Virus record (IMG/VR): IMGVR_UViG_3300042308_001616
Coordinates: 122,861-186,860 of that record
Reading direction: 5' to 3' (one strand)
DNA length: 64,000 nucleotides
Source of the DNA: a virus
The number at the start of each line of letters is the position of its first letter. Position 1 is the stretch's first letter. The position numbers were made by a program, and so were the translations under genes. Positions 1 through 64,000 of this stretch are shown one piece after another. The notes below the pieces were generated by a model that saw only the letters and a program-made list of their open reading frames with translations, was not told the origin of the DNA and did not search any database.

Positions 1-1
1 A

Positions 2-2425
2 GATGAAGAAAAGGAAAAATCCACTCTAAAATCAGAATTAGACGAATTCGCTAAGTTTCTCGAAGGATTTAAAAACAACGAGGGTGATGGTATGGACGAA
101 GAGGAAGAAGATGGAGAGGAAGAAGATGGAGAGGAAGAAGATGGAGAGGAAGAAGAGGAAATTAAAGATAATAAAGAAATTAGTGAACTAATATTACAAA
201 ATATGAAGGCACTAAGAGGAATATTGGAAGCATTTCCTAGTTTCAAAAGTGAAGTATCCAGACTAGCAACAACAACAACCGGAAAACATCAAATATCCGC
301 AGGAGACACAATACAGAAATTAAGTGCAGAATATCAAATAAAACCAGAAGTACTTATAGGAATGAATACTTGGTTACAGGGTAGAAAACCAACAGATTCT
401 CTACCTACCAAAGACAAAAATGGTAAACCTTTAACCATTTTATTAGAAAGTGTAGTAAACGAGAGTAGTGTTAGTGCATTTGTGGGTAAGGTTGTTGCCA
501 AAATACAAAACCTATTGAAAAACAAAGGTGGGAACAAAGATGAAATACAAACAAAAGTACACGACTCACTTAAATCTTTAGTAAGACATATAGATGACTT
601 ACAAAATCCTAAAATAAAAGAGGTTTCTGTAAATCTCGCACTTATGAATACACTAATCTCCGGAAAATATCCAGAGAAAGTAAATACAATATATGACGAG
701 ATAAAGGAATATGTGACAGGAAAGAAAAAAGGTGAAGTATCACTAACACAGAACGACCTTCTAAAGGAAGATAATGACCTTAACTTCGGAGTAGATAAAG
801 ATGGTAAAAAAATGACTCCACAAAATCTGGAGGCAAATAAAGGTAAAATACTAGACAAAGACTCTTCACAGTTGATTGAAATAGATGGTAAGAATGTTTA
901 CGTAACTAATATAGCTTTCAAAATAGCAAGGTTCTTCAAATTCATCATTCAGTTTGAGAAGGCAGGTCTTATAGATGTATTGGATACGTTACAGGCCAAT
1001 ACGGAGTTGTTTATCAAAACCGGTCGTCAAATTACCGGAATGGTAAACGAAAAGAGACTGCTCGGATTTGATGGATTTATGAGAATTTACGAAGCGGATG
1101 AACAAAAACCGGAAGAAGACAAAGGAGCACCGACTGAGGAGCAAGGAACAACATCTGAAAGAATAAAGGACTTTTTTGAACAGAAATGTAAAACGGTAAA
1201 ATCTTATGTTCTTGAGAAGACAGAGGTTGAAAAAATTGTAGCAAACTTCGAGAGTATCGAAAAGGAAGGAAAAGGTTTGGTAATAAACGGAATTGATCCT
1301 ATAATGCAGATATGTAGACTTTTCAACCGTGCATACAAGCTCTATATGAGAGAGAAGATATCACAAAGACAGGGTGGTGAAATTGGTGCAACAATCGCAG
1401 GAAGATATACATCATATGGTGGTGATAAGAGTGGACCTTTCAGAATAAACAAAGTTTTTAACCAATGGGAGGACGCAGTACTCAAAATTATGGGTGATAG
1501 AAAATATGAGTATATTTTTAGTAAAAATACCAAAATGAGGTTTCCACTAGTACCAGATCCGAAAAATGAAGAAGATTGGGAGATTAGGAAAGGTGCTGGT
1601 CTAGCACTTAATAATTTTATGAATGAATTAATCGACGGTGATAGTCTTTATAAAACCAGTTCTACGGATAGAGGTGCTCAAGCAAAATTTATTGAAAAAT
1701 ATTTTGGTAAAGTTGGTGAAGCTGACTTAGAAAAGTCGGGAGGTCTTACAATAGGTGATGATGGTGAAAGTAACACCAAAATTGCAACAGCGGTAGAAAA
1801 TGGCTCGGTAAAGTTATCATTTACTAAGTTGAATGAGAAACCGAATTTCAAAGCCAATACATTTTTTGCCATAAAGTACAAAAACATAAAAGAAGGAAAA
1901 ATAGAAGGTGACTCTAAATACTACTACGTATGGACTTTAACAGATGCAAAATCTATTGCATTTAGTGGAACATTCAAATATTTTGATGAATTGATACAAT
2001 CTAGTCCATTAAGTGATCCAGAAAGTGAAATTGTTGATTCCAGAAAGAAGGTAATAGACAAAGGAGCTCTACCGAAAATTACGAAGGACACAATTTATAG
2101 CAAAGTTGATGGTACTACAGACCATTGGCAGACAAATTATGCTAGAACAACAAAGGATTTAGGAGATTTATTTCTAAGAGGTTCAAAATTGAATATAAAA
2201 TATATCGACGGAAGAGACAAAAGGAAAACGTATGATAAGTCTATATTCGTGGAAGACATATATTCAATAAACACCGTTTCGGATAAACCAGAACAATTTG
2301 TACCTAAGATAACAACAGAATGGTTAAAGAAACAAAAAATTGCATCATCCAGTGATAAAAGTCCATTCTCTAAAGATCCATCACAACATCTAACCGAAAG
2401 AAACACAGACATAACCAAAGTATGA
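2..2425 (+). CDS. Large protein with LysM-like motif, 5' end outside window
   Basis: The reading frame is open to the left edge, so the start lies upstream; the first in-window ATG (92) is probably internal. The visible 808 residues begin with Lys/Glu-rich sequence and an acidic tract of repeated EEEDG units. Next comes a LysM-like stretch about 65-93 residues after that ATG (HQISAGDTIQKLS...YQIKPEVLIGMN), a fold that usually binds peptidoglycan or chitin. The remainder is soluble, mixed and of no recognised family. A segment near residue 330 (FDGFMRIYEADE) resembles the N-terminal tag found on many proteins here. The stop overlaps the next gene by ATGA, so the two are translationally coupled. 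A virion or internal-head protein is plausible but unproven. Confidence 0.7.
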   Translation, partial: DEEKEKSTLKSELDEFAKFLEGFKNNEGDGMDEEEEDGEEEDGEEEDGEEEEEIKDNKEISELILQNMKALRGILEAFPSFKSEVSRLATTTTGKHQISAGDTIQKLSAEYQIKPEVLIGMNTWLQGRKPTDSLPTKDKNGKPLTILLESVVNESSVSAFVGKVVAKIQNLLKNKGGNKDEIQTKVHDSLKSLVRHIDDLQNPKIKEVSVNLALMNTLISGKYPEKVNTIYDEIKEYVTGKKKGEVSLTQNDLLKEDNDLNFGVDKDGKKMTPQNLEANKGKILDKDSSQLIEIDGKNVYVTNIAFKIARFFKFIIQFEKAGLIDVLDTLQANTELFIKTGRQITGMVNEKRLLGFDGFMRIYEADEQKPEEDKGAPTEEQGTTSERIKDFFEQKCKTVKSYVLEKTEVEKIVANFESIEKEGKGLVINGIDPIMQICRLFNRAYKLYMREKISQRQGGEIGATIAGRYTSYGGDKSGPFRINKVFNQWEDAVLKIMGDRKYEYIFSKNTKMRFPLVPDPKNEEDWEIRKGAGLALNNFMNELIDGDSLYKTSSTDRGAQAKFIEKYFGKVGEADLEKSGGLTIGDDGESNTKIATAVENGSVKLSFTKLNEKPNFKANTFFAIKYKNIKEGKIEGDSKYYYVWTLTDAKSIAFSGTFKYFDELIQSSPLSDPESEIVDSRKKVIDKGALPKITKDTIYSKVDGTTDHWQTNYARTTKDLGDLFLRGSKLNIKYIDGRDKRKTYDKSIFVEDIYSINTVSDKPEQFVPKITTEWLKKQKIASSSDKSPFSKDPSQHLTERNTDITKV
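101..158 (+). repeat. 15-bp tandem repeat encoding EEEDG units
   Basis: The unit gaggaagaagatgga occurs three times back to back from 101 to 145, followed by a partial fourth copy. It codes for an acidic linker inside the first gene. The in-frame 15-bp unit suggests copy-number variation by slippage without breaking the frame. Confidence 0.85.
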
Positions 2426-2985
2426 GAATAATAAGATATAGTGAGTTTAGTGAGAAGTTGAGTTTAAATTCTGCAGACTCCCCAGCACTCAAAATGGACA
2501 AACAATCCATAAATAAAACCGAAGAACATATCAAGGATTACGATTCTAAAAAAAACACTATCACTTCGTTATATACACAGATTGGGAAAGATAATAAGTT
2601 TCTTTATAGTGATGAGATGATTAAAGATAAAGTTGAAGAGATAATGGGTGCAGAAGATGATGAAAATAGAAATCCATATCTACAGAAGCTAATAACGGTA
2701 TTGGATCTGGAGAGAAAACTTGTCGGTGATACAAAGTCTCAAAGTGACGACAAACTTGCTTCGGAAAATTTAAGACAAGAACTATCCAATGAAAAGGATG
2801 ATGCTAGAAAAGGAGAGATTCAGAAAAAAATGGATGACTTAAATAAACGACTCAGTGAGTATGACATCACAAATCTAACAAAACAGGTAGAAGAGTCGAG
2901 GAAAAAATTCTTCGACGATATGAATAAGTTAACACAAGATTACAAAACGGCCGTAAATAAGATAAAGACGACCAAACAAAAATAG
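2422..2985 (+). CDS. Tagged coiled-coil protein, function unknown
   Basis: A 187-residue, highly charged, mostly helical protein. Its start overlaps the upstream stop codon (ATGA). The N-terminus MRIIRYSEFSEKLSLNS carries the shared tag of this genome: basic residue, aromatic, then SEF and a Glu, comparable with the T4 capsid targeting sequence MKTYQEFIAE. After the tag the protein is rich in Lys, Glu and Asp with heptad-like spacing (about residues 70-180), so a coiled coil is likely. No catalytic motif is visible. It may be packaged in the head or act as an assembly partner of the upstream protein; the tag analogy is inference. Confidence 0.75.
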   Translation: MRIIRYSEFSEKLSLNSADSPALKMDKQSINKTEEHIKDYDSKKNTITSLYTQIGKDNKFLYSDEMIKDKVEEIMGAEDDENRNPYLQKLITVLDLERKLVGDTKSQSDDKLASENLRQELSNEKDDARKGEIQKKMDDLNKRLSEYDITNLTKQVEESRKKFFDDMNKLTQDYKTAVNKIKTTKQK

Positions 2986-3007
2986 AAAAAAATTGGTTTT
3001 TTTATTT

Positions 3008-3015
3008 TATATATA
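3008..3015 (+). promoter_or_regulatory. TATATATA box upstream of tail sheath gene
   Basis: TATATATA followed by CC lies 28 bases before the sheath ATG. It resembles the T4 late promoter (TATAAATA) and recurs at most transcription-unit starts in this window. The predicted leader is about 20 bases, very A-rich and without a clear Shine-Dalgarno site, as is common for Bacteroidota genes. Confidence 0.45.
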
Positions 3016-3043
3016 CCAATAGAAAAAAAACAAAGACAAAAAC

Positions 3044-6000
3044 ATGGCAATTCAAATTGGAAAATACAAGAGGCCGGGAATATTCCTCGAGGAATACGAC
3101 AACTCGGTCATCGCCACTCCGATTGTCGAGGGTATAACTAACCTTGTTATTGGTGTCTCTAAAAAGGGACCTATTAACACACCGGTAAGGTTGACCACCG
3201 TCAGTGACTTAGAGTCCATATTCGGACAACTCGACAGGGGTCTCGAAAGAAAAGGTTCATACTTCCACAGAACCGTGTCCAAAATGCTCGAGAGCTCACC
3301 GGTATTCGCGATGAACTTGCTCTTGACAGATGACACATTAGACACTATAGAATACAAATCAGTATCTACGTCCTCTGATAAGGCCAATGATATGGAAAGA
3401 CTCGGTGCATACAGAAGGTTTCACGACACAACTGGTTTCTGGAAAAGAGATACTGAATCGTTTCTAAACCTAACTAAAACGAACACAGGGTATAGTGATA
3501 GAGTTCTTAACTTCACCAACTTATCTGATAGATATGCAACGGTGTTTGTTTTCAATTCAAAAGTATCTGGTTTTGACAGAACATTGATTGAGTGGTATGG
3601 TTCTATAGAAAAAGTTCCGGCATACGTCAACTCAACAGATTGGGCATCAGACTATATGGTGGATGTAGTAATCATTGCGGGAGACTGGTCAGATTATAGA
3701 ACACTATCAGTAGATCCTAGATGGAGTGCATATTTCAATGCAAATGGTCTTAGAAAAGAACAAATTAGAAACTTCGCAAACGATAGAAACGTAAGTGCAC
3801 TTGCGTATTACGAAGGACTTTCTTTGATACCTTACTTTAGAGATGCCAACGGAAGAAATATCTTCATCGAGACTACAATCAATAGAGATACAGACAAAAC
3901 AGGAATCTTCTGTGCATTCAATAATGATTTAGTAGAAGCGGACTTTTATAATGGTAAAATTGATATAATTGGCCAAACTATAGTTGGTAACAATAAAGAA
4001 TCTATTGAATTCCTTTCTTATCAAGACACAATTACGGAACAAGTTGATTTTACAACAACACCACTTGACTTACCAGGAAACGTAACTGCCTTAATTGGCC
4101 CTATTCAAGCAGTGGGTGATGCATTTGGAAGTCATGCATTCGAAAAAAGTAATAATCCTAGAACATCTGGAGTTCTTCAAAGTTATGATAGAACCGCTTA
4201 TTATGCAGAAGATTTCGTAAGAAATGTATCACTTTCTGCAAGTGCATCTAGGGTAGATGTTAATACAGTATCCGTAACTTACAAAGTTCACACAGATGGT
4301 GGTTATGCTGTTATTGGTGACAACCTTGTAGAATTGGCAGGACCTATGGCACACACATTATCCATAAGTTCTTTCAATTTTGCTACTAGTTCAACTGCAT
4401 TAGTATACAAATCTGCATTCGTTCTTGATTCAACAGGTAATTTTAAAGTTGTTACAGGTGACGTTCCTAACACTCAACCTACCGTAGAGTCTAGTGATAT
4501 AGTTCTGGGTCACACATCTTACACCGTTCAATCACAACAATTTCAAACAACGGTTACACAAACCAACGTTTATATAGATCCAGAAAACACAGGAGTTACT
4601 GCATATAGACACTTAATATTAGGTACAGATTATACGGTTAATTTATTACCATCTCAAATACCAGGTTCAAGTCAAACACGAACGGGTGCTATTGAAATAA
4701 CATTCTTAGGTACAAACAAAACTCCGGATTTATCGGATTATGTAACTTATAGAAGGTTTAAAGCATTCAACAGGTTAGTAGATTTATTAGATAGTCCTAA
4801 TAGAGAAAAAATGACAATGTTAATCGATATTACTTCTATGAAGAAAGCATCTATGGCTAATATGGAGGTAGTAGATATAGTAACATCTACAACACAGAAT
4901 AAATCTTTTACCATCGTTACAGGATTAAATCCATCCGAAATTACAGATGTTATAAACGGGCGTTTAGTTTTCTATACAAAAGATAACGAATTAATATTAG
5001 GTGAAGAATCGATTGTTTCTAAAGATACAACAGTAGATACTAACTGGAGAGAAGGAGTTGTTGGTAAATATTCAAATCTATATTCTAAATTCTACGATGG
5101 TCAAATATCTACAGGAGACGTCATATACAATAACAGAATAAAATATGTAGGTACAGAAACATCTGTGGCAACATATTCAGTTTATTTTGTTCCAGGTGAG
5201 ACATTGTCTGCAGTATCAGGATTCCTAACAGGACCAACTACAGATTATGCAGGAAATGACTATATCGTATTGATGGGTGGTGCTGCGGATCCACAATTTC
5301 AACTAAACGACATAATAAAAGTAAAAGGTGCAGTTAATAACACAGGAAACTTTACAATAGTTTCAGGAAAACTTAACTCTACAACATTTGGTGCAGGTTC
5401 TGGTTTCGTTTATCAAGTAAATGAAAATACAACATATGAGTACGTACCGGTAACTAGTCAAATAAATGATATGAACTCCGGAAGTGAGCACTACCTAAAA
5501 ATGTACTTAGATGGTGAAAAAATAACTATCAACTTTGTAGATGCAGCAGGTGCAACTTCTTCATTACTAAACTGGGACGGTAGTACATCAGGCGCAGGTG
5601 TTCAAGCATCAACAAACTTCACTATCAACTCAATGGATACAAACTTCAAACAATCTATCGAGATTGAAGTTCCATCTGGTTACACAGAAGTTGATAATAA
5701 AATATTAGTAAATGCACAAAGATACCCAGAGGTTATGAAGGGTGACTTCTTAGAGGCAGAATATGACGAGTCAACACTCGAAATAGGACAAGTTGCTAGA
5801 AAGATGACAAGAATACTCGACAAAAAACAATACTCTAAAGATGTATCACTTATGGAAATAACATGTGATAGTAAAATCAAAAAAGTATACTCTGGTTCTG
5901 CATACCAAACTATTAGATACAAAAAAGTTGAGAATTATATAGAAACCTACAAAGCAATATCACTAAAAGGTTTCAGAGTAAGACAAGCTTCACTTCCTGA

Positions 6001-6988
6001 TGGAACAGAAACTAAACAAAACCAAATACTCAACCTTGTTGCAAAAGGAACTACATTGTTCAAAGCACTTACAAACAAAGAAGCGATTGATTTCAGATAC
6101 TTGATTGACTCTTTCGGAAATGGTCTTACAGAGAATTCTAAACAACAACTTGCAGACATCTGTGGTGATAGACTTGACGCATTTGGATTCTTAAATATGC
6201 CATCAATGAGAGCATTCAAAAACTCTAGTTCTCCATCATTTGTGAACTCGGAAGGTGTTCTTCAAGCAGAATACATTGCAAAAGGAGCAGATCCTGAAAG
6301 TGGGCCAGCATTCTACTATACTTTCGCACAAGGAGAAGGAACAACATGTGTTGGATACTTCTTACCATATCTTAGTGTGAATGATAACGGAAGACCTATG
6401 GATTTTCCACCTGCATCTTTCGTGGCTGCGACATATATGAGAAAACACATCAGTAACTTAGGTGGATTAACACCTTGGACAATCGCGGCGGGTGTAATAA
6501 ACGGAAGAATTACAGGAATAAATGGTATAGAAATGGACTTCACACCAAGTGATATCGAATTTTTGAACCAAGCTCAGATGAACCCTATTGTTTTCAAAAG
6601 AAATAGAGGAAACGTTATCGAGACAGAGAACACAGCACAAACTCTTTACAAATCTGCACTTTCTTACATACACGTTAGAGAGGTATTGATTGAACTTGAA
6701 AGAGAATTATCAAGAATGTTGTTAGACTTCCAATGGCAGTTCAACACTTCTGAAATCAGATCTGAAATTAAAATGAGGGCTGATATGATTTGTGAAACAT
6801 TCGTAAGTAGAAACGGTCTATATAACTATTTCAACAAAATGGACGAAGAGAACAACACCGCAGAGATTATCGATAATCAAATTGGTGTACTTGACACATA
6901 CGTAGAACCAATAAAAGGTATGGGAATAATCGTGAATAACGTAACCATATTAAGAACTGGTGCTATCGATTCAGGTGGATTCATATAA
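3044..6988 (+). CDS. Contractile tail sheath protein (T4 gp18-like)
   Basis: This subunit forms the contractile outer tube of the tail. The N-terminus (YKRPGIFLEEYDNSVI, then GVSKKGPINTPV) is the classic sheath opening, and the C-terminal part from about residue 930 has the conserved sheath core (ETKQNQILNLVAKGT, then SEIRSEIKMRADMICETF and a final IVNNVTILRTGAIDSGGF). At 1314 residues it is about twice T4 gp18 (659); the extra length is a beta-rich, Ser/Thr/Asn-rich insertion at about residues 350-900 that would decorate the outside of the tail. It stands alone between a TATATATA box and a bidirectional terminator. Unusually, the tail tube gene lies on the opposite strand some 2 kb away. Confidence 0.93.
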   Translation: MAIQIGKYKRPGIFLEEYDNSVIATPIVEGITNLVIGVSKKGPINTPVRLTTVSDLESIFGQLDRGLERKGSYFHRTVSKMLESSPVFAMNLLLTDDTLDTIEYKSVSTSSDKANDMERLGAYRRFHDTTGFWKRDTESFLNLTKTNTGYSDRVLNFTNLSDRYATVFVFNSKVSGFDRTLIEWYGSIEKVPAYVNSTDWASDYMVDVVIIAGDWSDYRTLSVDPRWSAYFNANGLRKEQIRNFANDRNVSALAYYEGLSLIPYFRDANGRNIFIETTINRDTDKTGIFCAFNNDLVEADFYNGKIDIIGQTIVGNNKESIEFLSYQDTITEQVDFTTTPLDLPGNVTALIGPIQAVGDAFGSHAFEKSNNPRTSGVLQSYDRTAYYAEDFVRNVSLSASASRVDVNTVSVTYKVHTDGGYAVIGDNLVELAGPMAHTLSISSFNFATSSTALVYKSAFVLDSTGNFKVVTGDVPNTQPTVESSDIVLGHTSYTVQSQQFQTTVTQTNVYIDPENTGVTAYRHLILGTDYTVNLLPSQIPGSSQTRTGAIEITFLGTNKTPDLSDYVTYRRFKAFNRLVDLLDSPNREKMTMLIDITSMKKASMANMEVVDIVTSTTQNKSFTIVTGLNPSEITDVINGRLVFYTKDNELILGEESIVSKDTTVDTNWREGVVGKYSNLYSKFYDGQISTGDVIYNNRIKYVGTETSVATYSVYFVPGETLSAVSGFLTGPTTDYAGNDYIVLMGGAADPQFQLNDIIKVKGAVNNTGNFTIVSGKLNSTTFGAGSGFVYQVNENTTYEYVPVTSQINDMNSGSEHYLKMYLDGEKITINFVDAAGATSSLLNWDGSTSGAGVQASTNFTINSMDTNFKQSIEIEVPSGYTEVDNKILVNAQRYPEVMKGDFLEAEYDESTLEIGQVARKMTRILDKKQYSKDVSLMEITCDSKIKKVYSGSAYQTIRYKKVENYIETYKAISLKGFRVRQASLPDGTETKQNQILNLVAKGTTLFKALTNKEAIDFRYLIDSFGNGLTENSKQQLADICGDRLDAFGFLNMPSMRAFKNSSSPSFVNSEGVLQAEYIAKGADPESGPAFYYTFAQGEGTTCVGYFLPYLSVNDNGRPMDFPPASFVAATYMRKHISNLGGLTPWTIAAGVINGRITGINGIEMDFTPSDIEFLNQAQMNPIVFKRNRGNVIETENTAQTLYKSALSYIHVREVLIELERELSRMLLDFQWQFNTSEIRSEIKMRADMICETFVSRNGLYNYFNKMDEENNTAEIIDNQIGVLDTYVEPIKGMGIIVNNVTILRTGAIDSGGFI

Positions 6989-7002
6989 AATATAATAAAA
7001 AT

Positions 7003-7033
7003 AAAAACCCTCGAAATTATCGAGGGTTTTTTT
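7003..7033. terminator. Bidirectional terminator between sheath and Hsp20
   Basis: CCCTCGA/TCGAGGG stem (7008-7014 with 7020-7026, loop AATTA) flanked by an A tract on one side and a T tract on the other. It serves the two convergent genes on either side. Confidence 0.9.
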
Positions 7034-7053
7034 ATTTAATAAAAACGATAAGA

Positions 7054-7512
7054 CTAAGAAATTCTGATTGTTCTGTAGTTAGAGTTATTGCTTTTAGGAA
7101 CAATAATAGTCAAAATTCCGTTATTGTATTTAGCATTAGCTTCGTTAGTATCTGCATTAGAAGGAAGTGTAAACTCTCTTGTAAATGAAGAATAGTTGAA
7201 CTCTCTGTAAGAGTAGTTACTAGGTCTCTCAGACTTAGGAGTATTAGCTTTCAAAGTCAATGTGTTGTTGTTGTATGCAACCTCAAAAGACTCAGTAGTG
7301 TAACCAGGTGCAGCAAGTTCGAAAACATAAGAATCTGTGTTCTCATAAGCATTAAGTGTTGGTGTTGTGTTAGCGTGGTTTGCCCAAGTAGTAATCGCTG
7401 TGTTGTAAGGAGCGTTAGTAAATGGTGCAACGTTCCATGCTGTGAACGGGTTGCTTGTCAAGTTAGACCAATTAGTCTCAGGTGTGTTCCAAGGGTTGTT
7501 TCTGTTTGTCAT
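7054..7512 (-). CDS. Small heat shock protein, Hsp20/alpha-crystallin family
   Basis: An ATP-independent chaperone that holds unfolded proteins. The alpha-crystallin domain spans about residues 55-152: the ENTDSYVFELAAPGY and YNNNTLTLKA strands, the FTREFTLPS stretch and the closing GILTIIVPK, which is the GxLxIxxPK strand of the family. The N-terminal 50 residues are Asn/Thr/Trp-rich and probably disordered. At 152 residues it has normal family length. It is transcribed alone, with a TATATA-like box about 29 bases upstream. T4-like cyanophages also carry Hsp20 genes, possibly to assist virion protein folding. The family call is firm; the role in this phage is inferred. Confidence 0.92.
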   Translation of the reverse strand: MTNRNNPWNTPETNWSNLTSNPFTAWNVAPFTNAPYNTAITTWANHANTTPTLNAYENTDSYVFELAAPGYTTESFEVAYNNNTLTLKANTPKSERPSNYSYREFNYSSFTREFTLPSNADTNEANAKYNNGILTIIVPKSNNSNYRTIRIS

Positions 7513-7625
7513 TTGTTTTTATTTTATTTTTATGTTATATACAGAATAATAAATAAAGTTTAAACCACAATAAAAAATTCAGGAGAGAGAGGCAAACGAA
7601 TATATAACCAAAAACAACATATAAT

Positions 7626-8594
7626 ATGTCTGATAACAACATGAGCGAGGAAGACTACCTCAGAATACATTTGGAGGACCTCGAAAGGAACAAAAGGACA
7701 CCGGAACAACCGGAACCAACAAATCACATATCAAGTGACATACCTTTTAACACAAACACTGGTAACTCAGAAAACACAAAGGTAAGTGACCTTCAATACT
7801 TCCATTTTGACATCAAAGAACTACCATGTGGTCAATTCTATCCACAAGGAACTGTACTTATGATTAGACCTGCACAGGTTAGGGAAATACAAGCATATTC
7901 GATGGTAGATGATAATAACTTCTATGATATAGTAGAGAAAATGAATGATATGCTACAATCGTGTGTTAGAGTAAAATATGTAGATGGTAAGATAGGCTCT
8001 TTTTTAGATATAAAGGATCAGGATAGATTATTCATTATCTTCGCAATAAGAGAACTTACATTCCAACAAGGAAACTCACTAAGTGTAAATACTAAATGTG
8101 GATCTTGTGGAATAGAGGAAACGGTAGAATTGAAAAGAAGTAACTTTGCATTCCACGAGATTGACGAAAAACTAGCAAAGTTTTATAACAAAAACGCAGG
8201 ATGTTACCAATTCAAAACCATCAACGGTAAAACATTTGAACTAACACCACCAAACATCGGTTTACAAAAAGCATTTACTGACTACATCATAAAAGAAAAC
8301 AACGACAAAAGGAGTCCGAATTTGGCATTCCTTAAGATAATACCTTTTATGTTAGGTGGAAGATCTAGTATAACATACGAAGGAATAAAGGCAAAACTAA
8401 GAGAATTTGAAGAGATAGATGGAACTTCTTTTCAGTTCTTAAATAGTGCAGTAGGGAAAATGACTTTTGGTATAAAAGAGTTAAGTAAAACGTGTCAGTG
8501 TGGTGAGGAGATCCGCACTGAAATGCAATTTCCCAACGGAGCCTCAGGTATTTTCGTTATTCATGATGCCTTTGAAGCATATATTAAAGAATAA
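7626..8594 (+). CDS. Baseplate protein, T4 gp26-like
   Basis: 322 residues with a disordered, polar N-terminus (1-55) followed by FDIKELPCGQFYPQGTVLMIRP, a pattern I associate with T4-type baseplate hub proteins related to gp26. Two Cys pairs (CGSC near residue 158 and CQC near 290) could form a zinc ribbon, with the strands between them making a beta domain. Family members act in baseplate or hub assembly at the tail tip. Its location between sheath and tube genes supports a tail role. A tatata box lies about 20 bases upstream of the start. The identification is from motif memory, so the exact T4 counterpart is uncertain. Confidence 0.6.
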   Translation: MSDNNMSEEDYLRIHLEDLERNKRTPEQPEPTNHISSDIPFNTNTGNSENTKVSDLQYFHFDIKELPCGQFYPQGTVLMIRPAQVREIQAYSMVDDNNFYDIVEKMNDMLQSCVRVKYVDGKIGSFLDIKDQDRLFIIFAIRELTFQQGNSLSVNTKCGSCGIEETVELKRSNFAFHEIDEKLAKFYNKNAGCYQFKTINGKTFELTPPNIGLQKAFTDYIIKENNDKRSPNLAFLKIIPFMLGGRSSITYEGIKAKLREFEEIDGTSFQFLNSAVGKMTFGIKELSKTCQCGEEIRTEMQFPNGASGIFVIHDAFEAYIKE

Positions 8595-8634
8595 ACTACT
8601 TTTACAAAAACACTTCAATACACAGGAGGATTCT

Positions 8635-8811
8635 ATGGATAGATGGCCGTTCTGGATGCTTGAAGAGAATATAAAAATAGTGAACGAAATAGTAGAAGAA
8701 GAGGAAAAACAAAGAAAGCAAGAAGAAGAAGGACAAAGTGCAAGTATGCCAGATACAAATGCAATGATGAGAAATGCATCGAATATGACGGCAAATATGC
8801 CAAAAATATAA
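8635..8811 (+). CDS. Small acidic protein after gp26-like gene
   Basis: 58 residues beginning MDRWPFWMLEENIKIVNEIV, then a Glu/Lys/Gln-rich helix and a Met/Asn-rich tail. The start was chosen because AGGAGGA (8624-8630), a rare true Shine-Dalgarno sequence here, lies four bases upstream. The same frame is open back to 8500, overlapping the gp26-like gene, and reads plausibly (LLLQKHFNTQEDS) just before this ATG, so a longer product or a +1 frameshift fusion with the gp26-like protein is possible. It ends at a strong terminator. Probably a tail assembly partner; function unknown. Confidence 0.6.
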   Translation: MDRWPFWMLEENIKIVNEIVEEEEKQRKQEEEGQSASMPDTNAMMRNASNMTANMPKI

Positions 8812-8813
8812 TA

Positions 8814-8842
8814 AAAACCCACTCAAATTTGAGTGGGTTTTT
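8814..8842 (+). terminator. Rho-independent terminator
   Basis: Perfect CCCACTCAAATTTGAGTGGG hairpin flanked by AAAAA and TTTTTT. It closes the gp26-like unit, and because it is symmetrical it may also serve the leftward tail tube gene. Confidence 0.9.
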
Positions 8843-8890
8843 TAGTACAAAAAAAAGAGACATTTGCCTCTTTTTCTATATTGTTTATTA

Positions 8891-9532
8891 TTAGTATCCA
8901 CTGACCATAGGTCCAGATATACCAAATCCGTTGTCAATATACTCATCTACGAAGTAGTCGTATAAGAAAGTAGCATCAACGTTATTCACGATATCATTTG
9001 AAGCCCAGTCTAGTGCCCACCCTGTAAGTTTAGACATTTGACAGTTCATAAATGTAACTCTTCTCAATACAACACCTTTCTTATCGTGTTGGTTAACAAT
9101 TATAGTTCCAACCATATCACTTTTATAGTGTAAAGTACCATTTTGTGAGTTGAATAAAAGGTCATACCATGCCTTAAGAGTCGTCCATGTAGTCATCTGA
9201 CCCGCATTGTTAACGTTAACCTGGAAAGGTATGGTAATCTCACCACTGGTTTTACTCGGTGTTGTTTGAAATTGTCTCGTTGAATACTTGAATCTTTGTT
9301 CTTTGGCAGCAACCTCGAAAGATGTTAGGTTAGATAAATCTATCTTAGTCGCATTCTCGAGAAGCAACAATTTGTTTGCTCCTGTATCGTAGGGTGTTCC
9401 TGCAAAAATAGTAGGAAGTACAAACGTAATCTCGAATAAGTTTGTGTAAACAACTTCATCCGTCGTAGTTGGTGAACCTGGTCCACCAGGTGAACCAACA
9501 TTCGATAATTGGGTATAATGCGGTAATGGCAT
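8891..9532 (-). CDS. Tail tube protein (T4 gp19-like)
   Basis: This is the subunit of the inner tail tube through which DNA passes. Diagnostic stretches are NLFEITFVLP near residue 31, the KYSTRQFQTTPSKTSGEI strand, and the C-terminal half with TLKAWYDLLFNSQNGTLHY, MVGTIIVNQHDKKG and RRVTFMNCQMSKLTG, which follow the gp19 tube fold. At 213 residues it is a little longer than T4 gp19 (163), mainly through a Gly/Pro/Thr-rich N-terminus. The upstream 183-bp gap is shared with the divergent nuclease gene and contains an ATATATA box. In T4 sheath and tube genes are adjacent and co-oriented; here they are not. Confidence 0.88.
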   Translation of the reverse strand: MPLPHYTQLSNVGSPGGPGSPTTTDEVVYTNLFEITFVLPTIFAGTPYDTGANKLLLLENATKIDLSNLTSFEVAAKEQRFKYSTRQFQTTPSKTSGEITIPFQVNVNNAGQMTTWTTLKAWYDLLFNSQNGTLHYKSDMVGTIIVNQHDKKGVVLRRVTFMNCQMSKLTGWALDWASNDIVNNVDATFLYDYFVDEYIDNGFGISGPMVSGY

Positions 9533-9715
9533 ATTCTTTTCTTATTTTTTTGTAATCGCCTAACAATTATATTCTATATATTAAGTATAAAATTTCTTCT
9601 GTTTTCCTAGTCTCTTACCTAATTGTATATATTAAGTCCAAAAAACGTTTTTCTGTCATTTAGTTGAACTAAGAACACACAAACACCTATAAAATAAAAA
9701 AATGGTCAAAATTAT

Positions 9716-10840
9716 ATGAAAGTTTATATGATAACCGATACACATTTCGGAATTTACCTAAACAACTTAGACAAATGGCAAAATATGATGGAGTCAACAT
9801 TCTACGACTTTGTTATACCGTATCTCAAAGAAAATGTAGAAGAGGGAGACATATTGATACACCTTGGTGACTTATTCGATAACAGGACAAGTATACCCAT
9901 AATAACATTAAATAAAGTAGAGAAAATTCTAAAAGAAATAAGTGAAATACTACCAATACATATAATGGTTGGAAATCACGATTTATTCAATAAGGGATCA
10001 AATGATATAAACTCAGTAAGACTCTTTTCTTACATATCAAAAAGCATTAGTGTTTATGAAAACACAACAACGTTAAATATAGACAACCAAAAGTTGGTAC
10101 TAATGCCGTGGATTGAGAAGAGATTAGATATGGTAAAATCATTAAAAGAAAATCCAGGTGATTACTTATTTTGTCACTCCGATCTAAATGGGTGCAAAAT
10201 GCACCTAAACTCTGTTGCACATAGAAATCCAGATAAAATTGAGGTAGAGCAATTCAAAGGCTACAAAAAAGCATTCTCTGGTCACATACACATCAGACAA
10301 ACTAGTGAAAACTTCGAATTCATCGGATCACTTTACCAGATGGATAGGAATGACTCAGGAGACCAAAAGGGAATAACCGTATTAGACCTATCTACGGGAA
10401 AAACACACTTTGAACCGAATAAATATTCACCAGTTTTTCGTAAATTCAGGGTAGTAGACGAACAATCTATAGATGATTTGGATGGACTAAAAAATACCAA
10501 AGATTACATCGACCTCGCTATATCTAACAACCTTCTCGTAAGTAACAGAAAACTTCGAAGAAAATTGGAAGCAATGCTCGAAAAAGGTAACTTTGCATCA
10601 GTTGAATACATCGACGATATAGTAAAAACCGACGAAAACGGAGAAGTTATCAACGAGCAGGTAATAGATAACAACTCTACAGGAATAGACATATCTATAC
10701 AATTAGACTACGAGGTATACATAAGAGAGTATATTGAAAAACTTACATACGATAACGAAAAATACAAAAACGGAATAGCAGGAGAGTTCGACGAAGTTAT
10801 AAAAATATACAACGAGAACTATAAACCGAAAAACGACTAA
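9716..10840 (+). CDS. SbcD/Mre11-type exonuclease subunit (T4 gp47-like)
   Basis: The nuclease subunit of the gp46-gp47 recombination complex, which resects DNA ends during recombination-dependent replication. All calcineurin-like phosphoesterase motifs are present: DTH (8-10), GDLFDNR (51-57), GNHD (86-89), H154 in FCHSD, and GHIH (189-192), which together bind the two metal ions. The N-terminal ~220 residues are the catalytic domain; the rest is a charged capping and partner-binding region. At 374 residues it is close to T4 gp47 (339). The gp46 ATPase partner is not in this window. The next gene faces it and the stops are three bases apart. Confidence 0.93.
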   Translation: MKVYMITDTHFGIYLNNLDKWQNMMESTFYDFVIPYLKENVEEGDILIHLGDLFDNRTSIPIITLNKVEKILKEISEILPIHIMVGNHDLFNKGSNDINSVRLFSYISKSISVYENTTTLNIDNQKLVLMPWIEKRLDMVKSLKENPGDYLFCHSDLNGCKMHLNSVAHRNPDKIEVEQFKGYKKAFSGHIHIRQTSENFEFIGSLYQMDRNDSGDQKGITVLDLSTGKTHFEPNKYSPVFRKFRVVDEQSIDDLDGLKNTKDYIDLAISNNLLVSNRKLRRKLEAMLEKGNFASVEYIDDIVKTDENGEVINEQVIDNNSTGIDISIQLDYEVYIREYIEKLTYDNEKYKNGIAGEFDEVIKIYNENYKPKND

Positions 10841-10843
10841 TTT

Positions 10844-11620
10844 CTATCTCCTACCACCACCAAACTGGTATCCGAAACGGAGCTGCCATACCCACGATAG
10901 TGGAGTAGTTCCGTCCGGACCAGGATAAAACTGAACTCCACCCATCGGTGTCAATGTGAATGAATTAGAGTAGTCACTGTCATTTCCAATTACGATAAAT
11001 TTATTACCTAAGTCAACACCAAAACCAAAACCACCAAACGGTGAAAGTCCGTCTCCCCAGAAACGACCATAACCCATTCTTCCCTGTAAGAATGCACCCT
11101 CACCAGATGTGTTTTGAACAAAATAGAACCTAGTAAATATCTCTGGTCGGACACCCACATAGTAATAACTAAGTGTGTAAAAACTTAAAACTCCACCTAC
11201 TGTCCAATGTTCAGTACGTGTATCAGACTCCCACTCTACTCTGAACTTAGAGACCGACATTTCACTTAATTTAACTCCCATCGAAACAGAAAGATGACCT
11301 AAGAAATTGTATGTATATCCATGATGTACTGACGATGATGTTGTCAATGGAAGGTTAATTCTACCAGCCGGCTCCGGAATATCCGAAGTAGAAGAAAGTC
11401 TCTTAGTATTATAAACACACGCGATTACAACTGGATCAACTTTCTCATATGGACAACTACCAACTGTGTCTATATTATAAATTTTATATTTAGGAACCTC
11501 AATAGAAGGATACTCAACAGACCATTTCATATTTGGTCTAAGTTCAATTGACTGACCTCTCAGTGTAAATACGGTAAATGTGGCTAATAATAGTGCCAAC
11601 AACCACGAAATCAACTTCAT
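10844..11620 (-). CDS. Exported protein, probable outer-membrane beta barrel
   Basis: 258 residues with a clear signal peptide (about 1-23: MKLISWLLALLLATFTVFTLRGQ, with a likely cut near the Gly-Gln). The mature part alternates hydrophobic and polar residues and is rich in Gly, Phe and Tyr, with strands such as GRMGYGRFWGDG and a final WVWQLRFGYQFGG, as in outer-membrane beta barrels of Bacteroidota. No enzyme motif. It heads a group of exported proteins, so it may alter the infected host surface, for example for superinfection exclusion or uptake. The barrel call comes from composition and pattern only. Confidence 0.65.
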   Translation of the reverse strand: MKLISWLLALLLATFTVFTLRGQSIELRPNMKWSVEYPSIEVPKYKIYNIDTVGSCPYEKVDPVVIACVYNTKRLSSTSDIPEPAGRINLPLTTSSSVHHGYTYNFLGHLSVSMGVKLSEMSVSKFRVEWESDTRTEHWTVGGVLSFYTLSYYYVGVRPEIFTRFYFVQNTSGEGAFLQGRMGYGRFWGDGLSPFGGFGFGVDLGNKFIVIGNDSDYSNSFTLTPMGGVQFYPGPDGTTPLSWVWQLRFGYQFGGGRR

Positions 11621-11724
11621 AACTAAAAATAATTATTTTTATCATAATTATATATTTAGTAATGAAACATAATTATTTCATAAGTGTTGAAAAATCAATA
11701 ATTTTGACTATGTTGAAAAAAAAA

Positions 11725-12120
11725 TTAAATTTTTCTACAAACTCGAAAAACAACAACCGGATAGGGATATGGTTGTCTGTCAAACCAATCAAACCTAGAT
11801 CCACCACCAACAGTCATATTAAGTGAGCCATAGTTCCAAGACTTTGAGAAATATATCAAACTACGCCATCCACCAACAGAAGGAATCATCTGAAGTCCGT
11901 GTGCAGCACCAATAGACCAATCGTCATATATTCTGAAACTACTACCAAACCAGGCACCAAAAACACCAACACCTAACTCCGGTTTTATTCTTCCATTATA
12001 AATTGAATACTCCACAGAAATACCGGCAGGAAGAACACCACCAACACCATAAGAAAGTCTTGCTTGACCAAAAGATATAAACGAAGTCAATAAGAATAAC
12101 AACAAAAGACGCATAATCAA
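11725..12120 (-). CDS. Small exported beta-rich protein
   Basis: 131 residues with a signal peptide (MIMRLLLLFLLTSFISFGQA, likely cut after the FGQA). The mature part is Gly/Tyr/Trp-rich with amphipathic strand patterns, resembling a short outer-membrane beta barrel or a fragment of one. Its start overlaps the stop of the upstream lipoprotein gene (ATGA at 12117-12120), so the two are coupled. About 100 A+T-rich bases separate it from the next exported gene. Function unknown; an outer-membrane location is inferred. Confidence 0.6.
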   Translation of the reverse strand: MIMRLLLLFLLTSFISFGQARLSYGVGGVLPAGISVEYSIYNGRIKPELGVGVFGAWFGSSFRIYDDWSIGAAHGLQMIPSVGGWRSLIYFSKSWNYGSLNMTVGGGSRFDWFDRQPYPYPVVVFRVCRKI

Positions 12121-12677
12121 TACTTTATTTTTATAAAAATGTCATGTGGTGCTGTCTCATCACCACCAAAATAAGGCCAAAGGTAATACCTACTACCAGA
12201 AACATTATGCCATCTCTGCATATGTACGGTTATTGGATTGACACCATCCAAACACGTGAATGTGTAATCATCACCAAGCGAAATACTACACGTATATTGT
12301 TTCCCTATCTCCAAATCACAAACCTTTTCAAAATGAAAAATACCATTTAGATGTGTATAAGACATCAGTTCGAGTTTACCATTCAACCAACGCCATCCAA
12401 AACGAGCAGAATTCCTAATATGTAAACCACCATCACTTACACCAAATAGTTTATTGACATCATATTGATTTATCGGGTCGACGGTTGTATAAATAGATGT
12501 ACTATCGAAAACAACATCGAATGTTATTATGTCTTTCCTAGTCCACTCTAGCGAGTTTGATGATGAATGATCACCCGAATCGATACGGAAGACAGACCAC
12601 CCAGAGTCGTCTTTTTTATTACAACCCAATAAAATAAAGGAAAGTAACAAAACATATATTATTTTAAACATAAACAA
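12117..12677 (-). CDS. Lipoprotein with Bacteroidota-like surface-export signal
   Basis: 186 residues. A type II signal peptide ends in the lipobox LLGC with the lipidated Cys at 19, followed by NKKDD. In Bacteroidota a Lys followed by acidic residues just after the lipidated Cys (lipoprotein export signal) sends lipoproteins to the cell surface, so exposure is likely. The mature protein is beta-rich with many aromatic residues and may be lectin-like, but no family was recognised. It is coupled by ATGA overlap with the next exported gene. A TATATA box lies between it and the divergent rightward gene. Confidence 0.7.
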   Translation of the reverse strand: MFMFKIIYVLLLSFILLGCNKKDDSGWSVFRIDSGDHSSSNSLEWTRKDIITFDVVFDSTSIYTTVDPINQYDVNKLFGVSDGGLHIRNSARFGWRWLNGKLELMSYTHLNGIFHFEKVCDLEIGKQYTCSISLGDDYTFTCLDGVNPITVHMQRWHNVSGSRYYLWPYFGGDETAPHDIFIKIKY

Positions 12678-12719
12678 TACGTTTTTTTTTCATATTATAT
12701 AGTAAAAAAATATCTCTAA

Positions 12720-13097
12720 ATGAAGACAAAGTTATTACTCGCACTATTTGTAATTGGAATCGCAATTGCAGCATATGTAGATCTTAGTAAGAAAGATCCT
12801 GAATGGACACCAAGTACTTGCAATAAAGGATTAGAAAGTTCAGTACATCAAAGAGAAAAGGATGGAACATGGGTGGTTGGTATAAAGAATAGATATCCAG
12901 ATGAGTTGAAGACATTTGTAAACATACACACTTCTACGAATGACATAACACAGGTAGTAAGACTAAGACCTGCTGAGACAATCTACCTCGATGCAAGTAA
13001 AATTAAAAATCCAGAAGAAGTAAAAGTTAAAATAGGTCCATCATTCATTGTTAAAAATGATACAACAACCACATTGGTAATCTGTGACAGAAAATAA
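12720..13097 (+). CDS. Small membrane-anchored or secreted protein (copy 1)
   Basis: 125 residues. Residues 4-20 form one hydrophobic segment (LLLALFVIGIAIAAYV) that may be a signal peptide or an anchor; there is no lipobox Cys. The mature domain has two Cys residues (33 and 122) that could bond in the periplasm. It resembles the next protein in layout: a Trp/Cys start, then a KDGTWVVGI strand matching KQNGVWSFEL, and a final Cys near the C-terminus. They look like diverged tandem duplicates. Function unknown. Confidence 0.65.
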   Translation: MKTKLLLALFVIGIAIAAYVDLSKKDPEWTPSTCNKGLESSVHQREKDGTWVVGIKNRYPDELKTFVNIHTSTNDITQVVRLRPAETIYLDASKIKNPEEVKVKIGPSFIVKNDTTTTLVICDRK

Positions 13098-13102
13098 TTA
13101 AA

Positions 13103-13504
13103 ATGATGGATACCATTAAGTACTTTTTTTATAAAATCGTAAAGGTCGTACTAATAATATTAGTTATGGCATTTATATATGCTGCGTGTGATAGTATCTT
13201 CGGAAAAGAAGATCCTAAGAATACCTGGTATTGGGCAGACCAATGTCTACAAGACAGAATAACATACCGTGCCTGGAAACAAAATGGTGTCTGGTCATTC
13301 GAACTTGCCAACGATATGAAAGGTGATGTTATGATTACTTATGAGATTATCGGTGATAAGATCGATGAACATACACAGATAATAAAATCTGGTGATTCAT
13401 CTGGTATATTACCGGTGGATTCAGAGGAATGTCCAAAGGTAACAATTGTTTCAGTTGTTATGATGAAGTATGGAAAACCAGACTACATACTAAATTGTGA
13501 ATAG
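13103..13504 (+). CDS. Small anchored protein, possible lipoprotein (copy 2)
   Basis: 133 residues starting ATGATG (either codon could serve). Residues 12-28 are hydrophobic and end in YAAC, a weak lipobox with Cys at 29, so it is either a lipoprotein or a single-pass membrane protein. The outer domain has Cys residues spaced like those of the preceding protein, its likely paralogue. The stop lies two bases before the ATG of the next gene, indicating one operon. No family recognised; a place in the host envelope is inferred from the N-terminus and neighbours. Confidence 0.65.
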   Translation: MMDTIKYFFYKIVKVVLIILVMAFIYAACDSIFGKEDPKNTWYWADQCLQDRITYRAWKQNGVWSFELANDMKGDVMITYEIIGDKIDEHTQIIKSGDSSGILPVDSEECPKVTIVSVVMMKYGKPDYILNCE

Positions 13505-13506
13505 TG

Positions 13507-13845
13507 ATGAAATTAGACGAGACAGATGAAATAATAAAAGACAAAATCAACGAGATAATGTCTGGTGAGTGGGACTCGAACTTCGAACCCGAGCAACTCA
13601 ATATGCTGAAACGTAGGTCTTTCTTACTTAATAATATTAGCCAGAATGGTGCAGACATAACATTTGAGTGGAACGGAAACAAAATAAACGTACACAACAG
13701 CGACATAGTCGAACTGAGTATGTTCTGGGCTGACACATTCAACCACATCGTGTCGTCAATCATGTCGGATCCAATTTTCATAAACGCATATAACGCGTTC
13801 TCTCGTGAATGGAAGATAGACGGACTTCTCAAAAATAAAAAATAA
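13507..13845 (+). CDS. Small soluble protein ending in KIDGLL motif
   Basis: 112 residues. ATG at 13507 was chosen over a GTG three bases earlier. It has a charged helical N-terminus, a short strand pair (ADITFEWNGNKINVH) and a C-terminus SREWKIDGLLKNKK. The ending matches a K-I-D-E-L-L pattern seen at or near the C-termini of at least five other small proteins in this window. No known family. It is packed between its neighbours with almost no spacing, so it belongs to the same transcription unit as the two anchored proteins. Confidence 0.7.
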   Translation: MKLDETDEIIKDKINEIMSGEWDSNFEPEQLNMLKRRSFLLNNISQNGADITFEWNGNKINVHNSDIVELSMFWADTFNHIVSSIMSDPIFINAYNAFSREWKIDGLLKNKK

Positions 13846-13849
13846 TGCA

Positions 13850-15226
13850 ATGATAAAACTTATTATATTTGATATGGATGGAGTTCTCGTAAATGCCAAA
13901 GAAATACACTACGAGACGTTGAATAACGCCATAGAGTTGATTGTTGGTAAAAAATTCACAATAGATTTTTCAGAACACCTATCAACGTACGATGGTCTAA
14001 AAACTACACAGAAGTTAGATATGTTAAGTGAGAAGAAAGGACTTAATAAATCAGAACATCAGAAAATATGGGACATAAAACAAAAACTAACACAAAAAAG
14101 TATTGGTGAAATTGGTCAGAATAACGAAATTATTTCATTAGTAAGTTGGCTCAAAGAAGAAGGATATATACTAGCGTGTTGTTCAAACTCAATAAGGAAA
14201 ACAATATTTTTAGCATTATCTAGGATTGGTATTATAGAGTATATGGACCTAATACTCTCCAATCAAGATGTACAGAGAGGGAAACCATATCCAGAAATTT
14301 ACTGGAAAGCAATGAGTAATTTAGGATACTTACCAGAAGAAACACTAATAATTGAAGACTCACCTACAGGATTATTAGCAGCACATAGATCCGGTGCCAA
14401 TATACTCAGAGTTGATAATCCATCACAAGTTCGAAAATCAAAAATCGATGAAGTAATATCAATGATAAATAAAACAAATAATATGAAAAACCCAAAGTGG
14501 AGAAATGATAAATTGAACGTACTCGTACCGATGGCCGGTGCAGGTACTCGTTTCGAAAAAGCAGGATATACATTTCCAAAACCTCTAATAGAAGTAAACG
14601 GAAAACCTATGATACAAGTTGTTGTAGAGAACTTAAACATAGATGCAAACTACATATATGTCGTACAAAAAAGTCACAGAACTAAATACAATTTAGACAC
14701 TCTTTTGAATCTAATAACTCCAAATTGTAGAATAGTGGAGGTAGAAGGAATAACAGAAGGTGCGGCATGTACTGCACTTCTCGCTAAAGAATTAATTGAT
14801 AACGACGAACCACTTTTCTTTGCTAACTCAGATCAGTTCGCAGAATGGGACTCAAATGAGTTTATGTACAAAATGACAGAGACCAATTGTGATGGTGCAA
14901 TTGTCACTTTCAAAGCTACACACCCAAAATGGTCATTTGCCAAATTAGATGATAATGGATTTGTTACAGAAGTTGCGGAAAAAAATCCTATCTCAGAAAA
15001 CGCAACGGTCGGATTCTACTATTGGAAGAGAGGTTCGGACTTTGTGAAGTATGCAGAGAGTATGATAGATAAAGATATACGTGTAAATAACGAGTTCTAT
15101 GTTTGTCCTGTTTTCAATCAAGCGATTGATGACGGTCTAAAAGTCAGAACATTCGAAATTAGTAGAATGTGGGGACTCGGAACACCCGAAGATTTAAACC
15201 ACTACCTAAATCATCATACAGAATGA
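13850..15226 (+). CDS. HAD phosphatase fused to sugar-type nucleotidyltransferase
   Basis: A two-domain enzyme. Residues 1-210 are a HAD hydrolase of the beta-phosphoglucomutase type: FDMDG with D8 and D10, CCSNS near 111, K145 in RGKPYPE and EDSPTG with D170. Residues 222-458 are a GT-A fold nucleotidyltransferase: PMAGAGTRF (227-235) for the nucleotide phosphates, FPKPL with K244, and FANSD for the metal. Such fusions make activated sugars or polyols for surface polysaccharides, so a dephosphorylation plus NDP-sugar synthesis role is likely; the substrate cannot be read from sequence. An ATG at M212 could give the second domain alone. The stop overlaps the next start (ATGA). Confidence 0.85.
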   Translation: MIKLIIFDMDGVLVNAKEIHYETLNNAIELIVGKKFTIDFSEHLSTYDGLKTTQKLDMLSEKKGLNKSEHQKIWDIKQKLTQKSIGEIGQNNEIISLVSWLKEEGYILACCSNSIRKTIFLALSRIGIIEYMDLILSNQDVQRGKPYPEIYWKAMSNLGYLPEETLIIEDSPTGLLAAHRSGANILRVDNPSQVRKSKIDEVISMINKTNNMKNPKWRNDKLNVLVPMAGAGTRFEKAGYTFPKPLIEVNGKPMIQVVVENLNIDANYIYVVQKSHRTKYNLDTLLNLITPNCRIVEVEGITEGAACTALLAKELIDNDEPLFFANSDQFAEWDSNEFMYKMTETNCDGAIVTFKATHPKWSFAKLDDNGFVTEVAEKNPISENATVGFYYWKRGSDFVKYAESMIDKDIRVNNEFYVCPVFNQAIDDGLKVRTFEISRMWGLGTPEDLNHYLNHHTE

Positions 15227-15672
15227 TACTCATATCACACCGCGGAAACACCAACGGAAGGCTCGATGATAAAGAGAACGAACCAACTTATATAGATTTT
15301 GCAATAAAAAAAGGATTCGACGTCGAGATTGACGTATGGTACAAAGACAAAATGCTTTGGCTAGGACACGACGAACCACAATATGGTGTGGACTTCAGAT
15401 GGTTCCGTGACAGACTAACGAAACTATGGGTACACTGCAAAAACACAGCAGCAGTGGTTTATTTCAAAGATTGTGGATACGACGTCAACTACTTCTGGCA
15501 CCAGGAAGACGACCTAACACTAACATCCAAAGGTCACATCTGGGCTTACCCAGGTAAGCAACCAATAAAAGGATCAATCGCAGTGATGCCAGAGATACAC
15601 GGTGACGACCTTTCAGAATGTCTGGGTATCTGTTCGGACAACCCAGAACTTTACTCACAAACCGAAGAGTAA
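15223..15672 (+). CDS. GDPD-like phosphodiesterase domain protein
   Basis: 149 residues. The ATG at 15223 overlaps the previous stop (ATGA), which fixes the start; an upstream in-frame ATG would lie inside the previous gene. It matches the N-terminal half of glycerophosphodiester phosphodiesterases: ISHRGNTNG with the catalytic His-Arg, ENEPTYIDFAIKKGFDVEIDVW with metal-binding Glu and Asp, and LGHD. It is shorter than typical GDPDs (about 240 residues) and lacks the C-terminal half of the barrel, so activity is uncertain. Coupling to the HAD-nucleotidyltransferase suggests a shared pathway for glycan or polyol-phosphate decoration. Found in some capsule loci; the role here is inferred. Confidence 0.7.
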   Translation: MILISHRGNTNGRLDDKENEPTYIDFAIKKGFDVEIDVWYKDKMLWLGHDEPQYGVDFRWFRDRLTKLWVHCKNTAAVVYFKDCGYDVNYFWHQEDDLTLTSKGHIWAYPGKQPIKGSIAVMPEIHGDDLSECLGICSDNPELYSQTEE

Positions 15673-16049
15673 TGAAAACATACGTAACACATACACACCA
15701 TTTCACATACGAATGTTTGATGATATTCTATGTAAAGCCGTACTCTAAACTTGTCGACGTAAACATAGCAAACAACATGGTCTATGCTACGTTCGAATCA
15801 CCAATAGAACCGATGGATTGTAACAAGAAATTCGAGATAAAACTCGTGAATACGTTCGCAGTAACACCATTTGAACTCTCCTTCTATGGTTCTGTAAAGA
15901 AGTCTGATATCAATATTATAGTCACATCTTCTGGTGCCTCTGCACAATTCTCACCCGAACTACTCGAGACTCTTTATATGGTCTACTACACCGAGTCGAA
16001 GCAACCGGAGGAGATACGTGACGAAAGGATTGATGAAGTTTTAATGTAA
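15672..16049 (+). CDS. Small protein ending in RIDEVL motif, unknown
   Basis: 125 residues. ATG at 15672 overlaps the previous stop (TAATG), favouring it over an ATG 54 bases earlier inside the GDPD gene. A mixed alpha/beta protein with a His-rich N-terminus (THTHHF). The C-terminus (EEIRDERIDEVLM) fits the K/R-I-D-E-L/V-L ending shared with other small proteins here. It is the last gene of the 12.7-16 kb rightward unit and runs into a terminator. No family recognised. Confidence 0.65.
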   Translation: MKTYVTHTHHFTYECLMIFYVKPYSKLVDVNIANNMVYATFESPIEPMDCNKKFEIKLVNTFAVTPFELSFYGSVKKSDINIIVTSSGASAQFSPELLETLYMVYYTESKQPEEIRDERIDEVLM

Positions 16050-16079
16050 AATGCCACTCTTAGAGTGGCATTTTTTTTA
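16048..16079. terminator. Bidirectional terminator
   Basis: AATGCCACTC/GAGTGGCATT hairpin with T8 on the right. The leftward neighbour ends inside the stem: its last codons read Met-Pro-Leu-stop across one arm. The same ATGCCACT core is reused in the terminator at 24.5 kb. Confidence 0.85.
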
Positions 16080-16329
16080 GTTTTATTTTTAAATCACCAG
16101 TTCCTTTTATAAGTCGGTGATAAACACCCATTGGTATGAATACTTCTCCTTCTATTTTCATCGGAAGTTGATTATCTAATTGAATACCCCAATCAGTATC
16201 ACCAATTGATTCAATTACACGAGATTCAAAATCTCGATGCCACATAAACTCACCGGAGTCAGTATCCTGACTAAACTCTCTGATAAACGTATTATCACTT
16301 ATTTTAGTTTCTTGAAATGGAAGTGTCAT
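16060..16329 (-). CDS. Cupin-like small protein
   Basis: 89 residues. ATG at 16329 overlaps the stop of the upstream gene (ATGA), so it is preferred over an ATG 12 bases earlier. The sequence (FMWHRDFESRVIESIG, WGIQLDNQLP, EVFIPMGVYHRLIKG, LKIKLKK) resembles a short, conserved phage protein with a double-stranded beta-helix (cupin-like) layout, in which WHRD and YHR may supply metal or sugar ligands. Function unknown. Its first ten codons (MTLPFQETKI) are repeated almost perfectly 456 bases upstream. The stop lies inside the terminator hairpin. Confidence 0.7.
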   Translation of the reverse strand: MTLPFQETKISDNTFIREFSQDTDSGEFMWHRDFESRVIESIGDTDWGIQLDNQLPMKIEGEVFIPMGVYHRLIKGTGDLKIKLKKMPL

Positions 16330-16330
16330 A
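16298..16330 (-). repeat. 33-bp direct repeat, copy 1
   Basis: Covers the start and first ten codons of the cupin-like gene. It is identical to 16754-16786 except at one base (16318 versus 16774). The two copies bracket the ParB-like gene. Confidence 0.95.
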
Positions 16331-16745
16331 CACCAACCCACGCTTTAATTTTATCCTGTAATTCACTAACAGCAACCGCTCTATGAGCACCGTCTATAAT
16401 TCTATAATCCTCATCGACAACTATTGGTGGATAATCACCGGTTTCCTCTATAATACTTTTGTATTCCAGGACACTATCCTCGTTGATATAAAACTCATCC
16501 AAGTCTATTTGAGATATAGATAATTCAGTAAGTTTGTATATTTCAAATTCTTCTATTCGGTCACTCAAATCACCATCTATAAAAGCACCTTCATAATCAT
16601 CGTGTAAATATTGAACATAGTTGTAGATATATTCCTCTGAGATTTTATCACCAATCTTGGCATTGTACCAACATTTATTCAAATCAGCTCTACTCTTCAA
16701 CTTCTCGTTTGCTTCAAATATTTTATATGTCTTCAAATGTCTCAT
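16326..16745 (-). CDS. Tagged ParB/sulfiredoxin-like protein
   Basis: 139 residues. The N-terminus MRHLKTYKIFEANE is the shared tag, nearly identical at DNA level to that of the next upstream gene. The C-terminal 35 residues (YPPIVVDEDYRIIDGAHRAVAVSELQ) match the ParB/Srx core, where the DGxHR motif binds a nucleotide or phosphate; proteins of this fold include nucleases and CTP-dependent clamps. The middle is acidic. The gene lies between two copies of a 33-bp direct repeat, as if inserted with duplication of the neighbour's start. If the tag acts as a capsid targeting sequence, this would be an ejected DNA-interacting protein. Confidence 0.75.
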   Translation of the reverse strand: MRHLKTYKIFEANEKLKSRADLNKCWYNAKIGDKISEEYIYNYVQYLHDDYEGAFIDGDLSDRIEEFEIYKLTELSISQIDLDEFYINEDSVLEYKSIIEETGDYPPIVVDEDYRIIDGAHRAVAVSELQDKIKAWVGV

Positions 16746-16753
16746 ATAATTCT

Positions 16754-16786
16754 CTTATTTTAGTTTCTTGAAAAGGAAGTGTCATA
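16754..16786 (-). repeat. 33-bp direct repeat, copy 2, remnant gene start
   Basis: Reading leftwards it begins ATG at 16785, overlapping the stop of the upstream gene (ATGA), and encodes MTLPFQETKI like copy 1, then continues RELYETFEDI to a stop out of frame with the ParB-like gene. It looks like the orphaned start of the cupin-like gene. Confidence 0.9.
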
Positions 16787-17585
16787 TTTTAAACTTCGTT
16801 TTATTTAACATATCTATTATATAATCTGAATATTGTTCAGCTGTAAACTTTTTACCATATTGAGATTTCATTTTCTGAAACTGATCATTTACTCTATTTG
16901 CAACCATTAGACCAAAGCTATTTTTATCTCTACCTTTTGCAGTATCTATTCCAAAATCATAAGCTCTTTTCTTAGTTTGTATACCAGTTTTCTTTAACCA
17001 ATTATTATATACTTCTAATACTTTATTTTGGTCATTATCTTTATACCAATAAAACTTTAGATGGTCATTATCTTCGATAAAATGTTTAGCATCATATCCA
17101 CATTTGAAAGAAATTGCTGAGTTTTTTAATTCACCTTCTGTACAAGATTTGTAGAAGTCACTTATAAGAGTTCCGAGGCCATTGAACCATCTTTTCAAGT
17201 TGTCTTCACTTTTTTCAAATGTTACATAAAAGTTTTTTGTTATTTCCTGATCACCTATTACTTCTTTTTGTTTAAGACTTGAGTTATAATTTACACCAAA
17301 CCACTCATTTTGGTCATCCTGTCCAATTTTCATTACCCCACTTTTATACTTAGCTAAGTATTCATCAAGTGTTTTTTTCCAACTAGTAGATACTTTTTGA
17401 ATAAAATCATTAAGTTCTGTATGTTCTTCTTTTCCTCGAATTATATTTTGATAAATCCAAGAAGAAAAATCCATATTCGCACCATCTAAGCTACTATTTA
17501 TAAAATTGATTAGTTTTTTTCTTCTCTCATCACTTATTGTGAAAAATGAGTTTTCAAATATTTTATATGTTTTTAAATGTTTCAT
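16782..17585 (-). CDS. Tagged protein of unknown function
   Basis: 267 residues starting MKHLKTYKIFENSFF, the shared tag. The ATG at 17585 is preferred over one at 17630 because it gives the tag and leaves 11 bases after the upstream stop. The protein is Lys/Asn/Phe-rich, A+T-rich in codon use and helical, with no clear catalytic pattern; a C-terminal stretch (AYDFGIDTAKGRDKNSFGLMV) may be a small domain. Its stop overlaps the orphan MTLPFQ start. Part of a leftward run of four or five tagged genes. Confidence 0.7.
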   Translation of the reverse strand: MKHLKTYKIFENSFFTISDERRKKLINFINSSLDGANMDFSSWIYQNIIRGKEEHTELNDFIQKVSTSWKKTLDEYLAKYKSGVMKIGQDDQNEWFGVNYNSSLKQKEVIGDQEITKNFYVTFEKSEDNLKRWFNGLGTLISDFYKSCTEGELKNSAISFKCGYDAKHFIEDNDHLKFYWYKDNDQNKVLEVYNNWLKKTGIQTKKRAYDFGIDTAKGRDKNSFGLMVANRVNDQFQKMKSQYGKKFTAEQYSDYIIDMLNKTKFKI

Positions 17586-17596
17586 AAATCTTTTTT

Positions 17597-18169
17597 TTAC
17601 CAAAAGCCGGGATAGGTACGGCCGTTCCACAAATGCGAGTAGCGGTTAATTCTGCATGCCCAGTACCCTGCTTTTGTTTTATCTTTTTTATCTTTACAAT
17701 TATGACGCGCAGAAAATGCCTTTCTTGCCTTAGGATTAGATACCTTAGCAGTTAATCCACCATGAACATCACCAAAAGCAATCTTTTTTACTTTACCGGT
17801 CTTAGGATTCTTAACATAAACGTGGTACTTCTTAGTTCCACCTCTCATAGGATGGTTCAGTTTAACTTCTCTACCTTTGTATTCCGCCTCATTCATCTCT
17901 TCAACAGTCTCCATCGGAAGATCCAACGGAACTATCTCACCATCAAATTCGACAAACTTACCTAAATCTGTACTCTCAAAAAGATATTTATCCAATCCAC
18001 TAAATATAACTTCACCAGAATCAAATAATAATCTAGCCTCTTTTATGAGTTCAAGAAAGGAATCAGATCCAGGTCTAAAAACATTTTCAACAACAGATAT
18101 ATTATTATCAAGGTGATAATTCAATTTCTCAGAAACTAAAAAATTATTGAATTTCTTTATATAATTCAT
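17597..18169 (-). CDS. Tagged protein with basic Cys-containing C-terminal domain
   Basis: 190 residues. Tag: MNYIKKFNNFLVSEKLN. The acidic middle is followed by a strongly basic C-terminal domain (about 100-190) with RGGTKKYHVYVKNPKTGKVKKI, FGDVHGGLTAK, ARKAFSARHNC, GYWACRINRY and a final YPGFW. This domain is one I recognise as recurring in tailed-phage genomes (ARHNC...KTKAGYWxCR), with two Cys that may bind zinc; its function is not established. The tag plus a basic domain suggest a DNA-associated protein packaged in the head. It is followed after 11 bases by another tagged gene. Confidence 0.75.
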   Translation of the reverse strand: MNYIKKFNNFLVSEKLNYHLDNNISVVENVFRPGSDSFLELIKEARLLFDSGEVIFSGLDKYLFESTDLGKFVEFDGEIVPLDLPMETVEEMNEAEYKGREVKLNHPMRGGTKKYHVYVKNPKTGKVKKIAFGDVHGGLTAKVSNPKARKAFSARHNCKDKKDKTKAGYWACRINRYSHLWNGRTYPGFW

Positions 18170-18177
18170 AATGTTTG

Positions 18178-18642
18178 TTATACATTTTTAATAAAGTCTA
18201 TAAAAGGAACAACACCAGACACATCAGTTGTTTGAGTTGTTTCTTCACCACCATCAATATTTTCACATTCACAAGGATTACAATCACAACCAGAACAACA
18301 CTCATCATCACTAGGGTTTATAGCACCCATAAAAATTTTAGAAGGATCTAAAACATCTTCTTCCGGTGCCACTTCATCAACAGATATAGAAATTGTAAAG
18401 TCTTCAAACTTTTTAATTGATTTCTTCAAACCAGGTGTTGTTACCTGTATTTCTTTTTTGAGTTTTTTTTCTGCAGCCTTTGGCATCTCCTCTAAATCAG
18501 AAACGAATGGTGCTTTACTAACAAAACCTTCTGTTTCATCAACTTCTTTATCTAATAAGGAATCTACATCAAACTCAATCTCAATATTTTTATCCTTAGC
18601 AATCTTAGCCTTAGCGGCCTCATGGAATCTATTTATGTGCAT
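18178..18642 (-). CDS. Acidic protein with Cys cluster, weak tag
   Basis: 154 residues. The N-terminus MHINRFHEAAKAK is a degenerate form of the shared tag (aromatic then Glu-Ala). The body is acidic, with a Lys-rich helix (KAAEKKLKKEIQ) and a seven-Cys cluster near residues 115-129 (DECCSGCDCNPCECEN) that could bind metal, followed by a Thr-rich stretch. It is first in the leftward tagged cluster; a TATATA box lies about 26 bases upstream. No family recognised. Confidence 0.7.
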   Translation of the reverse strand: MHINRFHEAAKAKIAKDKNIEIEFDVDSLLDKEVDETEGFVSKAPFVSDLEEMPKAAEKKLKKEIQVTTPGLKKSIKKFEDFTISISVDEVAPEEDVLDPSKIFMGAINPSDDECCSGCDCNPCECENIDGGEETTQTTDVSGVVPFIDFIKNV

Positions 18643-18721
18643 AGTATTAAATTATTTGTAGTGTATATATTATTACCGAGATATGCCAATTTTATATATA
18701 AGCTAAACAAAAGGTCTTTAG

Positions 18722-21700
18722 ATGTCCAACCACAAAAACCTCATTTTCTTTAACAAAGAAGGTGATGCACTAAATTTCAACTACAACGAAACTAGCGATA
18801 GATTCGAGGGAGACATACTCTTCCACGAAAACTCAAGTGATACGTATAAAACGTACGGAATATACACAATGGAAAAGATACCGTCTTTCGATTTCGAAAT
18901 GACTGGTGAATTAACATTGGACAAATTTCAACTATTCAACGAATGGGGACTGCACTTCTATGGTGGATCGACACAAAGTCAACCTATTGTAGGAATAGAA
19001 CCGGTAAATAATGATCCAACATTCTACTCTAAATGGATTTATGGAGTCAACTTCGAAGTTTTATTTCCAATTGGTTCAATCATAACTTTTAGTAAATCCA
19101 TTTTTGAGTTTACAAATCAAAAAAGAACTTACAATGTTGTTGCTACCAAAAAAAATGCAATAATGATTATAAGTGAAATGGATAATGCAACATTTGAATC
19201 AAACTATAAATCAAATTACTCTTTCGCAGAAACATTTTACTCAACAAACCCAACTAACGGAATAAACACATACATCTATAATATAAAAATTGTAAATGCG
19301 ATAGGTGTTTATAATTATATAGATTCAAAATACCAAAATAACTTATCTAACTGGAACGAACCAAACTTCTACGACAAATACTTCATAAATCAAAAATTGT
19401 GTGTAGTTAACACCGAAAATAACGACGGAACATACACCATAAAAGAAACGGAGTTGACGGATCCTTTAGCATTTGAATACTACGTGACTTCTATACCAAC
19501 GGGAGATGACCTTATAATAGAATATAAGAGCAAAACAGACACACCAATGGTTTTCGAGGGTAAAATACAAATATCATCAGACGGAAAACTAATACTCGAT
19601 GAATTAGTTCCAGATGTCATAAAACCAGGTACTCAGATAAGAATCGCAGGTTCCAATCTAAACAATAATCCACTAATAGTCGCAAACGTACCGACATTCG
19701 AATCATTCTCGAACATAACTTACTTTGAAACTAACTCACAAGTTTTATATAATAATAGAATTTTTGAGTGTATAAAAGGATACACACATAGTTTCTCTAC
19801 ACTACCAACCAGAATAGTTACACCACTCTCAACCAATTATTGGAGAAGAAGTCTAATATTAAAAGTAGAAGAAACAACTACAGCAGAAAACTTACTAAAC
19901 GCACAGATTTATCTAACGACTGATACTCTTTACTTCACACAACCATTTACTCAAAGTTCTGTGATGACATTGGCGATGGCCGCAGATAAATATTCAGAAG
20001 AAATGAAGTCACTGGGAGTAGACTTATACAGTGAAAGAGGTGTTCTAAGAGCAGACCTTATATATCCAAGTGAATATGCGATTGTAAACTTCTATCACAA
20101 AGATAAAACACAAAAGATTGGTTCAACACTAAGGACAAACGAGAGACTTGTAGAGGTGTATGAGAATATTATTCCCGAACTAAATTACGACACAAATGAA
20201 AACCACCGATATAATATAGTTTTCACCGACTTAGATAGTTATGGAATAAAGGTAGTGATAAACAAAGAAGTTTATGATGAAGAAGCATCGATAATATACA
20301 CTGGTCCTAACATAGACATAGAGAGATCGATAGACAGGACTTTAAGAAAATGGTTAGACAGGAATTACCTAAGGCTAAAACTATTAGGTGTTATTGCGGA
20401 ATTAGAGTACATAGGTAATTTATCTTCTATATTCTTCAATTCTATAATTCTAAAGAGTGAGTATCCTAACGTACCTATGTACATAAATCGTATAGAGGTA
20501 GGTAGTACAGCAGACTTCCACATAGAACACTCACGAGTTCTTTTCAATGGAACTCAATCAATAGGTCCGATGATTAACATAAATATAAACGGAAAGGACT
20601 ATCAACAACAAACAATTTACGCAACATATTCAGCGACAGCGTCATACAAAGATCCAGACGTATCTGCAACTCTCGATAAATGGGTAGAGACACATGGTGC
20701 ATTTCTGACGGATTTGGGATTAATACCAACAAACATAAACAATCTTCTAAAGTTCGACATCAAAAAGACTGATATAGAATTCACATACACAATAGATTCT
20801 GGAAAATTACAATTACCCGGAAATAGTGAGATTGTTGTGACCAAAAAACTAAAGGGTTCTTTCGGTTCCTTAGTCACATCAAATAGTGCAACACTCACAA
20901 AAGGACTAACCACATCATTTATGGATGCAGGATTTGCCACAGGTATGGCGGTTTCGGTAAACAACACAATATATCCATTAATGAATAGGGAGTACAACCT
21001 AAACTATATTGATGATAATAAAATGTGTTTTAGTTACGAAGGTCCTTTTTGGGCACTAACCGATCCACTCTGTAATACATCGGCTTATGTTAGTGTTGCA
21101 TTTAACTCAGGTTTTGGACAGACTGCTTGTGTACCGACAACGGCATTAGGTGAAGGAAGTCCATTTGATTTGGATCAATTCAATAACTTATCATTCACAA
21201 AATACAAATTTGGTACCGCCTATAACACAGATTATATAGCATTTTCATCAGTTCCTGGTTCTAATAATATGGTTGATATAAAATATATACAACTTTCTGA
21301 AATGATTTATGTCCTAGCGGACAACCTAATTGCCGTAGATGCTTTTAATTTCGAATACGAGATATACATACCTCTAAACGGAAATAGTACCAGTATAAAA
21401 ATGGAGTTCAACGAGTACAATAACTACATCTATTGTCTTTCAAAGAACGACATATACATTGTTGACCCACTACTAAATATACTAATGTCAACAATATCAA
21501 TACCAACTTTAGATGCGGCAGACATTATTATCAATCCACTAAATGGTGATATCTACGTCAGTTTCACAAACTCACCAATCGTAAAAGTTTATGACTGGTC
21601 AAATACACCAAAAGCAACTATAACTATGCCATTTGTCTGTAACGCAACAGGTAAAATGGTTTTCAACTCATACGAAGAAGATATCTACGTGACAACAGAT

Positions 21701-24517
21701 GGTGGTTCTGTAGTAAGGATAAATGGTAGTAACCTAAGTATACAGGATAGTTATCCGGTTTCGGGTCTAACAACAAACGACATATTCTACGACCCTGTGA
21801 ACGAGGCGGTATACGTATGGTCAAATTCAAATATGTTTAAGGTGGTCACAGGACAGGTAGTATCATTAACTACAATAACTGCGGGCTCTACAAACAAAAC
21901 TATATTCAACAACCTTACAGGTGAGCTAAACGTATCAAACACAACAGGATTCAAATCGGTCGTACTGGACACAGACACATTATCTTTCAACGAATCGATT
22001 GGTGACTACGGACAAATAGTTCTAAATCAATATGATGGTATGGTGTATATGGCATCATTGACAAATAATGCAGTAATTACAATCAATTCCGGTAATGGAT
22101 GGGTGATACACTCTGAAGCAACAAATTCTCAGGCAACAAAGATAATATACAACCCTCTCAGGAAGTCTACCTGGTCTATGATACCGGGCTCTAAATCATT
22201 ATTCGAAGTAAAACCAAGCATAAGTACATCAGTTTTACCATCAACGACAAATAGTATAAAAATAACAGACGGACTATTCGGAACACTTTCTGACGAATAT
22301 ATTAAGAAGACAAATATATGGTTGAAGACTAGGGAATATTTAAGAAGACCGAGAGAGAATTTCAGTAATGATGTCAAAGTTAACTACTATTGGCAATGGA
22401 TTGATGATCAAACACCGGAATTCTTCATATACGACTTCACTGGATCACAATTAGAAAAAGGAACCAGTTATTCATATACCGGACCCGTTCCACTCGGAGA
22501 TGTTCCTCTAAATACAAAACCAAATAGAGATTTAACGAAAACCTCATCATCACAATATCAACAAACCGTATTCAACAAAGTTAGTTACGGATTAGAATAT
22601 TTGGATAGTCTTACCGACACAAAACCAACATCATCAACACTAGAGACGTTTATTGGGTTCAAATCAACGGACGAAGGACCAAAATCATCCACATTACAAT
22701 TATACAAAGAGGAGTTGGTTGAGATTTTTATAACAAGCACATCTCAGAATCAGACAACTGTTTCTATGCACACCATAACAGAAAATGGTATAAAAACTGG
22801 TGTGATGAAAATAAATACAAACTCACAAGAAACTTTTACAGGAAAAGGATTGAAAACAGGCCAACATATAAGCCTAGATATTTTCGATATGAGTAACACA
22901 ACTGCTCAGTTTACATCTTACAACCACGGAAAAAAGTTTATAATACGTAATGTATATACGAAGACGTTGACACTCGATTTCTTAGAAGAGACAGATGAAC
23001 TATTTGAGGAAAGTACCGTAGTAACTAACTATCCAATAGAAAACAACACAACATACCTAAGATTAAAAATAATCGTAATCGACAGAGAGATTGCCAGATT
23101 CACTTTATTTGCACAGACCGAGATAGAAGATATCAGATATAAAATAAACCTCTCAAATGAAGGTAAAAATATAGGACCTAATGAAGTATTCATATTCAAA
23201 GACTATGATATATTAGAAGGTGGAATAGACTGGAAGTTCCTCAATATGAAGAGGAAAGAAATGTTACTAAACAAGCACCAAATATACACTTATATAGGTG
23301 CATACAAATCTATCATAAACGCAATAAACTATTTCGGTTTCAACGATTTGAAACTAAACGAATACTACAAAAACGTTATAAGTGGATCTAAAGAATATGG
23401 AAGACTTTTCAAAGTAGAAATACCCGACATATTCGATAACTCAACACCAGGTTGGACAGAAAACGATTTCATAAAACACACTTTTCCGAATGAAAACTAC
23501 GAGTCCACAAACTTACTGAACCTAACATATGATATAACGGACAGAGAAGGTAGTAGTGTATTGAACTATAGTATAGAAGAGGTAACTATAAAACTTCAGG
23601 GTCTCAAAACGTGGTTATCTAAAAACATAGTACCACTAACACATAAAATACAAGACATAACAGGAAAGTCAAACTTTGCAACAGCAAATGAGATTGACCA
23701 CCAAATGTACGACATCAAAACATTCAAAATACGTGAAGAGATGACACCTATATCATTCAAACTAAATGAGGCGTATCTACTTCCAATAAACAGTGGCTCT
23801 ACCGTATACAATTGTGTTATCGATTTCTACTCTATGTTAGATGGTGCTGGTGAAGATAGACCATTATACAGAGGAAATGAGATAAGACCATATCCAGATA
23901 GTAACATAGTACTACCAGACTACTATACGATAAAAGTTAGAACTTATAGAACATATAAGGAATGGATGCCATTCGAAACATATTCGAAAGGTGATAGAGT
24001 CATATACTACGGAAAACTTTACGAGTCCTACATAAATGTAAATAAAATGAGAAATCCAAGGTCTAACGATGATGTACAATTATGGGAAAGTGGAAGAGAA
24101 TATGTAGTTACCGATATTGTGAAATATAACGAAAGAACATATGCTAAACAAGAAGTTTCAACATCATTAACAACATCACCACTATTCAACAATGGTGATG
24201 GTAAAGATTGGTTGGACATAACAGACTGGTTTGAAATAGACTATACTCCAGTACAGACAATAAGTGAATATAGAAATACAAACCCTGCATATCCAACAGG
24301 AGTTTCACACTCTACACCATGGCCACTTCTACCATTCAATTTCACAATTGACTCAAACTTAGATCCTTTTGTGGTGATTGAAGTTAGTAGTGATAATGGG
24401 TATGGAAGTACTTACACAGATAGGAAAAGTTATGAAATAAGAGGTATAAAAGATTTAATGCAGAAACAAATACCGATAGAAAGAATAGGTCCATTTCAAC
24501 CAATAAATCTTCTTTAA
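18722..24517 (+). CDS. Giant baseplate or tail-fibre structural protein
   Basis: 1931 residues, beta-rich and Asn/Thr/Tyr-rich. Three features stand out. Around residues 860-1160 there is a run of short repeats of YVTN/NHL type (phrases such as NPLNGDIYVSF, NSYEEDIYVTTDGG, DPVNEAVYVWS) that should fold as a beta propeller. Around 335-380 and twice near 1745-1840 there are stretches like chitin-binding CBM5/12 modules (YSKGDRVIYYGKLYES; NSQVLYNNRIFECIKG). From 1500 to 1700 a helical region (QIYTYIGAYKSIINAINYFGF) resembles baseplate wedge proteins. Its size and the adjacent tail genes suggest a gp7-like wedge protein or fibre attached to it, with adhesin modules inserted. A tatata box lies upstream and a terminator follows. 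Confidence 0.65.
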   Translation: MSNHKNLIFFNKEGDALNFNYNETSDRFEGDILFHENSSDTYKTYGIYTMEKIPSFDFEMTGELTLDKFQLFNEWGLHFYGGSTQSQPIVGIEPVNNDPTFYSKWIYGVNFEVLFPIGSIITFSKSIFEFTNQKRTYNVVATKKNAIMIISEMDNATFESNYKSNYSFAETFYSTNPTNGINTYIYNIKIVNAIGVYNYIDSKYQNNLSNWNEPNFYDKYFINQKLCVVNTENNDGTYTIKETELTDPLAFEYYVTSIPTGDDLIIEYKSKTDTPMVFEGKIQISSDGKLILDELVPDVIKPGTQIRIAGSNLNNNPLIVANVPTFESFSNITYFETNSQVLYNNRIFECIKGYTHSFSTLPTRIVTPLSTNYWRRSLILKVEETTTAENLLNAQIYLTTDTLYFTQPFTQSSVMTLAMAADKYSEEMKSLGVDLYSERGVLRADLIYPSEYAIVNFYHKDKTQKIGSTLRTNERLVEVYENIIPELNYDTNENHRYNIVFTDLDSYGIKVVINKEVYDEEASIIYTGPNIDIERSIDRTLRKWLDRNYLRLKLLGVIAELEYIGNLSSIFFNSIILKSEYPNVPMYINRIEVGSTADFHIEHSRVLFNGTQSIGPMINININGKDYQQQTIYATYSATASYKDPDVSATLDKWVETHGAFLTDLGLIPTNINNLLKFDIKKTDIEFTYTIDSGKLQLPGNSEIVVTKKLKGSFGSLVTSNSATLTKGLTTSFMDAGFATGMAVSVNNTIYPLMNREYNLNYIDDNKMCFSYEGPFWALTDPLCNTSAYVSVAFNSGFGQTACVPTTALGEGSPFDLDQFNNLSFTKYKFGTAYNTDYIAFSSVPGSNNMVDIKYIQLSEMIYVLADNLIAVDAFNFEYEIYIPLNGNSTSIKMEFNEYNNYIYCLSKNDIYIVDPLLNILMSTISIPTLDAADIIINPLNGDIYVSFTNSPIVKVYDWSNTPKATITMPFVCNATGKMVFNSYEEDIYVTTDGGSVVRINGSNLSIQDSYPVSGLTTNDIFYDPVNEAVYVWSNSNMFKVVTGQVVSLTTITAGSTNKTIFNNLTGELNVSNTTGFKSVVLDTDTLSFNESIGDYGQIVLNQYDGMVYMASLTNNAVITINSGNGWVIHSEATNSQATKIIYNPLRKSTWSMIPGSKSLFEVKPSISTSVLPSTTNSIKITDGLFGTLSDEYIKKTNIWLKTREYLRRPRENFSNDVKVNYYWQWIDDQTPEFFIYDFTGSQLEKGTSYSYTGPVPLGDVPLNTKPNRDLTKTSSSQYQQTVFNKVSYGLEYLDSLTDTKPTSSTLETFIGFKSTDEGPKSSTLQLYKEELVEIFITSTSQNQTTVSMHTITENGIKTGVMKINTNSQETFTGKGLKTGQHISLDIFDMSNTTAQFTSYNHGKKFIIRNVYTKTLTLDFLEETDELFEESTVVTNYPIENNTTYLRLKIIVIDREIARFTLFAQTEIEDIRYKINLSNEGKNIGPNEVFIFKDYDILEGGIDWKFLNMKRKEMLLNKHQIYTYIGAYKSIINAINYFGFNDLKLNEYYKNVISGSKEYGRLFKVEIPDIFDNSTPGWTENDFIKHTFPNENYESTNLLNLTYDITDREGSSVLNYSIEEVTIKLQGLKTWLSKNIVPLTHKIQDITGKSNFATANEIDHQMYDIKTFKIREEMTPISFKLNEAYLLPINSGSTVYNCVIDFYSMLDGAGEDRPLYRGNEIRPYPDSNIVLPDYYTIKVRTYRTYKEWMPFETYSKGDRVIYYGKLYESYINVNKMRNPRSNDDVQLWESGREYVVTDIVKYNERTYAKQEVSTSLTTSPLFNNGDGKDWLDITDWFEIDYTPVQTISEYRNTNPAYPTGVSHSTPWPLLPFNFTIDSNLDPFVVIEVSSDNGYGSTYTDRKSYEIRGIKDLMQKQIPIERIGPFQPINLL

Positions 24518-24522
24518 ATAAG

Positions 24523-24551
24523 AAATGCCACTTTTATAGTGGCATTTATTT
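24523..24551 (+). terminator. Terminator after giant tail protein
   Basis: AAATGCCACT/AGTGGCATTT hairpin with loop TTTA, followed by ATTTTT. It shares its ATGCCACT stem with the terminator at 16.05 kb. Confidence 0.85.
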
Positions 24552-24669
24552 TTCGGCGGTCGCCATTGTGTTTATGTGAGGCACACTGAGAAATGTTTAT
24601 CGGATCCTGCCTTTCCATGTTCGACGACCCTAAGGTGGTCACGCTCTCCATTACTGGACCACCAACCTA
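24552..24669. other. G+C-rich intergenic segment with inverted repeats
   Basis: 118 bases clearly richer in G+C than the flanks. They contain GGCG-GT-CGCC (24555-24564) and a 7-bp stem GGTGGTC (24634-24640)/GACCACC (24657-24663) with a 16-base loop. A 45-codon leftward ORF from 24651 crosses it but runs through the terminator stem and has no start signal. Possibly a structured RNA or the remnant of a gene end; nothing firmer can be said. Confidence 0.4.
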
Positions 24670-25317
24670 TTATGCTTCAGACTCTTCAACAACGTTTACA
24701 GACTTCTCATAAGTTACACCTTCTTCGAAAGAACTTATCCAGTTCTGAATATCGGAAGATAAATTTTTACCTAAAGTGTCGTAATAATTGAATAATTTAC
24801 TGATATTTCCAATTCTTACAAGAATTTCACTGAAAAGGAATGCATCTTTTGTGAGTCCTTTTACTTTGTGCTTAGAGATAAGGTGGTATACGTAAGTAAT
24901 CTCTGTGGCATTAACTTCTACTAAATTAAGTTCAGTATCGTTTGTGAATTTTACCTCTCTAAGTGTACCCAAAAGCTCTACCAATTCAATTGCAAAGAAT
25001 ACAGTATTCACATCGTACTCAAGTTTACTAAGAAGAAGATCTGTCAAAAATTTCCATTGTCCTCTGTTTAGGTGGAAGTTATATTTAGCATTCTTCATAG
25101 AATCTGCATAATCCTTCCAAAGTTCTTGTGCATTTTGGTACAAAGAGTCTTTCTCCTCATCGGTCTTATTAGTACCATCCTGTTCCATAAACTTCTCAAT
25201 ATCTCTTACATTATTCTCAAGTATATTTTCTTGTTCATTGTTGATTAAGAGATACTCAACATCGTTAGATACGAATTTTATCTCTGGTTTTACTACATTA
25301 GTCTCAATAGTTGACAT
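24670..25317 (-). CDS. Tail-region protein, function unknown
   Basis: 215 residues, acidic, mostly helical, with no membrane segment or signal. It has an alternating Asn/Glu-rich N-terminal part and a central region rich in Leu (FLTDLLLSKLEYDV, FFAIELVELLGTL). It is the last of five leftward genes that begin with the tape measure, so a role in tail assembly (chaperone or initiator) is plausible by position. In many phages small proteins near the tape measure act as tail assembly chaperones; no sequence match supports this directly. Confidence 0.7.
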   Translation of the reverse strand: MSTIETNVVKPEIKFVSNDVEYLLINNEQENILENNVRDIEKFMEQDGTNKTDEEKDSLYQNAQELWKDYADSMKNAKYNFHLNRGQWKFLTDLLLSKLEYDVNTVFFAIELVELLGTLREVKFTNDTELNLVEVNATEITYVYHLISKHKVKGLTKDAFLFSEILVRIGNISKLFNYYDTLGKNLSSDIQNWISSFEEGVTYEKSVNVVEESEA

Positions 25318-25342
25318 ATTATATTTTTTTATTTTTTACAGC

Positions 25343-25594
25343 TTAGCTGTTGATTCTTTCACTTGATTTCGAGTGATTTGTTAAGTCCAATGACTTCAAA
25401 GTCTCTAATTTATCTTTCGCATTTGTATATTTTTCAATCCACTTATCTTGCTCTTCCATAAGATCAGAATGTTCACCAATTGCAGCAAGATTTTGACCTG
25501 AAAGGTAAAGTGCAATATTTGCCTCTGCCTCTGCCATCTCTGCCTCATATCTCTTTTGAAGTGCAGATATATATTTAGTAGTTATAATACTCAT
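25343..25594 (-). CDS. Small coiled-coil protein in tail cluster
   Basis: 83 residues. Ala/Glu/Lys-rich helices (ALQKRYEAEMAEAEANIALYL, then a second helix KWIEKYTNAKDKLETLKSLD) probably form a helical hairpin. Two bases separate its start from the upstream gene stop, so they are co-transcribed. No family recognised; an assembly role is inferred from position. Confidence 0.65.
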   Translation of the reverse strand: MSIITTKYISALQKRYEAEMAEAEANIALYLSGQNLAAIGEHSDLMEEQDKWIEKYTNAKDKLETLKSLDLTNHSKSSERINS

Positions 25595-25596
25595 AA

Positions 25597-26043
25597 TTAG
25601 ATAATAAATTGTTCGTCTTTTTCTACGTCTGCTTTCTGTTCAGCGTAAAGCTCTTCTACTTTGTTCGCACGTGCAACTTTTTCAACACCCCATTTAGAAA
25701 CAATAGATGAGAAAGTATTTAGGTCAGTACTCACCAACTTAATTTTCCCACTCTCCATATTGATATTGATTTTATCAATCTCTTGTTCGAACAAAATAGT
25801 TATCGAGTCGTTATCAAAAACGTTCATAAGATCTTCGTTTATAGATATCAAAAGCTCCTTACCAAGAGAGAACGCATATTGGTCAGGAATTTTGGATACC
25901 TTTATCATCTGTTTTTGTTTGGAGTTACCCTGGAACAAAAACTTTATGTTTACTGGGAAAGACTTTTTGTTGAAGACATCCATAAAGTCTTGCTCGGTGC
26001 TAGGATCTAACTCGTAGTAAATTTCCTTTGCTTCTTTTGCCAT
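25597..26043 (-). CDS. Tail-cluster protein, unknown
   Basis: 148 residues of mixed alpha/beta with no signal or membrane segment: EIYYELDPSTEQDFMDVFNK at the start, a strand pair around IKFLFQGNSKQKQMIKVSKI, and a C-terminal charged helix ending KDEQFII. It lies immediately before the small coiled-coil protein and after the tail-anchored protein. A virion or assembly protein is likely by context only. Confidence 0.65.
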   Translation of the reverse strand: MAKEAKEIYYELDPSTEQDFMDVFNKKSFPVNIKFLFQGNSKQKQMIKVSKIPDQYAFSLGKELLISINEDLMNVFDNDSITILFEQEIDKININMESGKIKLVSTDLNTFSSIVSKWGVEKVARANKVEELYAEQKADVEKDEQFII

Positions 26044-26075
26044 ATATTTTGTTTTTTAGTTTATGATTATAAACT

Positions 26076-26531
26076 TCAAAAAAACAAAAGTTTGAATATG
26101 TATGCCAATAAAGGTAACAAAATTACAGAAGACACGGTTATAGGAAGCCAATAACGCATTATCTTCTCTCGACGGGAATCACTTCGGAACATAGAATAAC
26201 CAATCACTATAAGATATGAAAATTTATCAACCTTCTTTATCTCATATACCTCATATAATTCAGTCAATCCTTTGGTATTTAGAAAACTACCAACCTCAGT
26301 CATATATTCTTTTATAAAAGCCTCCGATATACGATCAATATCTGCTTTCCTGATAGAGTAGGCCTCACCCACAATCTCCTCCGGTATATTTATAACGGTG
26401 TATAAACGATTGGCATCATCGATGCGTAGATTGAATTTGGTGTTAAGTTCAGAACCAAAAGCAGAAATTACTTTTTTATAATCTCTGAATAAAGATAACT
26501 TTTTGAATATAGAAATATACTTATATGACAT
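26076..26531 (-). CDS. C-terminally anchored membrane protein
   Basis: 151 residues. The N-terminal 130 are soluble with alternating charged and hydrophobic residues; the last 22 (YWLPITVSSVILLPLLAYIFKLLFF) form a transmembrane segment, making a tail-anchored topology facing the cytoplasm. The upstream sequence CTATAAATTCT directly abuts the ATG, resembling the T4 late promoter TATAAATA, so this gene may have its own late promoter within the tape-measure cluster. Function unknown. Confidence 0.65.
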   Translation of the reverse strand: MSYKYISIFKKLSLFRDYKKVISAFGSELNTKFNLRIDDANRLYTVINIPEEIVGEAYSIRKADIDRISEAFIKEYMTEVGSFLNTKGLTELYEVYEIKKVDKFSYLIVIGYSMFRSDSRREKIMRYWLPITVSSVILLPLLAYIFKLLFF

Positions 26532-26560
26532 AGAATTTATAGTTAAAAATTAATATTGGT

Positions 26561-29500
26561 TTATTCTGCATTCATTTTCTCATCTATGTATTCCTCAAGT
26601 GTACTGGTATTTCCTACAAGTTGATTCAATAGGTCTATCATTTTATCCAATTGTTCCATATTAGTTCCATGCTTACCTTTCTTCTCAACGACCGTTGGTG
26701 TATCTTGTCTTTTACTAGCCTTTGGCTGTACGTTTGGAAGACTAATCGAGCCAAGTACGTTAGCCATTATAGAAGAGGCATTAATAGAAGTTTCAACGTT
26801 AGAAAGTTTATTTATTCCTTTTGCGTTTAAAACTTTCGTATTTAGACTATTGAAGGATTTAACCTTCTTATCATCTATACCTCTTACTGCAGAATTGAAC
26901 TTTATGAGTGATGTAGCTAGCTTACCATACGCACTGGCAAGTTTTACCATACCAGATGCCAGATTCGATATAGGATCACCAAATATAGCATTCTTTGTGA
27001 GCTTTCCAAGTGAGTTTTCATCATTTAGTTTTGCAACTAAACCAAGATAAGAACTTACGTTTCCTGAAAGTTTACTCATAAAATCTCTAGGTATCGAAGT
27101 TGTAAACACAGACCTATTCTTATGTAATATAGCAGCAAACCTTGAAAACGACTTAGCAAAAGTCTCAGTGTAGTTTTCTTTCAACATATCCGCAAAACCT
27201 CCCTTTTCTATGTAGTTTGTTGCCCAAAGGAACTTAACTATATTAGATTTCATAGGATTCATATAGTCTTCGACCATTTTAAATCGGAAGAATCTGGCAT
27301 TTTTATAAAACACCCTAGCCATAGCAGACATCGATTGTGCTGTGTTTAGAACCGGATCTTCTGACATATTCTGAACAGCAGAATTTCTAAGAGTCTTTGA
27401 AAGAAATGAAAATGATACCATATTTCCCATAATCGGTAACATATAGTCTTCAGGTATACCTTTTGTAAAAAACTTACCATTCTTCCAAAATACTCTAGCG
27501 ACCGCAGACATCGATCGTGCAGCCAATACCACCGGACTTGTATCTGGTGAAAGAGCCACAGGATCATAGAAACCACCAATCTCATCAACCAGATTCATAT
27601 AACCCTTAATAACCGCAGAGATACCACCTATCCATTTTGATTCCGGAAAATTAGTCCACTTAAGTTTAGACCACTCAAATATTTTACCCACACGCACTAT
27701 CGTTCTTGCAACCATTTTGATTGCATAAATCATATTATTTACAACTTCTTCACCACTAGTAAACCATCCACTATCCTTACTCATCATGTTAAATATAGGT
27801 GTGAATGCTTTCAATGCAGCACCTACACCCTGTCCCCACTTAGCAGAAGGATATTTACCTTCTTCGAATTTAGTATTGTTATCTGCAAATACTCCAGCCG
27901 CAGCTATAATACCATTACTAACCGTAATAATTGCAGCAGCAAACTCGTTTGGTCCAACACCACCACCTTTCTTAAAAAATCCAGGTGCGTTTTCAAGTAA
28001 CATCATATAGACTGGTGCAAATGCACCTATGGCTCTACCTACACCCTCTGCCCATTCTTTACCAGGACCTCCCACAAATGCAGCAGTATTCTTTTGAAAG
28101 AAACCGGCAGCATCAACTATACCCTGTGATATAGTAGTTATGGCAACACCAAAATCTTCTGGTTTTATATTAGCACCAAAAATCGCATTTATAGCACCGG
28201 CCTTTAATATAAGAGAGTATACCTCACCAAATGCACCAATTGCCAAAGAAACTCCTTCTGCCCATTCTTTAGTAGGACCTTTTTTGAAAACTCCACTACT
28301 CTTAGCAAAAATATAACCCGTACTTACTATCGATTTAGCAACTTGCTTAACTGCCCACGTACCATCTTTTATTATAAATTTGGGAAGTAGACCCAATACC
28401 GAAACTCCAACTGACCAAGCAGTCATCAATAAACCAACAGTTGTCGCCCACGGAACACTCGGAAAATTCTTATAATTACCCCTAGAAACAATTCTATCAG
28501 TAGTCAATATAGATTTAGCAACACTTTTGAGAGCCCAAGTACCATCTCTAACTATCATCTTTGGTAAAACACCAAGTGCTGCCATACCCACCGCATATCC
28601 CAACATAAGTGCCGAAACGGTAACAGACCAAGCTATACCCGGAAAATTCTTATACTTACCCCTAGATACTATTCTATCAGTAGTTAATATAGATTTTGCA
28701 ACATTTTTGAGTGCCCATATACCATCTCTAACTATCATCTTTGGTAAAATACCAAGTGCTGCCATACCTGCAGCATATCCTAACATAAGTGCCGAAACAG
28801 TAACAGACCAAGCTATACCCGGAAATTTATCATATTTACCTTTTCTAACTTCTCGATCAGTTGTGACTATAGACTTAGCAACTTCTTTAAGTGCCCAAAC
28901 ACCATCTTTTATTACAAACTTAGGTAAAATACCAAGTGCTGCAATACCAATAGAATAACCAATCATAAGTGCAGATACACTCAAAGACCATGCTAAACTT
29001 GGAAACTTATCATATTTACCTTTTCTAACTTCTCTATCCGCAGTTACTATAGATTTGGCAACTTCCTTAATTGCCCACGCACCATCCCTAATTACTAACT
29101 TAGGCATTACACCCAATAAAATCATAGATGCACCAAACGCAACCATCAATCCACCAACAGAAAGAGCCCAAGCTATACCCGGATAATTAGTATATCTACC
29201 TTTAGCTACTATATGTGAAGAAGCTGCAATAGATCCTGCCACAATAACAACCGCCACAGCACCTAACGCAATAGCCGCTAATCCGACTCCTGCAGTAAGT
29301 GCTATAGCCATACCCAATCCAAGAACTGCCAATCCAAAAGTTAATATAGCAGCACCAGTCCCTAACGACCAAGCTATACTTGGATATTTAGTATACTGAC
29401 CCATACCAACAATATGAGAAGATACCATAATAGCAGTAGCAATTGCTATTATTGCAATTGTTCCTTTTACTATATCAGTTATTCCTATTTTGAATTTACT

Positions 29501-31138
29501 TATTATCACAAAAGGTATCATCATAACTGCTATTATAATACCCAGTGCGATTCCAAATAATGCAATTTTTAATGTTTCTGCGATACTCGGTGCCTTTGTT
29601 TTAGCAAGTATATGAGATGAAAGCATTATAGCAAGTGATACCAAAGTAAATAATGCAGGCATCTTTATGATAGAACTCCACCGCATACCATCTAAAGCCC
29701 TACCAATTATCTTAACCGCAAATCCTATTACTACAAAAACTAAGGCAATTGCAATTGATGTTAGGAACTGAATAAAAGTTATCGGTTGCACCATAGACAA
29801 AAACTTAGACGAAAGAACAATCGCCAACGAAATAAGAGGTAATATGATAGGTATCATAAGAACAGATTTCATATTCACTTTACCCATTGCTTGTATTATA
29901 TTCTTCAATCCAAAAGAAATAACGGTAAATATGAAAGCAACCATTATAGCACCCCATGCCTGAGGAAGTCCAATTGGTTGAGTCTTCTTCAAAACATAAG
30001 AAGAAAGAACGATACCTAGTGCAATTGCAGGTAGTATCAATGGTAAGAAAACAATTGCCTTAAGCATAGTACCAATACTATTTCCACCTAATGCCTTCAA
30101 TAACTTATTTATACCATAGGAAACAACCGTAAACATCGCAGCAATAAAAATTGCACTAAGTGCCTGTGTAAAGCCAATAGGAGTTATTTTCTTCAATATC
30201 CAAGAAGATATTGTTATACCTAGTGCAATAGCTGGTAAAACTAATACTAAACCTGCAACCGACTTAATAACCTGACCCCAGGACATACCACTAAATGCCT
30301 TTATTATACTACCTATCGCAGGACTAAGAACACTGAATCCAACACCAATCAATATCATAGTCAAAGATTGTGTAAAACCAATAGGATTTATTTTGTTCAA
30401 TATCCAAGAAGATAGAGTTATACCTAAAGCAATCGCAGGTAACACCATCACTAAACCAACAGCGGCTTTCAAAACCTGACCCCAGGACATACCACTAAAA
30501 GAACTTATTATTTTACCTATCGCAGGACTAAGTAAACTGAATCCAACACCAATCATTATCATTGTTATCGATTGTGCAAATCCAATAGGAGTTATTTTCT
30601 TCAATATCCAAGATGACGCAGTTACTGCAATTGACATCAAAACCAATGCCGCCGCAGTTACAGCCGCTTCTTTTAGAGTAAGTCTTAATGCACCAATTTT
30701 TTGAAATGCTTCTGCGAGAATTAATATTGCAATAGAAATACCAATAACCGAAAGAAAATTTACTCCACCCACTATTTTGAATGCAAGACCTATCGCAAGA
30801 ACTGCAAGTGCAATAAGAAGTATCGCACCAACACCTTTCTTCAAATTACTTTCAGACTTTTTATCACCACCTGCCTTCTCAAAAAAAGACTTCTTCTCAT
30901 CATCCTTCTCTTTCGAAATAGATGAGATTGTATTTTGTTTATTTAGTATTGCTTGTGTATCTTTCTTAATAGACTTTATACCATCACTTATACTTTTGAG
31001 ATCATTACCAAAATTACCAGATTGTAGTGCTGTAGTGGTGGGTGATTTTTTCTCACCACCCTTAGTTTTTAATGTCTCTGCAATCTCCTGTAATGCTTCT
31101 GATAAGTTATTTAACGCATCGAGTAACCTCTTGTCCAT
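26561..31138 (-). CDS. Tape measure protein with tandem hydrophobic repeats
   Basis: 1525 residues; it sets tail length and is threaded inside the tube. Residues 1-100 form a charged coiled coil. From about 105 to 950 there is a nearly continuous series of hydrophobic repeats. First, units of about 68 residues marked by SSWILKKITPIGF at 175, 243, 311, 379 and 443; then SSHI units at 507, 573 and 640; then 60-residue units marked by KGKYDKFPGIAW at about 646, 706, 766, 826 and 886, each with ALGILPK and an acidic-basic DGxWALK step. The C-terminal 550 residues are soluble with further FPxxxW/YMxP repeats. At about 0.15 nm per residue the tail could be near 230 nm, twice that of T4. It starts a leftward unit behind a TATATATA box. 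Confidence 0.85.
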   Translation of the reverse strand: MDKRLLDALNNLSEALQEIAETLKTKGGEKKSPTTTALQSGNFGNDLKSISDGIKSIKKDTQAILNKQNTISSISKEKDDEKKSFFEKAGGDKKSESNLKKGVGAILLIALAVLAIGLAFKIVGGVNFLSVIGISIAILILAEAFQKIGALRLTLKEAAVTAAALVLMSIAVTASSWILKKITPIGFAQSITMIMIGVGFSLLSPAIGKIISSFSGMSWGQVLKAAVGLVMVLPAIALGITLSSWILNKINPIGFTQSLTMILIGVGFSVLSPAIGSIIKAFSGMSWGQVIKSVAGLVLVLPAIALGITISSWILKKITPIGFTQALSAIFIAAMFTVVSYGINKLLKALGGNSIGTMLKAIVFLPLILPAIALGIVLSSYVLKKTQPIGLPQAWGAIMVAFIFTVISFGLKNIIQAMGKVNMKSVLMIPIILPLISLAIVLSSKFLSMVQPITFIQFLTSIAIALVFVVIGFAVKIIGRALDGMRWSSIIKMPALFTLVSLAIMLSSHILAKTKAPSIAETLKIALFGIALGIIIAVMMIPFVIISKFKIGITDIVKGTIAIIAIATAIMVSSHIVGMGQYTKYPSIAWSLGTGAAILTFGLAVLGLGMAIALTAGVGLAAIALGAVAVVIVAGSIAASSHIVAKGRYTNYPGIAWALSVGGLMVAFGASMILLGVMPKLVIRDGAWAIKEVAKSIVTADREVRKGKYDKFPSLAWSLSVSALMIGYSIGIAALGILPKFVIKDGVWALKEVAKSIVTTDREVRKGKYDKFPGIAWSVTVSALMLGYAAGMAALGILPKMIVRDGIWALKNVAKSILTTDRIVSRGKYKNFPGIAWSVTVSALMLGYAVGMAALGVLPKMIVRDGTWALKSVAKSILTTDRIVSRGNYKNFPSVPWATTVGLLMTAWSVGVSVLGLLPKFIIKDGTWAVKQVAKSIVSTGYIFAKSSGVFKKGPTKEWAEGVSLAIGAFGEVYSLILKAGAINAIFGANIKPEDFGVAITTISQGIVDAAGFFQKNTAAFVGGPGKEWAEGVGRAIGAFAPVYMMLLENAPGFFKKGGGVGPNEFAAAIITVSNGIIAAAGVFADNNTKFEEGKYPSAKWGQGVGAALKAFTPIFNMMSKDSGWFTSGEEVVNNMIYAIKMVARTIVRVGKIFEWSKLKWTNFPESKWIGGISAVIKGYMNLVDEIGGFYDPVALSPDTSPVVLAARSMSAVARVFWKNGKFFTKGIPEDYMLPIMGNMVSFSFLSKTLRNSAVQNMSEDPVLNTAQSMSAMARVFYKNARFFRFKMVEDYMNPMKSNIVKFLWATNYIEKGGFADMLKENYTETFAKSFSRFAAILHKNRSVFTTSIPRDFMSKLSGNVSSYLGLVAKLNDENSLGKLTKNAIFGDPISNLASGMVKLASAYGKLATSLIKFNSAVRGIDDKKVKSFNSLNTKVLNAKGINKLSNVETSINASSIMANVLGSISLPNVQPKASKRQDTPTVVEKKGKHGTNMEQLDKMIDLLNQLVGNTSTLEEYIDEKMNAE
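28480..29210 (-). repeat. Five 180-bp in-frame repeats in tape measure gene
   Basis: Tandem units 180 bp long encode the 60-residue repeats around the phrase KGKYxxFPxxAW. Adjacent units are closely similar even at DNA level (for example the stretches near 28.55 and 28.73 kb), which implies recent duplication and possible expansion or contraction in frame. Confidence 0.8.
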
Positions 31139-31161
31139 TTAGACTTATAAATTTTACAAAG

Positions 31162-31169
31162 TATATATA
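31162..31169 (-). promoter_or_regulatory. TATATATA box for tape measure unit
   Basis: TATATATA 24 bases before the tape measure ATG on the leftward strand, in the 68-bp divergent gap shared with the next rightward gene, which has its own TATATA at 31190-31195. Confidence 0.45.
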
Positions 31170-31206
31170 AAATAAGACTCACTCTTTAATATATATGGTC
31201 AAGAAC

Positions 31207-31665
31207 ATGAAGATAAAGAAGCTAATAAGACACTACCTTTTCAGGGAGTCGATAAAAGATATCGAGTTGAACAGAATACTAGACAAAATCGATAAGAAAG
31301 AGGCTCTCTCTAATAGAGAGATGAGATTCCTTGAATTATATCAATTCACATGTGAAGAGGACCGAGACTTTATGTTATTATCAAAAAACTCAGCAGCGAG
31401 CAAAGTAACTCAACTAATTGATGGTGGAAAGACCGTAATATGTGATTTAGAAGATAGGTACGGAAGGATAGGTTTAGGCATAATCGGAATAGAAAACAAT
31501 CACCAAAACGATGATTGTACGATAAAAATGAGAGGAGGAGAGACACACACTATGAAAGATAGTTCTCTTTATAACATAATATTCAACGTGAAAAAAAATA
31601 AATACTCATTACAAGAACACGACGAGTATATTGAGAAAATAGAAGCAGGTAATGATGAAAATTAA
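31207..31665 (+). CDS. Small soluble protein, unknown
   Basis: 152 residues from ATG 31207 (MKIKKLIRHYLFRESI). An ATG at 31195 is also in frame, but a TATATA box at 31190-31195 overlaps it, so a transcript starting a few bases downstream would only contain the later ATG. It has a basic N-terminal helix, an acidic helix pair (NRILDKIDKKEALSNREM) and a strand-rich middle with a basic GGETH turn. It overlaps the next gene by 14 bases. No family recognised. Confidence 0.65.
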   Translation: MKIKKLIRHYLFRESIKDIELNRILDKIDKKEALSNREMRFLELYQFTCEEDRDFMLLSKNSAASKVTQLIDGGKTVICDLEDRYGRIGLGIIGIENNHQNDDCTIKMRGGETHTMKDSSLYNIIFNVKKNKYSLQEHDEYIEKIEAGNDEN

Positions 31666-31945
31666 TAATTTTAAACAATTCAAAGAGGCCATATCTGGAA
31701 CCGAAGTTCCTGTAATGAGAAAAGGAAGTTATTTCGGTGCCGCTTACGGAGACGAAGATATGCCAGATACCGTTGACACCACAAAAAACAGACTTCAATG
31801 GTCATCAAAAGGAATAGTTACCGAAGATCAGTTCCAGGATATGATTACCAACTTTCTTAAATCTGGAGGTCAATTAGATAATCTACCAGTAGAGAATGGT
31901 GAGTTCTGTCAAGTGAATATAGACTTCCTAAACAATTTAGACTAA
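31652..31945 (+). CDS. Tagged small protein
   Basis: 97 residues starting ATGATG (31652 or 31655): MKINNFKQFKEAISGTE. The NNFKQFKEA stretch aligns with the T4 capsid targeting sequence KTYQEFIAEA, and the Glu-Ala would be the processing site. The remainder has a Gly/Tyr-rich turn (KGSYFGAAYGDEDMP) and an acidic helix. It is coupled to the upstream gene by overlap and faces the fibre gene, overlapping its end by four bases. Confidence 0.7.
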   Translation: MMKINNFKQFKEAISGTEVPVMRKGSYFGAAYGDEDMPDTVDTTKNRLQWSSKGIVTEDQFQDMITNFLKSGGQLDNLPVENGEFCQVNIDFLNNLD

Positions 31946-33240
31946 CCCATAATAACAACGTTAGCACTCGCTATCGAAGTACCATTATTAGTTATAGTAA
32001 TATCATTTGAACTACCCAAAGAAATATCAATATTCGAAGTAACAAGTGTGAATCCGTCATAGACAGATGTGAAGATTGACATTGAATTGAGATTATGTGT
32101 TATGGATATTGGAGTTCCGTTCGGCAACGCTACTGATGTAGCATATTTCCTTACCGCAACATTCGAAACAGATGTCGCCAATGTTATCAAATGAACGTTA
32201 CCAGAGTTAGAAACCGTACCACCATTTATATTTAATGCACCATTCACAACAACTACCTTACCCAGTGGATCAACATTCAGAAATCCATTTACTTCCAAAT
32301 CACCATAAACCAAATATTCCTGGTATGCAGGTACTACAACTGTCTCAGATGTTTGTATTCTATACTTAACAAGTGTAGGATCACTCTGTGGTTTAGTCAA
32401 TCTGAAATAAGTACCGTCATATTGAAGATTGTATTTGACAGAAGTACTTATATCTTTACCACTAAAACTAAGTAAACCGGCATCAGTTTGTTGTTTAATT
32501 GTTTTAGCACCCAATCCATTTATATTCAGAGTTACTGTCCCACCAGCATTGGCTGTGGCAAACTGAACCATATAGAGTGAATCAACATCATATGAAAAAA
32601 CTCTCTGATCAGTAGCAGTATACGCTATACCATTATTACTAGACGCAGCAACACTTAGTAATTGATTCTCTTTTTCCTTTATCCAAGATGTTGTAGAAAT
32701 TTCATATCTGTATATCGAGTTATCCTGATCATTTACACGTACAGACATACCATCCATAGGTGTGGTAATATTCCACGTAGATGTTGTAGAGTCATACTGA
32801 ACTACCACATCCTCAACAAAAGAACCAACTCCCCAGACAACACCCGTAGGAGATGGCCCGAGTATGTACCGATCACCATCAGTAGGCGATCCAGGTTCGT
32901 TAGACTCAACCGATTTAACAGGATCTATCCAATATGCACTACCACCACTAGAGCCAGAACCAGAGCCAACAAACTTAACCCAGTTAAGGTTATCCATTAT
33001 GTTAGTACTCGTTTTTCCATAGACGAGCTGGTAGGTACCATTGTTTACACCATCATTATAAACGTTACAAAGCATACCCCACTCTCTCCTCTCGGTGATT
33101 ATAGAATTTCTATCATTCTTAGTAGCATAACTATGAAGTCCTCCCTTTATCTCAACAGCATAAGCTGAAGCGATTTTATCATCACTATTATTCGGTCTTA
33201 TTGCCGCAGTTACGAGAGTACCAGTATTCTTAATTCCCAT
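31942..33240 (-). CDS. Tail fibre-like protein with DUF2793-like domain
   Basis: 432 residues, Ser/Thr/Asn/Gly-rich and beta-structured, with no signal. Residues 105-185 (SPTDGDRYILGPSPTG, SFVEDVVVQYDSTTSTW) match the DUF2793-like module common in phage tail fibres, with Trp near the end of each strand. The C-terminal 150 residues look like a beta-helix or knob (GDLEVNGFLNVDPLGKVVVVNGALNINGG), which often binds host glycans. It is paired with the next fibre-like gene 15 bases upstream, so both are probably made together as distal tail proteins. Confidence 0.7.
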   Translation of the reverse strand: MGIKNTGTLVTAAIRPNNSDDKIASAYAVEIKGGLHSYATKNDRNSIITERREWGMLCNVYNDGVNNGTYQLVYGKTSTNIMDNLNWVKFVGSGSGSSGGSAYWIDPVKSVESNEPGSPTDGDRYILGPSPTGVVWGVGSFVEDVVVQYDSTTSTWNITTPMDGMSVRVNDQDNSIYRYEISTTSWIKEKENQLLSVAASSNNGIAYTATDQRVFSYDVDSLYMVQFATANAGGTVTLNINGLGAKTIKQQTDAGLLSFSGKDISTSVKYNLQYDGTYFRLTKPQSDPTLVKYRIQTSETVVVPAYQEYLVYGDLEVNGFLNVDPLGKVVVVNGALNINGGTVSNSGNVHLITLATSVSNVAVRKYATSVALPNGTPISITHNLNSMSIFTSVYDGFTLVTSNIDISLGSSNDITITNNGTSIASANVVIMG

Positions 33241-33255
33241 CTATCTTTATTTTCT

Positions 33256-34269
33256 TTATGTGACGTCTAATGCGTCTATAGGTGAATTTTGTGCAGTATT
33301 AGATACCCAAACATCATAATTTACTATTAGACCGGTATCAGTTGTAAATGCAGATCCACTCTTCACTTTAGTGAACGCTGTATTAGGTGCACCATTTATT
33401 TTGAATACAGGATCTCTACCAGCAGTGGTAGTAAAAATTGTAGGAAATGCAAATATTATGTATTGTCCTCCGCCATCCATACCATTGTAATTCTTTACAT
33501 AACTAGTAGCAAGTGCATAACCAGGGGATACGGCAGCACCAGTGAGTGCCTTTATAACAACATCAGTACATTTGGTTGCAACATTTGCCGATTGACCAGG
33601 TGTCGTTGTAAGGTTTGGATTACCAATAGAAGAAAGGTCAATCTTACCCCAGAAAATTTTATGTCTCCAATTTAGTATGGTCGTCTTATATTGAGTACTC
33701 GTTCCATCAACTACAGACATAGTAAATGTTTGATTTTCAGAAACGGTCGTATTGTAACTCAATGAGTGTGTACCAGTAGCAGCTGTTGTACCGTTTTGGT
33801 TACCACCATTTACAGGTGTTATCGTATTCCCATCAACTACTATACCCGTTATAGCCAACTTCTTCTTCGTAACCGACCAGGTAAGTGTTGTTGCTAAAGA
33901 TGAACCAAATTGTCTCGGTGTATTACTTGCACTTATTGCAAGTTCAGGTGCAGTATATGGATAAAGTAATAAATCAAACATCTGTTGAACAGAATAAGTT
34001 CCATTGAATGTTGTACCTACTGCAATACCACCAACTTCTTTAGATGTAGGATTAGGATTGGTAAAATAAGAACTAGCTGAAGCAAGAGATTGACTAGCCG
34101 TTATCTGTACGTCATCTATTCTGTTCCATAGAGTCCACACGGAATCTCTTATGTCTTTCGGGTCTATCAACTCACTAGTGTTATCTCTGAGTTGATATAA
34201 TGCGTCAGCGACGTTCAATATATAGTCGGAGTTGACATTGGTACCCGTATAGTTACCTGTTCCTGGCAT
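33256..34269 (-). CDS. Tail fibre or baseplate structural protein
   Basis: 337 residues with composition like the neighbour (Thr, Ser, Asn, Gly). The N-terminal helix (DALYQLRDNTSELIDPKDIRDSVWTLWNRIDDV) looks like an attachment segment used by fibre proteins on the baseplate. The middle has an Ig-like strand series and the last 100 residues are beta-rich. It is first in the leftward fibre unit behind a TATATA box about 24 bases upstream. No exact family recognised; a structural role is well supported by composition and position. Confidence 0.65.
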   Translation of the reverse strand: MPGTGNYTGTNVNSDYILNVADALYQLRDNTSELIDPKDIRDSVWTLWNRIDDVQITASQSLASASSYFTNPNPTSKEVGGIAVGTTFNGTYSVQQMFDLLLYPYTAPELAISASNTPRQFGSSLATTLTWSVTKKKLAITGIVVDGNTITPVNGGNQNGTTAATGTHSLSYNTTVSENQTFTMSVVDGTSTQYKTTILNWRHKIFWGKIDLSSIGNPNLTTTPGQSANVATKCTDVVIKALTGAAVSPGYALATSYVKNYNGMDGGGQYIIFAFPTIFTTTAGRDPVFKINGAPNTAFTKVKSGSAFTTDTGLIVNYDVWVSNTAQNSPIDALDVT

Positions 34270-34416
34270 ATCTAAAAGATAATTTTTGGTTATATATTAA
34301 AATCTGTATATTTGTATTGATAAAATACCAGTTAATCAAAAATAAAAAATATGTGACGAATTAAAAACTATATGAATCACTAAAAAAGAAGAATATAAAT
34401 TGGAAAAGACAAAGAA

Positions 34417-35604
34417 ATGAGACAAGAACTTGAAAAGCTTATACATGACAAATCACCAGGTGCCCAACCTCTGTTACTCGTAGTCAGAGGATCACATGCA
34501 TACGGAACAAACGTAGAGACTTCAGATACCGACTACGCAGGTGTTTTCATACAATCAATCGACGACATACTCGGTAACGGATACAAAGAACAGATTAACG
34601 ACGATAAAAACGACATTGTCATCTACGAGATAAAAAGGTTTCTAAACCTATTGGCATCAAACAACCCAACCGTACTGGAACTACTCAACACACCAGAGGA
34701 CTGCGTTGTGTACAAGCACCCAGTATTCGACGAGGTACTAAAAAATAGAGAAAAGTTCATCACCAAAATCTGTGCTAAGTCTTTCGGTGGATATGGAAAG
34801 ATACAAATTCAAAAAGCGAAAGGACAGAATAAAAAACAGAACTGGGAAAAAGATAAAGTAACTCGAAAAGATGTTCTTGACTTTGTTTATGTAATTGATG
34901 GACCTAAATCTATTCCTTGGAAAAAATGGAATGAAGGTAAAGGATATGAAGAAAAGTTCTGCGGAGTTGTAAATGTTCCAAATGCCAGGGATGTCTATGC
35001 TGTTTATTTTGATAAGATTGCTTATAGCTGCTTCAGCGAAGCGGTGCCCGACAATCTTAGAGAATATCAAAAAAATATACAAAACGATAAGAACGAACCT
35101 ATGGGATTCGGGTACAAAGGTTTAGTTAAAACTGGTGAAGGTGCAAATGTAGCAGAGTCAAATGCTCTTAGATTATCTTCTATTCCAAAAAGCGAAACTC
35201 CAATCTGTAACATCGTCTACAACAAAGACGGATATTCTGAACATTGTAAAGATTATAAATCTTACGAAGATTGGTTAGTAAATAAAAATGAAGCAAGATG
35301 GGTGGATGTACAATCACATGGTCAAAAGATTGATGGTAAGAATATGATGCACTCAAAACGTCTAATGTCAATGGCACGTGAAATTGCTGAAGGTAAAGGT
35401 ATCAATGTTAGAAGGGATGATGCCGAGTACCTAATCTCAATCAGGAGGGGTGCAATCGACCTACAAACACTAATCGACGAGGTCGAATCAGAGATTGTTG
35501 AGATTGACAAGCTTTTTGAGGAGTCAGATTTACCGGATTCGGTTGATCAAAAATTCATAGATAATCTACTCATCAAAATAAGGAAATCTATATATAACCT
35601 TTAG
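34417..35604 (+). CDS. YcgL-type predicted nucleotidyltransferase
   Basis: 395 residues. The N-terminus has the DNA polymerase beta-like nucleotidyltransferase signature RGSHAYGTNVETSDTDYAGVFI: the GSxxYG turn followed by DTD, the metal-binding pair. The C-terminal part has MHSKRLMSMAREIAEGKG. This matches the predicted nucleotidyltransferase family COG3541 (YcgL), found in many large phages; substrates are unknown, with tRNA or protein nucleotidylation as possibilities. The 147-bp gap before it is A+T-rich with no obvious box near the ATG. It begins a mixed rightward accessory unit. Confidence 0.85.
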   Translation: MRQELEKLIHDKSPGAQPLLLVVRGSHAYGTNVETSDTDYAGVFIQSIDDILGNGYKEQINDDKNDIVIYEIKRFLNLLASNNPTVLELLNTPEDCVVYKHPVFDEVLKNREKFITKICAKSFGGYGKIQIQKAKGQNKKQNWEKDKVTRKDVLDFVYVIDGPKSIPWKKWNEGKGYEEKFCGVVNVPNARDVYAVYFDKIAYSCFSEAVPDNLREYQKNIQNDKNEPMGFGYKGLVKTGEGANVAESNALRLSSIPKSETPICNIVYNKDGYSEHCKDYKSYEDWLVNKNEARWVDVQSHGQKIDGKNMMHSKRLMSMAREIAEGKGINVRRDDAEYLISIRRGAIDLQTLIDEVESEIVEIDKLFEESDLPDSVDQKFIDNLLIKIRKSIYNL

Positions 35605-35637
35605 TTTTTATTATATTTACAAAAAAAACAAAAACAT

Positions 35638-36264
35638 ATGACATTCGCACTCTACTTCATTTTAGGCTTTCTTTTCAAAGCAATAGTTGATGGTATAAAA
35701 AGCACAAACGCTGCTATTAAAATCAAAAGGGAAAACGAACAAAAGTACAAACAGGTACTACGAAAATTACAAAAAGGAAAATCTAAATTCAAAACGAGAG
35801 TAAATAATACGGTGTATATCGGCACAACACTTCACGAGATAGGTGATGTCGATGTAATACTATTCTTAGATACGAAAAAAGTAGCAATCTTCCAGAATAG
35901 TAATTGTCTTCACACATCCGATACTATAACAGACGAACTAAGAAATGAAATTGTCAATGAAATTCAAAAAATATACGCAGTTGAAATTGATGATGTTGTC
36001 GAACTATTAGGTAACAAAATATCAAGAACTGAAGTAGAAGATAAAATATCAGAAGTAATGCAATCTGATGAAGTAAGTTCAAAATTAGAAGAACTTAAAC
36101 AATACCTTACAAATAATAACGATAATATAAAAATAATCGAAGATTATGGTTACACACAGGAAGATGTGGATGCAATATTTGACAAAATTGCCAAAAGTGG
36201 TATGGTGTCAATAACAGAAGAAGAAAAGAAAATACTCGACGATTATAGTAAAAATCTTAACTAA
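35638..36264 (+). CDS. Membrane-anchored protein with Bacteroidota-type C-terminal motif
   Basis: 208 residues. Residues 3-20 form one membrane segment followed by a Lys-rich cytoplasmic helix, so the body is cytoplasmic. The middle is a mixed domain (NTVYIGTTLHEIGDVDVILFLD). The C-terminus DAIFDKIAKSGMVSITEEEKKILDDYS fits a helix-turn pattern (IxxxGxxSLTxxEKxIL) at the end of many Bacteroidota proteins, including rhomboid relatives; the protein at 41.5 kb has it too. This supports the host assignment. Function unknown. Its stop overlaps the next start (TAATG). Confidence 0.7.
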   Translation: MTFALYFILGFLFKAIVDGIKSTNAAIKIKRENEQKYKQVLRKLQKGKSKFKTRVNNTVYIGTTLHEIGDVDVILFLDTKKVAIFQNSNCLHTSDTITDELRNEIVNEIQKIYAVEIDDVVELLGNKISRTEVEDKISEVMQSDEVSSKLEELKQYLTNNNDNIKIIEDYGYTQEDVDAIFDKIAKSGMVSITEEEKKILDDYSKNLN

Positions 36265-36491
36265 TGTATACAATAAAAAGTAACGATACGAGGATAAATA
36301 CCACATTTGAAAGAATATCAAAAGGAATTTCATTTGATGAAAAACTCGTACCATATAGTATAACTTTTCTCAACGAAATAATAAAATACTTCGAAGACAA
36401 AGAAGACTTCGAGAAGTGTCAAACGGTAATGAATGCACTGAACGATAAAACACACGAAAAGGCATACACAAAATGGACACAAAATATTTAG
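36264..36491 (+). CDS. Small helical protein
   Basis: 75 residues, charged and largely helical with no signal. The start overlaps the upstream stop, and its 3' end overlaps the next gene by 19 bases, so the three genes are tightly coupled. No family recognised. Confidence 0.6.
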   Translation: MYTIKSNDTRINTTFERISKGISFDEKLVPYSITFLNEIIKYFEDKEDFEKCQTVMNALNDKTHEKAYTKWTQNI

Positions 36492-37108
36492 AAAATATAA
36501 TAAATGAATGTGAACGGCTCGCCCAGGAGACTGGCGAGCCTCACTTCGTTCTGGACTGGAAAACTTTACACGAGATAAAGAAGAAAACTGCCGAAAATAA
36601 AGAGGATAAAAGAGAAGCTGATCTCGAAGAGATCCTCGACGAGCAGGAATATGAAATAGGTGACTGGACAACCGTTCAACAGATGCCATCTATGGAAATA
36701 TTCTACGATAGTGTTTCGAAGCTCACCGAGCAAAAGGACAGAATGCTTTGGGCCATACGAAGACTCGAGAGGCTAGGTTTCAAAAAAAACTCAATATTTG
36801 ACCTAATCGACGAGGAAGACAGAGACGTATTACAAACGAACTTCAATATGGAGTTCTCGATGAAGATTGAACTCGAATACGGAGACTTCATAAGCGCCAC
36901 AATATCACCGAACCTACTTACCAAAATCAAACATTTCTCCACCATCGATAGCTCCAAAACAACAATCGGTCACGAGATGATATTCAGGGAGATATACCAC
37001 GGATACCTGATAACGGAAGACATCATCGAGGCAATCACCAACAAAGTGAAAGCCGAGTCGATGAAACCAATCGTAAGGGATATCAAAATAAACGAGCTGT
37101 TAGACTAA
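36473..37108 (+). CDS. Soluble protein ending in KINELL motif
   Basis: 211 residues. The N-terminal 75 are acidic and helical; the middle (SKLTEQKDRMLWAIRRLERLGF) is a helical hairpin, followed by a mixed domain and the C-terminus PIVRDIKINELLD, which fits the K-I-D/N-E-L-L ending shared by several small proteins in this window. A perfect 8-bp G+C-rich inverted repeat lies inside codons 15-23. It ends 9 bases inside the convergent tagged gene. No enzyme family recognised. Confidence 0.65.
   Translation: MDTKYLENIINECERLAQETGEPHFVLDWKTLHEIKKKTAENKEDKREADLEEILDEQEYEIGDWTTVQQMPSMEIFYDSVSKLTEQKDRMLWAIRRLERLGFKKNSIFDLIDEEDRDVLQTNFNMEFSMKIELEYGDFISATISPNLLTKIKHFSTIDSSKTTIGHEMIFREIYHGYLITEDIIEAITNKVKAESMKPIVRDIKINELLD
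36516..36540 (+). promoter_or_regulatory. Perfect G+C-rich hairpin inside 5' coding region
   Basis: GGCTCGCC (36516-36523) and GGCGAGCC (36533-36540) pair perfectly around the loop CAGGAGACT. Nothing like it is seen elsewhere in coding sequence here. It lies 43 bases downstream of the ATG, so it may pause ribosomes or serve as a protein-binding RNA hairpin; no T tract follows, so it is not a terminator. Confidence 0.5.
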
Positions 37109-37783
37109 GTAGTTCCTAAGTGCAGATCCAACATCGGGCGACTTATTCTCCTTATTCATATACTCGAAGAAACAACGATGTGACAAAATGTCCTGTACCT
37201 CGTTGACACCAAACCTGCTGATACTTTCGAAAACTTGGCAATCGTGATGAGTTATGTAAATCTGGTCATCGAAAGACCAGGGTGTTCCATATGCAGAGTC
37301 GTAAACTGTCCTCGACCTCAAACTTTGCCTTAACGGACTCAGATCCGACACCGGTAAATAGTCAAAACTTATGACAAGATTATCGCGTACTGCCTTTTTA
37401 ACATAATCAAACTTCCATTTAACATCATAAAGAGAATAGAATAACCAACTAAAGGGATGTTCTCGGAAAACACGAGCTATCTTATCACCATATTTATCAA
37501 TCGGTATGAGATTCACCTTTCCCCTTTCACATATGACAAGTCTATGACCGACATCTTGACCATTCTCATAGAGCTTACCGCAGTCGAACGCATCTAGATC
37601 TAGGTAGGAAAGCCTCTCCTTCAGCTCGACTAACCGGTCGCCGTCCATATCCTCGCACTGCCAAACCTGAATGTCTTGCCAAGTCCGTACCAGCACAGGC
37701 GACTCCGAAACCGAAAGGATCAAATCCTTTATCTCCGAGTCACGTTCCGACCCGAAATACTCAAACATCTTAATATACCTCAT
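37100..37783 (-). CDS. Tagged protein, unknown function
   Basis: 227 residues starting MRYIKMFEYFGSERDSE, a clear copy of the shared tag. The body is richer in G+C than the flanks and mixes helices and strands (RLVICERGKVNLIPIDKYGD, FREHPFSWLFYSLYDVKWKF). No recognised domain. TATATA box 37788-37794 lies only four bases before the ATG on this strand, so the predicted transcript start falls at or inside the start codon. It overlaps the convergent neighbour by 9 bases. Confidence 0.7.
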   Translation of the reverse strand: MRYIKMFEYFGSERDSEIKDLILSVSESPVLVRTWQDIQVWQCEDMDGDRLVELKERLSYLDLDAFDCGKLYENGQDVGHRLVICERGKVNLIPIDKYGDKIARVFREHPFSWLFYSLYDVKWKFDYVKKAVRDNLVISFDYLPVSDLSPLRQSLRSRTVYDSAYGTPWSFDDQIYITHHDCQVFESISRFGVNEVQDILSHRCFFEYMNKENKSPDVGSALRNYLV

Positions 37784-37787
37784 AGAG

Positions 37788-37795
37788 TATATATT
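37788..37795 (-). promoter_or_regulatory. Late-type TATATA box abutting a tagged start
   Basis: On the leftward strand the sequence reads AATATATACTCT immediately followed by ATG. It resembles the T4 late consensus TATAAATACTCC. With T4 spacing the transcript would begin about at the ATG. The same arrangement occurs at 45824, 58520 and 61662. Confidence 0.5.
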
Positions 37796-37796
37796 A

Positions 37797-38603
37797 TCAG
37801 TTCGATCCGTTTAAAGTGTAGGCATTGTTGGTCTGATCCCAACCGAGATTGACTACGAAAAACCGTTCATGACAATAAGTAATCCATTTTTTAGCCCACC
37901 TAATCGAGAACTCTAATTCTGTCCTCATTGTAGAAGGGTCGTAGTCCGTAGAGAATTCACCTATCGAAAGAAACTTAACGGTATCGTGGATGCCAGGTCT
38001 AAGAGAGAAGCTCGGCCAGTTTATCATCATGATCCAAAATCCTGGGACAAGAGTCTGTATGGAACCTACGTCGTCGTAGAAAAGGTTGCAGTTCAATGGA
38101 AGACTTTCGTCGTAAGGCCATTTCCAAAACCTGACACGTCCAAACTCGCTTATATCTGGTTCCATACCGATAGGAAATTTCTTCATAGATTGATAGTAGG
38201 AAACATATGCACATTTAGGTTCAGACACCATAAGATCCAAACCTGGAACCAAATCAAAAAAGTCTATAAACAGATAGTCATCTTCGAGTAGGAAGAAGTA
38301 GCCAGACCCGGTATCTATGAGCTTGTCACGCATTGAATTCAATATTCTCGAGTGTCTGTACCCATCAGTAAACGATTCTGGATAGAAGTTCGTTACATAA
38401 ACCTGTTTGGAAGGAAATAGCTCATGTAATAAAGACTCCATAAGAGCTTTCTCGTCATCGGTCGACGAGTCGTCGAAGAATACAACGTCATCTATAATAT
38501 CCAAATCTCTACAGAAAAGGCTAAATGCACGTAGAACTCTCTCTAGTAGATGCCAACGACGAGACGAAGTCATCGTCAAAGTTACTCTTTTACCATTATA
38601 CAT
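37797..38603 (-). CDS. Glycosyltransferase, GT-A fold (family 2-like)
   Basis: 268 residues. Family signs are TMTSSRRWHLLERVLRAF at the start, VFFDDSSTDDEKALM as the nucleotide-binding region, and LLEDDYLF as the DxD-like metal motif near residue 105. The C-terminal half has Trp/Phe-rich acceptor sequence. GT2-type enzymes transfer sugars from nucleotide donors; in a phage they may modify DNA or host surface glycans, or act with the sugar-activation genes near 14 kb. Sequence TATAATTTCT directly precedes the ATG. Donor and acceptor cannot be told. Confidence 0.8.
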   Translation of the reverse strand: MYNGKRVTLTMTSSRRWHLLERVLRAFSLFCRDLDIIDDVVFFDDSSTDDEKALMESLLHELFPSKQVYVTNFYPESFTDGYRHSRILNSMRDKLIDTGSGYFFLLEDDYLFIDFFDLVPGLDLMVSEPKCAYVSYYQSMKKFPIGMEPDISEFGRVRFWKWPYDESLPLNCNLFYDDVGSIQTLVPGFWIMMINWPSFSLRPGIHDTVKFLSIGEFSTDYDPSTMRTELEFSIRWAKKWITYCHERFFVVNLGWDQTNNAYTLNGSN

Positions 38604-38707
38604 AGAAATTATAGAATTTCAAACTCCAATGGTTCAAATATCTTAATAATTTTATTAAAAATCTAAAGGAAAACTCAATTAGTATATCTATATATCATGA
38701 TGTTGCA

Positions 38708-39439
38708 TTAAAATGAACCTTCAAATATATAATATTCCATTTTTTTACCTTTGAAATCGGTTTCTGTTAAGTTTTCTATTATCGAGATGAAACCCCTTTC
38801 AGAATAATTACCACCTCTCAACATTTCGTATTTTAATTTTTCTTTGAAGGTATTTTCATCTAAAATTTTGTTTAGACTTATTTCTATTCCAACTGGAAGA
38901 TTTATAGACTTACTTTTTGCCTCATTGAAAAGATATTCTGAAACATTCTCATATATTATCTCAATTTCACTCTGACTATATGCTATAACTCTCAATGTTT
39001 CTTCGTTTCCCCAACCCTCAACACTAAATGAGTGTTCTTCAGGATCTATGGATTCTATATGTCCTAAGTTTGTGTCGTAGTACTCTGCTATTGCTTTCTC
39101 AGTATCAATTGTTGCACGATTTATTCCTTTCGATAAACATTTCCCTATTTCTGATATTTTATATTCATCAGACTCGTATAATTTGAACTTTTCAAATGTC
39201 ATTACTCCATCTTCTTCCATTCCTACTAAATCATCTATTGTGTCTTTTAGAACTACATCAATTCCATTAACTTCTTGTAGGTTGTTCATCTTAAGGAAAA
39301 GATTGAAATTGTCATTTCCAGTTTTCATATATCTCCTAAGTTCGGATGGTCTTATACTTTCTCTTCCAATGTAGTCGTTTACGAGTTTTTTCATCTCGTC
39401 GTAATACCTGTTGGCGTCTTCTCTGTTATTGATTGACAT
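38708..39439 (-). CDS. Protein with internal tag-like segment
   Basis: 243 residues. Residues 1-78 form a helical module (RPSELRRYMKTGNDNFNLFL, then KDTIDDLVGMEEDGVM) that I have seen before in phage proteins; residues 80-92 (MTFEKFKLYESDE) look like the capsid targeting tag but lie inside the protein. A second acidic domain follows and the end is YYIFEGSF. If processing occurs at the internal site it would release the C-terminal 150 residues. Function unknown. It is transcribed alone, with a TATATATA box about 26 bases upstream. Confidence 0.65.
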   Translation of the reverse strand: MSINNREDANRYYDEMKKLVNDYIGRESIRPSELRRYMKTGNDNFNLFLKMNNLQEVNGIDVVLKDTIDDLVGMEEDGVMTFEKFKLYESDEYKISEIGKCLSKGINRATIDTEKAIAEYYDTNLGHIESIDPEEHSFSVEGWGNEETLRVIAYSQSEIEIIYENVSEYLFNEAKSKSINLPVGIEISLNKILDENTFKEKLKYEMLRGGNYSERGFISIIENLTETDFKGKKMEYYIFEGSF

Positions 39440-39510
39440 ATCGTTATAAAGATTTTTACAGAATATATATAAAATACCGGATGCGACAATTCCAAATTAA
39501 TATATAAAAC

Positions 39511-40413
39511 ATGAGTTTATCACATTCAAGAACATATTACAATTTGAAACCGGTCGAATATGTAATCAAAGAAAGATACAATCTTTTAGAAGATAATGAG
39601 TTCGTTCCTAGGTTTTCACTTAAGAATGTGAAGGATATAGCCAATATACCAATCAATGAACCAATCAAATATAACGAACAGATATTAATAAAGGCCATAA
39701 AGTATGGTATGATATTCCTCATCAATTACAAAGGAGAAAAAGATAAACATTTCGCCGGCCATGAACGTGTCGTGTACCCTATGGTTTTAGGAAGGTCATC
39801 TAAAGGAAAACCACTTCTCAGAGGATGGCACCTAAATGGATGGTCAGTTTCACAGAATAGACATATCAACAAAATTTGGAGGATGTTTAGGACAGACAGG
39901 ATATTATCAATGACATTCACAGGTTCATTTTATAGGTTAGCACCCGCAGGTTATAATATGAACGATAAAGGTATGAGGGGTGGAATTATAGCTAAGGCAG
40001 ATTTTGCCGAAATAAGAAGAAACCAACAGAATCTTGTAAATCAAAATAAAATACAAGCGAGAGAGGAAATAGAGATGGGTACTCCAGAAAAGAAATTCTC
40101 GTCAATTATAGTTAAGGATACTGAGACACAATTAGATTTGTTGAAACCTATGGAAAATGCCAATATATCTGGTATAAAAGATATAAATACACTTAGACTT
40201 TCTTTTTTGAAGAGTGTTTATGGTAATAAATATATTGCAGTTATGGGTGCACTTGGACAACCAGGAAATACAGTAAAAGTAAATACTGATAAAGGTAGCC
40301 AGCTGGGAGTATTCAAAGTACTCGACTCAATCACTGGCCAAGTACTCAAAAATATTAAAAATGTAAAAGGTAACACAATTTATGATTTGTATTTATTTGA
40401 TAAAAAAGTATAA
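39511..40413 (+). CDS. WYL-like domain protein
   Basis: 300 residues, no membrane segment. Residues 60-150 resemble WYL domains, the ligand-binding modules of bacterial transcription regulators: IKYGMIFLINYKGEKD, then RVVYPMVLGRSSKGKPLLRGWHLNG, then KIWRMFRTDRILSMTFTG, matching the strand order and the FRxDRI step. There is no N-terminal HTH; a polar central linker and a C-terminal beta domain follow. WYL proteins bind nucleotides or nucleic acids, so a regulatory role is possible. The match is by pattern only. A taatatata box lies just upstream of the ATG. Confidence 0.6.
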   Translation: MSLSHSRTYYNLKPVEYVIKERYNLLEDNEFVPRFSLKNVKDIANIPINEPIKYNEQILIKAIKYGMIFLINYKGEKDKHFAGHERVVYPMVLGRSSKGKPLLRGWHLNGWSVSQNRHINKIWRMFRTDRILSMTFTGSFYRLAPAGYNMNDKGMRGGIIAKADFAEIRRNQQNLVNQNKIQAREEIEMGTPEKKFSSIIVKDTETQLDLLKPMENANISGIKDINTLRLSFLKSVYGNKYIAVMGALGQPGNTVKVNTDKGSQLGVFKVLDSITGQVLKNIKNVKGNTIYDLYLFDKKV

Positions 40414-40466
40414 AAAGGCTTTTATAAATGAATATATAGTTATATAAAAAAAAATAAAATTTAAAC

Positions 40467-41081
40467 ATGAAGCATATTAAAAAATACGAAAGCTTTTCTG
40501 TTAATGAGGAATTACAATTGTTTAATTTTGCTGCAGCTTTGAAAAAATTAGTTTCTATGTCAGCGGATGAAATCAAAGCAAAGTTTCCTGGTATAGATAA
40601 AGCTGTTGAAAAACCTGAGGTTAATGCAGTTTTAAGTAATCAAGATATAGATGCCGCAGATTTCAGTGATCCAAATGCAAGTGGACAATTAAGTAGTGTT
40701 GCAGGTGATTTAGAAAAACAAAGTGAATCTAAAATCAATGAAAATATTTTCATTGATAAGTTAAAAAGTATTTGGAATAAAGTAAAAGCACCTGCAGCAT
40801 TAGTTTCTGCTGCGGCTGCATTAGCTCCAATCTTTATGGGTATGAAGGATTTTGTCACTAACGTTCCAGCTGATACTTTCAAATTTCTTGGTTTCAACGA
40901 TTATGATGCGGGTGGTCAAAGTTTTACTGGATTAGGTTTTGCTGCAATGGTTTATGCAGTTGCTGCATTAGCATTTTTTGTCAAAAAAGGTTTAGTAGAT
41001 AAACAAGTTGCTGCTGAAACTACTGCTCCTAAAAAACCAGTCAATGTGGTTAAGAGAGACAAATATGGTAGACCAATCTAA
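40467..41081 (+). CDS. Tagged membrane protein
   Basis: 204 residues. Tag MKHIKKYESFSVNEELQ: KKYESFSVNE aligns residue for residue with T4 KTYQEFIAE. After an acidic soluble region (35-100) there are two hydrophobic segments (about 110-130 APAALVSAAAALAPIF and 155-175 FAAMVYAVAALAFFV) and a Lys/Pro-rich tail. A membrane protein packaged in the head could insert in the host envelope on ejection; alternatively the tag has another use. It ends at a strong terminator. Confidence 0.7.
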   Translation: MKHIKKYESFSVNEELQLFNFAAALKKLVSMSADEIKAKFPGIDKAVEKPEVNAVLSNQDIDAADFSDPNASGQLSSVAGDLEKQSESKINENIFIDKLKSIWNKVKAPAALVSAAAALAPIFMGMKDFVTNVPADTFKFLGFNDYDAGGQSFTGLGFAAMVYAVAALAFFVKKGLVDKQVAAETTAPKKPVNVVKRDKYGRPI

Positions 41082-41094
41082 ATAATTTTTATAT

Positions 41095-41125
41095 AAAAAG
41101 GCCGATTTTATTATCGGCCTTTTTT
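41095..41125. terminator. Bidirectional terminator
   Basis: AAAAAGGCCGAT/ATCGGCCTTTTT hairpin with A tract before and T tract after, lying between two convergent genes. Confidence 0.9.
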
Positions 41126-41132
41126 ATTTATT

Positions 41133-41450
41133 CTAAATTTCGTTTAGAACTTTTTTGTGATTTTCTATTTCTTCAACTTCTTTATCAAATTCATCATTTG
41201 TTTTTTTCAATTTTGTGTTATAAACATATAAGTGTGATGTAAGAATGAATAATGCAATAATAGTAGAGTAACCATTTATTAGTGTAACAATACTGAAACC
41301 AATCAAAAAAGGAATCAGTGATATTACATATGTTGTAACTGGTAATATTAAGATACTTGCTAATTTACATAAGAAAAGTTGTTTCTTTATCTGTGACTTA
41401 GTAAGGTTTTTATCTAAGTATTCTTTTTTTATTTCTTCTAATGTCTTCAT
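41133..41450 (-). CDS. Small two-helix membrane protein
   Basis: 105 residues. A Lys-rich N-terminal helix is followed by two transmembrane segments (about residues 29-53 and 55-77) and a charged coiled coil (KLKKTNDEFDKEVEEIENHKK). It could be a holin-like or signalling protein, but no family was recognised. Located between convergent terminator and an intergenic A+T-rich gap. Confidence 0.6.
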   Translation of the reverse strand: MKTLEEIKKEYLDKNLTKSQIKKQLFLCKLASILILPVTTYVISLIPFLIGFSIVTLINGYSTIIALFILTSHLYVYNTKLKKTNDEFDKEVEEIENHKKVLNEI

Positions 41451-41530
41451 GTCTGTCGTTGTTTGTTTGTTTTACAAAAATAATCATTTTATTCATAGTT
41501 ACAGAATTTTTTCTGAAAAAATATTAATAA

Positions 41531-42016
41531 TTATTCTGAGTCAGATATGTTGAAGTGGTCTAATAAAGGAGATCTCATTTCTTCACCTCTAAGTATTCTC
41601 TTGTCGTTCTCTGTAAGAGATTCGATTCCTACTTCGTTTATCTTATCGAGTATTTCGTCAGATCCGATGAAGTCCAGCTTGTATTGGTGAAACTCAATAA
41701 TCATTTTTTCCTCTGCGTACCCCAAAATTGAAGTATCGTATTTCCCGTTGATTACGTCGCTTGTTATGTCAGTAAATACGTCTGGTGTTGAACCGGTTTT
41801 GATTTCTAGTTCGATTACCTTGTCTATATCCTGTTTTTCCACGAATGTGATTAGTAACATTTCATCAGTTTCTTTCCAAGTACAATTTTGTCCGTCGAAT
41901 CCGAATATGTGTGCGTTGCTGATGAAGTCCTCAATGAAGTCCTTTTCTCTTTGGTCTAAAAGGTTCTCGTCTAATTGCTGACCTGGCTTCAATATAGTTT
42001 GGAATATTCTTTTCAT
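41531..42016 (-). CDS. Soluble protein with Bacteroidota-type C-terminal motif
   Basis: 161 residues, acidic, no signal. Residues 30-110 alternate strands and helices (MLLITFVEKQDIDKVIELEI). Near the end, LDKINEVGIESLTENDKRIL fits the same IxxxGxxSLTxxDKxIL pattern as the protein at 35.6 kb, typical of Bacteroidota. The last 15 residues (RSPLLDHFNISDSE) are polar. Transcribed alone with an A+T-rich leader. Function unknown. Confidence 0.7.
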   Translation of the reverse strand: MKRIFQTILKPGQQLDENLLDQREKDFIEDFISNAHIFGFDGQNCTWKETDEMLLITFVEKQDIDKVIELEIKTGSTPDVFTDITSDVINGKYDTSILGYAEEKMIIEFHQYKLDFIGSDEILDKINEVGIESLTENDKRILRGEEMRSPLLDHFNISDSE

Positions 42017-42115
42017 AATCTTCCTCTGTTTTTACAAATATACGCCAAGTTTCAATAACACACATTACCAAAAATAAATTTCAGTTTATTATATATACTA
42101 AAAAATAAAATCATT

Positions 42116-42688
42116 ATGATGAACAATATCAAATGTTTCGACTCTTTCAACGAGAAGAAAGAAGAATTAAAACATAAAGCTCTATCTAAAGAGATTAAAG
42201 ATTTGAAAAAGAAAAGAGATCAATTGTTAGTTGTTAGACCTAAAAAGGATACGGATAAGCATATTATTAAATTGAATAAGGAAATTGAGAATAAGGAAAA
42301 AGATTATAAAAATGAAGTAAAAGCTCTTAAAGAGAATCATGATGGAGGTCCTCAAAACTATATGTTCTTTGGCAATCTTAAAACAATCAAAAGATTGGTT
42401 GATGAGATGTTAGAAATGGATGAAGCCGAAGTTGATTCTATGCTCACAAATGGACACAATTGGGCATTAGATCACATTGCAACATCTAAAGACGATGTAG
42501 AAGAAGTATTCAACTTCCTCGCAGGACACAAAGAATCGGAAGGTCATGAAGAGCACGAAGAAGAACATCATATAGAAAAACCACTATTAGGCGGACCTGA
42601 ATCATCTCACACGGTTCATGACAATCATATGAGAAATATGACATCCGAAGAAGATGATAATATAAAAGGATTTGAGGATTTTCAGTAA
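42116..42688 (+). CDS. Tagged His/Glu-rich coiled-coil protein
   Basis: 190 residues, ATGATG start (42116 or 42119). The tag is MNNIKCFDSFNEKKEEL. The next 60 residues are Lys/Glu-rich and predicted as a coiled coil, followed by a globular portion (YMFFGNLKTIKRLVDEMLEMD, NGHNWALDHIATSKDDVEEVF) and a His/Glu-rich tail (GHEEHEEEHHIEK) that might bind metals. A ttatatatac box lies about 20 bases upstream. Function unknown; head packaging is inferred from the tag. Confidence 0.7.
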   Translation: MMNNIKCFDSFNEKKEELKHKALSKEIKDLKKKRDQLLVVRPKKDTDKHIIKLNKEIENKEKDYKNEVKALKENHDGGPQNYMFFGNLKTIKRLVDEMLEMDEAEVDSMLTNGHNWALDHIATSKDDVEEVFNFLAGHKESEGHEEHEEEHHIEKPLLGGPESSHTVHDNHMRNMTSEEDDNIKGFEDFQ

Positions 42689-42717
42689 TCTATCAAATAA
42701 AAAAATAAATAAAAACA

Positions 42718-43329
42718 ATGTCTTATACAAGAGAACAAATTGAAGCAGCCGTAAAGGCCAAAGGTTATGTTTGGTTTTCCGATAACTCAAATAAAAGTTA
42801 TGATGTAAATATTGTTGGAGTTAGAAATTCATCAACTGGTAAAAAAGTTACCAATGTATTTGATGACGTAATCACTATATCATTTAAAGATGAATCAGGA
42901 AAATGGCAATACTTTGAGTGGAACAATACTACCGATCCGGGCAAGAAATCTATGCTTGAGTGGAAAAAGATGGGCATAACTGGTGGTTGTGCTAGGTTGT
43001 TAGCTGGACAATACCGTTCTGTTTGGACAATAGATAAACACCAAGGAAAGTATGAAGCATTATGTCAAAGAAATGGAAAAGTTAAAGTTTATAGGGATTC
43101 TGATTTAGATCTTGAATATGATGAAGATAAAATTACCGAAGGAATCTACGGCATAAACATTCATAAAGCTGGACAAGATTCTACATGGGTAGAAAATTGG
43201 TCGGCCGGATGCCAAGTGTTTAAAAGAGTAAAGGATTTTGATGTATTTATGAAAATTGTTAAGAAGGCTGCTAAAATACACGGTAATTCTTTCACTTATA
43301 CACTTTTAGAAAGTAAAGATATAGTATAG
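42718..43329 (+). CDS. Probable cell-wall enzyme, YkuD-like motif
   Basis: 203 residues. The N-terminal 70 have an Asn/Tyr/Trp-rich beta structure. The C-terminal part holds GINIHKAGQDSTWVEN and WSAGCQVFKR: H149 and the S162-A-G-C165 step follow the HxxG...SxGC catalytic pattern of L,D-transpeptidase (YkuD) enzymes, where Cys is the nucleophile. Similar phage proteins occur near lysis genes. It could therefore be an endolysin-like or peptidoglycan-modifying enzyme for lysis or entry. There is no signal peptide, so a holin or tail would have to deliver it. The motif match is good; full domain identity is uncertain. Confidence 0.6.
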   Translation: MSYTREQIEAAVKAKGYVWFSDNSNKSYDVNIVGVRNSSTGKKVTNVFDDVITISFKDESGKWQYFEWNNTTDPGKKSMLEWKKMGITGGCARLLAGQYRSVWTIDKHQGKYEALCQRNGKVKVYRDSDLDLEYDEDKITEGIYGINIHKAGQDSTWVENWSAGCQVFKRVKDFDVFMKIVKKAAKIHGNSFTYTLLESKDIV

Positions 43330-43397
43330 AATTTATAACTGATAAGTAATATAAGAACAAATACATAAAACCATATATAATTATGGGAAGAAAAATA

Positions 43398-43425
43398 AGA
43401 GCCATCCATAGATGGCTCTATTTAT
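43398..43425 (+). terminator. Hairpin terminator
   Basis: AGAGCCATC/GATGGCTCT perfect 9-bp stem with loop CATA and a weak T-rich tail (ATTTATG). The tail is poor, so readthrough into the next gene is likely. Confidence 0.7.
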
Positions 43426-43449
43426 GTGAAACAAAAACAATCCAAAATA

Positions 43450-43947
43450 ATGAACCTTTTCACTCCAGAAGAAATCGATAGAATAAATAAATCGACAGAG
43501 AAAAACACACGAATGGAGACATTCTTTGATGAAAAGAGAGAGGGGTGGAATGTTGCAGTCGAACCTCTATTTACAACACTCAATATAGATTTATCAAATC
43601 CAAATAACTCTTATAAAATATTCGAGGCACAAGCAACCGCACTCACATTTAGACAAAAACTGAATGAAGAGATAACAACCTTTATAATAAGAAGAGGTAA
43701 GGAAGATAGCAAACTCAGATCACTGAAACACGAGAAACTCGTTTTCTACGCAGTTTCATCACCACTAAAAGCAACATCTCAGTCCGATAAATCAGTTCTC
43801 ATAGAAGGACATATTGCAGAGAATCAAAGAGGAATACAAATAATAGAGTCTTATATAGACTTCTTACGCGAAACTAATAAAACACTCGAGTCATTCCAAT
43901 ACTCAATCAAAAACCGAATAGAACTAATGAATTACTTAGGAAAATGA
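43450..43947 (+). CDS. Possible UvsY-like recombination mediator
   Basis: 165 residues from ATG 43450; a GTG 24 bases earlier sits in the terminator tail and is less likely. Helical throughout, with a basic middle (FIIRRGKEDSKLRSLKHEK) and a C-terminal pattern (KSVLIEGHIAENQRGIQIIESYIDFLRETNKTL, then SIKNRIEL) similar in layout to T4 UvsY, which loads the UvsX recombinase on ssDNA. T4 UvsY is 137 residues. UvsX is not in this window. The match is weak and from memory. It overlaps the next gene by ATGA. Confidence 0.45.
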   Translation: MNLFTPEEIDRINKSTEKNTRMETFFDEKREGWNVAVEPLFTTLNIDLSNPNNSYKIFEAQATALTFRQKLNEEITTFIIRRGKEDSKLRSLKHEKLVFYAVSSPLKATSQSDKSVLIEGHIAENQRGIQIIESYIDFLRETNKTLESFQYSIKNRIELMNYLGK

Positions 43948-44303
43948 TAAAATTTAGACTAATATTCGACTGGTACGTCAACGACTTTTTCGATAAGGTC
44001 AAAATTTTCGAAGCAGGACATATTTTTTTACCATCAGAAGATGGTAATTATATAATCGAAAATCCAATAAATGGTGGAAAAACAAAGATGGATATCGAAC
44101 AGATGAGAAATGCTAAAGATGGTTCAGTACTTATGTTTGAAGAGATAGAAGAACAGGAAATCAATATAATTATCGATGAGGTACCAGAGGAAAAGGATCT
44201 CGAGATAAAGAACTGGCGCATACAACTCGACGTGAAGACGTCACTTAGAAATCTCAAAAAGATTGAGGTTTTCATAAAAGAAAATATACAGGAATTACTA
44301 TGA
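43944..44303 (+). CDS. Small soluble protein, unknown
   Basis: 119 residues, acidic and alternating strand and helix (DWYVNDFFDKVKIFE, then NIIIDEVPEEKDLEIKNWRIQL). Coupled on both sides by ATGA overlaps, upstream to the UvsY-like gene and downstream to the aminotransferase. No signal, membrane segment or known family. Confidence 0.6.
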   Translation: MIKFRLIFDWYVNDFFDKVKIFEAGHIFLPSEDGNYIIENPINGGKTKMDIEQMRNAKDGSVLMFEEIEEQEINIIIDEVPEEKDLEIKNWRIQLDVKTSLRNLKKIEVFIKENIQELL

Positions 44304-45358
44304 AGGTAAATAAGGCAAAAGTTACATTCTCATCAATCGTTAGTATCGGTGAGGAAGTTAGCAGACTTGAGAAAGAGACCGGTGAAAAATACCTCAAATT
44401 ACACAGAGGTGTTATGGACGTAACCAACCTGAATATGACATCATCAATTGCAAAGGCAATGTGCTCACCTACAATTGACCATTATGGACCTAATGACGGA
44501 TGGCCGGATCTTTTGGAATACCTAAACGAAGGTATGCCGGATAATACAAAAACATTGATAACACCCGGTGGAATGGCAGCACTGGATCTTCTAATAGAGT
44601 CTATGGACTATAAAAACTTTTACGTGCCTAATTTCCATTGGGGCTCATGGAGTAAAATACTTATCACACACGATAAAGAAATAAAGACATATGACGACTT
44701 CAACCTTAGTAATTTCAGACCAAGAAGTGGGGTTGTTATGTTGTGTGTTCCTTCTAACCCTACCGGATATCGCGCAAGTGATAAAGAGATTGAGGATTTC
44801 CTGAACTACGCTTCAAACAATAATATTGTTGTAATATTAGACCTTCCATATTGGGATTTACTATGTGAGGAAGGGAAATACAAAAGATTTATCAGTGAGA
44901 ACGTTATTATCGTTTCTTCTTATTCGAAGTCATTAGGTTTATCTGGTTATCGAGTGGGAAGTGTATCTACACTTTCAGATGAACTTTATCAATCGATGAG
45001 AGTAAGGTCTCTCTACAAATATAATTCTCCTGCAACCATTACACAATACATAATAAGTAATGCACTCTATAAAAGAGAAGAAATGATTGATTTCAGAAAG
45101 GAGACCGCCAATCACATAAGTAGAAATATAGAATTACTTAAGAATAATGGTTTACTTTACGACGGATATCCAACTACACCAATAGGTCCTTTCGCAATAG
45201 TTAATATAAGTCAAGAGGAACTTATGTCTAAGAAAATATCAAGTGTTCCATTAACGAGTTTCACAATTGACAAAGATCCTAAATACAACGGACTCAGTAG
45301 AATATCTGTGGCAGTAAGAAGTGAAATATTTGAAGAATATTTCAAAGTATTCAAATAA
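44300..45358 (+). CDS. PLP-dependent aminotransferase, class I/II
   Basis: 352 residues of fold-type I. Signs are the turn TPGGMAALD (88-96), PSNPTGY (151-157), D181 and Y184 in LDLPYWD, and SSYSKSLGLSGYRVG with K210 as the PLP-binding lysine and R218 for phosphate. The overall shape is that of histidinol-phosphate or aspartate-type aminotransferases; the substrate cannot be fixed. Amino-acid aminotransferases are rare in phages. A SerA-like gene starts at the window end, so the phage may remodel host amino-acid metabolism, although the two genes are 18 kb apart. The start overlaps the previous stop by ATGA. Confidence 0.85.
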   Translation: MKVNKAKVTFSSIVSIGEEVSRLEKETGEKYLKLHRGVMDVTNLNMTSSIAKAMCSPTIDHYGPNDGWPDLLEYLNEGMPDNTKTLITPGGMAALDLLIESMDYKNFYVPNFHWGSWSKILITHDKEIKTYDDFNLSNFRPRSGVVMLCVPSNPTGYRASDKEIEDFLNYASNNNIVVILDLPYWDLLCEEGKYKRFISENVIIVSSYSKSLGLSGYRVGSVSTLSDELYQSMRVRSLYKYNSPATITQYIISNALYKREEMIDFRKETANHISRNIELLKNNGLLYDGYPTTPIGPFAIVNISQEELMSKKISSVPLTSFTIDKDPKYNGLSRISVAVRSEIFEEYFKVFK

Positions 45359-45373
45359 GTACTATATTTGAAT

Positions 45374-45799
45374 ATGAGTGCCGATAGAGATTTTGTAAAG
45401 ATAATCACCGCCGAGTGGACCACACTGATTGAATCGGTCGAGGTAGATGGTTTCAACCGACCAGTGGAGAAAGTCAGAAAACACATAGATTTCGAAAGGT
45501 GTTACTTAAGCTTTATTCTTGAAGACCTTTCACAAGATGATAGGTTTATACCAATAGACGAGAATACAAAAAAGACCTACCGCAAATGGGGCGACAAACT
45601 CGTACGTATATTTGAAAACATACTAGGTGAAAAAGATAAGACAGTACCAAATAGTTCTTTTACAGAATTCAAATTCCGTTCCGGATGGGGTGAGAGTCTG
45701 GAATACTCAGTATGGAGAATAAGTATTGTTTTCAATATACCTGGTATGATGGCTAGACATAGAGAGATGAAAATAGACGAACTTCTGAACGGTAAATAA
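45374..45799 (+). CDS. Soluble protein ending in KIDELL motif
   Basis: 141 residues. The ATG at 45374 is preferred over an in-frame TTG at 45368. Mixed alpha/beta with FERCYLSFILEDLSQDDRF and a strand series (SFTEFKFRSGWGESLEYS). It ends REMKIDELLNGK, the clearest copy of the shared K-I-D-E-L-L ending. No family recognised. Confidence 0.65.
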   Translation: MSADRDFVKIITAEWTTLIESVEVDGFNRPVEKVRKHIDFERCYLSFILEDLSQDDRFIPIDENTKKTYRKWGDKLVRIFENILGEKDKTVPNSSFTEFKFRSGWGESLEYSVWRISIVFNIPGMMARHREMKIDELLNGK

Positions 45800-45823
45800 A
45801 CTATTTTGGAATAGAGATATGAA

Positions 45824-45829
45824 TATATA
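45824..45829 (+). promoter_or_regulatory. Late-type TATATA box abutting a tagged start
   Basis: AATATATACTCT directly precedes the ATG at 45834, identical to the box before the tagged gene at 37783 on the other strand. T4-like spacing would place the transcript start at or one or two bases from the ATG. Confidence 0.5.
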
Positions 45830-45833
45830 CTCT

Positions 45834-47480
45834 ATGAAGAACATAAAGGGTTGGAAAAAATACTTCGAACGAGAACTCACACTCAACAATTTAGGTAGTA
45901 GAAAAAGAGGAGACGTTTTAGTCGCCAAATTACGTGCCGGTGATGATATCGAACTAAATAATGGTAAGAAAGTCGACATCGAGAAGATGAAAGATCCAGA
46001 TGTTGATGGTGAATGGAAAGACATCGATGTTGCAGTTGCTAATATAACTGACGATGAGGGTCATTACGATACTGAGAAAGCATCCGATTATCTAAAAAAG
46101 AAGAATAGACTTACTAATGTATTTTTAGATGAAGATGATGGTAAAATTTATAAAATATCCGACTTCAAAAAGACTACCGATTTTGGATCATCTGGATCCG
46201 GAAGACGAATAAGAGAAAACGAGTCTATACAAGCACTTTTCCTAGCCAAAAGAATTGTAGATGGTGTGGATATACCAGAAGATCCAGAAGCTATTAGAAA
46301 TATCCTTTTAGGATTATCCGAAGATTTATCACATACAAAAAAGTTTAAATACGAGAAGACTGAATTATGTGAGGTTTATGTTGCACCAACATTCGTACTT
46401 GACGACGAGGTTATAGATTACTATATGTCCGATTCTGCATGGATTGCAACTTTCTGTAAAGTTCCGAATCTACTTGCCAAATATCGACTCAAAAGTGGTA
46501 AATCTATCGAACCACTTATACCTACATCAATAAAATACAGGATATATCATATTTCTTACAAAGAACCAGATTCGGTACCAGCCAAACTCATATCTACGTA
46601 TAATCGTATAAACAAAGAGTTCGGCTTCTCGGTCGAGTTCTCAAAGTACAATCCTGCCGACGTTTTTATGGTCGATATAGACCGGATAAATGAAATCTAC
46701 ACAACAATGGACTCATGTAGTGACATACTCGAGTTAAACACCGCTATGAATTCTATGTTCGACGAAAGGATATTAATACCAATATCACTCAAACGTTCAG
46801 GTCCTAGTGACGGTGATACACTTATTGTTGTGAATGCCGAACACGAAATGACACTTCCACAGTTTTCGGTAAGAGGTATGAGATTATCTAATGATGTGAG
46901 TAAAGGTATTGGTACCAAAATTATGACTATATCAACCTGGAACAATGGTGGTCGGCTAATTGAAACAGAAAGGAACTTATCAATAGACTCACCTAACACT
47001 GGACAGAATGTAAATATTGATGGTGAGATTGACGGAAAGTGGGCTAGACACGGAAAGATATCACTTTCATGGATGATAAAATTTATCGAAGAATCAAATC
47101 TCTACGACAGAGTAAGAGATTACGTAGAGGATCAACCAATAAATACTTTCCAGGATTTAAACAGACTCAGTGAAGAAGAATTGGAATCTATTTTATCATC
47201 AATAAACGCTGACATATTATCAATGGAAAGAGATATAAAGGTTGAAATTCTATCTGATGTACGTGGTAGAAATATAGATGGTGAGGGTAGGAAGAGGAAA
47301 CTAATATCGAAAGTACAATCGATGCAGGTCATAAGAGCACTCACTGTAATAGATTCACATGATAATTCCGAAAAAGAGAGAGAGATAGACAAAATTGTCT
47401 CAAATATGATGTTGTATGCACTCTCTATCAAAAACCCTAACTTTGAATCACCTAGGTACGTCAGAGCGGTCGAACGATAA
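45834..47480 (+). CDS. Tagged large protein, unknown
   Basis: 548 residues from ATG 45834 (MKNIKGWKKYFEREL); an ATG 15 bases earlier lies before the TATATA box and would not be on the predicted transcript. The tag is a divergent form (aromatic spacing W..YF, Glu 11-13). The N-terminal region is acidic with GSSGSGRRIREN near residue 115, a Gly/Ser-Arg loop that could bind nucleic acid; the rest is mixed alpha/beta with a charged helical C-terminus. No known domain recognised. Function unknown. Confidence 0.65.
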   Translation: MKNIKGWKKYFERELTLNNLGSRKRGDVLVAKLRAGDDIELNNGKKVDIEKMKDPDVDGEWKDIDVAVANITDDEGHYDTEKASDYLKKKNRLTNVFLDEDDGKIYKISDFKKTTDFGSSGSGRRIRENESIQALFLAKRIVDGVDIPEDPEAIRNILLGLSEDLSHTKKFKYEKTELCEVYVAPTFVLDDEVIDYYMSDSAWIATFCKVPNLLAKYRLKSGKSIEPLIPTSIKYRIYHISYKEPDSVPAKLISTYNRINKEFGFSVEFSKYNPADVFMVDIDRINEIYTTMDSCSDILELNTAMNSMFDERILIPISLKRSGPSDGDTLIVVNAEHEMTLPQFSVRGMRLSNDVSKGIGTKIMTISTWNNGGRLIETERNLSIDSPNTGQNVNIDGEIDGKWARHGKISLSWMIKFIEESNLYDRVRDYVEDQPINTFQDLNRLSEEELESILSSINADILSMERDIKVEILSDVRGRNIDGEGRKRKLISKVQSMQVIRALTVIDSHDNSEKEREIDKIVSNMMLYALSIKNPNFESPRYVRAVER

Positions 47481-47481
47481 A

Positions 47482-50349
47482 CTATTTCAATTTAGATTTA
47501 ACAGAATTCCAATATGTTTTATAACTTGTTGGATGAATATAATCTGTTGTATTAGGATCGAAACCACCCAAAAATACGAAACCGTTTGATTCTACTTCAG
47601 TTTTGAGCCAATCATTACCACCAACTAAATTTGGATGTTTCTTTGGATTATTTGATATACCCATAACATATACCGTACAACCTTTATCTTTTAATAATTT
47701 AAGTTGATCCTTAATAACCTGTTCAGATGCGGGAGTTCCACCACCATTAGAATATCCTGTTGATAAAATAACAATTTTACCATCCAAAGTAAAAGTGGTG
47801 TCTTTTAAATATCCTAATACAACACTAGGTGCTGCACCAACCATTGATATACCTTTAGCGTCTTTTGATACTTGTCCAAAAGAACCTGATCTATTCAAAC
47901 CAAGTTCTTTGGAAACACCTGCAGCAATACTATCTCCAAATATGAAATCCCAACTACCATTACCAGATGAGTTATTATTTACTACATTCGAAGATGAGCT
48001 ATTAGAAGGAGGTGGTGCATCCACATCACCAACTTGAGCACCCAACAATGTATTCAGTCCTGGTGCATCATAATCATCTTCTACATATTCATCTGATAAC
48101 ATATCATAACCTGTTATATCGTCATCAATTAATCCAGTATCACCAATCAAAACATAGAAAGGAAGCATAGACATTCTTGCATAACACGTAATTGCTGGAT
48201 CTATATCAACAAACATAGGAATGGTGGGAACAGAAACAGATGTTACACCAACAACATCCATTGGGGTTTTTGCATATACTTTCTGTACAGGATCAATAAA
48301 TGGTATGTCTTCGGTTGGTTCAGTACAATCCGCATCAAGTATTACAATATTATCATTTGGATATAATTTCTTCCACTCCTTAAGTATTATGTCTAATATT
48401 ACAAAATCATCAAACTCAAATTCGTTATTTATTGTATAAGTATAACCCAATCTATTATCACCTAACTCAGAGATATAGTCGAACTTACTTTCTTTATCGA
48501 ATGTTATTCCCGGAAGTTGTTTTTTATCCGAAGGTCTCGACGGTATTATATCAAATGTCTTAACTGCCATTGACCGAAGACCATTTTTTTCATCTCTCGG
48601 TGTAACTTCTCTACCCCAGTTATCGTTATATTCCTTTCCACCCATTGGATTTCCTTTGAGTTCTTTATCGTGCCAGTTTATAACTATTGATGAACCATTA
48701 TTTAAATGATATGTGCAATTTCCATATTTTTTTAATATAATCTTATAAGATTCGCTCCAAGAATCTTCAACTATTTCCCAATAAGGTTTTATATTTTCAG
48801 AATATAACTTTAATTTTTCATCATCCGTTACTTCATTGCCAATAATTTCCGTAGAGTCTGTTGGTGCTTGTGATGATGTATTATAACCAACGTCCATTAG
48901 TGATGGTTTGATAACATCATCTGTAATCAAACCATCCTTCAACATATATCCTAAATGTGAAATATAAGATTGTGTATAAACTTTGTCTAATTTTGTAACA
49001 GGAAGATAATCACCTTTATAAACGAATATATGATTGAATTGAACCACCCAAAGTGCATCACCATTCTCTATATTTTTTGCTTTCGCCTCGTCTATTCGTT
49101 TTTGACCTTCTTCCAACCTTTTTTTATCAGTCGCTGCTTTATCAGCTGCAGCTTTATCCTCAGCTTCTTTTTTCGCTTTTATTTGAGCTTCTGTTGTTGC
49201 ATTGAGTTCCTCTACTTTTACGAATTTTATAAATCTTAATTCTACACCAGATACTGGAGTTAAATCAATTGGGTTTCCGTTTGTATCTCTCTTCATTCCC
49301 TGAACAACTCTACCTGCGATAAATCCATCATCTGTAGATATTTTCTTATCTGACAGATATTTTCTTAAATAAGTATTCGAACTTTCTTGAGTTTCTGCCC
49401 ATGCCACAACACCCAAATCTTTCAAAGTTTTCGATTCTGGTTCTGTATATTTAGGAGTACTATAACCCATACTCACAATATCCTTCTGTGTTATGTATTT
49501 ATCAGGATCGTTGGAAATGTATTTACCCTCACTAATTCCTAACATTCCTGATGCATATCCATTAGAGCCTGTAGGTTTATTAGTATTATCCAATTCTGTA
49601 ATAAGGAAAAGTCTTGCTTGTATTTCCCTATATTTTTTATCAATTTCAACAACTTTATACAAAACAAGATAATCTTCACTTTCTTTAATTGATATTCCTT
49701 GTTCCTTCATAACCTCATGAAGTTTAGTATATGTATCCTCTTTCCCAATAAAAATAGTAGCAATATCGTAATTGGTAGACGTAACAGATATTCCCGAATC
49801 GTAAAGTCTCTCTGGGATTGGATCATTTAAACTAAATTCTAATCGAATGGTTGGTCCATAGCCAAAATATTTATTTTTAGAAAAAGGTTTTTCATACTGC
49901 CATCCAAGTTTATCGAGTTTTTTAGTTTTATATTCAATCTTATCAGGATCTAAGTATTCTTTAACTTTTGCATCATTTAGATACAGTTTATTAATATCGA
50001 AATCTTCACCAATCGAACCCGATGCATCAGAACCCGGTATTTCCGCATTTGGATCCTCCTTAAGATTATTGTAGTAAAATTGGTCGTATAAAAATCTAAC
50101 CAATAAAAAGTCTTCTACTTCTAAACCACTACTTTGTGGTGTTATACCACCAATAGTAAGACCCTCTATTTCATCTTTAGTATACTCTTTCGATCTAGGA
50201 GTATCCTTTAATTCGTTGAGTGTACCAGATTCTACTCTTACAACCCTTTTACCAGAAATTCCTTTTTTGTATATCGAAATTTTGACGTCAGTGCTATCAA
50301 CACTCATACGTCTGGGTCTTACACGTATAGATTTTATAAACCTCTCCAT
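47482..50349 (-). CDS. Large protein with C-terminal SGNH esterase domain
   Basis: 955 residues. Residues 1-380 are beta-rich and structural; 385-435 form an Ala/Lys/Glu-rich coiled coil (KAKKEAEDKAAADKAATDKK); a second globular region follows. A Ser/Asn-rich linker (SNSSSSNVVNNNSSGNG) leads to an SGNH/GDSL hydrolase at 800-955: GDS with S807, the glycine-containing STGYSNG with N868, and DYIHP with D936 and H939. These enzymes remove acyl groups from polysaccharides or peptidoglycan. Size and linker suggest a virion-associated enzyme that deacetylates host surface glycans at adsorption, but the placement in the virion is inferred. TATATATA precedes the ATG by four bases. Confidence 0.8.
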   Translation of the reverse strand: MERFIKSIRVRPRRMSVDSTDVKISIYKKGISGKRVVRVESGTLNELKDTPRSKEYTKDEIEGLTIGGITPQSSGLEVEDFLLVRFLYDQFYYNNLKEDPNAEIPGSDASGSIGEDFDINKLYLNDAKVKEYLDPDKIEYKTKKLDKLGWQYEKPFSKNKYFGYGPTIRLEFSLNDPIPERLYDSGISVTSTNYDIATIFIGKEDTYTKLHEVMKEQGISIKESEDYLVLYKVVEIDKKYREIQARLFLITELDNTNKPTGSNGYASGMLGISEGKYISNDPDKYITQKDIVSMGYSTPKYTEPESKTLKDLGVVAWAETQESSNTYLRKYLSDKKISTDDGFIAGRVVQGMKRDTNGNPIDLTPVSGVELRFIKFVKVEELNATTEAQIKAKKEAEDKAAADKAATDKKRLEEGQKRIDEAKAKNIENGDALWVVQFNHIFVYKGDYLPVTKLDKVYTQSYISHLGYMLKDGLITDDVIKPSLMDVGYNTSSQAPTDSTEIIGNEVTDDEKLKLYSENIKPYWEIVEDSWSESYKIILKKYGNCTYHLNNGSSIVINWHDKELKGNPMGGKEYNDNWGREVTPRDEKNGLRSMAVKTFDIIPSRPSDKKQLPGITFDKESKFDYISELGDNRLGYTYTINNEFEFDDFVILDIILKEWKKLYPNDNIVILDADCTEPTEDIPFIDPVQKVYAKTPMDVVGVTSVSVPTIPMFVDIDPAITCYARMSMLPFYVLIGDTGLIDDDITGYDMLSDEYVEDDYDAPGLNTLLGAQVGDVDAPPPSNSSSSNVVNNNSSGNGSWDFIFGDSIAAGVSKELGLNRSGSFGQVSKDAKGISMVGAAPSVVLGYLKDTTFTLDGKIVILSTGYSNGGGTPASEQVIKDQLKLLKDKGCTVYVMGISNNPKKHPNLVGGNDWLKTEVESNGFVFLGGFDPNTTDYIHPTSYKTYWNSVKSKLK

Positions 50350-50353
50350 AGAC

Positions 50354-50361
50354 TATATATA
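50354..50361 (-). promoter_or_regulatory. TATATATA box abutting SGNH gene start
   Basis: Leftward reading GTGTATATATAGTCT then ATG. Short 4-base gap to the start codon as in the tagged genes. Confidence 0.45.
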
Positions 50362-50366
50362 CACAA

Positions 50367-50397
50367 AACCGCCACTTGTCGGTGACAGGTAGCGGTT
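50367..50397 (-). terminator. Long hairpin terminator of tagged pair
   Basis: AACCGCCACTTGTC/GACAGGTAGCGGTT imperfect 14-bp stem (12 pairs) with a 3-base loop. It lies just after the leftward tagged gene ending at 50417 and before the SGNH gene; the tail in that direction is only T-G-T. Confidence 0.6.
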
Positions 50398-50416
50398 GTT
50401 TTTATGTAAAAATATC

Positions 50417-51013
50417 TTACTTTTTTTTCTTTTTCCTTTCTTTGGCAGCCTTTGCCTTTGTCCATAATTCAGAGTCTGCTTTCCTTGCACCACCTGAACC
50501 AGTAATGAAACTATTCACTCTACCAAATGCCCATTGATGTTGTGCAACACCAGGTCTGTGTCCAGCGTTCCACGCTTGCATTCCTTTAGAGAAAACTTTT
50601 CTAAGAATACCTACCGGTATTCCAGATGCTTCAGATTTCTTTTTTAATGATTTGGCAACACCTGATTTTTTTTTTTCATCGATACTCTCTAACCAGTAGA
50701 GCTCATCGTTGAAAGATTCGAAGCAAAGTATCCTACTCTCCTCGAGAGAGTCATCTATCTCTTCATCATTCCTTTTATCAACACCTTTGTTGTGTTCAAC
50801 ATCGTCTGCCATAGCTTTGTAAAGTTTCGTAATCTCTTCTTTATTCATTGGTTTTCCGTCTTCATCACCATCGATGAAACCATCAGGGAAACCACCAACA
50901 ATCTCTATCTCATCCTCAAGTTCTTCAACACTTTTACCTTTGGTCTTACCGAAGTCGTCAATATTTTTCCATCGGTTTATTTCCGAATCTTTAAATTCTC
51001 TGAGGTATCTCAT
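50417..51013 (-). CDS. Tagged protein with basic C-terminal domain A
   Basis: 198 residues. Tag MRYLREFKDSEINRWK. The middle is acidic; the C-terminal 85 residues form a basic domain (KKKSGVAKSLKKKSEASGIP, LRKVFSKGMQAWNAGHRPG, HQWAFGRVNSFITGSGGARK, then a KKKKK end). This is a domain I recognise as recurring in tailed-phage genomes (AKSLxKKxxxSGI...GHRPG), function unknown. The strong positive charge suggests DNA binding, consistent with packaging beside the genome. Nine bases separate it from the upstream tagged gene, so they form an operon. Confidence 0.75.
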   Translation of the reverse strand: MRYLREFKDSEINRWKNIDDFGKTKGKSVEELEDEIEIVGGFPDGFIDGDEDGKPMNKEEITKLYKAMADDVEHNKGVDKRNDEEIDDSLEESRILCFESFNDELYWLESIDEKKKSGVAKSLKKKSEASGIPVGILRKVFSKGMQAWNAGHRPGVAQHQWAFGRVNSFITGSGGARKADSELWTKAKAAKERKKKKK

Positions 51014-51022
51014 ATCCTTTAT

Positions 51023-51592
51023 TTATTTTTCTTTATCACCAAACATCTTTTGGTATGCTTTGGTTGCAGCAGACTTTTTCGTCTTCACCCTTTTACCTTC
51101 ACCACCTTTTCCAGATGTATAATCAGCATCCCAATCTTTTTTATATGTCTTTTTGCCTCTAAAAGTGTCAATCTCTTTTTTCATCTTACCTGGGTTTTTA
51201 GTAAGGTATTTTCCAGGTATTTTATGACCTTTATAGCGTTGAGATTTTGACTTCTCTTCTACACCTTCTGGCATTATAACTTTTAGGTCAGATTCTATAA
51301 GCTCCATAGCATCCTCTAATGAGTCTACATTTTTTTTGAAGTCTACTCTTCCACCGAAAGTTTTTTCAACAAATAAATCATCTACATCGAGATCATATTT
51401 TACGGCAACATCTTGCCAAACAAAATCGAGAACTACATGATGATCGTCAGTACTACTCCATTTGTATACAAACTCACCCACAACAGATTTAGAGACTAAG
51501 TCCCTTATTCTCTCCATACGTTCCTCGACGTAATCTGAGCCCACGAAGCCACCGCCCTGAACGAACTCGTAGAATTTCTTTATTTTTGACAT
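51023..51592 (-). CDS. Tagged protein with basic C-terminal domain B
   Basis: 189 residues. Tag MSKIKKFYEFVQGGG. The acidic and hydrophobic middle resembles a small mixed domain; the C-terminal 70 residues (QRYKGHKIPGKYLTKNPGKM, KKEIDTFRGKKTYKKDW, SGKGGEGKRVKTKKSAATKA) are a second conserved basic phage domain, known from other phages with no assigned function. With the neighbour at 50.4 kb and the protein at 17.6 kb it makes a class of tagged basic proteins. TATATATA is four bases before the ATG. Confidence 0.75.
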   Translation of the reverse strand: MSKIKKFYEFVQGGGFVGSDYVEERMERIRDLVSKSVVGEFVYKWSSTDDHHVVLDFVWQDVAVKYDLDVDDLFVEKTFGGRVDFKKNVDSLEDAMELIESDLKVIMPEGVEEKSKSQRYKGHKIPGKYLTKNPGKMKKEIDTFRGKKTYKKDWDADYTSGKGGEGKRVKTKKSAATKAYQKMFGDKEK

Positions 51593-51596
51593 ACAC

Positions 51597-51604
51597 TATA
51601 TATA
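51597..51604 (-). promoter_or_regulatory. TATATATA box abutting tagged start
   Basis: Leftward TTATATATAGTGT followed by ATG of the tagged gene at 51592. Four bases separate box and start codon. Confidence 0.5.
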
Positions 51605-51649
51605 AAGTTTTAACTGTAAACAAATCAATTTTGTGTAAATATATTCTAT

Positions 51650-52429
51650 ATGGCAACTAAAACTAAACTAAAGCTAAAGAAGGAATGTTTCTCGGATTTC
51701 GTTGACAAACTCACCGACTTAACAGCTATATCAGACACTATCAAACTTAAGATTGATAACAAACACATTATGATGTACTCAACACTGGGTGGACAGGTGT
51801 TATTGGCATTCAAAAACTATCTTTTGGACACAAAAGAATATTTAGATTATGAGGACCTAGAGTATTCCATTGATGTGGTGATAGTGAATGCTAAAAAATT
51901 CGTGAAGAACTTAAATTTTTTGATGCAATCAGATAAACTAACAATAGATATAACACATAAAGCATCCCCAGATGATGAATCTGTTATGATTGCCAGAGGA
52001 ATACAAATAAATGGTGGTAGACTTAAAGTAAATTGGATAGCAGGTGAACATTATGAGATAAGGGACATTGATAAGTCTATTCTTCAGGAACGACTGGATA
52101 TACGATTACGTAAGTGGAACTTTATAATAGAGAAGGCGGACTTTACAGATATTAAAAAATTGAGTACTATAAATGATGGAAAACTTCTAAATATATCTGC
52201 AAGTAATGGTAAGGTAACCATATCAGAAAGTGCCGCTTGGGAATTACAAATAGCAGATTGTGACCCAGATAAAAACTCGAATATGATACTTAATAAAAAG
52301 TTTTTGAAGTCTATAGACGATAGTAAAGATGTCGATTTTAGCATATTTGAAAATTTTATGCTAGTAAAAGATGAGAACACAAACCTAATGCTTAGTTACG
52401 AACAAGATTTTTCAGAAGAAGATGAATAA
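51650..52429 (+). CDS. Sliding clamp, T4 gp45-like
   Basis: 259 residues, a little longer than gp45 (228). The family is weakly conserved, but the strand order fits a clamp: basic N-terminal helix (KECFSDFVDKLTDL), IKLKIDNKHIMMYSTLGG, VIVNAKKFVKNLNFLMQSDKL, and a second domain ending in FSIFENFMLVKDENTNLMLSYEQDF. Clamps encircle DNA and hold the polymerase; in T4 gp45 also activates late transcription. The polymerase gene follows after one small gene, as expected for replication genes, and supports the call. AATATATTCTAT directly precedes the ATG. Confidence 0.65.
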   Translation: MATKTKLKLKKECFSDFVDKLTDLTAISDTIKLKIDNKHIMMYSTLGGQVLLAFKNYLLDTKEYLDYEDLEYSIDVVIVNAKKFVKNLNFLMQSDKLTIDITHKASPDDESVMIARGIQINGGRLKVNWIAGEHYEIRDIDKSILQERLDIRLRKWNFIIEKADFTDIKKLSTINDGKLLNISASNGKVTISESAAWELQIADCDPDKNSNMILNKKFLKSIDDSKDVDFSIFENFMLVKDENTNLMLSYEQDFSEEDE

Positions 52430-52748
52430 TAGGAATTACAACAGACAAAAACCTAACAGGGCACCATATATTATGTTTATTATAATACTTGCTTTATTGT
52501 GGCTTGTAAGAGATTTACATAAAGATGCAATTGATGCAGACAATACACTAGAGAAAATTAGAATCGAAAGTACACATACTGATACACTTCTTAGAATTAA
52601 GACTAACGAAGTAGATTCACTTATTGAAGTGGTTGAATGGTATAGAAAGTTAGAAGAAAATAAAAAGAATACATCAAAGAAAATATCAGTAAAAACTAAC
52701 AAAGTTCATAAACAGGAAACTATCGTTAGTAACGATACAATAAAATAG
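52422..52748 (+). CDS. Small single-pass membrane protein
   Basis: 108 residues. A basic N-terminus, one transmembrane segment (about 17-29: IMFIIILALLWLV), then a charged coiled-coil helix in the periplasm (NTLEKIRIESTHTDTLLRIK). The layout resembles inner-membrane spanins (N-in, C-out, coiled coil), but the nearby genes are for replication, so this is only one possibility. The start overlaps the clamp gene by 8 bases. Confidence 0.6.
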   Translation: MNNRNYNRQKPNRAPYIMFIIILALLWLVRDLHKDAIDADNTLEKIRIESTHTDTLLRIKTNEVDSLIEVVEWYRKLEENKKNTSKKISVKTNKVHKQETIVSNDTIK

Positions 52749-52754
52749 TAATAT

Positions 52755-54185
52755 ATGACACGTGATGAAAAAATAAATAAAATAGAAGATCTAAAAAACA
52801 AAGCAACACAATTAAAAAGAGAGGTTGATTATTATAACGCAATGCAGACTGCACTAAAACTTGTGTTAAATGGATCTTATGGTGCGTTCGCCACGCCCTA
52901 CTTTGTTTTATTCAACAACAATGTGGCATCAACTATAACAGCACAAGGTCGTGACCTAACAAAGACGATGGACAAAGTGAATGAGGACTACTGGTACAAA
53001 CAGTGGCACTTAGATTACGAACTTCACCGTAGGTTATGTGTAACCAACGTAACACAAATACCTATTGATGAACCTGTATCAATTTATGCAGATACAGACT
53101 CACTTTTTGTTTCGTTTCTTCCTGCGATAAACCACTCGAACTGGAAAGACCTAATATTCAATAAAAAAAGAATTGAGTCTATTAAAAAACCATTCATAGT
53201 ATTAGCTAAAGAAATATGTCAATTTGAAAACGAAAATTGTTTAGGTAAGGCAGAGACTATTGAAGAACTAAAAGAATTACTTACTACTGAATACCAAGAG
53301 GTTCTAATAGATGGTAGGTTCATACTCGATCGAGAACTAAAAAAAATACTCACATCCGGAGTTTTTACATGCGAACCTAGATGGAACTGGGCAAGAGAAT
53401 TAGATTACATTCACGGTATTGACCAAATGAGATATGGAGATTATTTCAAAAAGTGTCTTGAAGAATACGCTGGTGGGTTTGGTGTCGAGAATAAAGAAGA
53501 CTTCGAACTTGAGAGAGTCTCTGAATCAATCATATCACTTGCTAAGAAGAAGTATATACAACACGTCGCATTCGAGGACGGAATACCATACGAAAGACTT
53601 ACATATCTATTCCCGAAGGGAGTTGAGTTAGTAAGGAGATCGACTCCTGCATTCGCACGAGATAAAATTATTAACATTGTTAAATACCTCTTTGAGAATT
53701 CCGACACGTTCAACATAAAAGACCTATTGAAATTAGTTAAACAACTAAGGAAAGAGTTTGAACTGGCAGATATTGATGATATATCAATGCAAAGTTCGTG
53801 TTCTAAGTACGACCAGAAAGTAATTGATGATAAGACACTTCCTCTGAAGTTTGTGAATGGTGCACACTTTGCAGTAAAGGCCAGTGCATATCACAACTAC
53901 CTTATCTCACAAGATAAAGAGATACAGAGAAAATACGAACCAATCAAATCCGGAACAAAGATTAAGTACTACTATTGTAAGAATCGTTCAAACGGAGATA
54001 TGTTTGCATACATAAGAGGTCAGTACCCAATTGAGGTGGCACCAGAGATAGATTTTGACACACAATTTGAAAAATCTATTCTTTCACCAATCAATACTAT
54101 TATTGAACCATTAGGTATGCCAGAAATAACAGCTCGATTATCAGTTGTAATGGATATATTTAGCGGTTTCGGTTTCGGGAAATAG
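52755..54185 (+). CDS. DNA polymerase family B, C-terminal half (split gp43)
   Basis: 476 residues covering only the fingers end, palm and thumb. Motif B is K35-L-V-L-N-G-S-Y-G43 (35-43); motif C is YADTDS with DTDS at 113-116, which supplies one of two catalytic Asp. The N-terminal exonuclease domain and motif A (DxxSLYPS) are absent from this gene and were not seen elsewhere in the window, so the polymerase is split between motif A and motif B. The C-terminus (VVMDIFSGFGFGK) resembles the clamp-binding tail of T4 gp43. The start codon lies six bases after the previous stop. The other half must be encoded elsewhere for activity. Confidence 0.88.
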   Translation: MTRDEKINKIEDLKNKATQLKREVDYYNAMQTALKLVLNGSYGAFATPYFVLFNNNVASTITAQGRDLTKTMDKVNEDYWYKQWHLDYELHRRLCVTNVTQIPIDEPVSIYADTDSLFVSFLPAINHSNWKDLIFNKKRIESIKKPFIVLAKEICQFENENCLGKAETIEELKELLTTEYQEVLIDGRFILDRELKKILTSGVFTCEPRWNWARELDYIHGIDQMRYGDYFKKCLEEYAGGFGVENKEDFELERVSESIISLAKKKYIQHVAFEDGIPYERLTYLFPKGVELVRRSTPAFARDKIINIVKYLFENSDTFNIKDLLKLVKQLRKEFELADIDDISMQSSCSKYDQKVIDDKTLPLKFVNGAHFAVKASAYHNYLISQDKEIQRKYEPIKSGTKIKYYYCKNRSNGDMFAYIRGQYPIEVAPEIDFDTQFEKSILSPINTIIEPLGMPEITARLSVVMDIFSGFGFGK

Positions 54186-54213
54186 AAAAGCACAGATTAT
54201 TCTGTGCTTTTCT
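54184..54213. terminator. Bidirectional terminator after polymerase
   Basis: AGAAAAGCACAGA/TCTGTGCTTTTCT 13-bp stem with loop TTAT, between the polymerase and a convergent tagged gene. Confidence 0.9.
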
Positions 54214-54215
54214 AT

Positions 54216-55025
54216 TTATGCTTTATGAACAAAGTTCGTTTTTGGAACCAGATAGTGACCCTCCATAGTAATAACTCCTTTGCCTCTGAAAATGTAGCTA
54301 GGTTTTAAATTATCAACAGACATAACCACAAAATAATCAGTCTTCATTTCTGTGTAGTCACCGGAAATAACTACTTTGTAATACTCAACACCATCTAATA
54401 TTGTTTCACTAACATTATCCAGTGTCTTAACCTGTATTGTGAAATCTTTTCCGTTATGATTGAACATTAGGTCTATACTTTCTAATGCATCTTCCTGTTT
54501 AGTGGTAGGCCTACGAATCTGTACGTTTATACCCTTCGACTTTGCATATTCTGTAAAGAACACCTCTGCATCTGACTCCTTCTGCTGACCTAAATCACTC
54601 TTACCTGACACCGTTGCATACAGACTCCAGAAGAACTTATTCGTAGGTTTGAATAAATCCGTGTTTCTCTCTAAGTAATCGAGTAAATCCTGTGCGTTAT
54701 CTACGACGTGTCCATCCGCAAGTGCTTTGTAGACTATCCTATGTAGTACCGTTATGTTGTTCGGCATCATCGCTACATACTCCGTATAGATTTGACCCTG
54801 TGGTGTACTCACCGTACGTATGTCGTAAAATCTTTTACCAGGTGTATATTGATGGAACACCGGCTGTGACATCAACGAAGCTTTTATTGTTTTCCTTATT
54901 TCTCCCAACATATCACCATCTACATAGATACTGGCAATAACACTACCATTCTTATCTTTTATAAGTAAAGTTATCGGTTTTTTTGGCTTTTCTACATATT
55001 GTGAAAATTCTCTAATGTATATCAT
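54216..55025 (-). CDS. Tagged protein with possible PD-(D/E)XK nuclease domain
   Basis: 269 residues. Tag MIYIREFSQYVEKPKK. The N-terminal domain (20-140) is unrecognised. The C-terminal half resembles the restriction-endonuclease fold: KESDAEVFFTEYAKSKGINV supplies a Glu in the first helix, EDALESIDLMFNHNGK a core Asp, and FTIQVKTLD a Q-x-K step as in Mrr-type nucleases that replace E-x-K. A final strand pair follows. If correct, this would be a nuclease delivered into the host with the DNA. The motif spacing is plausible but not proof. TATATAT is five bases before the ATG. Confidence 0.6.
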   Translation of the reverse strand: MIYIREFSQYVEKPKKPITLLIKDKNGSVIASIYVDGDMLGEIRKTIKASLMSQPVFHQYTPGKRFYDIRTVSTPQGQIYTEYVAMMPNNITVLHRIVYKALADGHVVDNAQDLLDYLERNTDLFKPTNKFFWSLYATVSGKSDLGQQKESDAEVFFTEYAKSKGINVQIRRPTTKQEDALESIDLMFNHNGKDFTIQVKTLDNVSETILDGVEYYKVVISGDYTEMKTDYFVVMSVDNLKPSYIFRGKGVITMEGHYLVPKTNFVHKA

Positions 55026-55030
55026 CCAGG

Positions 55031-55037
55031 TATATAT
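55031..55037 (-). promoter_or_regulatory. TATATAT box abutting tagged nuclease-like gene
   Basis: Leftward AATATATACCTGG then ATG. A second box for the rightward gene lies ten bases away (55047-55052, GATATATACTTTT before ATG 55058), so the 32-bp divergent gap holds both promoters. Confidence 0.5.
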
Positions 55038-55057
55038 TATTTCCGATATATACTTTT

Positions 55058-55279
55058 ATGAAGAATGACGAAAAATACCCACTCTACCTGGCCTGGCTAG
55101 AAGACCAACTGAAGGCAGGAAAGCTTAACCGAGGAACTTGGTCACTGAGGAAGATGAGTCGACAAGCATTCGACGAATTCAAACAAAGACTCGATGATGG
55201 TCAGTTTGAGAACAAAGTAGTACAGGTAAATCGTGATAGTAAGATAGATGACCTTTTCGACGGTTTCGACTTTGATTGA
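55058..55279 (+). CDS. Small protein with clamp-binding-like tail
   Basis: 73 residues. A basic helical body (RGTWSLRKMSRQAFDEFKQR) is followed by the tail DSKIDDLFDGFDFD, which fits the K-I-D-E-L-L pattern and also resembles the clamp-binding ends of T4 gp43 (…SLFDMFDF). T4 gp33 and gp55, the late-transcription coactivator and sigma-like factor, also end in clamp-binding motifs. This gene could encode such a factor, but no other similarity was seen. GATATATACTTTT directly precedes its ATG. Confidence 0.6.
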   Translation: MKNDEKYPLYLAWLEDQLKAGKLNRGTWSLRKMSRQAFDEFKQRLDDGQFENKVVQVNRDSKIDDLFDGFDFD

Positions 55280-55291
55280 AAATAAACTTAT

Positions 55292-55621
55292 ATGGTAAGG
55301 CTTATAGAGACATACGAACACGAGAGTTATGACATAATCTTCTATGAGGGTATCGACTTTGATATGATACGTAATCATAGTGACGATTCTTCGAATTTTT
55401 TAGTCTTTTATATAGAATCTTGGAAATTAGAAGTCGAAAGATGGAAGAGAGATAAGAAGATAGACGAACTACTCGGTTGTGAGAAGGATTTATTCGATCC
55501 TGAACTGATAAAGAAGAATACCGTAGCAATTTATTTGACTAACGGATACTTAGAACCAACACACCAGGCAATAAAAAAGAAACTCATCGAACCACATAGC
55601 TGGAAAAACTGGCTTTGTTAA
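55292..55621 (+). CDS. Small protein with internal KIDELL motif
   Basis: 109 residues. Mixed alpha/beta start (YDIIFYEGIDFDMI), then VERWKRDKKIDELLGCEKD: the K-I-D-E-L-L motif is internal, followed by 35 residues ending in a Trp/Cys tail. It lies 12 bases after the preceding small protein. No family recognised. Confidence 0.6.
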   Translation: MVRLIETYEHESYDIIFYEGIDFDMIRNHSDDSSNFLVFYIESWKLEVERWKRDKKIDELLGCEKDLFDPELIKKNTVAIYLTNGYLEPTHQAIKKKLIEPHSWKNWLC

Positions 55622-55637
55622 AGTAATATATAACAAC

Positions 55638-56174
55638 ATGAAATGGATAAAACTATACGAGGAGTTCACCAACGACAGTATGCAGGATTTGTTAACCGAT
55701 GCTCTCGAAGAGGAAATAAAAGCGGTCATAAAAAAAAATGGTCACTTCTCAGCAAAAGACTATTACGCACTCATGAAGTCTAGGAAATTAGACGATAGGA
55801 TGGCAGATGAAATATTCCACGACTTAGTCGGTAGAGGAATCGGATTCAGTGATGGTGAAGAAATAATTATCGAAGACGAACAATTCATATTCCACTTTGA
55901 AAAAATACAAAGACAGGGAGAAGAGACATATTATTGGGGAACTCTTTATTGTCCAGACTACACTTATGGTGGTGAAGAAGATGAACAAGAAACTATACCG
56001 GGTGAATTATATGGTAGATTTGTCGCATTTGAAGACGGACCGACAATGTTAGATTTCGAAGGACCAAATGATCTTACCGTATATGATTTCTGTGAAGGAC
56101 TCGAACATGAGTTAGACAACTTTGCAGAATACGCTGTTGATGAAATAAATAAAAAAATAAATAATAATGGATAA
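55638..56174 (+). CDS. Tagged acidic protein
   Basis: 178 residues. Tag MKWIKLYEEFTNDSMQ: KLYEEF aligns exactly with T4 KTYQEF. Residues 20-75 are helical (DALEEEIKAVIKKNGHFSAK, with a turn FHDLVGRGIGFSDG that resembles a winged-helix-like segment); the C-terminal half is acidic and Tyr-rich. It overlaps the next tagged gene by 8 bases. A TATATA box lies 6 bases upstream of the ATG. Function unknown. Confidence 0.7.
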   Translation: MKWIKLYEEFTNDSMQDLLTDALEEEIKAVIKKNGHFSAKDYYALMKSRKLDDRMADEIFHDLVGRGIGFSDGEEIIIEDEQFIFHFEKIQRQGEETYYWGTLYCPDYTYGGEEDEQETIPGELYGRFVAFEDGPTMLDFEGPNDLTVYDFCEGLEHELDNFAEYAVDEINKKINNNG

Positions 56175-56787
56175 AAAAGTATTGAGATACGAGGGATTCG
56201 TTAGAAAAATAAACGAAAACCAACCGGCAATTAAGCCTGCACCTACAACTACACCGGCACCTACAGCACCACCAATGCCTTCAATCATCACACCGGAAAA
56301 GCCTTCTGTAGAGGACGATCCAATGGCAAAAACACAAGACCTTTCAATGAATCAACCGGCAACTAAACCGGCACCAACTGAAACTCCAGCACCGACGGCA
56401 CCACCAATGCCATCGATTGTTCCTGAGAAAAGACCTTCTGTGGAAGATGAGCCTATGGCGTCATTAGACGACCTTCATGGTATGTTCGGTGACACACCAG
56501 AGGGTGCTGAGATTATGGGTAATGTTCTAAACTACAGAGGACCATACCAAAACATTGAGGTTGAAGTTCCTTCAGAGACTGGACACTATATGGTTGATGG
56601 AAAGAACCTGAAGACTAAGGATCCAAAGAAGGCATACGACTATGTTCAAGCACAGGTTCAAGCACAGGTTCAAGCACAGGTTCAAGCACCGGATGCAGAG
56701 GAACAAGCATACGCAGGACAAAACGAACTCGTAGAGTCTAAGTCATATAGTAAGACCAGAAAGTTCGAAAAAAGAACTAAGAAATAA
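56167..56787 (+). CDS. Tagged Pro-rich repeat protein
   Basis: 206 residues. Tag-like N-terminus MDKKVLRYEGFVRKINEN (RYEGF matching TYQEF). Two copies of a Pro-rich unit follow (NQPAxKPAPTxTPAPTAPPMPSI then PEKxPSVEDxPMA, residues about 18-60 and 62-105), which is a long disordered linker. The middle (DDLHGMFGDTPEGAEIMG) is acidic. Near 160-172 there is VQAQVQAQVQAQVQA. The C-terminus is basic. Probably an extended, packaged or linker protein. Confidence 0.65.
   Translation: MDKKVLRYEGFVRKINENQPAIKPAPTTTPAPTAPPMPSIITPEKPSVEDDPMAKTQDLSMNQPATKPAPTETPAPTAPPMPSIVPEKRPSVEDEPMASLDDLHGMFGDTPEGAEIMGNVLNYRGPYQNIEVEVPSETGHYMVDGKNLKTKDPKKAYDYVQAQVQAQVQAQVQAPDAEEQAYAGQNELVESKSYSKTRKFEKRTKK
56644..56691 (+). 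repeat. 12-bp tandem repeat encoding VQAQ
   Basis: The unit gttcaagcacag occurs four times (the last ends ...caccg). In-frame repeats allow length variation. Confidence 0.9.
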
Positions 56788-56815
56788 AAAGAGAGGCTTT
56801 GGCCTCTCTTTTTTA
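56786..56815. terminator. Bidirectional terminator
   Basis: AAAAAGAGAGGC/GCCTCTCTTTTT hairpin with loop TTTG and T tract, between convergent genes. Confidence 0.9.
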
Positions 56816-57160
56816 TTTATCAATTGGTTCATCAACACTTTCACTATCTTCTACAGAATTATTATTTTGATCATCATCATTATATCTAAGATGATCACAT
56901 TTCTCTTTTTGTATTTGTCTTATTATGTACCCCGCTATAAAGAATTGTATACTAGCCCACATTCCAAACTCGACCATTGTCATCGTATTTATTTTAGCCA
57001 GAAGGTAGAATATCATACCCCATTCTGCTATAACAAACCCTATTCCAGACTCTATTCTCTTTTTTGAGAAATAGGTCTTTCTCGCTGTGTATATGTTTAC
57101 CATCTCTGTGATAAACCACTTTATGTTGGTCCATCCAAAGAACCATTTACCCTTTCCCAT
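56813..57160 (-). CDS. Small membrane protein, possible holin
   Basis: 115 residues. A Trp/Lys-rich N-terminal amphipathic stretch (KWFFGWTNIKWFITEM) precedes two transmembrane segments (about 40-57 GFVIAEWGMIFYLLAKI and 62-82 MVEFGMWASIQFFIAGYII), and an acidic Asn/Asp/Ser-rich tail of 30 residues follows. Two membrane segments with a charged tail fit holins, but size and motif alone do not prove it. A taatatata box lies about 17 bases upstream. The stop lies in the terminator. Confidence 0.6.
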   Translation of the reverse strand: MGKGKWFFGWTNIKWFITEMVNIYTARKTYFSKKRIESGIGFVIAEWGMIFYLLAKINTMTMVEFGMWASIQFFIAGYIIRQIQKEKCDHLRYNDDDQNNNSVEDSESVDEPIDK

Positions 57161-57193
57161 AAAACTTTTGTTTTTATATATTAAAAGGGAAAA

Positions 57194-57901
57194 CTAAAAA
57201 CCTTCATCATCCACATCCGGATCGTGAAATGGTGAGTAGAAAATATTATCTTCTGATGGTGTTACCGGAAGTCCGCACTCGGCCAAAAGAGGTATAAATA
57301 CTTTGTCAGTCTGACCAAGAAGTAGACCTAAGTAGAAAGAAAATGGCCAACAAATCTCATAGTTGATGTAAACGGTTCTATAATTTTTTCTTTCTAACGA
57401 AATATTGTTATTTTTCATTAGATGATATGCCTCGTTTCTGTAACGGAAGACGTATTCATCATTGTTATAGTAGACAATCCACTTCCACTTTGCTTTATCA
57501 TCTGGATTTGCCTCAATATTTTCATCTTCGTATGGATCAACAACCTCCTTTTTTGTAAGCCCTTTTAACTTTTCAACTATGAATTTAGAACAAGCATTCA
57601 CAATGTCAGTTCCTCTGTAAAGTGTTATCGAGTAACGGTTCTTCCACATCTTCGTAATTGAAATATTATAACCGAGACTTTCGAACATATCCCTGTAGTT
57701 TTCTATGTGATGATCAAACTTCCAGTAGAACCCCTTCACAACGTCGTTCTCGTTCGGAAACTCAATCTCGTAGACTTTTAGTATATCACTTCCTTTGAAG
57801 AAGTCAATCTCTTTGAAACCGTCGGCACCTGTCTCATCAACAAAGTGTGAAAGTATCTGTTCAATCTCGTTGAACTCCTCAAATAACTTTATGTACCTCA
57901 T
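57194..57901 (-). CDS. Tagged protein, paralogue of next gene
   Basis: 235 residues. Tag MRYIKLFEEFNEIEQIL, the best match to the T4 tag (KLFEEFNE versus KTYQEFIAE). The middle shares a layout with the upstream neighbour: YxxLxESLGYNIxxT, then a strand run and a helical acidic segment (TDIVNACSKFIVEKL versus TMLQAATEWLKEVY). The C-terminal half diverges and ends acidic (HDPDVDDEGF). Start and upstream stop share base 57901. Function unknown. Confidence 0.7.
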   Translation of the reverse strand: MRYIKLFEEFNEIEQILSHFVDETGADGFKEIDFFKGSDILKVYEIEFPNENDVVKGFYWKFDHHIENYRDMFESLGYNISITKMWKNRYSITLYRGTDIVNACSKFIVEKLKGLTKKEVVDPYEDENIEANPDDKAKWKWIVYYNNDEYVFRYRNEAYHLMKNNNISLERKNYRTVYINYEICWPFSFYLGLLLGQTDKVFIPLLAECGLPVTPSEDNIFYSPFHDPDVDDEGF

Positions 57902-58515
57902 TAGTAGATTGAAACCCTTTTTATCTCTCTTCCGGTAACATAACTAGCCCAATCACAGAGTATACTATTTATAGTCTTGTCATAAAATTCACTAGCAATC
58001 ATCTCGTCCAAGAACGCCCAAGTTTGATGGTAGTTGACGAACGCCTCGTCTACACACTGTGGTGCCTCCACTGGATCGTAGACCTTCAGTATCTGCTTAC
58101 CGTCCTTCATCCACTCGACGAATGAGCTCTTTCTGACCCACGGAGTACCCGGTTCCACACCCAAGCGCTTTCCCATATCACGTCCGTATACTTCCTTTAA
58201 CCATTCAGTTGCTGCCTGTAACATAGTGCCTTTGTGAAAAACAGTGTAGAATATTGTAGGCATCGTAGTGGATCCTACCATCCTTTTGTCAGTCCTGGTG
58301 AATTTTAGATTATAGCCTAAGTACTCTGCAAGTTCACTATACTCTAAACTCAACTTTTGAATCTCGTCTTTGTTATCCTCACTACCTTTAAGTCTGTACG
58401 CAATCATCGCATCAGACTTAATGACCTCCAGCATTTCCATCTCAAAATCCTCGCAGATTCTGACCATAATCTGTACGATAGGATTGAACTCTTCGAACAT
58501 TCTCAAATACCTCAT
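57901..58515 (-). CDS. Tagged protein, paralogue of previous gene
   Basis: 204 residues from ATG 58515 (MRYLRMFEEFNPIVQIM). An in-frame ATG 150 bases earlier lies inside the primase gene and would precede the TATATATA box (58520-58527), so it is rejected. The body follows the layout of the downstream neighbour (YxxLxEYLGYNLKFT) with more G+C-rich codons, ending KRVSIY. Tandem duplication followed by divergence is the simplest explanation. Function unknown. Confidence 0.7.
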   Translation of the reverse strand: MRYLRMFEEFNPIVQIMVRICEDFEMEMLEVIKSDAMIAYRLKGSEDNKDEIQKLSLEYSELAEYLGYNLKFTRTDKRMVGSTTMPTIFYTVFHKGTMLQAATEWLKEVYGRDMGKRLGVEPGTPWVRKSSFVEWMKDGKQILKVYDPVEAPQCVDEAFVNYHQTWAFLDEMIASEFYDKTINSILCDWASYVTGREIKRVSIY

Positions 58516-58519
58516 AGGG

Positions 58520-58527
58520 TATATATA
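58520..58527 (-). promoter_or_regulatory. TATATATA box abutting tagged start
   Basis: Leftward TTATATATACCCT then ATG, four bases between box and start codon. Confidence 0.5.
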
Positions 58528-58537
58528 AAAAAAGGAA

Positions 58538-59734
58538 TTACATATTGTCGAAGAACCTGAACTTACTATCGTAGTCCTTTTTATCGTCACCTTTCTTACG
58601 ACGACCGTACTTAGGAAGCCATCGGATGTCGAATTCATCTTTACTAAAGAAATTATCCAGAACAAGTTTCTTATATGAGTCTGGTACGAGCTGTGCCAAT
58701 TTGTTCATGTCCTTCACCTTACTTATTCTGTGCATAAGTTGTTCAGGATTGGTAGATTTCTTTTTCGCAACTATATCTTCAAAAAGTTTCCTCCATAAAA
58801 ACACAGGGTAACCCTGTCTCATTTTCTCTTCGGTTTTTCGGTAACCGGCTTCATCATTGTCGAAGAAGTACCTGAGATCCAATCCAGATCCTTCTAACAA
58901 ACGGAAGTCAGTATTTACACCAACGAGACCAATTGAGTTAGGGAAGTAAAGTGAATCGATATAACCCTCGAAAACCGTAACGGTATCACCAAAGTTTATG
59001 TTGAGTATGTTAAAGTAGTATGATAATTTGTTATAAATAACTATCTCACCAGCGTCTACATCGTGTTCTGTATCCTTTCCAATCATAATCCACTCAAGTA
59101 GATTTTCATAGTTGTATATTTTGAACATCCTACGTTTACCCTCTTTCAAATTACGTATCTGCATACCGAGTACTTTATCATCTCTTCTGTTGAGCATCAC
59201 TATTATCCACTCATGCTCATCCTCGTTCTTCCAGTATTTTGCTTGGTATATATTTTTGTGAAATTCAGGACCAATTCCACGTCCTATTAGATATTTGTAA
59301 ACACCGCTATTAGATTGTATTGGTTTGAAATCTGATATTGGTGTCAGATTTTCAGAGAATATACGTTCGAGTTCCGATAGTTCAATAAGATTTTCGAACC
59401 TAGCATCAGCCATACTCGCTTCAGCATCTTTATATGTAACTACCGAGTCGAGATATTCTATCATCTCTAACTTTTTATCAGGATCGATGACTTCATTGTG
59501 TTTCTTACAAAGTCGATCAAGACCCATACTAGATCCACAATTGAAACATACATATCTAAGACTTTTTAGATAAAGATTTCCCCTTTTCTTATGTTCGTTA
59601 TTATGTGAATCACCACAACATGGTGCACAGAAGTTTAGACGATCAACGTAGTCCCTAACCTTTCTCCTAGCAGGAGATGCAAACTCTTTATCGAGAATCT
59701 TTTGTATAAGCCCTTTTACATACTCCTTGTCCAT
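58538..59734 (-). CDS. DNA primase, DnaG/T4 gp61 type
   Basis: 398 residues. An N-terminal zinc ribbon (C36, C39 or C40 in CAPCCGDS, then C63 and C66 in CFNCG) reads the template, and a TOPRIM domain follows: FEGYID with E256 and YFFDNDEAG with D292 and D294 for metals. The C-terminal 60 residues are basic. T4 gp61 is 342 residues; the order zinc finger then TOPRIM is the same. It makes RNA primers for lagging-strand synthesis with the gp41 helicase, which is outside this window. ATATACTCTGT directly precedes the ATG, as in the tagged genes. Confidence 0.9.
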   Translation of the reverse strand: MDKEYVKGLIQKILDKEFASPARRKVRDYVDRLNFCAPCCGDSHNNEHKKRGNLYLKSLRYVCFNCGSSMGLDRLCKKHNEVIDPDKKLEMIEYLDSVVTYKDAEASMADARFENLIELSELERIFSENLTPISDFKPIQSNSGVYKYLIGRGIGPEFHKNIYQAKYWKNEDEHEWIIVMLNRRDDKVLGMQIRNLKEGKRRMFKIYNYENLLEWIMIGKDTEHDVDAGEIVIYNKLSYYFNILNINFGDTVTVFEGYIDSLYFPNSIGLVGVNTDFRLLEGSGLDLRYFFDNDEAGYRKTEEKMRQGYPVFLWRKLFEDIVAKKKSTNPEQLMHRISKVKDMNKLAQLVPDSYKKLVLDNFFSKDEFDIRWLPKYGRRKKGDDKKDYDSKFRFFDNM

Positions 59735-59740
59735 ACAGAG

Positions 59741-59746
59741 TATATT
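59741..59746 (-). promoter_or_regulatory. Late-type box before primase
   Basis: Leftward reading ACAATATACTCTGT then ATG, a close relative of the AATATATACTCT boxes before tagged genes; six bases to the start codon. Confidence 0.4.
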
Positions 59747-59764
59747 GTATCAAACTGTCTTTGT

Positions 59765-61657
59765 TTACACCATTCTCAGGAGTATCCATCTTTTGTAGAG
59801 TTCCTCACCCGGCTCCGGCATCTTAAGCAACCTCGTCATATCCAGACTGCCGAACACCTGACCGATCCTAGGATGGTTCTCGTAGCAAGCAGCGGCGTAC
59901 CTGGCTTTCCCAACCATCACTTTCGCATCCTCTTCACTCAGATTCAACCTCGACCTCAGGTCAGGCTTTGTCTTCTCGTCACCGTATATCCTCGAGGCTA
60001 CGTTACTCACCGCACCCTTGCTACGCCCGTCGAACCCACCGCCATACAGATAAACTATAAAGGCGGGCACAAGATCCGTCAGGCCGGTGGTCACGAACTC
60101 TTTGTTGTCCATTCCTATATCACAGTATGTCGCGTATTCGTAGTGAATACCCTTGAAAAGATCTTTCACAAAGTCTTCAATCGAGACCGAATATCCTTTC
60201 CACTCAACCAGCATCGACTCGGTGTCCTCCCTGAGCATCAGCTTGTCGAACTTGCCGCTGTCACTTCTGGCAACGCCGTTCTGCACGTATTCCCTCTTCA
60301 GCTTGCTCTCGACCTCCTCGCGGTCGAAGGTGAACTCCTTATCGATCGGGTCGTAGGTGTAGTCCTTGGAGTAGTACTCGCCGTCGACCTTCACGTAGAG
60401 CGCGACCTCATCCTTGTGACACCAGTCCGTGTTGCCCTCCTCGTCGACAATCACCTCGATGGCATCGTCCTCCGGAATCCAGTCGCTCATCATCTCGGAC
60501 TTGACGGTGTCCTCCTCGAGGTATGTGTTGCCGTCGAACTCGCAGTACCTTGTGTTTGCCCTGTCGGAGACGTAAACGTCCCTGTATTCGAGCCAGGTCG
60601 CGTGGTCGGCCGTCACGTAGTCGTCTATGTCATCGCAGTAGAATGCGTCGTCGACCGGAATCCAGTCGTCGAGGTATTCCGAACGCCTGAACTCCTCCTC
60701 GAGCGACGGCCCTTCGCCGTGTGTCGACTGCAGGTACAGAACGTTATCGGTGTAGGTGGGAATTGACTTGGTAAGCGTGCCTTCCTCAGTGTCGTAGTAC
60801 TTGAAGGTGTCCATGTAAGGGTACTTCCCGTAGTCCTTAGCCTTCACCTCGACCGTAGCGTTTGCCGGTGCGACCGGTGTCAGACCGTAGCTGTAGTCTA
60901 TCTTGTTGGTCTTTCCCCAGTCGTAGAACTTACCGATGTTGGCGTTCGTGTCGACGCAGTAGACGCGGTCCATGTAAGTCTTCCCGTCGTCAAGCGTCCA
61001 GATTAGCGCTCGACCCATCGTCTTACCTTCTTTGTCGAGCATGACCAGTAGCTTCACAACATCCGGGTTCTCGGTGTAAATACCGAAGAAGCCGGCACAA
61101 TCGGGCTTCCTCATGCAGGATCCGTGCAGCGAGTCGTTGCCTGAGTAGTCCTTTTTGTCGACGAAGCTGCTTTCCAGGTACCTCCTCACTATCTCTACAC
61201 CCTGTACGACCTCGAAGGTGTGAGAGTCTCCTTTCTGTGCTAGGTCGTACTCCACCCTGTAGGCGTTTACAAATAGTTCGAGCTCTGCACCAGGTACCTC
61301 TTTGTCAACGTTTTTCATCACCATCTGTGCAAATTTACCAATCGCATACTCTGGTGTTCTTCCTTCACTCCAATATTTGTTTGTCTTATCAGGTCTTTCA
61401 CCATCGGGGTGAACTTTTAAGTATCTGTTGGCTTGTACAAATGACACTTTGTCGTTTTTATCAGTTATGTCTATAAGTGAATAGGGGTATTTCGACTGAC
61501 CACCTGTTTCCTGTAGTATTAATACACCAGCCACTCTTTCAGCAGTTCCGTTATATTTTTCATAAATAAATTTCAGTATGTTCCTGAATTGGTCGGAATA
61601 ATAGAGTTGCATACCTTTTGTAGAACTCTCGATAATAAAGTCTTCGTATCTTAACAT
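59765..61657 (-). CDS. Tagged SCMR-type protein with acidic repeats, G+C-rich core
   Basis: 630 residues. Tag MLRYEDFIIESSTKG: RYEDFIIE-S aligns with T4 TYQEFIAE-A including the cleavage position. The N-terminal 250 residues contain SLHGSCMRKPDCAGFFGIYTENP and LIWTLDDGKTYMDRVY, a domain found in large phages with no known function. Residues 310-430 hold repeats around DDWIPxDDA with Tyr/Asp/Cys-rich turns, possibly metal-binding. Codons for about the last 500 residues are G+C-rich (one sampled 60-base line at 60.7 kb is 63 percent), in contrast with the first 340 bases and the flanks. TATATAT is four bases before the ATG. Confidence 0.75.
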   Translation of the reverse strand: MLRYEDFIIESSTKGMQLYYSDQFRNILKFIYEKYNGTAERVAGVLILQETGGQSKYPYSLIDITDKNDKVSFVQANRYLKVHPDGERPDKTNKYWSEGRTPEYAIGKFAQMVMKNVDKEVPGAELELFVNAYRVEYDLAQKGDSHTFEVVQGVEIVRRYLESSFVDKKDYSGNDSLHGSCMRKPDCAGFFGIYTENPDVVKLLVMLDKEGKTMGRALIWTLDDGKTYMDRVYCVDTNANIGKFYDWGKTNKIDYSYGLTPVAPANATVEVKAKDYGKYPYMDTFKYYDTEEGTLTKSIPTYTDNVLYLQSTHGEGPSLEEEFRRSEYLDDWIPVDDAFYCDDIDDYVTADHATWLEYRDVYVSDRANTRYCEFDGNTYLEEDTVKSEMMSDWIPEDDAIEVIVDEEGNTDWCHKDEVALYVKVDGEYYSKDYTYDPIDKEFTFDREEVESKLKREYVQNGVARSDSGKFDKLMLREDTESMLVEWKGYSVSIEDFVKDLFKGIHYEYATYCDIGMDNKEFVTTGLTDLVPAFIVYLYGGGFDGRSKGAVSNVASRIYGDEKTKPDLRSRLNLSEEDAKVMVGKARYAAACYENHPRIGQVFGSLDMTRLLKMPEPGEELYKRWILLRMV

Positions 61658-61661
61658 AGTG

Positions 61662-61668
61662 TATATAT
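61662..61668 (-). promoter_or_regulatory. TATATAT box abutting tagged start
   Basis: Leftward TAATATATACACT then ATG. Four bases separate box and start codon. Confidence 0.5.
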
Positions 61669-61682
61669 TACAGGAATGATTT

Positions 61683-61716
61683 TAAAAAAAAGAAAAGGCG
61701 CTAATCGCGCCTTTTC
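61683..61716 (-). terminator. Terminator after HAD-like tagged gene
   Basis: GAAAAGGCGC/GCGCCTTTTC perfect 10-bp stem with loop of 5 and a T8 tract in the leftward direction. Confidence 0.85.
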
Positions 61717-61720
61717 AATA

Positions 61721-62851
61721 TTATTTACGTTTTTTCGGCATCTTAGGATTCACACTAAGATTCTTCGAAATTTTGGTCAAAGCTTTGACTTTGTTATTGA
61801 GCTCTTTGGTGTAAGGGTCTCTCATATCGAGTTCACCAGACATCGCTGCGTTAGGTAACCTCATTGAGACGGTCGATGCATCTATACCTTCAGAGAATTT
61901 GTCAAAAGTCCTTACGAACTTACTCGGCTCCTGTGGCTTGTTTGTGTCTTTCACCGTGAAGGATATTATGTTTGCAAACCTTTCGTGATGTAGGTTCTTG
62001 GCAAGATCAGTAATGTGTCTAACGTTACCCGGATCATCATCAGAGAATCCAATTTTGGCTTTTTTACCAACCATTTTTGCAAATCTATCTGCTTTATCAG
62101 CAAATTGCATAAGTGCATCTTCCTTAGCCTTTTCAGGGTTGGAAGCAGATCCTGACCTAGACGGTGCAGAAACTCCTACGAGGTCACAATTGTCTAAATA
62201 AGCTTTTACAATTGGATCTTTTGATGGTGTAGATAAATCTTCAAGTAACTTTGGAACATTATCTATATTCTCATCTTTGAACATATAAAGGTATGCTAAA
62301 AGATGATTATACATTTCTTGCTTCTGGGTGTCTGTAAGTACTTTGTCTATAATATACTCAATACCAGGTCTCATACCTCCTGATATGATTTTACCATCTG
62401 TTGATTTCCCATATACTTCTTTTTCATGTCCTCTTGCTGTTATTATTGCAAAAATTGCACCCGAAGTTAGACACTCGATGAAATCTTCCCAAGCAGGTGC
62501 GTATCTATTTTCAGTAATGGCTTTCTTTACATCTAAAGAGAATGCTTCGATACCTCTCGGTCCGTTGTCACGGAATTCTGAGAAAGCCGCAGATGGATCA
62601 CCATTTAATATCCTCCAATTATCACTATCACCACGTACAACCGCAAAATCCGCAGTTGAAACGTCAGTAGGAACCCAATCACCATCAATGAATTTCTCCA
62701 TATGGATCACCGTTGGCATATTAAGGATATTGTCATCCCAGTCGAAAGCATAGTACAGGAGGTGATTATCAGTAGACTCAACCGGTACAGACTCGAGTGA
62801 GTGCTGGTAGAGTGCCCTGTTCTCGTTGAACTGGTTCCAACTCTTTATCAT
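61721..62851 (-). CDS. Tagged HAD-like protein
   Basis: 376 residues. Tag MIKSWNQFNENRALYQ. The core shows HAD-type motifs: FDWDDNILNMPT with the first DxD near residues 38-40, IITARG as the second motif and IGFSDDDPGN as a possible fourth. A Lys-rich, disordered C-terminal region (NPKMPKKRK) follows. HAD enzymes act on phosphoesters; in a phage head protein it could act on ejected nucleic acids or be an inactive structural relative. It starts right after an acidic gene (1-base gap). The DWDDN arrangement differs from the classic DxDGT, so activity is not assured. Confidence 0.7.
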   Translation of the reverse strand: MIKSWNQFNENRALYQHSLESVPVESTDNHLLYYAFDWDDNILNMPTVIHMEKFIDGDWVPTDVSTADFAVVRGDSDNWRILNGDPSAAFSEFRDNGPRGIEAFSLDVKKAITENRYAPAWEDFIECLTSGAIFAIITARGHEKEVYGKSTDGKIISGGMRPGIEYIIDKVLTDTQKQEMYNHLLAYLYMFKDENIDNVPKLLEDLSTPSKDPIVKAYLDNCDLVGVSAPSRSGSASNPEKAKEDALMQFADKADRFAKMVGKKAKIGFSDDDPGNVRHITDLAKNLHHERFANIISFTVKDTNKPQEPSKFVRTFDKFSEGIDASTVSMRLPNAAMSGELDMRDPYTKELNNKVKALTKISKNLSVNPKMPKKRK

Positions 62852-62852
62852 A

Positions 62853-63161
62853 TTACTTTCTTTTTTTGTTAATGAATGATTGAAAAGACTCTAATTGACC
62901 CATTTCTTCTTCTTCCTCTTCTTCATTTTGTCCGAAATCATCCTCATCCTCATCTTCTTCCTCTTGTCCGAAATCCTCTTCTTCCTCTTGTCCGAATTCG
63001 CCAAAACCTTGAACATCATCCGATTCACCTTCTTGACTTTCTTCTAATTCGATTGTGAATTCTTCTACAACCTCTTCGTCTTTTGTAGCAGAAACAGATA
63101 TATTTCCTTCAGACTCTTCTATCACGATTAGGTACCCGTTTATTTCAACTGTTGTTTTCAT
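62853..63161 (-). CDS. Acidic protein with tag-like C-terminus
   Basis: 102 residues. The N-terminal 50 make a small beta sheet (TTVEINGYLIVIEES, then ISVSATKDEE), followed by an Asp/Glu/Gly/Gln-rich stretch of repeated FGQEEEED units. It ends MGQLESFQSFINKKRK, in which LESFQSFINK is close to the shared N-terminal tag but placed at the C-terminus. The composition is reminiscent of T4 gp67, the acidic prohead core protein, but there is no real sequence similarity. It is co-transcribed with the HAD-like gene; a tatatata box lies about 25 bases upstream. Confidence 0.65.
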   Translation of the reverse strand: MKTTVEINGYLIVIEESEGNISVSATKDEEVVEEFTIELEESQEGESDDVQGFGEFGQEEEEDFGQEEEDEDEDDFGQNEEEEEEEMGQLESFQSFINKKRK

Positions 63162-63237
63162 GTGTATTTTCTATTTTTTGGATATATATTAAAACTTTTA
63201 AACCGCTTTGTTATAAAAACTATAAAAAAACTAAAGA

Positions 63238-63921
63238 ATGAACAAATTCGATATGATGAGAAGTATGAAATCACACTTCAGAGATAGTGGTATTAGTCAA
63301 TCTGTTGGCAATGATTACTTCAACAAACTGACAAAAAAAGTTAACAATAATACATCGGTATTAATAGAAGGTGGTGGATACCAAGTAGATGTTTTTTCTA
63401 AACTAATTGAGGACCGTATAATATTTTTATCCACAGAAATTGATGATTATACCTGTAACCTAATAAAAGCACAACTTCTTTATTTAGAACAGGAGAGTGA
63501 CGATGAAATTAAACTTTATATCGATTCAGGTGGTGGATCTGTATATAGTGGTTTAGGATTACTCGATGTAATGGACTACATAAAACCGGACATCGTTACC
63601 GTAAACACAGGTCTTGCAGCATCAATGGCTGCTGTTATACTCTGCTCCGGAACCAAAGGTAAGAGAAGAGCTCTGAAGAGAAGTCGTACGATGATCCACC
63701 AACCATTAACTTATGGTGGATGGATGCAACAAGCGTCAGACATTGAGATTGAAGCAAAAGAGATGAACTCTTTGAAAAAAGAACTATACGAAATTATTTC
63801 AGATAAAACGGGTCAGACGTATGATCGAGTATATAAGGATGGTGATAGAGATTACTGGATGACTTCCGAAGATGCAAAGAGATATGGAATGATAGATGAG
63901 ATAGTTAAAAATAAAAAATAA
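63238..63921 (+). CDS. ClpP-like serine protease (S14 family)
   Basis: 227 residues. The ClpP core from about residue 57 has IDSGGGSVYSGLGLLD, GLAAS with S129 as nucleophile, MIHQP with H154, and KDGDRDYWMTSEDAKRYGMID with the third triad residue (an Asp within 201-205). The N-terminal 55 residues are phage-specific. Several large phages carry ClpP-like genes; roles include protein turnover and, in other phages, capsid maturation. No ClpX-type gene or T4 gp21-type protease is in this window. Whether this enzyme or another processes the tagged proteins is open. Divergent from the acidic protein gene. Confidence 0.9.
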   Translation: MNKFDMMRSMKSHFRDSGISQSVGNDYFNKLTKKVNNNTSVLIEGGGYQVDVFSKLIEDRIIFLSTEIDDYTCNLIKAQLLYLEQESDDEIKLYIDSGGGSVYSGLGLLDVMDYIKPDIVTVNTGLAASMAAVILCSGTKGKRRALKRSRTMIHQPLTYGGWMQQASDIEIEAKEMNSLKKELYEIISDKTGQTYDRVYKDGDRDYWMTSEDAKRYGMIDEIVKNKK

Positions 63922-63929
63922 AAAATAAT

Positions 63930-64000
63930 ATGAGAATACTTGCAAACGACGGTATATCCAAAACCGGTAAGGAGATGTTAGAAGCAGCGGGATACACCGT
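63930..64000 (+). CDS. D-3-phosphoglycerate dehydrogenase-like, 3' end outside window
   Basis: Only the first 23 codons and part of the next are visible (MRILANDGISKTGKEMLEAAGYT). This matches the N-terminus of Bacteroidota phosphoglycerate dehydrogenase (SerA; MKxLANDGIS...ALExAGF), a D-2-hydroxyacid dehydrogenase family enzyme that begins serine synthesis. It is nine bases downstream of ClpP, so they are co-transcribed. The short visible part limits the call, but the match is distinctive. As a phage gene it would be an auxiliary metabolic gene. Confidence 0.65.
   Translation, partial: MRILANDGISKTGKEMLEAAGYT

Follow-up and report, generated by a model that had tools for sequence, protein, structure and literature searches.

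We identified a run of five neighbouring ORFs, each with a hydrophobic N-terminal segment, at positions 10844-13504 of a 64,000-nt stretch of viral DNA (the window). One of them encodes a lipoprotein that is predicted to fold as an alginate-lyase-like beta jelly roll. We tentatively propose that these genes form an envelope-directed accessory module, in which the lipoprotein would be anchored in the outer membrane and would bind, and perhaps cleave, a glycan on the surface of the infected host. The host of this large phage is most likely a member of Bacteroidota.

The surface change of infected cells is well studied in coliphages, where small lipoproteins jam protein receptors. If our proposal is true, phages of Bacteroidota would act on glycans by way of pathways that the host itself uses for outer-membrane lipoproteins and type IX export, the lipoprotein family would be a new carbohydrate-active one that is absent from Pfam, and a concrete gene set would be available for studying infection-altered Bacteroidota surfaces.

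Organization of the five-gene cluster

The ORFs, their signal peptides, the lipobox and the protein family are shown here from the sequence (Table 1). The N-terminal hydrophobicity flag, a crude indicator of exported ORFs, was positive for 9 ORFs among the 70 that were called mechanically in the window, and the probability of finding five such ORFs in a row was about 7e-4. An earlier note on this DNA had described five consecutive exported or anchored proteins, and this description holds, as the ORFs are real and clustered and the hydrophobic segment is present in 5 of 5. Taken as a whole, the earlier reading keeps its exported cluster and a genuine Bacteroidota-type lipoprotein but loses the optimal surface-export motif.

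Table 1. Positions, strands and supporting evidence of the five clustered ORFs in the window
Feature	Position	Strand	Evidence
Possible beta barrel with N-terminal extension, exported, 258 aa	10844..11620	-	Signal-peptide-like N-terminus
Possible small beta barrel, exported, 131 aa	11725..12120	-	Signal-peptide-like N-terminus
Lipoprotein, 186 aa, alginate-lyase-like beta jelly roll (predicted)	12117..12677	-	SPII signal, AlphaFold, Foldseek/VIA
Orphan with N-terminal hydrophobic anchor, 125 aa	12720..13097	+	Hydrophobicity flag
Orphan with N-terminal hydrophobic anchor, 133 aa; possible divergent paralogue of the 125-aa gene	13103..13504	+	Hydrophobicity flag

Since the genes are split between the strands, three minus and two plus, the cluster is not a single operon. 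The lipoprotein gene and the 125-aa gene are divergent, with a gap of about 42 bp, while on its other side the lipoprotein gene overlaps the 131-aa ORF by 4 bp. Promoters and terminators showed no excess over shuffled sequences.

Two of the neighbouring proteins had been called barrel-like. The alternation scores against shuffles lean weakly in that direction (z 2.0 for the 258-aa and z 1.7 for the 131-aa protein), but the match of the 258-aa protein to the Pfam family PF13505 (OMP_b-brl), at E 0.075, was below the cut-off. The sole match of the 258-aa protein in viral contigs was a 97%-identical copy. No relatives were found for the 131-aa protein and no viral relatives for the 125-aa and 133-aa proteins, the latter being present as a single copy in its record. 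The suggestion that the two anchored proteins are paralogues proved marginal: it is favoured by their local alignment (z 3.1, a score reached by 0.95% of 2000 shuffles) and global alignment (z 4.1, reached by 0.05% of shuffles), but BLASTP between the two returned nothing.

Lipoprotein signal and export motif

The lipoprotein gene starts with a TTG codon, with an in-frame ATG at codon 3, and the N-terminal region of its product reads SFILLGC followed by NKKDDSGW, with LLGC as the lipobox. In an alignment of 123 relatives, the lipobox Cys was kept in 112 of the 114 rows having a letter at that position, and because of this conservation the lipobox is not a chance occurrence. The previous identification of a lipoprotein with LLGC and then NKKDD is thus sound, with the Cys present in 112 of all 123 aligned relatives.

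The tail N-K-K-D-D has Lys at +3, an extra Lys at +4 and acidic residues at +5 and +6, with a net charge of 0. It was compared with the motif C-X-K-(D/E)2-X, at +2 to +6 and negative overall, whose optimum is that of C. canimorsus. The LES surface lipoproteins of that species, Capnocytophaga canimorsus (PMC5080379), likewise carry Lys at +3 relative to the lipidated Cys, with acidic residues nearby; however, their acidic residues are at +4 and +5, whereas those of the window lipoprotein are at +5 and +6, behind the extra Lys and with no net charge. In the same work, moving the KDD out of position lowered export efficiency in C. canimorsus, and surface-export signals of lipoproteins are reported to vary among species. 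C-X-K-(D/E)2 was matched by a single phage tail among 29 distinct ones, not that of the window, and by 0 of 69 cellular tails. Judged by its residues, the export signal of the window lipoprotein is a near-miss, off-register relative to the C. canimorsus optimum; the Lys/acidic surface-export signal proposed earlier is present as a motif, but one residue away from that optimum.

Predicted fold and similarity to polysaccharide lyases

AlphaFold models the lipoprotein with confidence as a beta jelly roll (pLDDT 92.3, pTM 0.85). The closest structural neighbours of the model are a PL7C enzyme (8r43, Foldseek E 8.8e-7), the PL36 lyase Aly36B (6kzk, Z 13.6 with 155 residues aligned at 2.5 A), the PL14 lyase vAL-1 of a Chlorella virus (3gne, Z 12.7) and PL7 enzymes (Z of about 12). 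These lyase matches (Z about 12-13.6) span 153-168 residues, which is nearly the whole mature protein. Galectins, AAL, CBM66, CBM40 and laminin-G domains were also matched by the model. The jelly roll is a lectin fold as well, and a common fold gives no proof of activity.

The likeness to PL36, PL14 and PL7 lyases lies in the predicted fold and in an invariant Lys, K76, which may be compared with the Lys reported for PL36 in place of the Tyr used by other lyases (PMC8618178). On the other hand, the window protein shares only about 6-16% identity with these lyases, is smaller and lipid-anchored, and has no weighty sequence-family match to them; its lyase activity is putative. Judging by E-values, none of the 123 family members reached the cut-off of a lyase family; the best Pfam match was PF21294, seen in 5 of 123 with a best E of 0.003, PF08787 was found in 2 of 123 with a best E of 0.058, and no lyase was among the PDB sequence matches. 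The conserved K76, S90-x-R92 and Y107-x-H/Y109 are suggestive as candidate lyase residues. A PL14 search of 10 genomes for residue mapping gave one match, which was below the cut-off.

Possible role and alternative explanations

In the proposed mechanism, the signal peptide would be cut between LLG and C and the Cys lipidated, which would place the lipoprotein in the outer membrane. The mature part, with a jelly roll of alginate/glucuronan-lyase type, would then bind, and possibly cleave, an acidic surface or extracellular polysaccharide, with the adjoining exported proteins, perhaps small barrels, holding or assisting it. The likeliest benefit would be an altered glycan coat of the infected cell, which would keep further phages from adsorbing or progeny from becoming trapped on debris. 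Here we infer the host, the side of the membrane, glycan binding, catalysis and the benefit. A change of the host surface, such as receptor masking or superinfection exclusion, had been suggested before as a possibility; the predicted lyase-type jelly roll fits surface alteration in general, but the motif is not the optimal surface-export signal.

It is somewhat unlikely that the lipoprotein is a non-catalytic lectin, which would coat or cross-link surface polysaccharide for masking or adhesion without cleavage. The fold is common to AAL, galectins, CBM66 and CBM40 and a lyase family match of weight is absent, as a lectin would have it; nevertheless, the highest Z-scores belong to lyases, and the conserved charged and aromatic residues cluster on few strands, which suits an active site. 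A superinfection exclusion protein like Llp of T5 or Rtp45 of Rtp, facing the periplasm and jamming an outer-membrane receptor, perhaps together with the adjacent exported proteins, is quite unlikely. Such phage-encoded outer-membrane lipoproteins do exist, as described in PMC9586334 and PMC12685063, and the imperfect export signal would allow periplasmic retention. However, in these accounts Llp and Rtp45 are small and periplasmic and target a protein receptor, with Rtp45 of about 6 kDa (PMC12685063), whereas the window protein, with about 167 residues following its Cys, is modelled as a larger, glycan-type jelly roll and has many cellular relatives. Since the family is also maintained in cellular bacteria, excluding phages is not its basic function. 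The known exclusion lipoprotein Cor (phrog_1119) was covered by the comparison and was touched by 1 of 123 members (E 0.0022), with no match for the window protein.

It is also quite unlikely that the gene is an auxiliary one by which the infected host uses or sheds algal polysaccharide, or the biofilm matrix is dissolved at release, without blocking other phages. Alginate lyases as the nearest folds would agree with this, and so would secreted proteases, encoded in other phage records with the lipoprotein, and the SiaC-family regulators (PF09345) that adjoin some cellular copies (3 of the 93 scanned neighbours). SiaC-family regulators are linked to biofilm signalling. Against it, no SusC/SusD or sulfatase set was present among the 25 neighbour families listed of 133 (93 neighbours, 35 loci).

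Returning to the envelope-directed module, a broader form of it, which we consider unlikely, is that the lipoprotein represents an undescribed lipid-anchored polysaccharide lyase family, common to Bacteroidota and large phages and deployed by phages with small outer-membrane partners and T9SS cargo as a surface-remodelling cassette.

Partner genes and secretion cargo in relatives

Of the 49 viral loci, 39 had drawable neighbours, and 8 of these encode a small homologous exported protein directly upstream of the lipoprotein, with a 4-bp overlap in five of the eight. The model of this phage partner family failed (pLDDT 38.7). In cells, a different small exported family is just upstream in 7 loci from 5 genomes, and the phage and cellular partner families showed no match to each other. 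Small exported genes occupied the second upstream position on the same strand in 9 of 30 cellular cases, compared with 79 of 583 other genes, and the first upstream position in 7 of 62, two of which were further lipoprotein copies; based on these adjacency control counts, the pairing in cells is limited to a subset. The 131-aa and 258-aa proteins of the window were considered as homologs of these partners and rejected, since the hhalign matches were all either short or improbable, with the signal peptide giving the best one; the A3 profile search of the window's record found nothing.

Among 23 lipoprotein-bearing phage records that were tested, 8 had a T9SS sorting domain, 6 of them over the cut-off, and the cargo includes an M43 metalloprotease. 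These records resemble the cryophages with T9SS cargo, which are Bacteroidota phages encoding host-envelope proteins (PMC7468147). That cargo has C-terminal sorting domains, whereas the window lipoprotein is no such cargo, and PF18962 (C-terminal sorting domain) had no match in the window's 248,751-bp record.

Phage lifestyle and distribution of the lipoprotein family

Exported sets had been regarded as unusual in a lytic phage. A lytic lifestyle is only consistent with the data, as no tyrosine integrase was found in the 248,751-bp record. The word unusual is tempered by the numerous phage copies of the lipoprotein. Shine-Dalgarno motifs were discarded as a host clue for being too weak (6 of 55 weak and 0 strong in the window, 1 of 55 in Pontibacter and 8 of 29 in cyanophage S-CAM9).

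The window lipoprotein matched no Pfam family even at E 1, and the family was also missed by NCBIfam and PHROGs. Its relatives were found in 49 viral loci and in 131 stretches from cells, mostly Bacteroidota, the cellular ones being mainly lipoproteins of Cytophagia and Chitinophagia; the signal peptide is absent in six viral relatives (L045 and L047-L051). The literature searched held no description of this family, which does not prove that none exists. The family has a dense set of polar and aromatic residues that are conserved (K76, R92, W95, R96, W97, Y107, YFGG and APH). Since the viral and cellular loci were fetched by sequence patterns on NQYDVNK and RFGWRW, the invariance is partly due to ascertainment; L166, which was retrieved with a profile rather than with the patterns, keeps most of these residues.

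A separate capture of the window copy from Bacteroidota was also considered, as a tree of 123 rows put the window and L062 in a cellular clade (95/91, 94/82). It was not upheld: when eight rows were dropped (the six long-branch phage rows with no signal, L062 and L125), the window copy joined the main phage clade with an SH-aLRT of 92.7. The end branch of the window lipoprotein is long, and its placement shifts with the rows taken in. In a viral structure library, the best match of the lipoprotein was H9YSE3 (E 2.3e-12, 22% identity).

Five consecutive exported-protein genes

The five consecutive ORFs with signal peptides or anchors described in the earlier note were all identified, and its observation of an exported cluster is largely right. 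The minus strand carries those of 258, 131 and 186 aa, the plus strand those of 125 and 133 aa. The window spans bases 122,861–186,860 of a 248,751-base virus record. The gene encoding the lipoprotein (186 aa) overlaps that of the 131-aa protein by four bases. A crude hydrophobicity flag was positive for 9 of the 70 mechanically called window ORFs, and a run of five flagged ORFs had a P of about 7e-4 under random placements, which is approximate since the 70 include some antisense calls. The 125- and 133-aa proteins showed marginal similarity to each other, and a search for their viral relatives found none.

Coordinates of features in the window and of those at other loci (L-numbers), from records with lipoprotein relatives
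Feature	Location	Remark
Tail-tube-like gene	8891-9532	family search
gp47/SbcD-like gene	9716-10840	flank of five-ORF cluster; family searches
258-aa protein	10844-11620 (-)	
131-aa protein	11725-12120 (-)	
Lipoprotein	12117-12677 (-)	LLGC, then NKKDD
125-aa protein	12720-13097 (+)	
133-aa protein	13103-13504 (+)	
Short ORF	13504-13845	other flank of cluster
HAD/nucleotidyltransferase gene	13850-15226	next after short ORF; family searches
ORFs sharing similar N-terminal stretch	2422-2985, 16326-16745, 17597-18169, 37100-37783, 40467-41081, 50417-51013, 51023-51592, 55638-56174, 57194-57901, 59765-61657, 61721-62851	
Phage partner family directly upstream of lipoprotein	L002, L005, L008, L010, L012, L021, L036, L043	
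Small membrane protein family	L003:1562-1891; L007:7726-8004; L033:1216-1455; L040:8540-8779; L041:598-843	
SiaC-family regulators	L057:4576-5001; L128:4584-4976; probably L122:4069-4482	choice of these three inferred from sequences
Type IX cargo of several kinds	L003:7967-9289; L020:8807-11635; L169-L173; L023:10169-10534	

Two uncultured phages, LR756502 and LR745206 (each about 640 kb), share 75–77% DNA identity with window positions 7770–8726, and a third such phage, LR756504, has a lipoprotein relative. The HAD/nucleotidyltransferase gene encodes a fused HAD phosphatase/nucleotidyltransferase with 57% identity over its full length to a Synechococcus phage S-CAM9 protein, which is encoded near glycosyltransferase genes. 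Many otherwise unrelated window ORFs share a start of roughly M-x-x-I-K-x-F/Y-E-x-F-x-x-E, similar starts being present in other phages (L016, L017 and L023); it resembles the sequence that targets T4 internal proteins to the capsid, and their products could be packaged in the phage head.

The lipoprotein family

No meaningful match to the window lipoprotein was found in Pfam, NCBIfam or PHROGs. A family search seeded by a three-sequence alignment gave 49 viral loci and 131 cellular stretches, 80 of which were kept, mostly from Pontibacter, Rufibacter, other Hymenobacteraceae, Cyclobacteriaceae and Chitinophagaceae. In a profile search covering 296 genomes sampled from the phylum to which genome G001 belongs, at least 5 had a match, a lower bound since only 11 first-look candidates were scored for most of them. 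This family, with its predicted lyase-type fold, phage spread and exported company, is what the present analysis adds to the earlier note.

After duplicate removal the alignment had 123 rows, and the lipobox Cys was present in 112 of the 114 with a letter at that position. Six viral rows (L045 and L047–L051) had no signal peptide and formed a long-branched group. In the full tree, phage rows require 4 changes (starred branches force 2 of these) and the window lipoprotein groups with L062 within a cellular clade; removing the long rows shifts its placement to the main phage group of 33 rows (SH-aLRT 92.7). L013 and L053 are apparently one 83,794-base contig, filed both as a viral contig and in a Prochlorococcus single-cell genome, presumably a virus co-sorted with the cell.

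Predicted fold and conserved residues

AlphaFold, run on the family alignment, predicted a signal helix followed by an all-beta domain (mean pLDDT 92.3, pTM 0.85). The top Foldseek match in the PDB was a PL7C alginate lyase (E 8.8e-7), with lectins and carbohydrate-binding modules ranked after it. Re-alignment with VIA-align 2 placed PL36 Aly36B highest (Z 13.6, 2.5 A over 155 residues), then PL14 vAL-1 (Z 12.7) and PL7 enzymes (Z about 12), with GH16-type and other jelly rolls next at 11–12, so that lyases are the best but not exclusive structural relatives of the modelled protein. Pfam profiles matched weakly, PL14 in 5 of 123 members (best E 0.003) and alginate lyase 2 in 2 (best E 0.058).

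All 123 rows share F57, Y63, K76, G79, S90, R92, G94, W95, W97 and FGG 170–172, while R96, Y138, Y169, P177 and H178 are nearly invariant; since loci were fetched by patterns sited on NQYDVNK/DPINQY and RFGWRW, invariance around these is partly ascertainment. L166, found by profile alone, retains the K, R, GWRW, AYxY, YFGG and APH positions, not S90. The Lys ... Ser-x-Arg ... Tyr-x-Tyr arrangement may resemble PL14 active sites. Titles of Aly36B structure entries give K143, M171 and Y185 as mutated residues, and a review reports Lys in place of Tyr in PL36 catalysis (PMC8618178). Likening K76 and its companions to PL36 or PL14 catalytic residues may serve as a lead only. Cip1, of a related fold, resembles vAL-1 yet reportedly gave no convincing lyase activity (PMC3764139), which warns against reading activity from a vAL-1-like fold.

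Possible surface export and role

The earlier note likened the residues after the lipidated Cys to a Bacteroidota surface-export signal. A study of Capnocytophaga canimorsus gives C-X-K-(D/E)2-X with negative overall charge as the optimum, export decreasing when KDD is shifted toward or away from Cys, and lists different consensus signals, SDDDD and SDDFE, for other Bacteroidota (PMC5080379). The window tail, C-N-K-K-D-D, has Lys at +3 and, as the earlier note says, an acidic pair close by, but at +5 and +6, missing this consensus and leaving the argument weak; given the other signals, an off-optimum motif neither shows nor excludes surface exposure. Lys/Arg at +3 occurred in 28/29 distinct phage tails vs. 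18/69 cellular ones, a contrast which, owing to shared phage ancestry, does not represent 29 independent events; the strict motif occurred in 1/29 and 0/69, respectively. One phage tail (L049) probably has a false Cys.

T5 Llp is a periplasmic outer-membrane lipoprotein which binds FhuA and stops superinfection (PMC9586334), and Rtp45 acts similarly at LptDE (PMC12685063). A phage-encoded lipoprotein can thus alter what the host surface offers, although both are a different kind of protein from ours. The proposed host-envelope module is reasonable, with receptor masking or exclusion one of several options. We tentatively propose a glycan-directed, possibly catalytic outer-membrane lipoprotein altering the host surface, a prediction that falls somewhat short of probable.

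Exported partners and type IX cargo

Neighbours were drawn for 39 of the 49 viral loci, with a wrong ORF marked in one (L033). Directly upstream of the lipoprotein in 8 of the 39, and in a ninth, truncated locus (L011), lies a 155–176-aa exported protein of one family, which also occurs without the lipoprotein; the window order is reversed, the 131-aa gene following the lipoprotein gene. Seven cellular loci (5 genomes) have, just upstream, one or two small exported proteins that belong to a different family. No homology was detectable between the two families or to the window 131- and 258-aa proteins. In the adjacency control for cellular loci, small exported genes had a higher share at upstream position 2 (9/30 vs. 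79/583) and no higher share at position 1 (7/62). Since modelling of the phage partner family failed (pLDDT 38.7), 'barrel' still refers to a pattern in the sequence. Several phages have, close to the lipoprotein gene or overlapping it, a small membrane protein of one family (...PGPV...EEY...WIPIWPV...), and SiaC-family regulators adjoin cellular copies, PF09345 matching 3 of the 93 neighbours that were scanned.

Type IX sorting domains (PF18962, E 0.001) were found in 8 of 23 viral records searched, 6 above cut-off, the 23 being drawn from the 49 viral loci and all lipoprotein carriers. The cargo comprised four related long proteins with GCTDP-type repeats (open frames of 805–946 aa), two M43 proteases, one 522-aa frame and a short 121-aa protein. 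The 440-aa M43 metalloprotease of L003, whose gene overlaps the lipoprotein gene by four bases, has a sorting domain scoring 25.5 bits with TIGR04183 (cut-off 23) and 21.5 with PF18962 (below 27). In two records, G307 and G327, all three elements (lipoprotein, upstream partner, cargo) occur together. Cryophages of Bacteroidota are a precedent for type IX cargo with C-terminal sorting domains (PMC7468147), which the records described here extend. The PF18962 search found no sorting domain in the window's 248,751-base record, so we infer a presumed Bacteroidota host from the lipoprotein's relatives only. In L023, a phage subtilase with a signal peptide (8550–10034, minus strand; PF00082, 104.9 bits) adjoins the lone sorting-domain protein.
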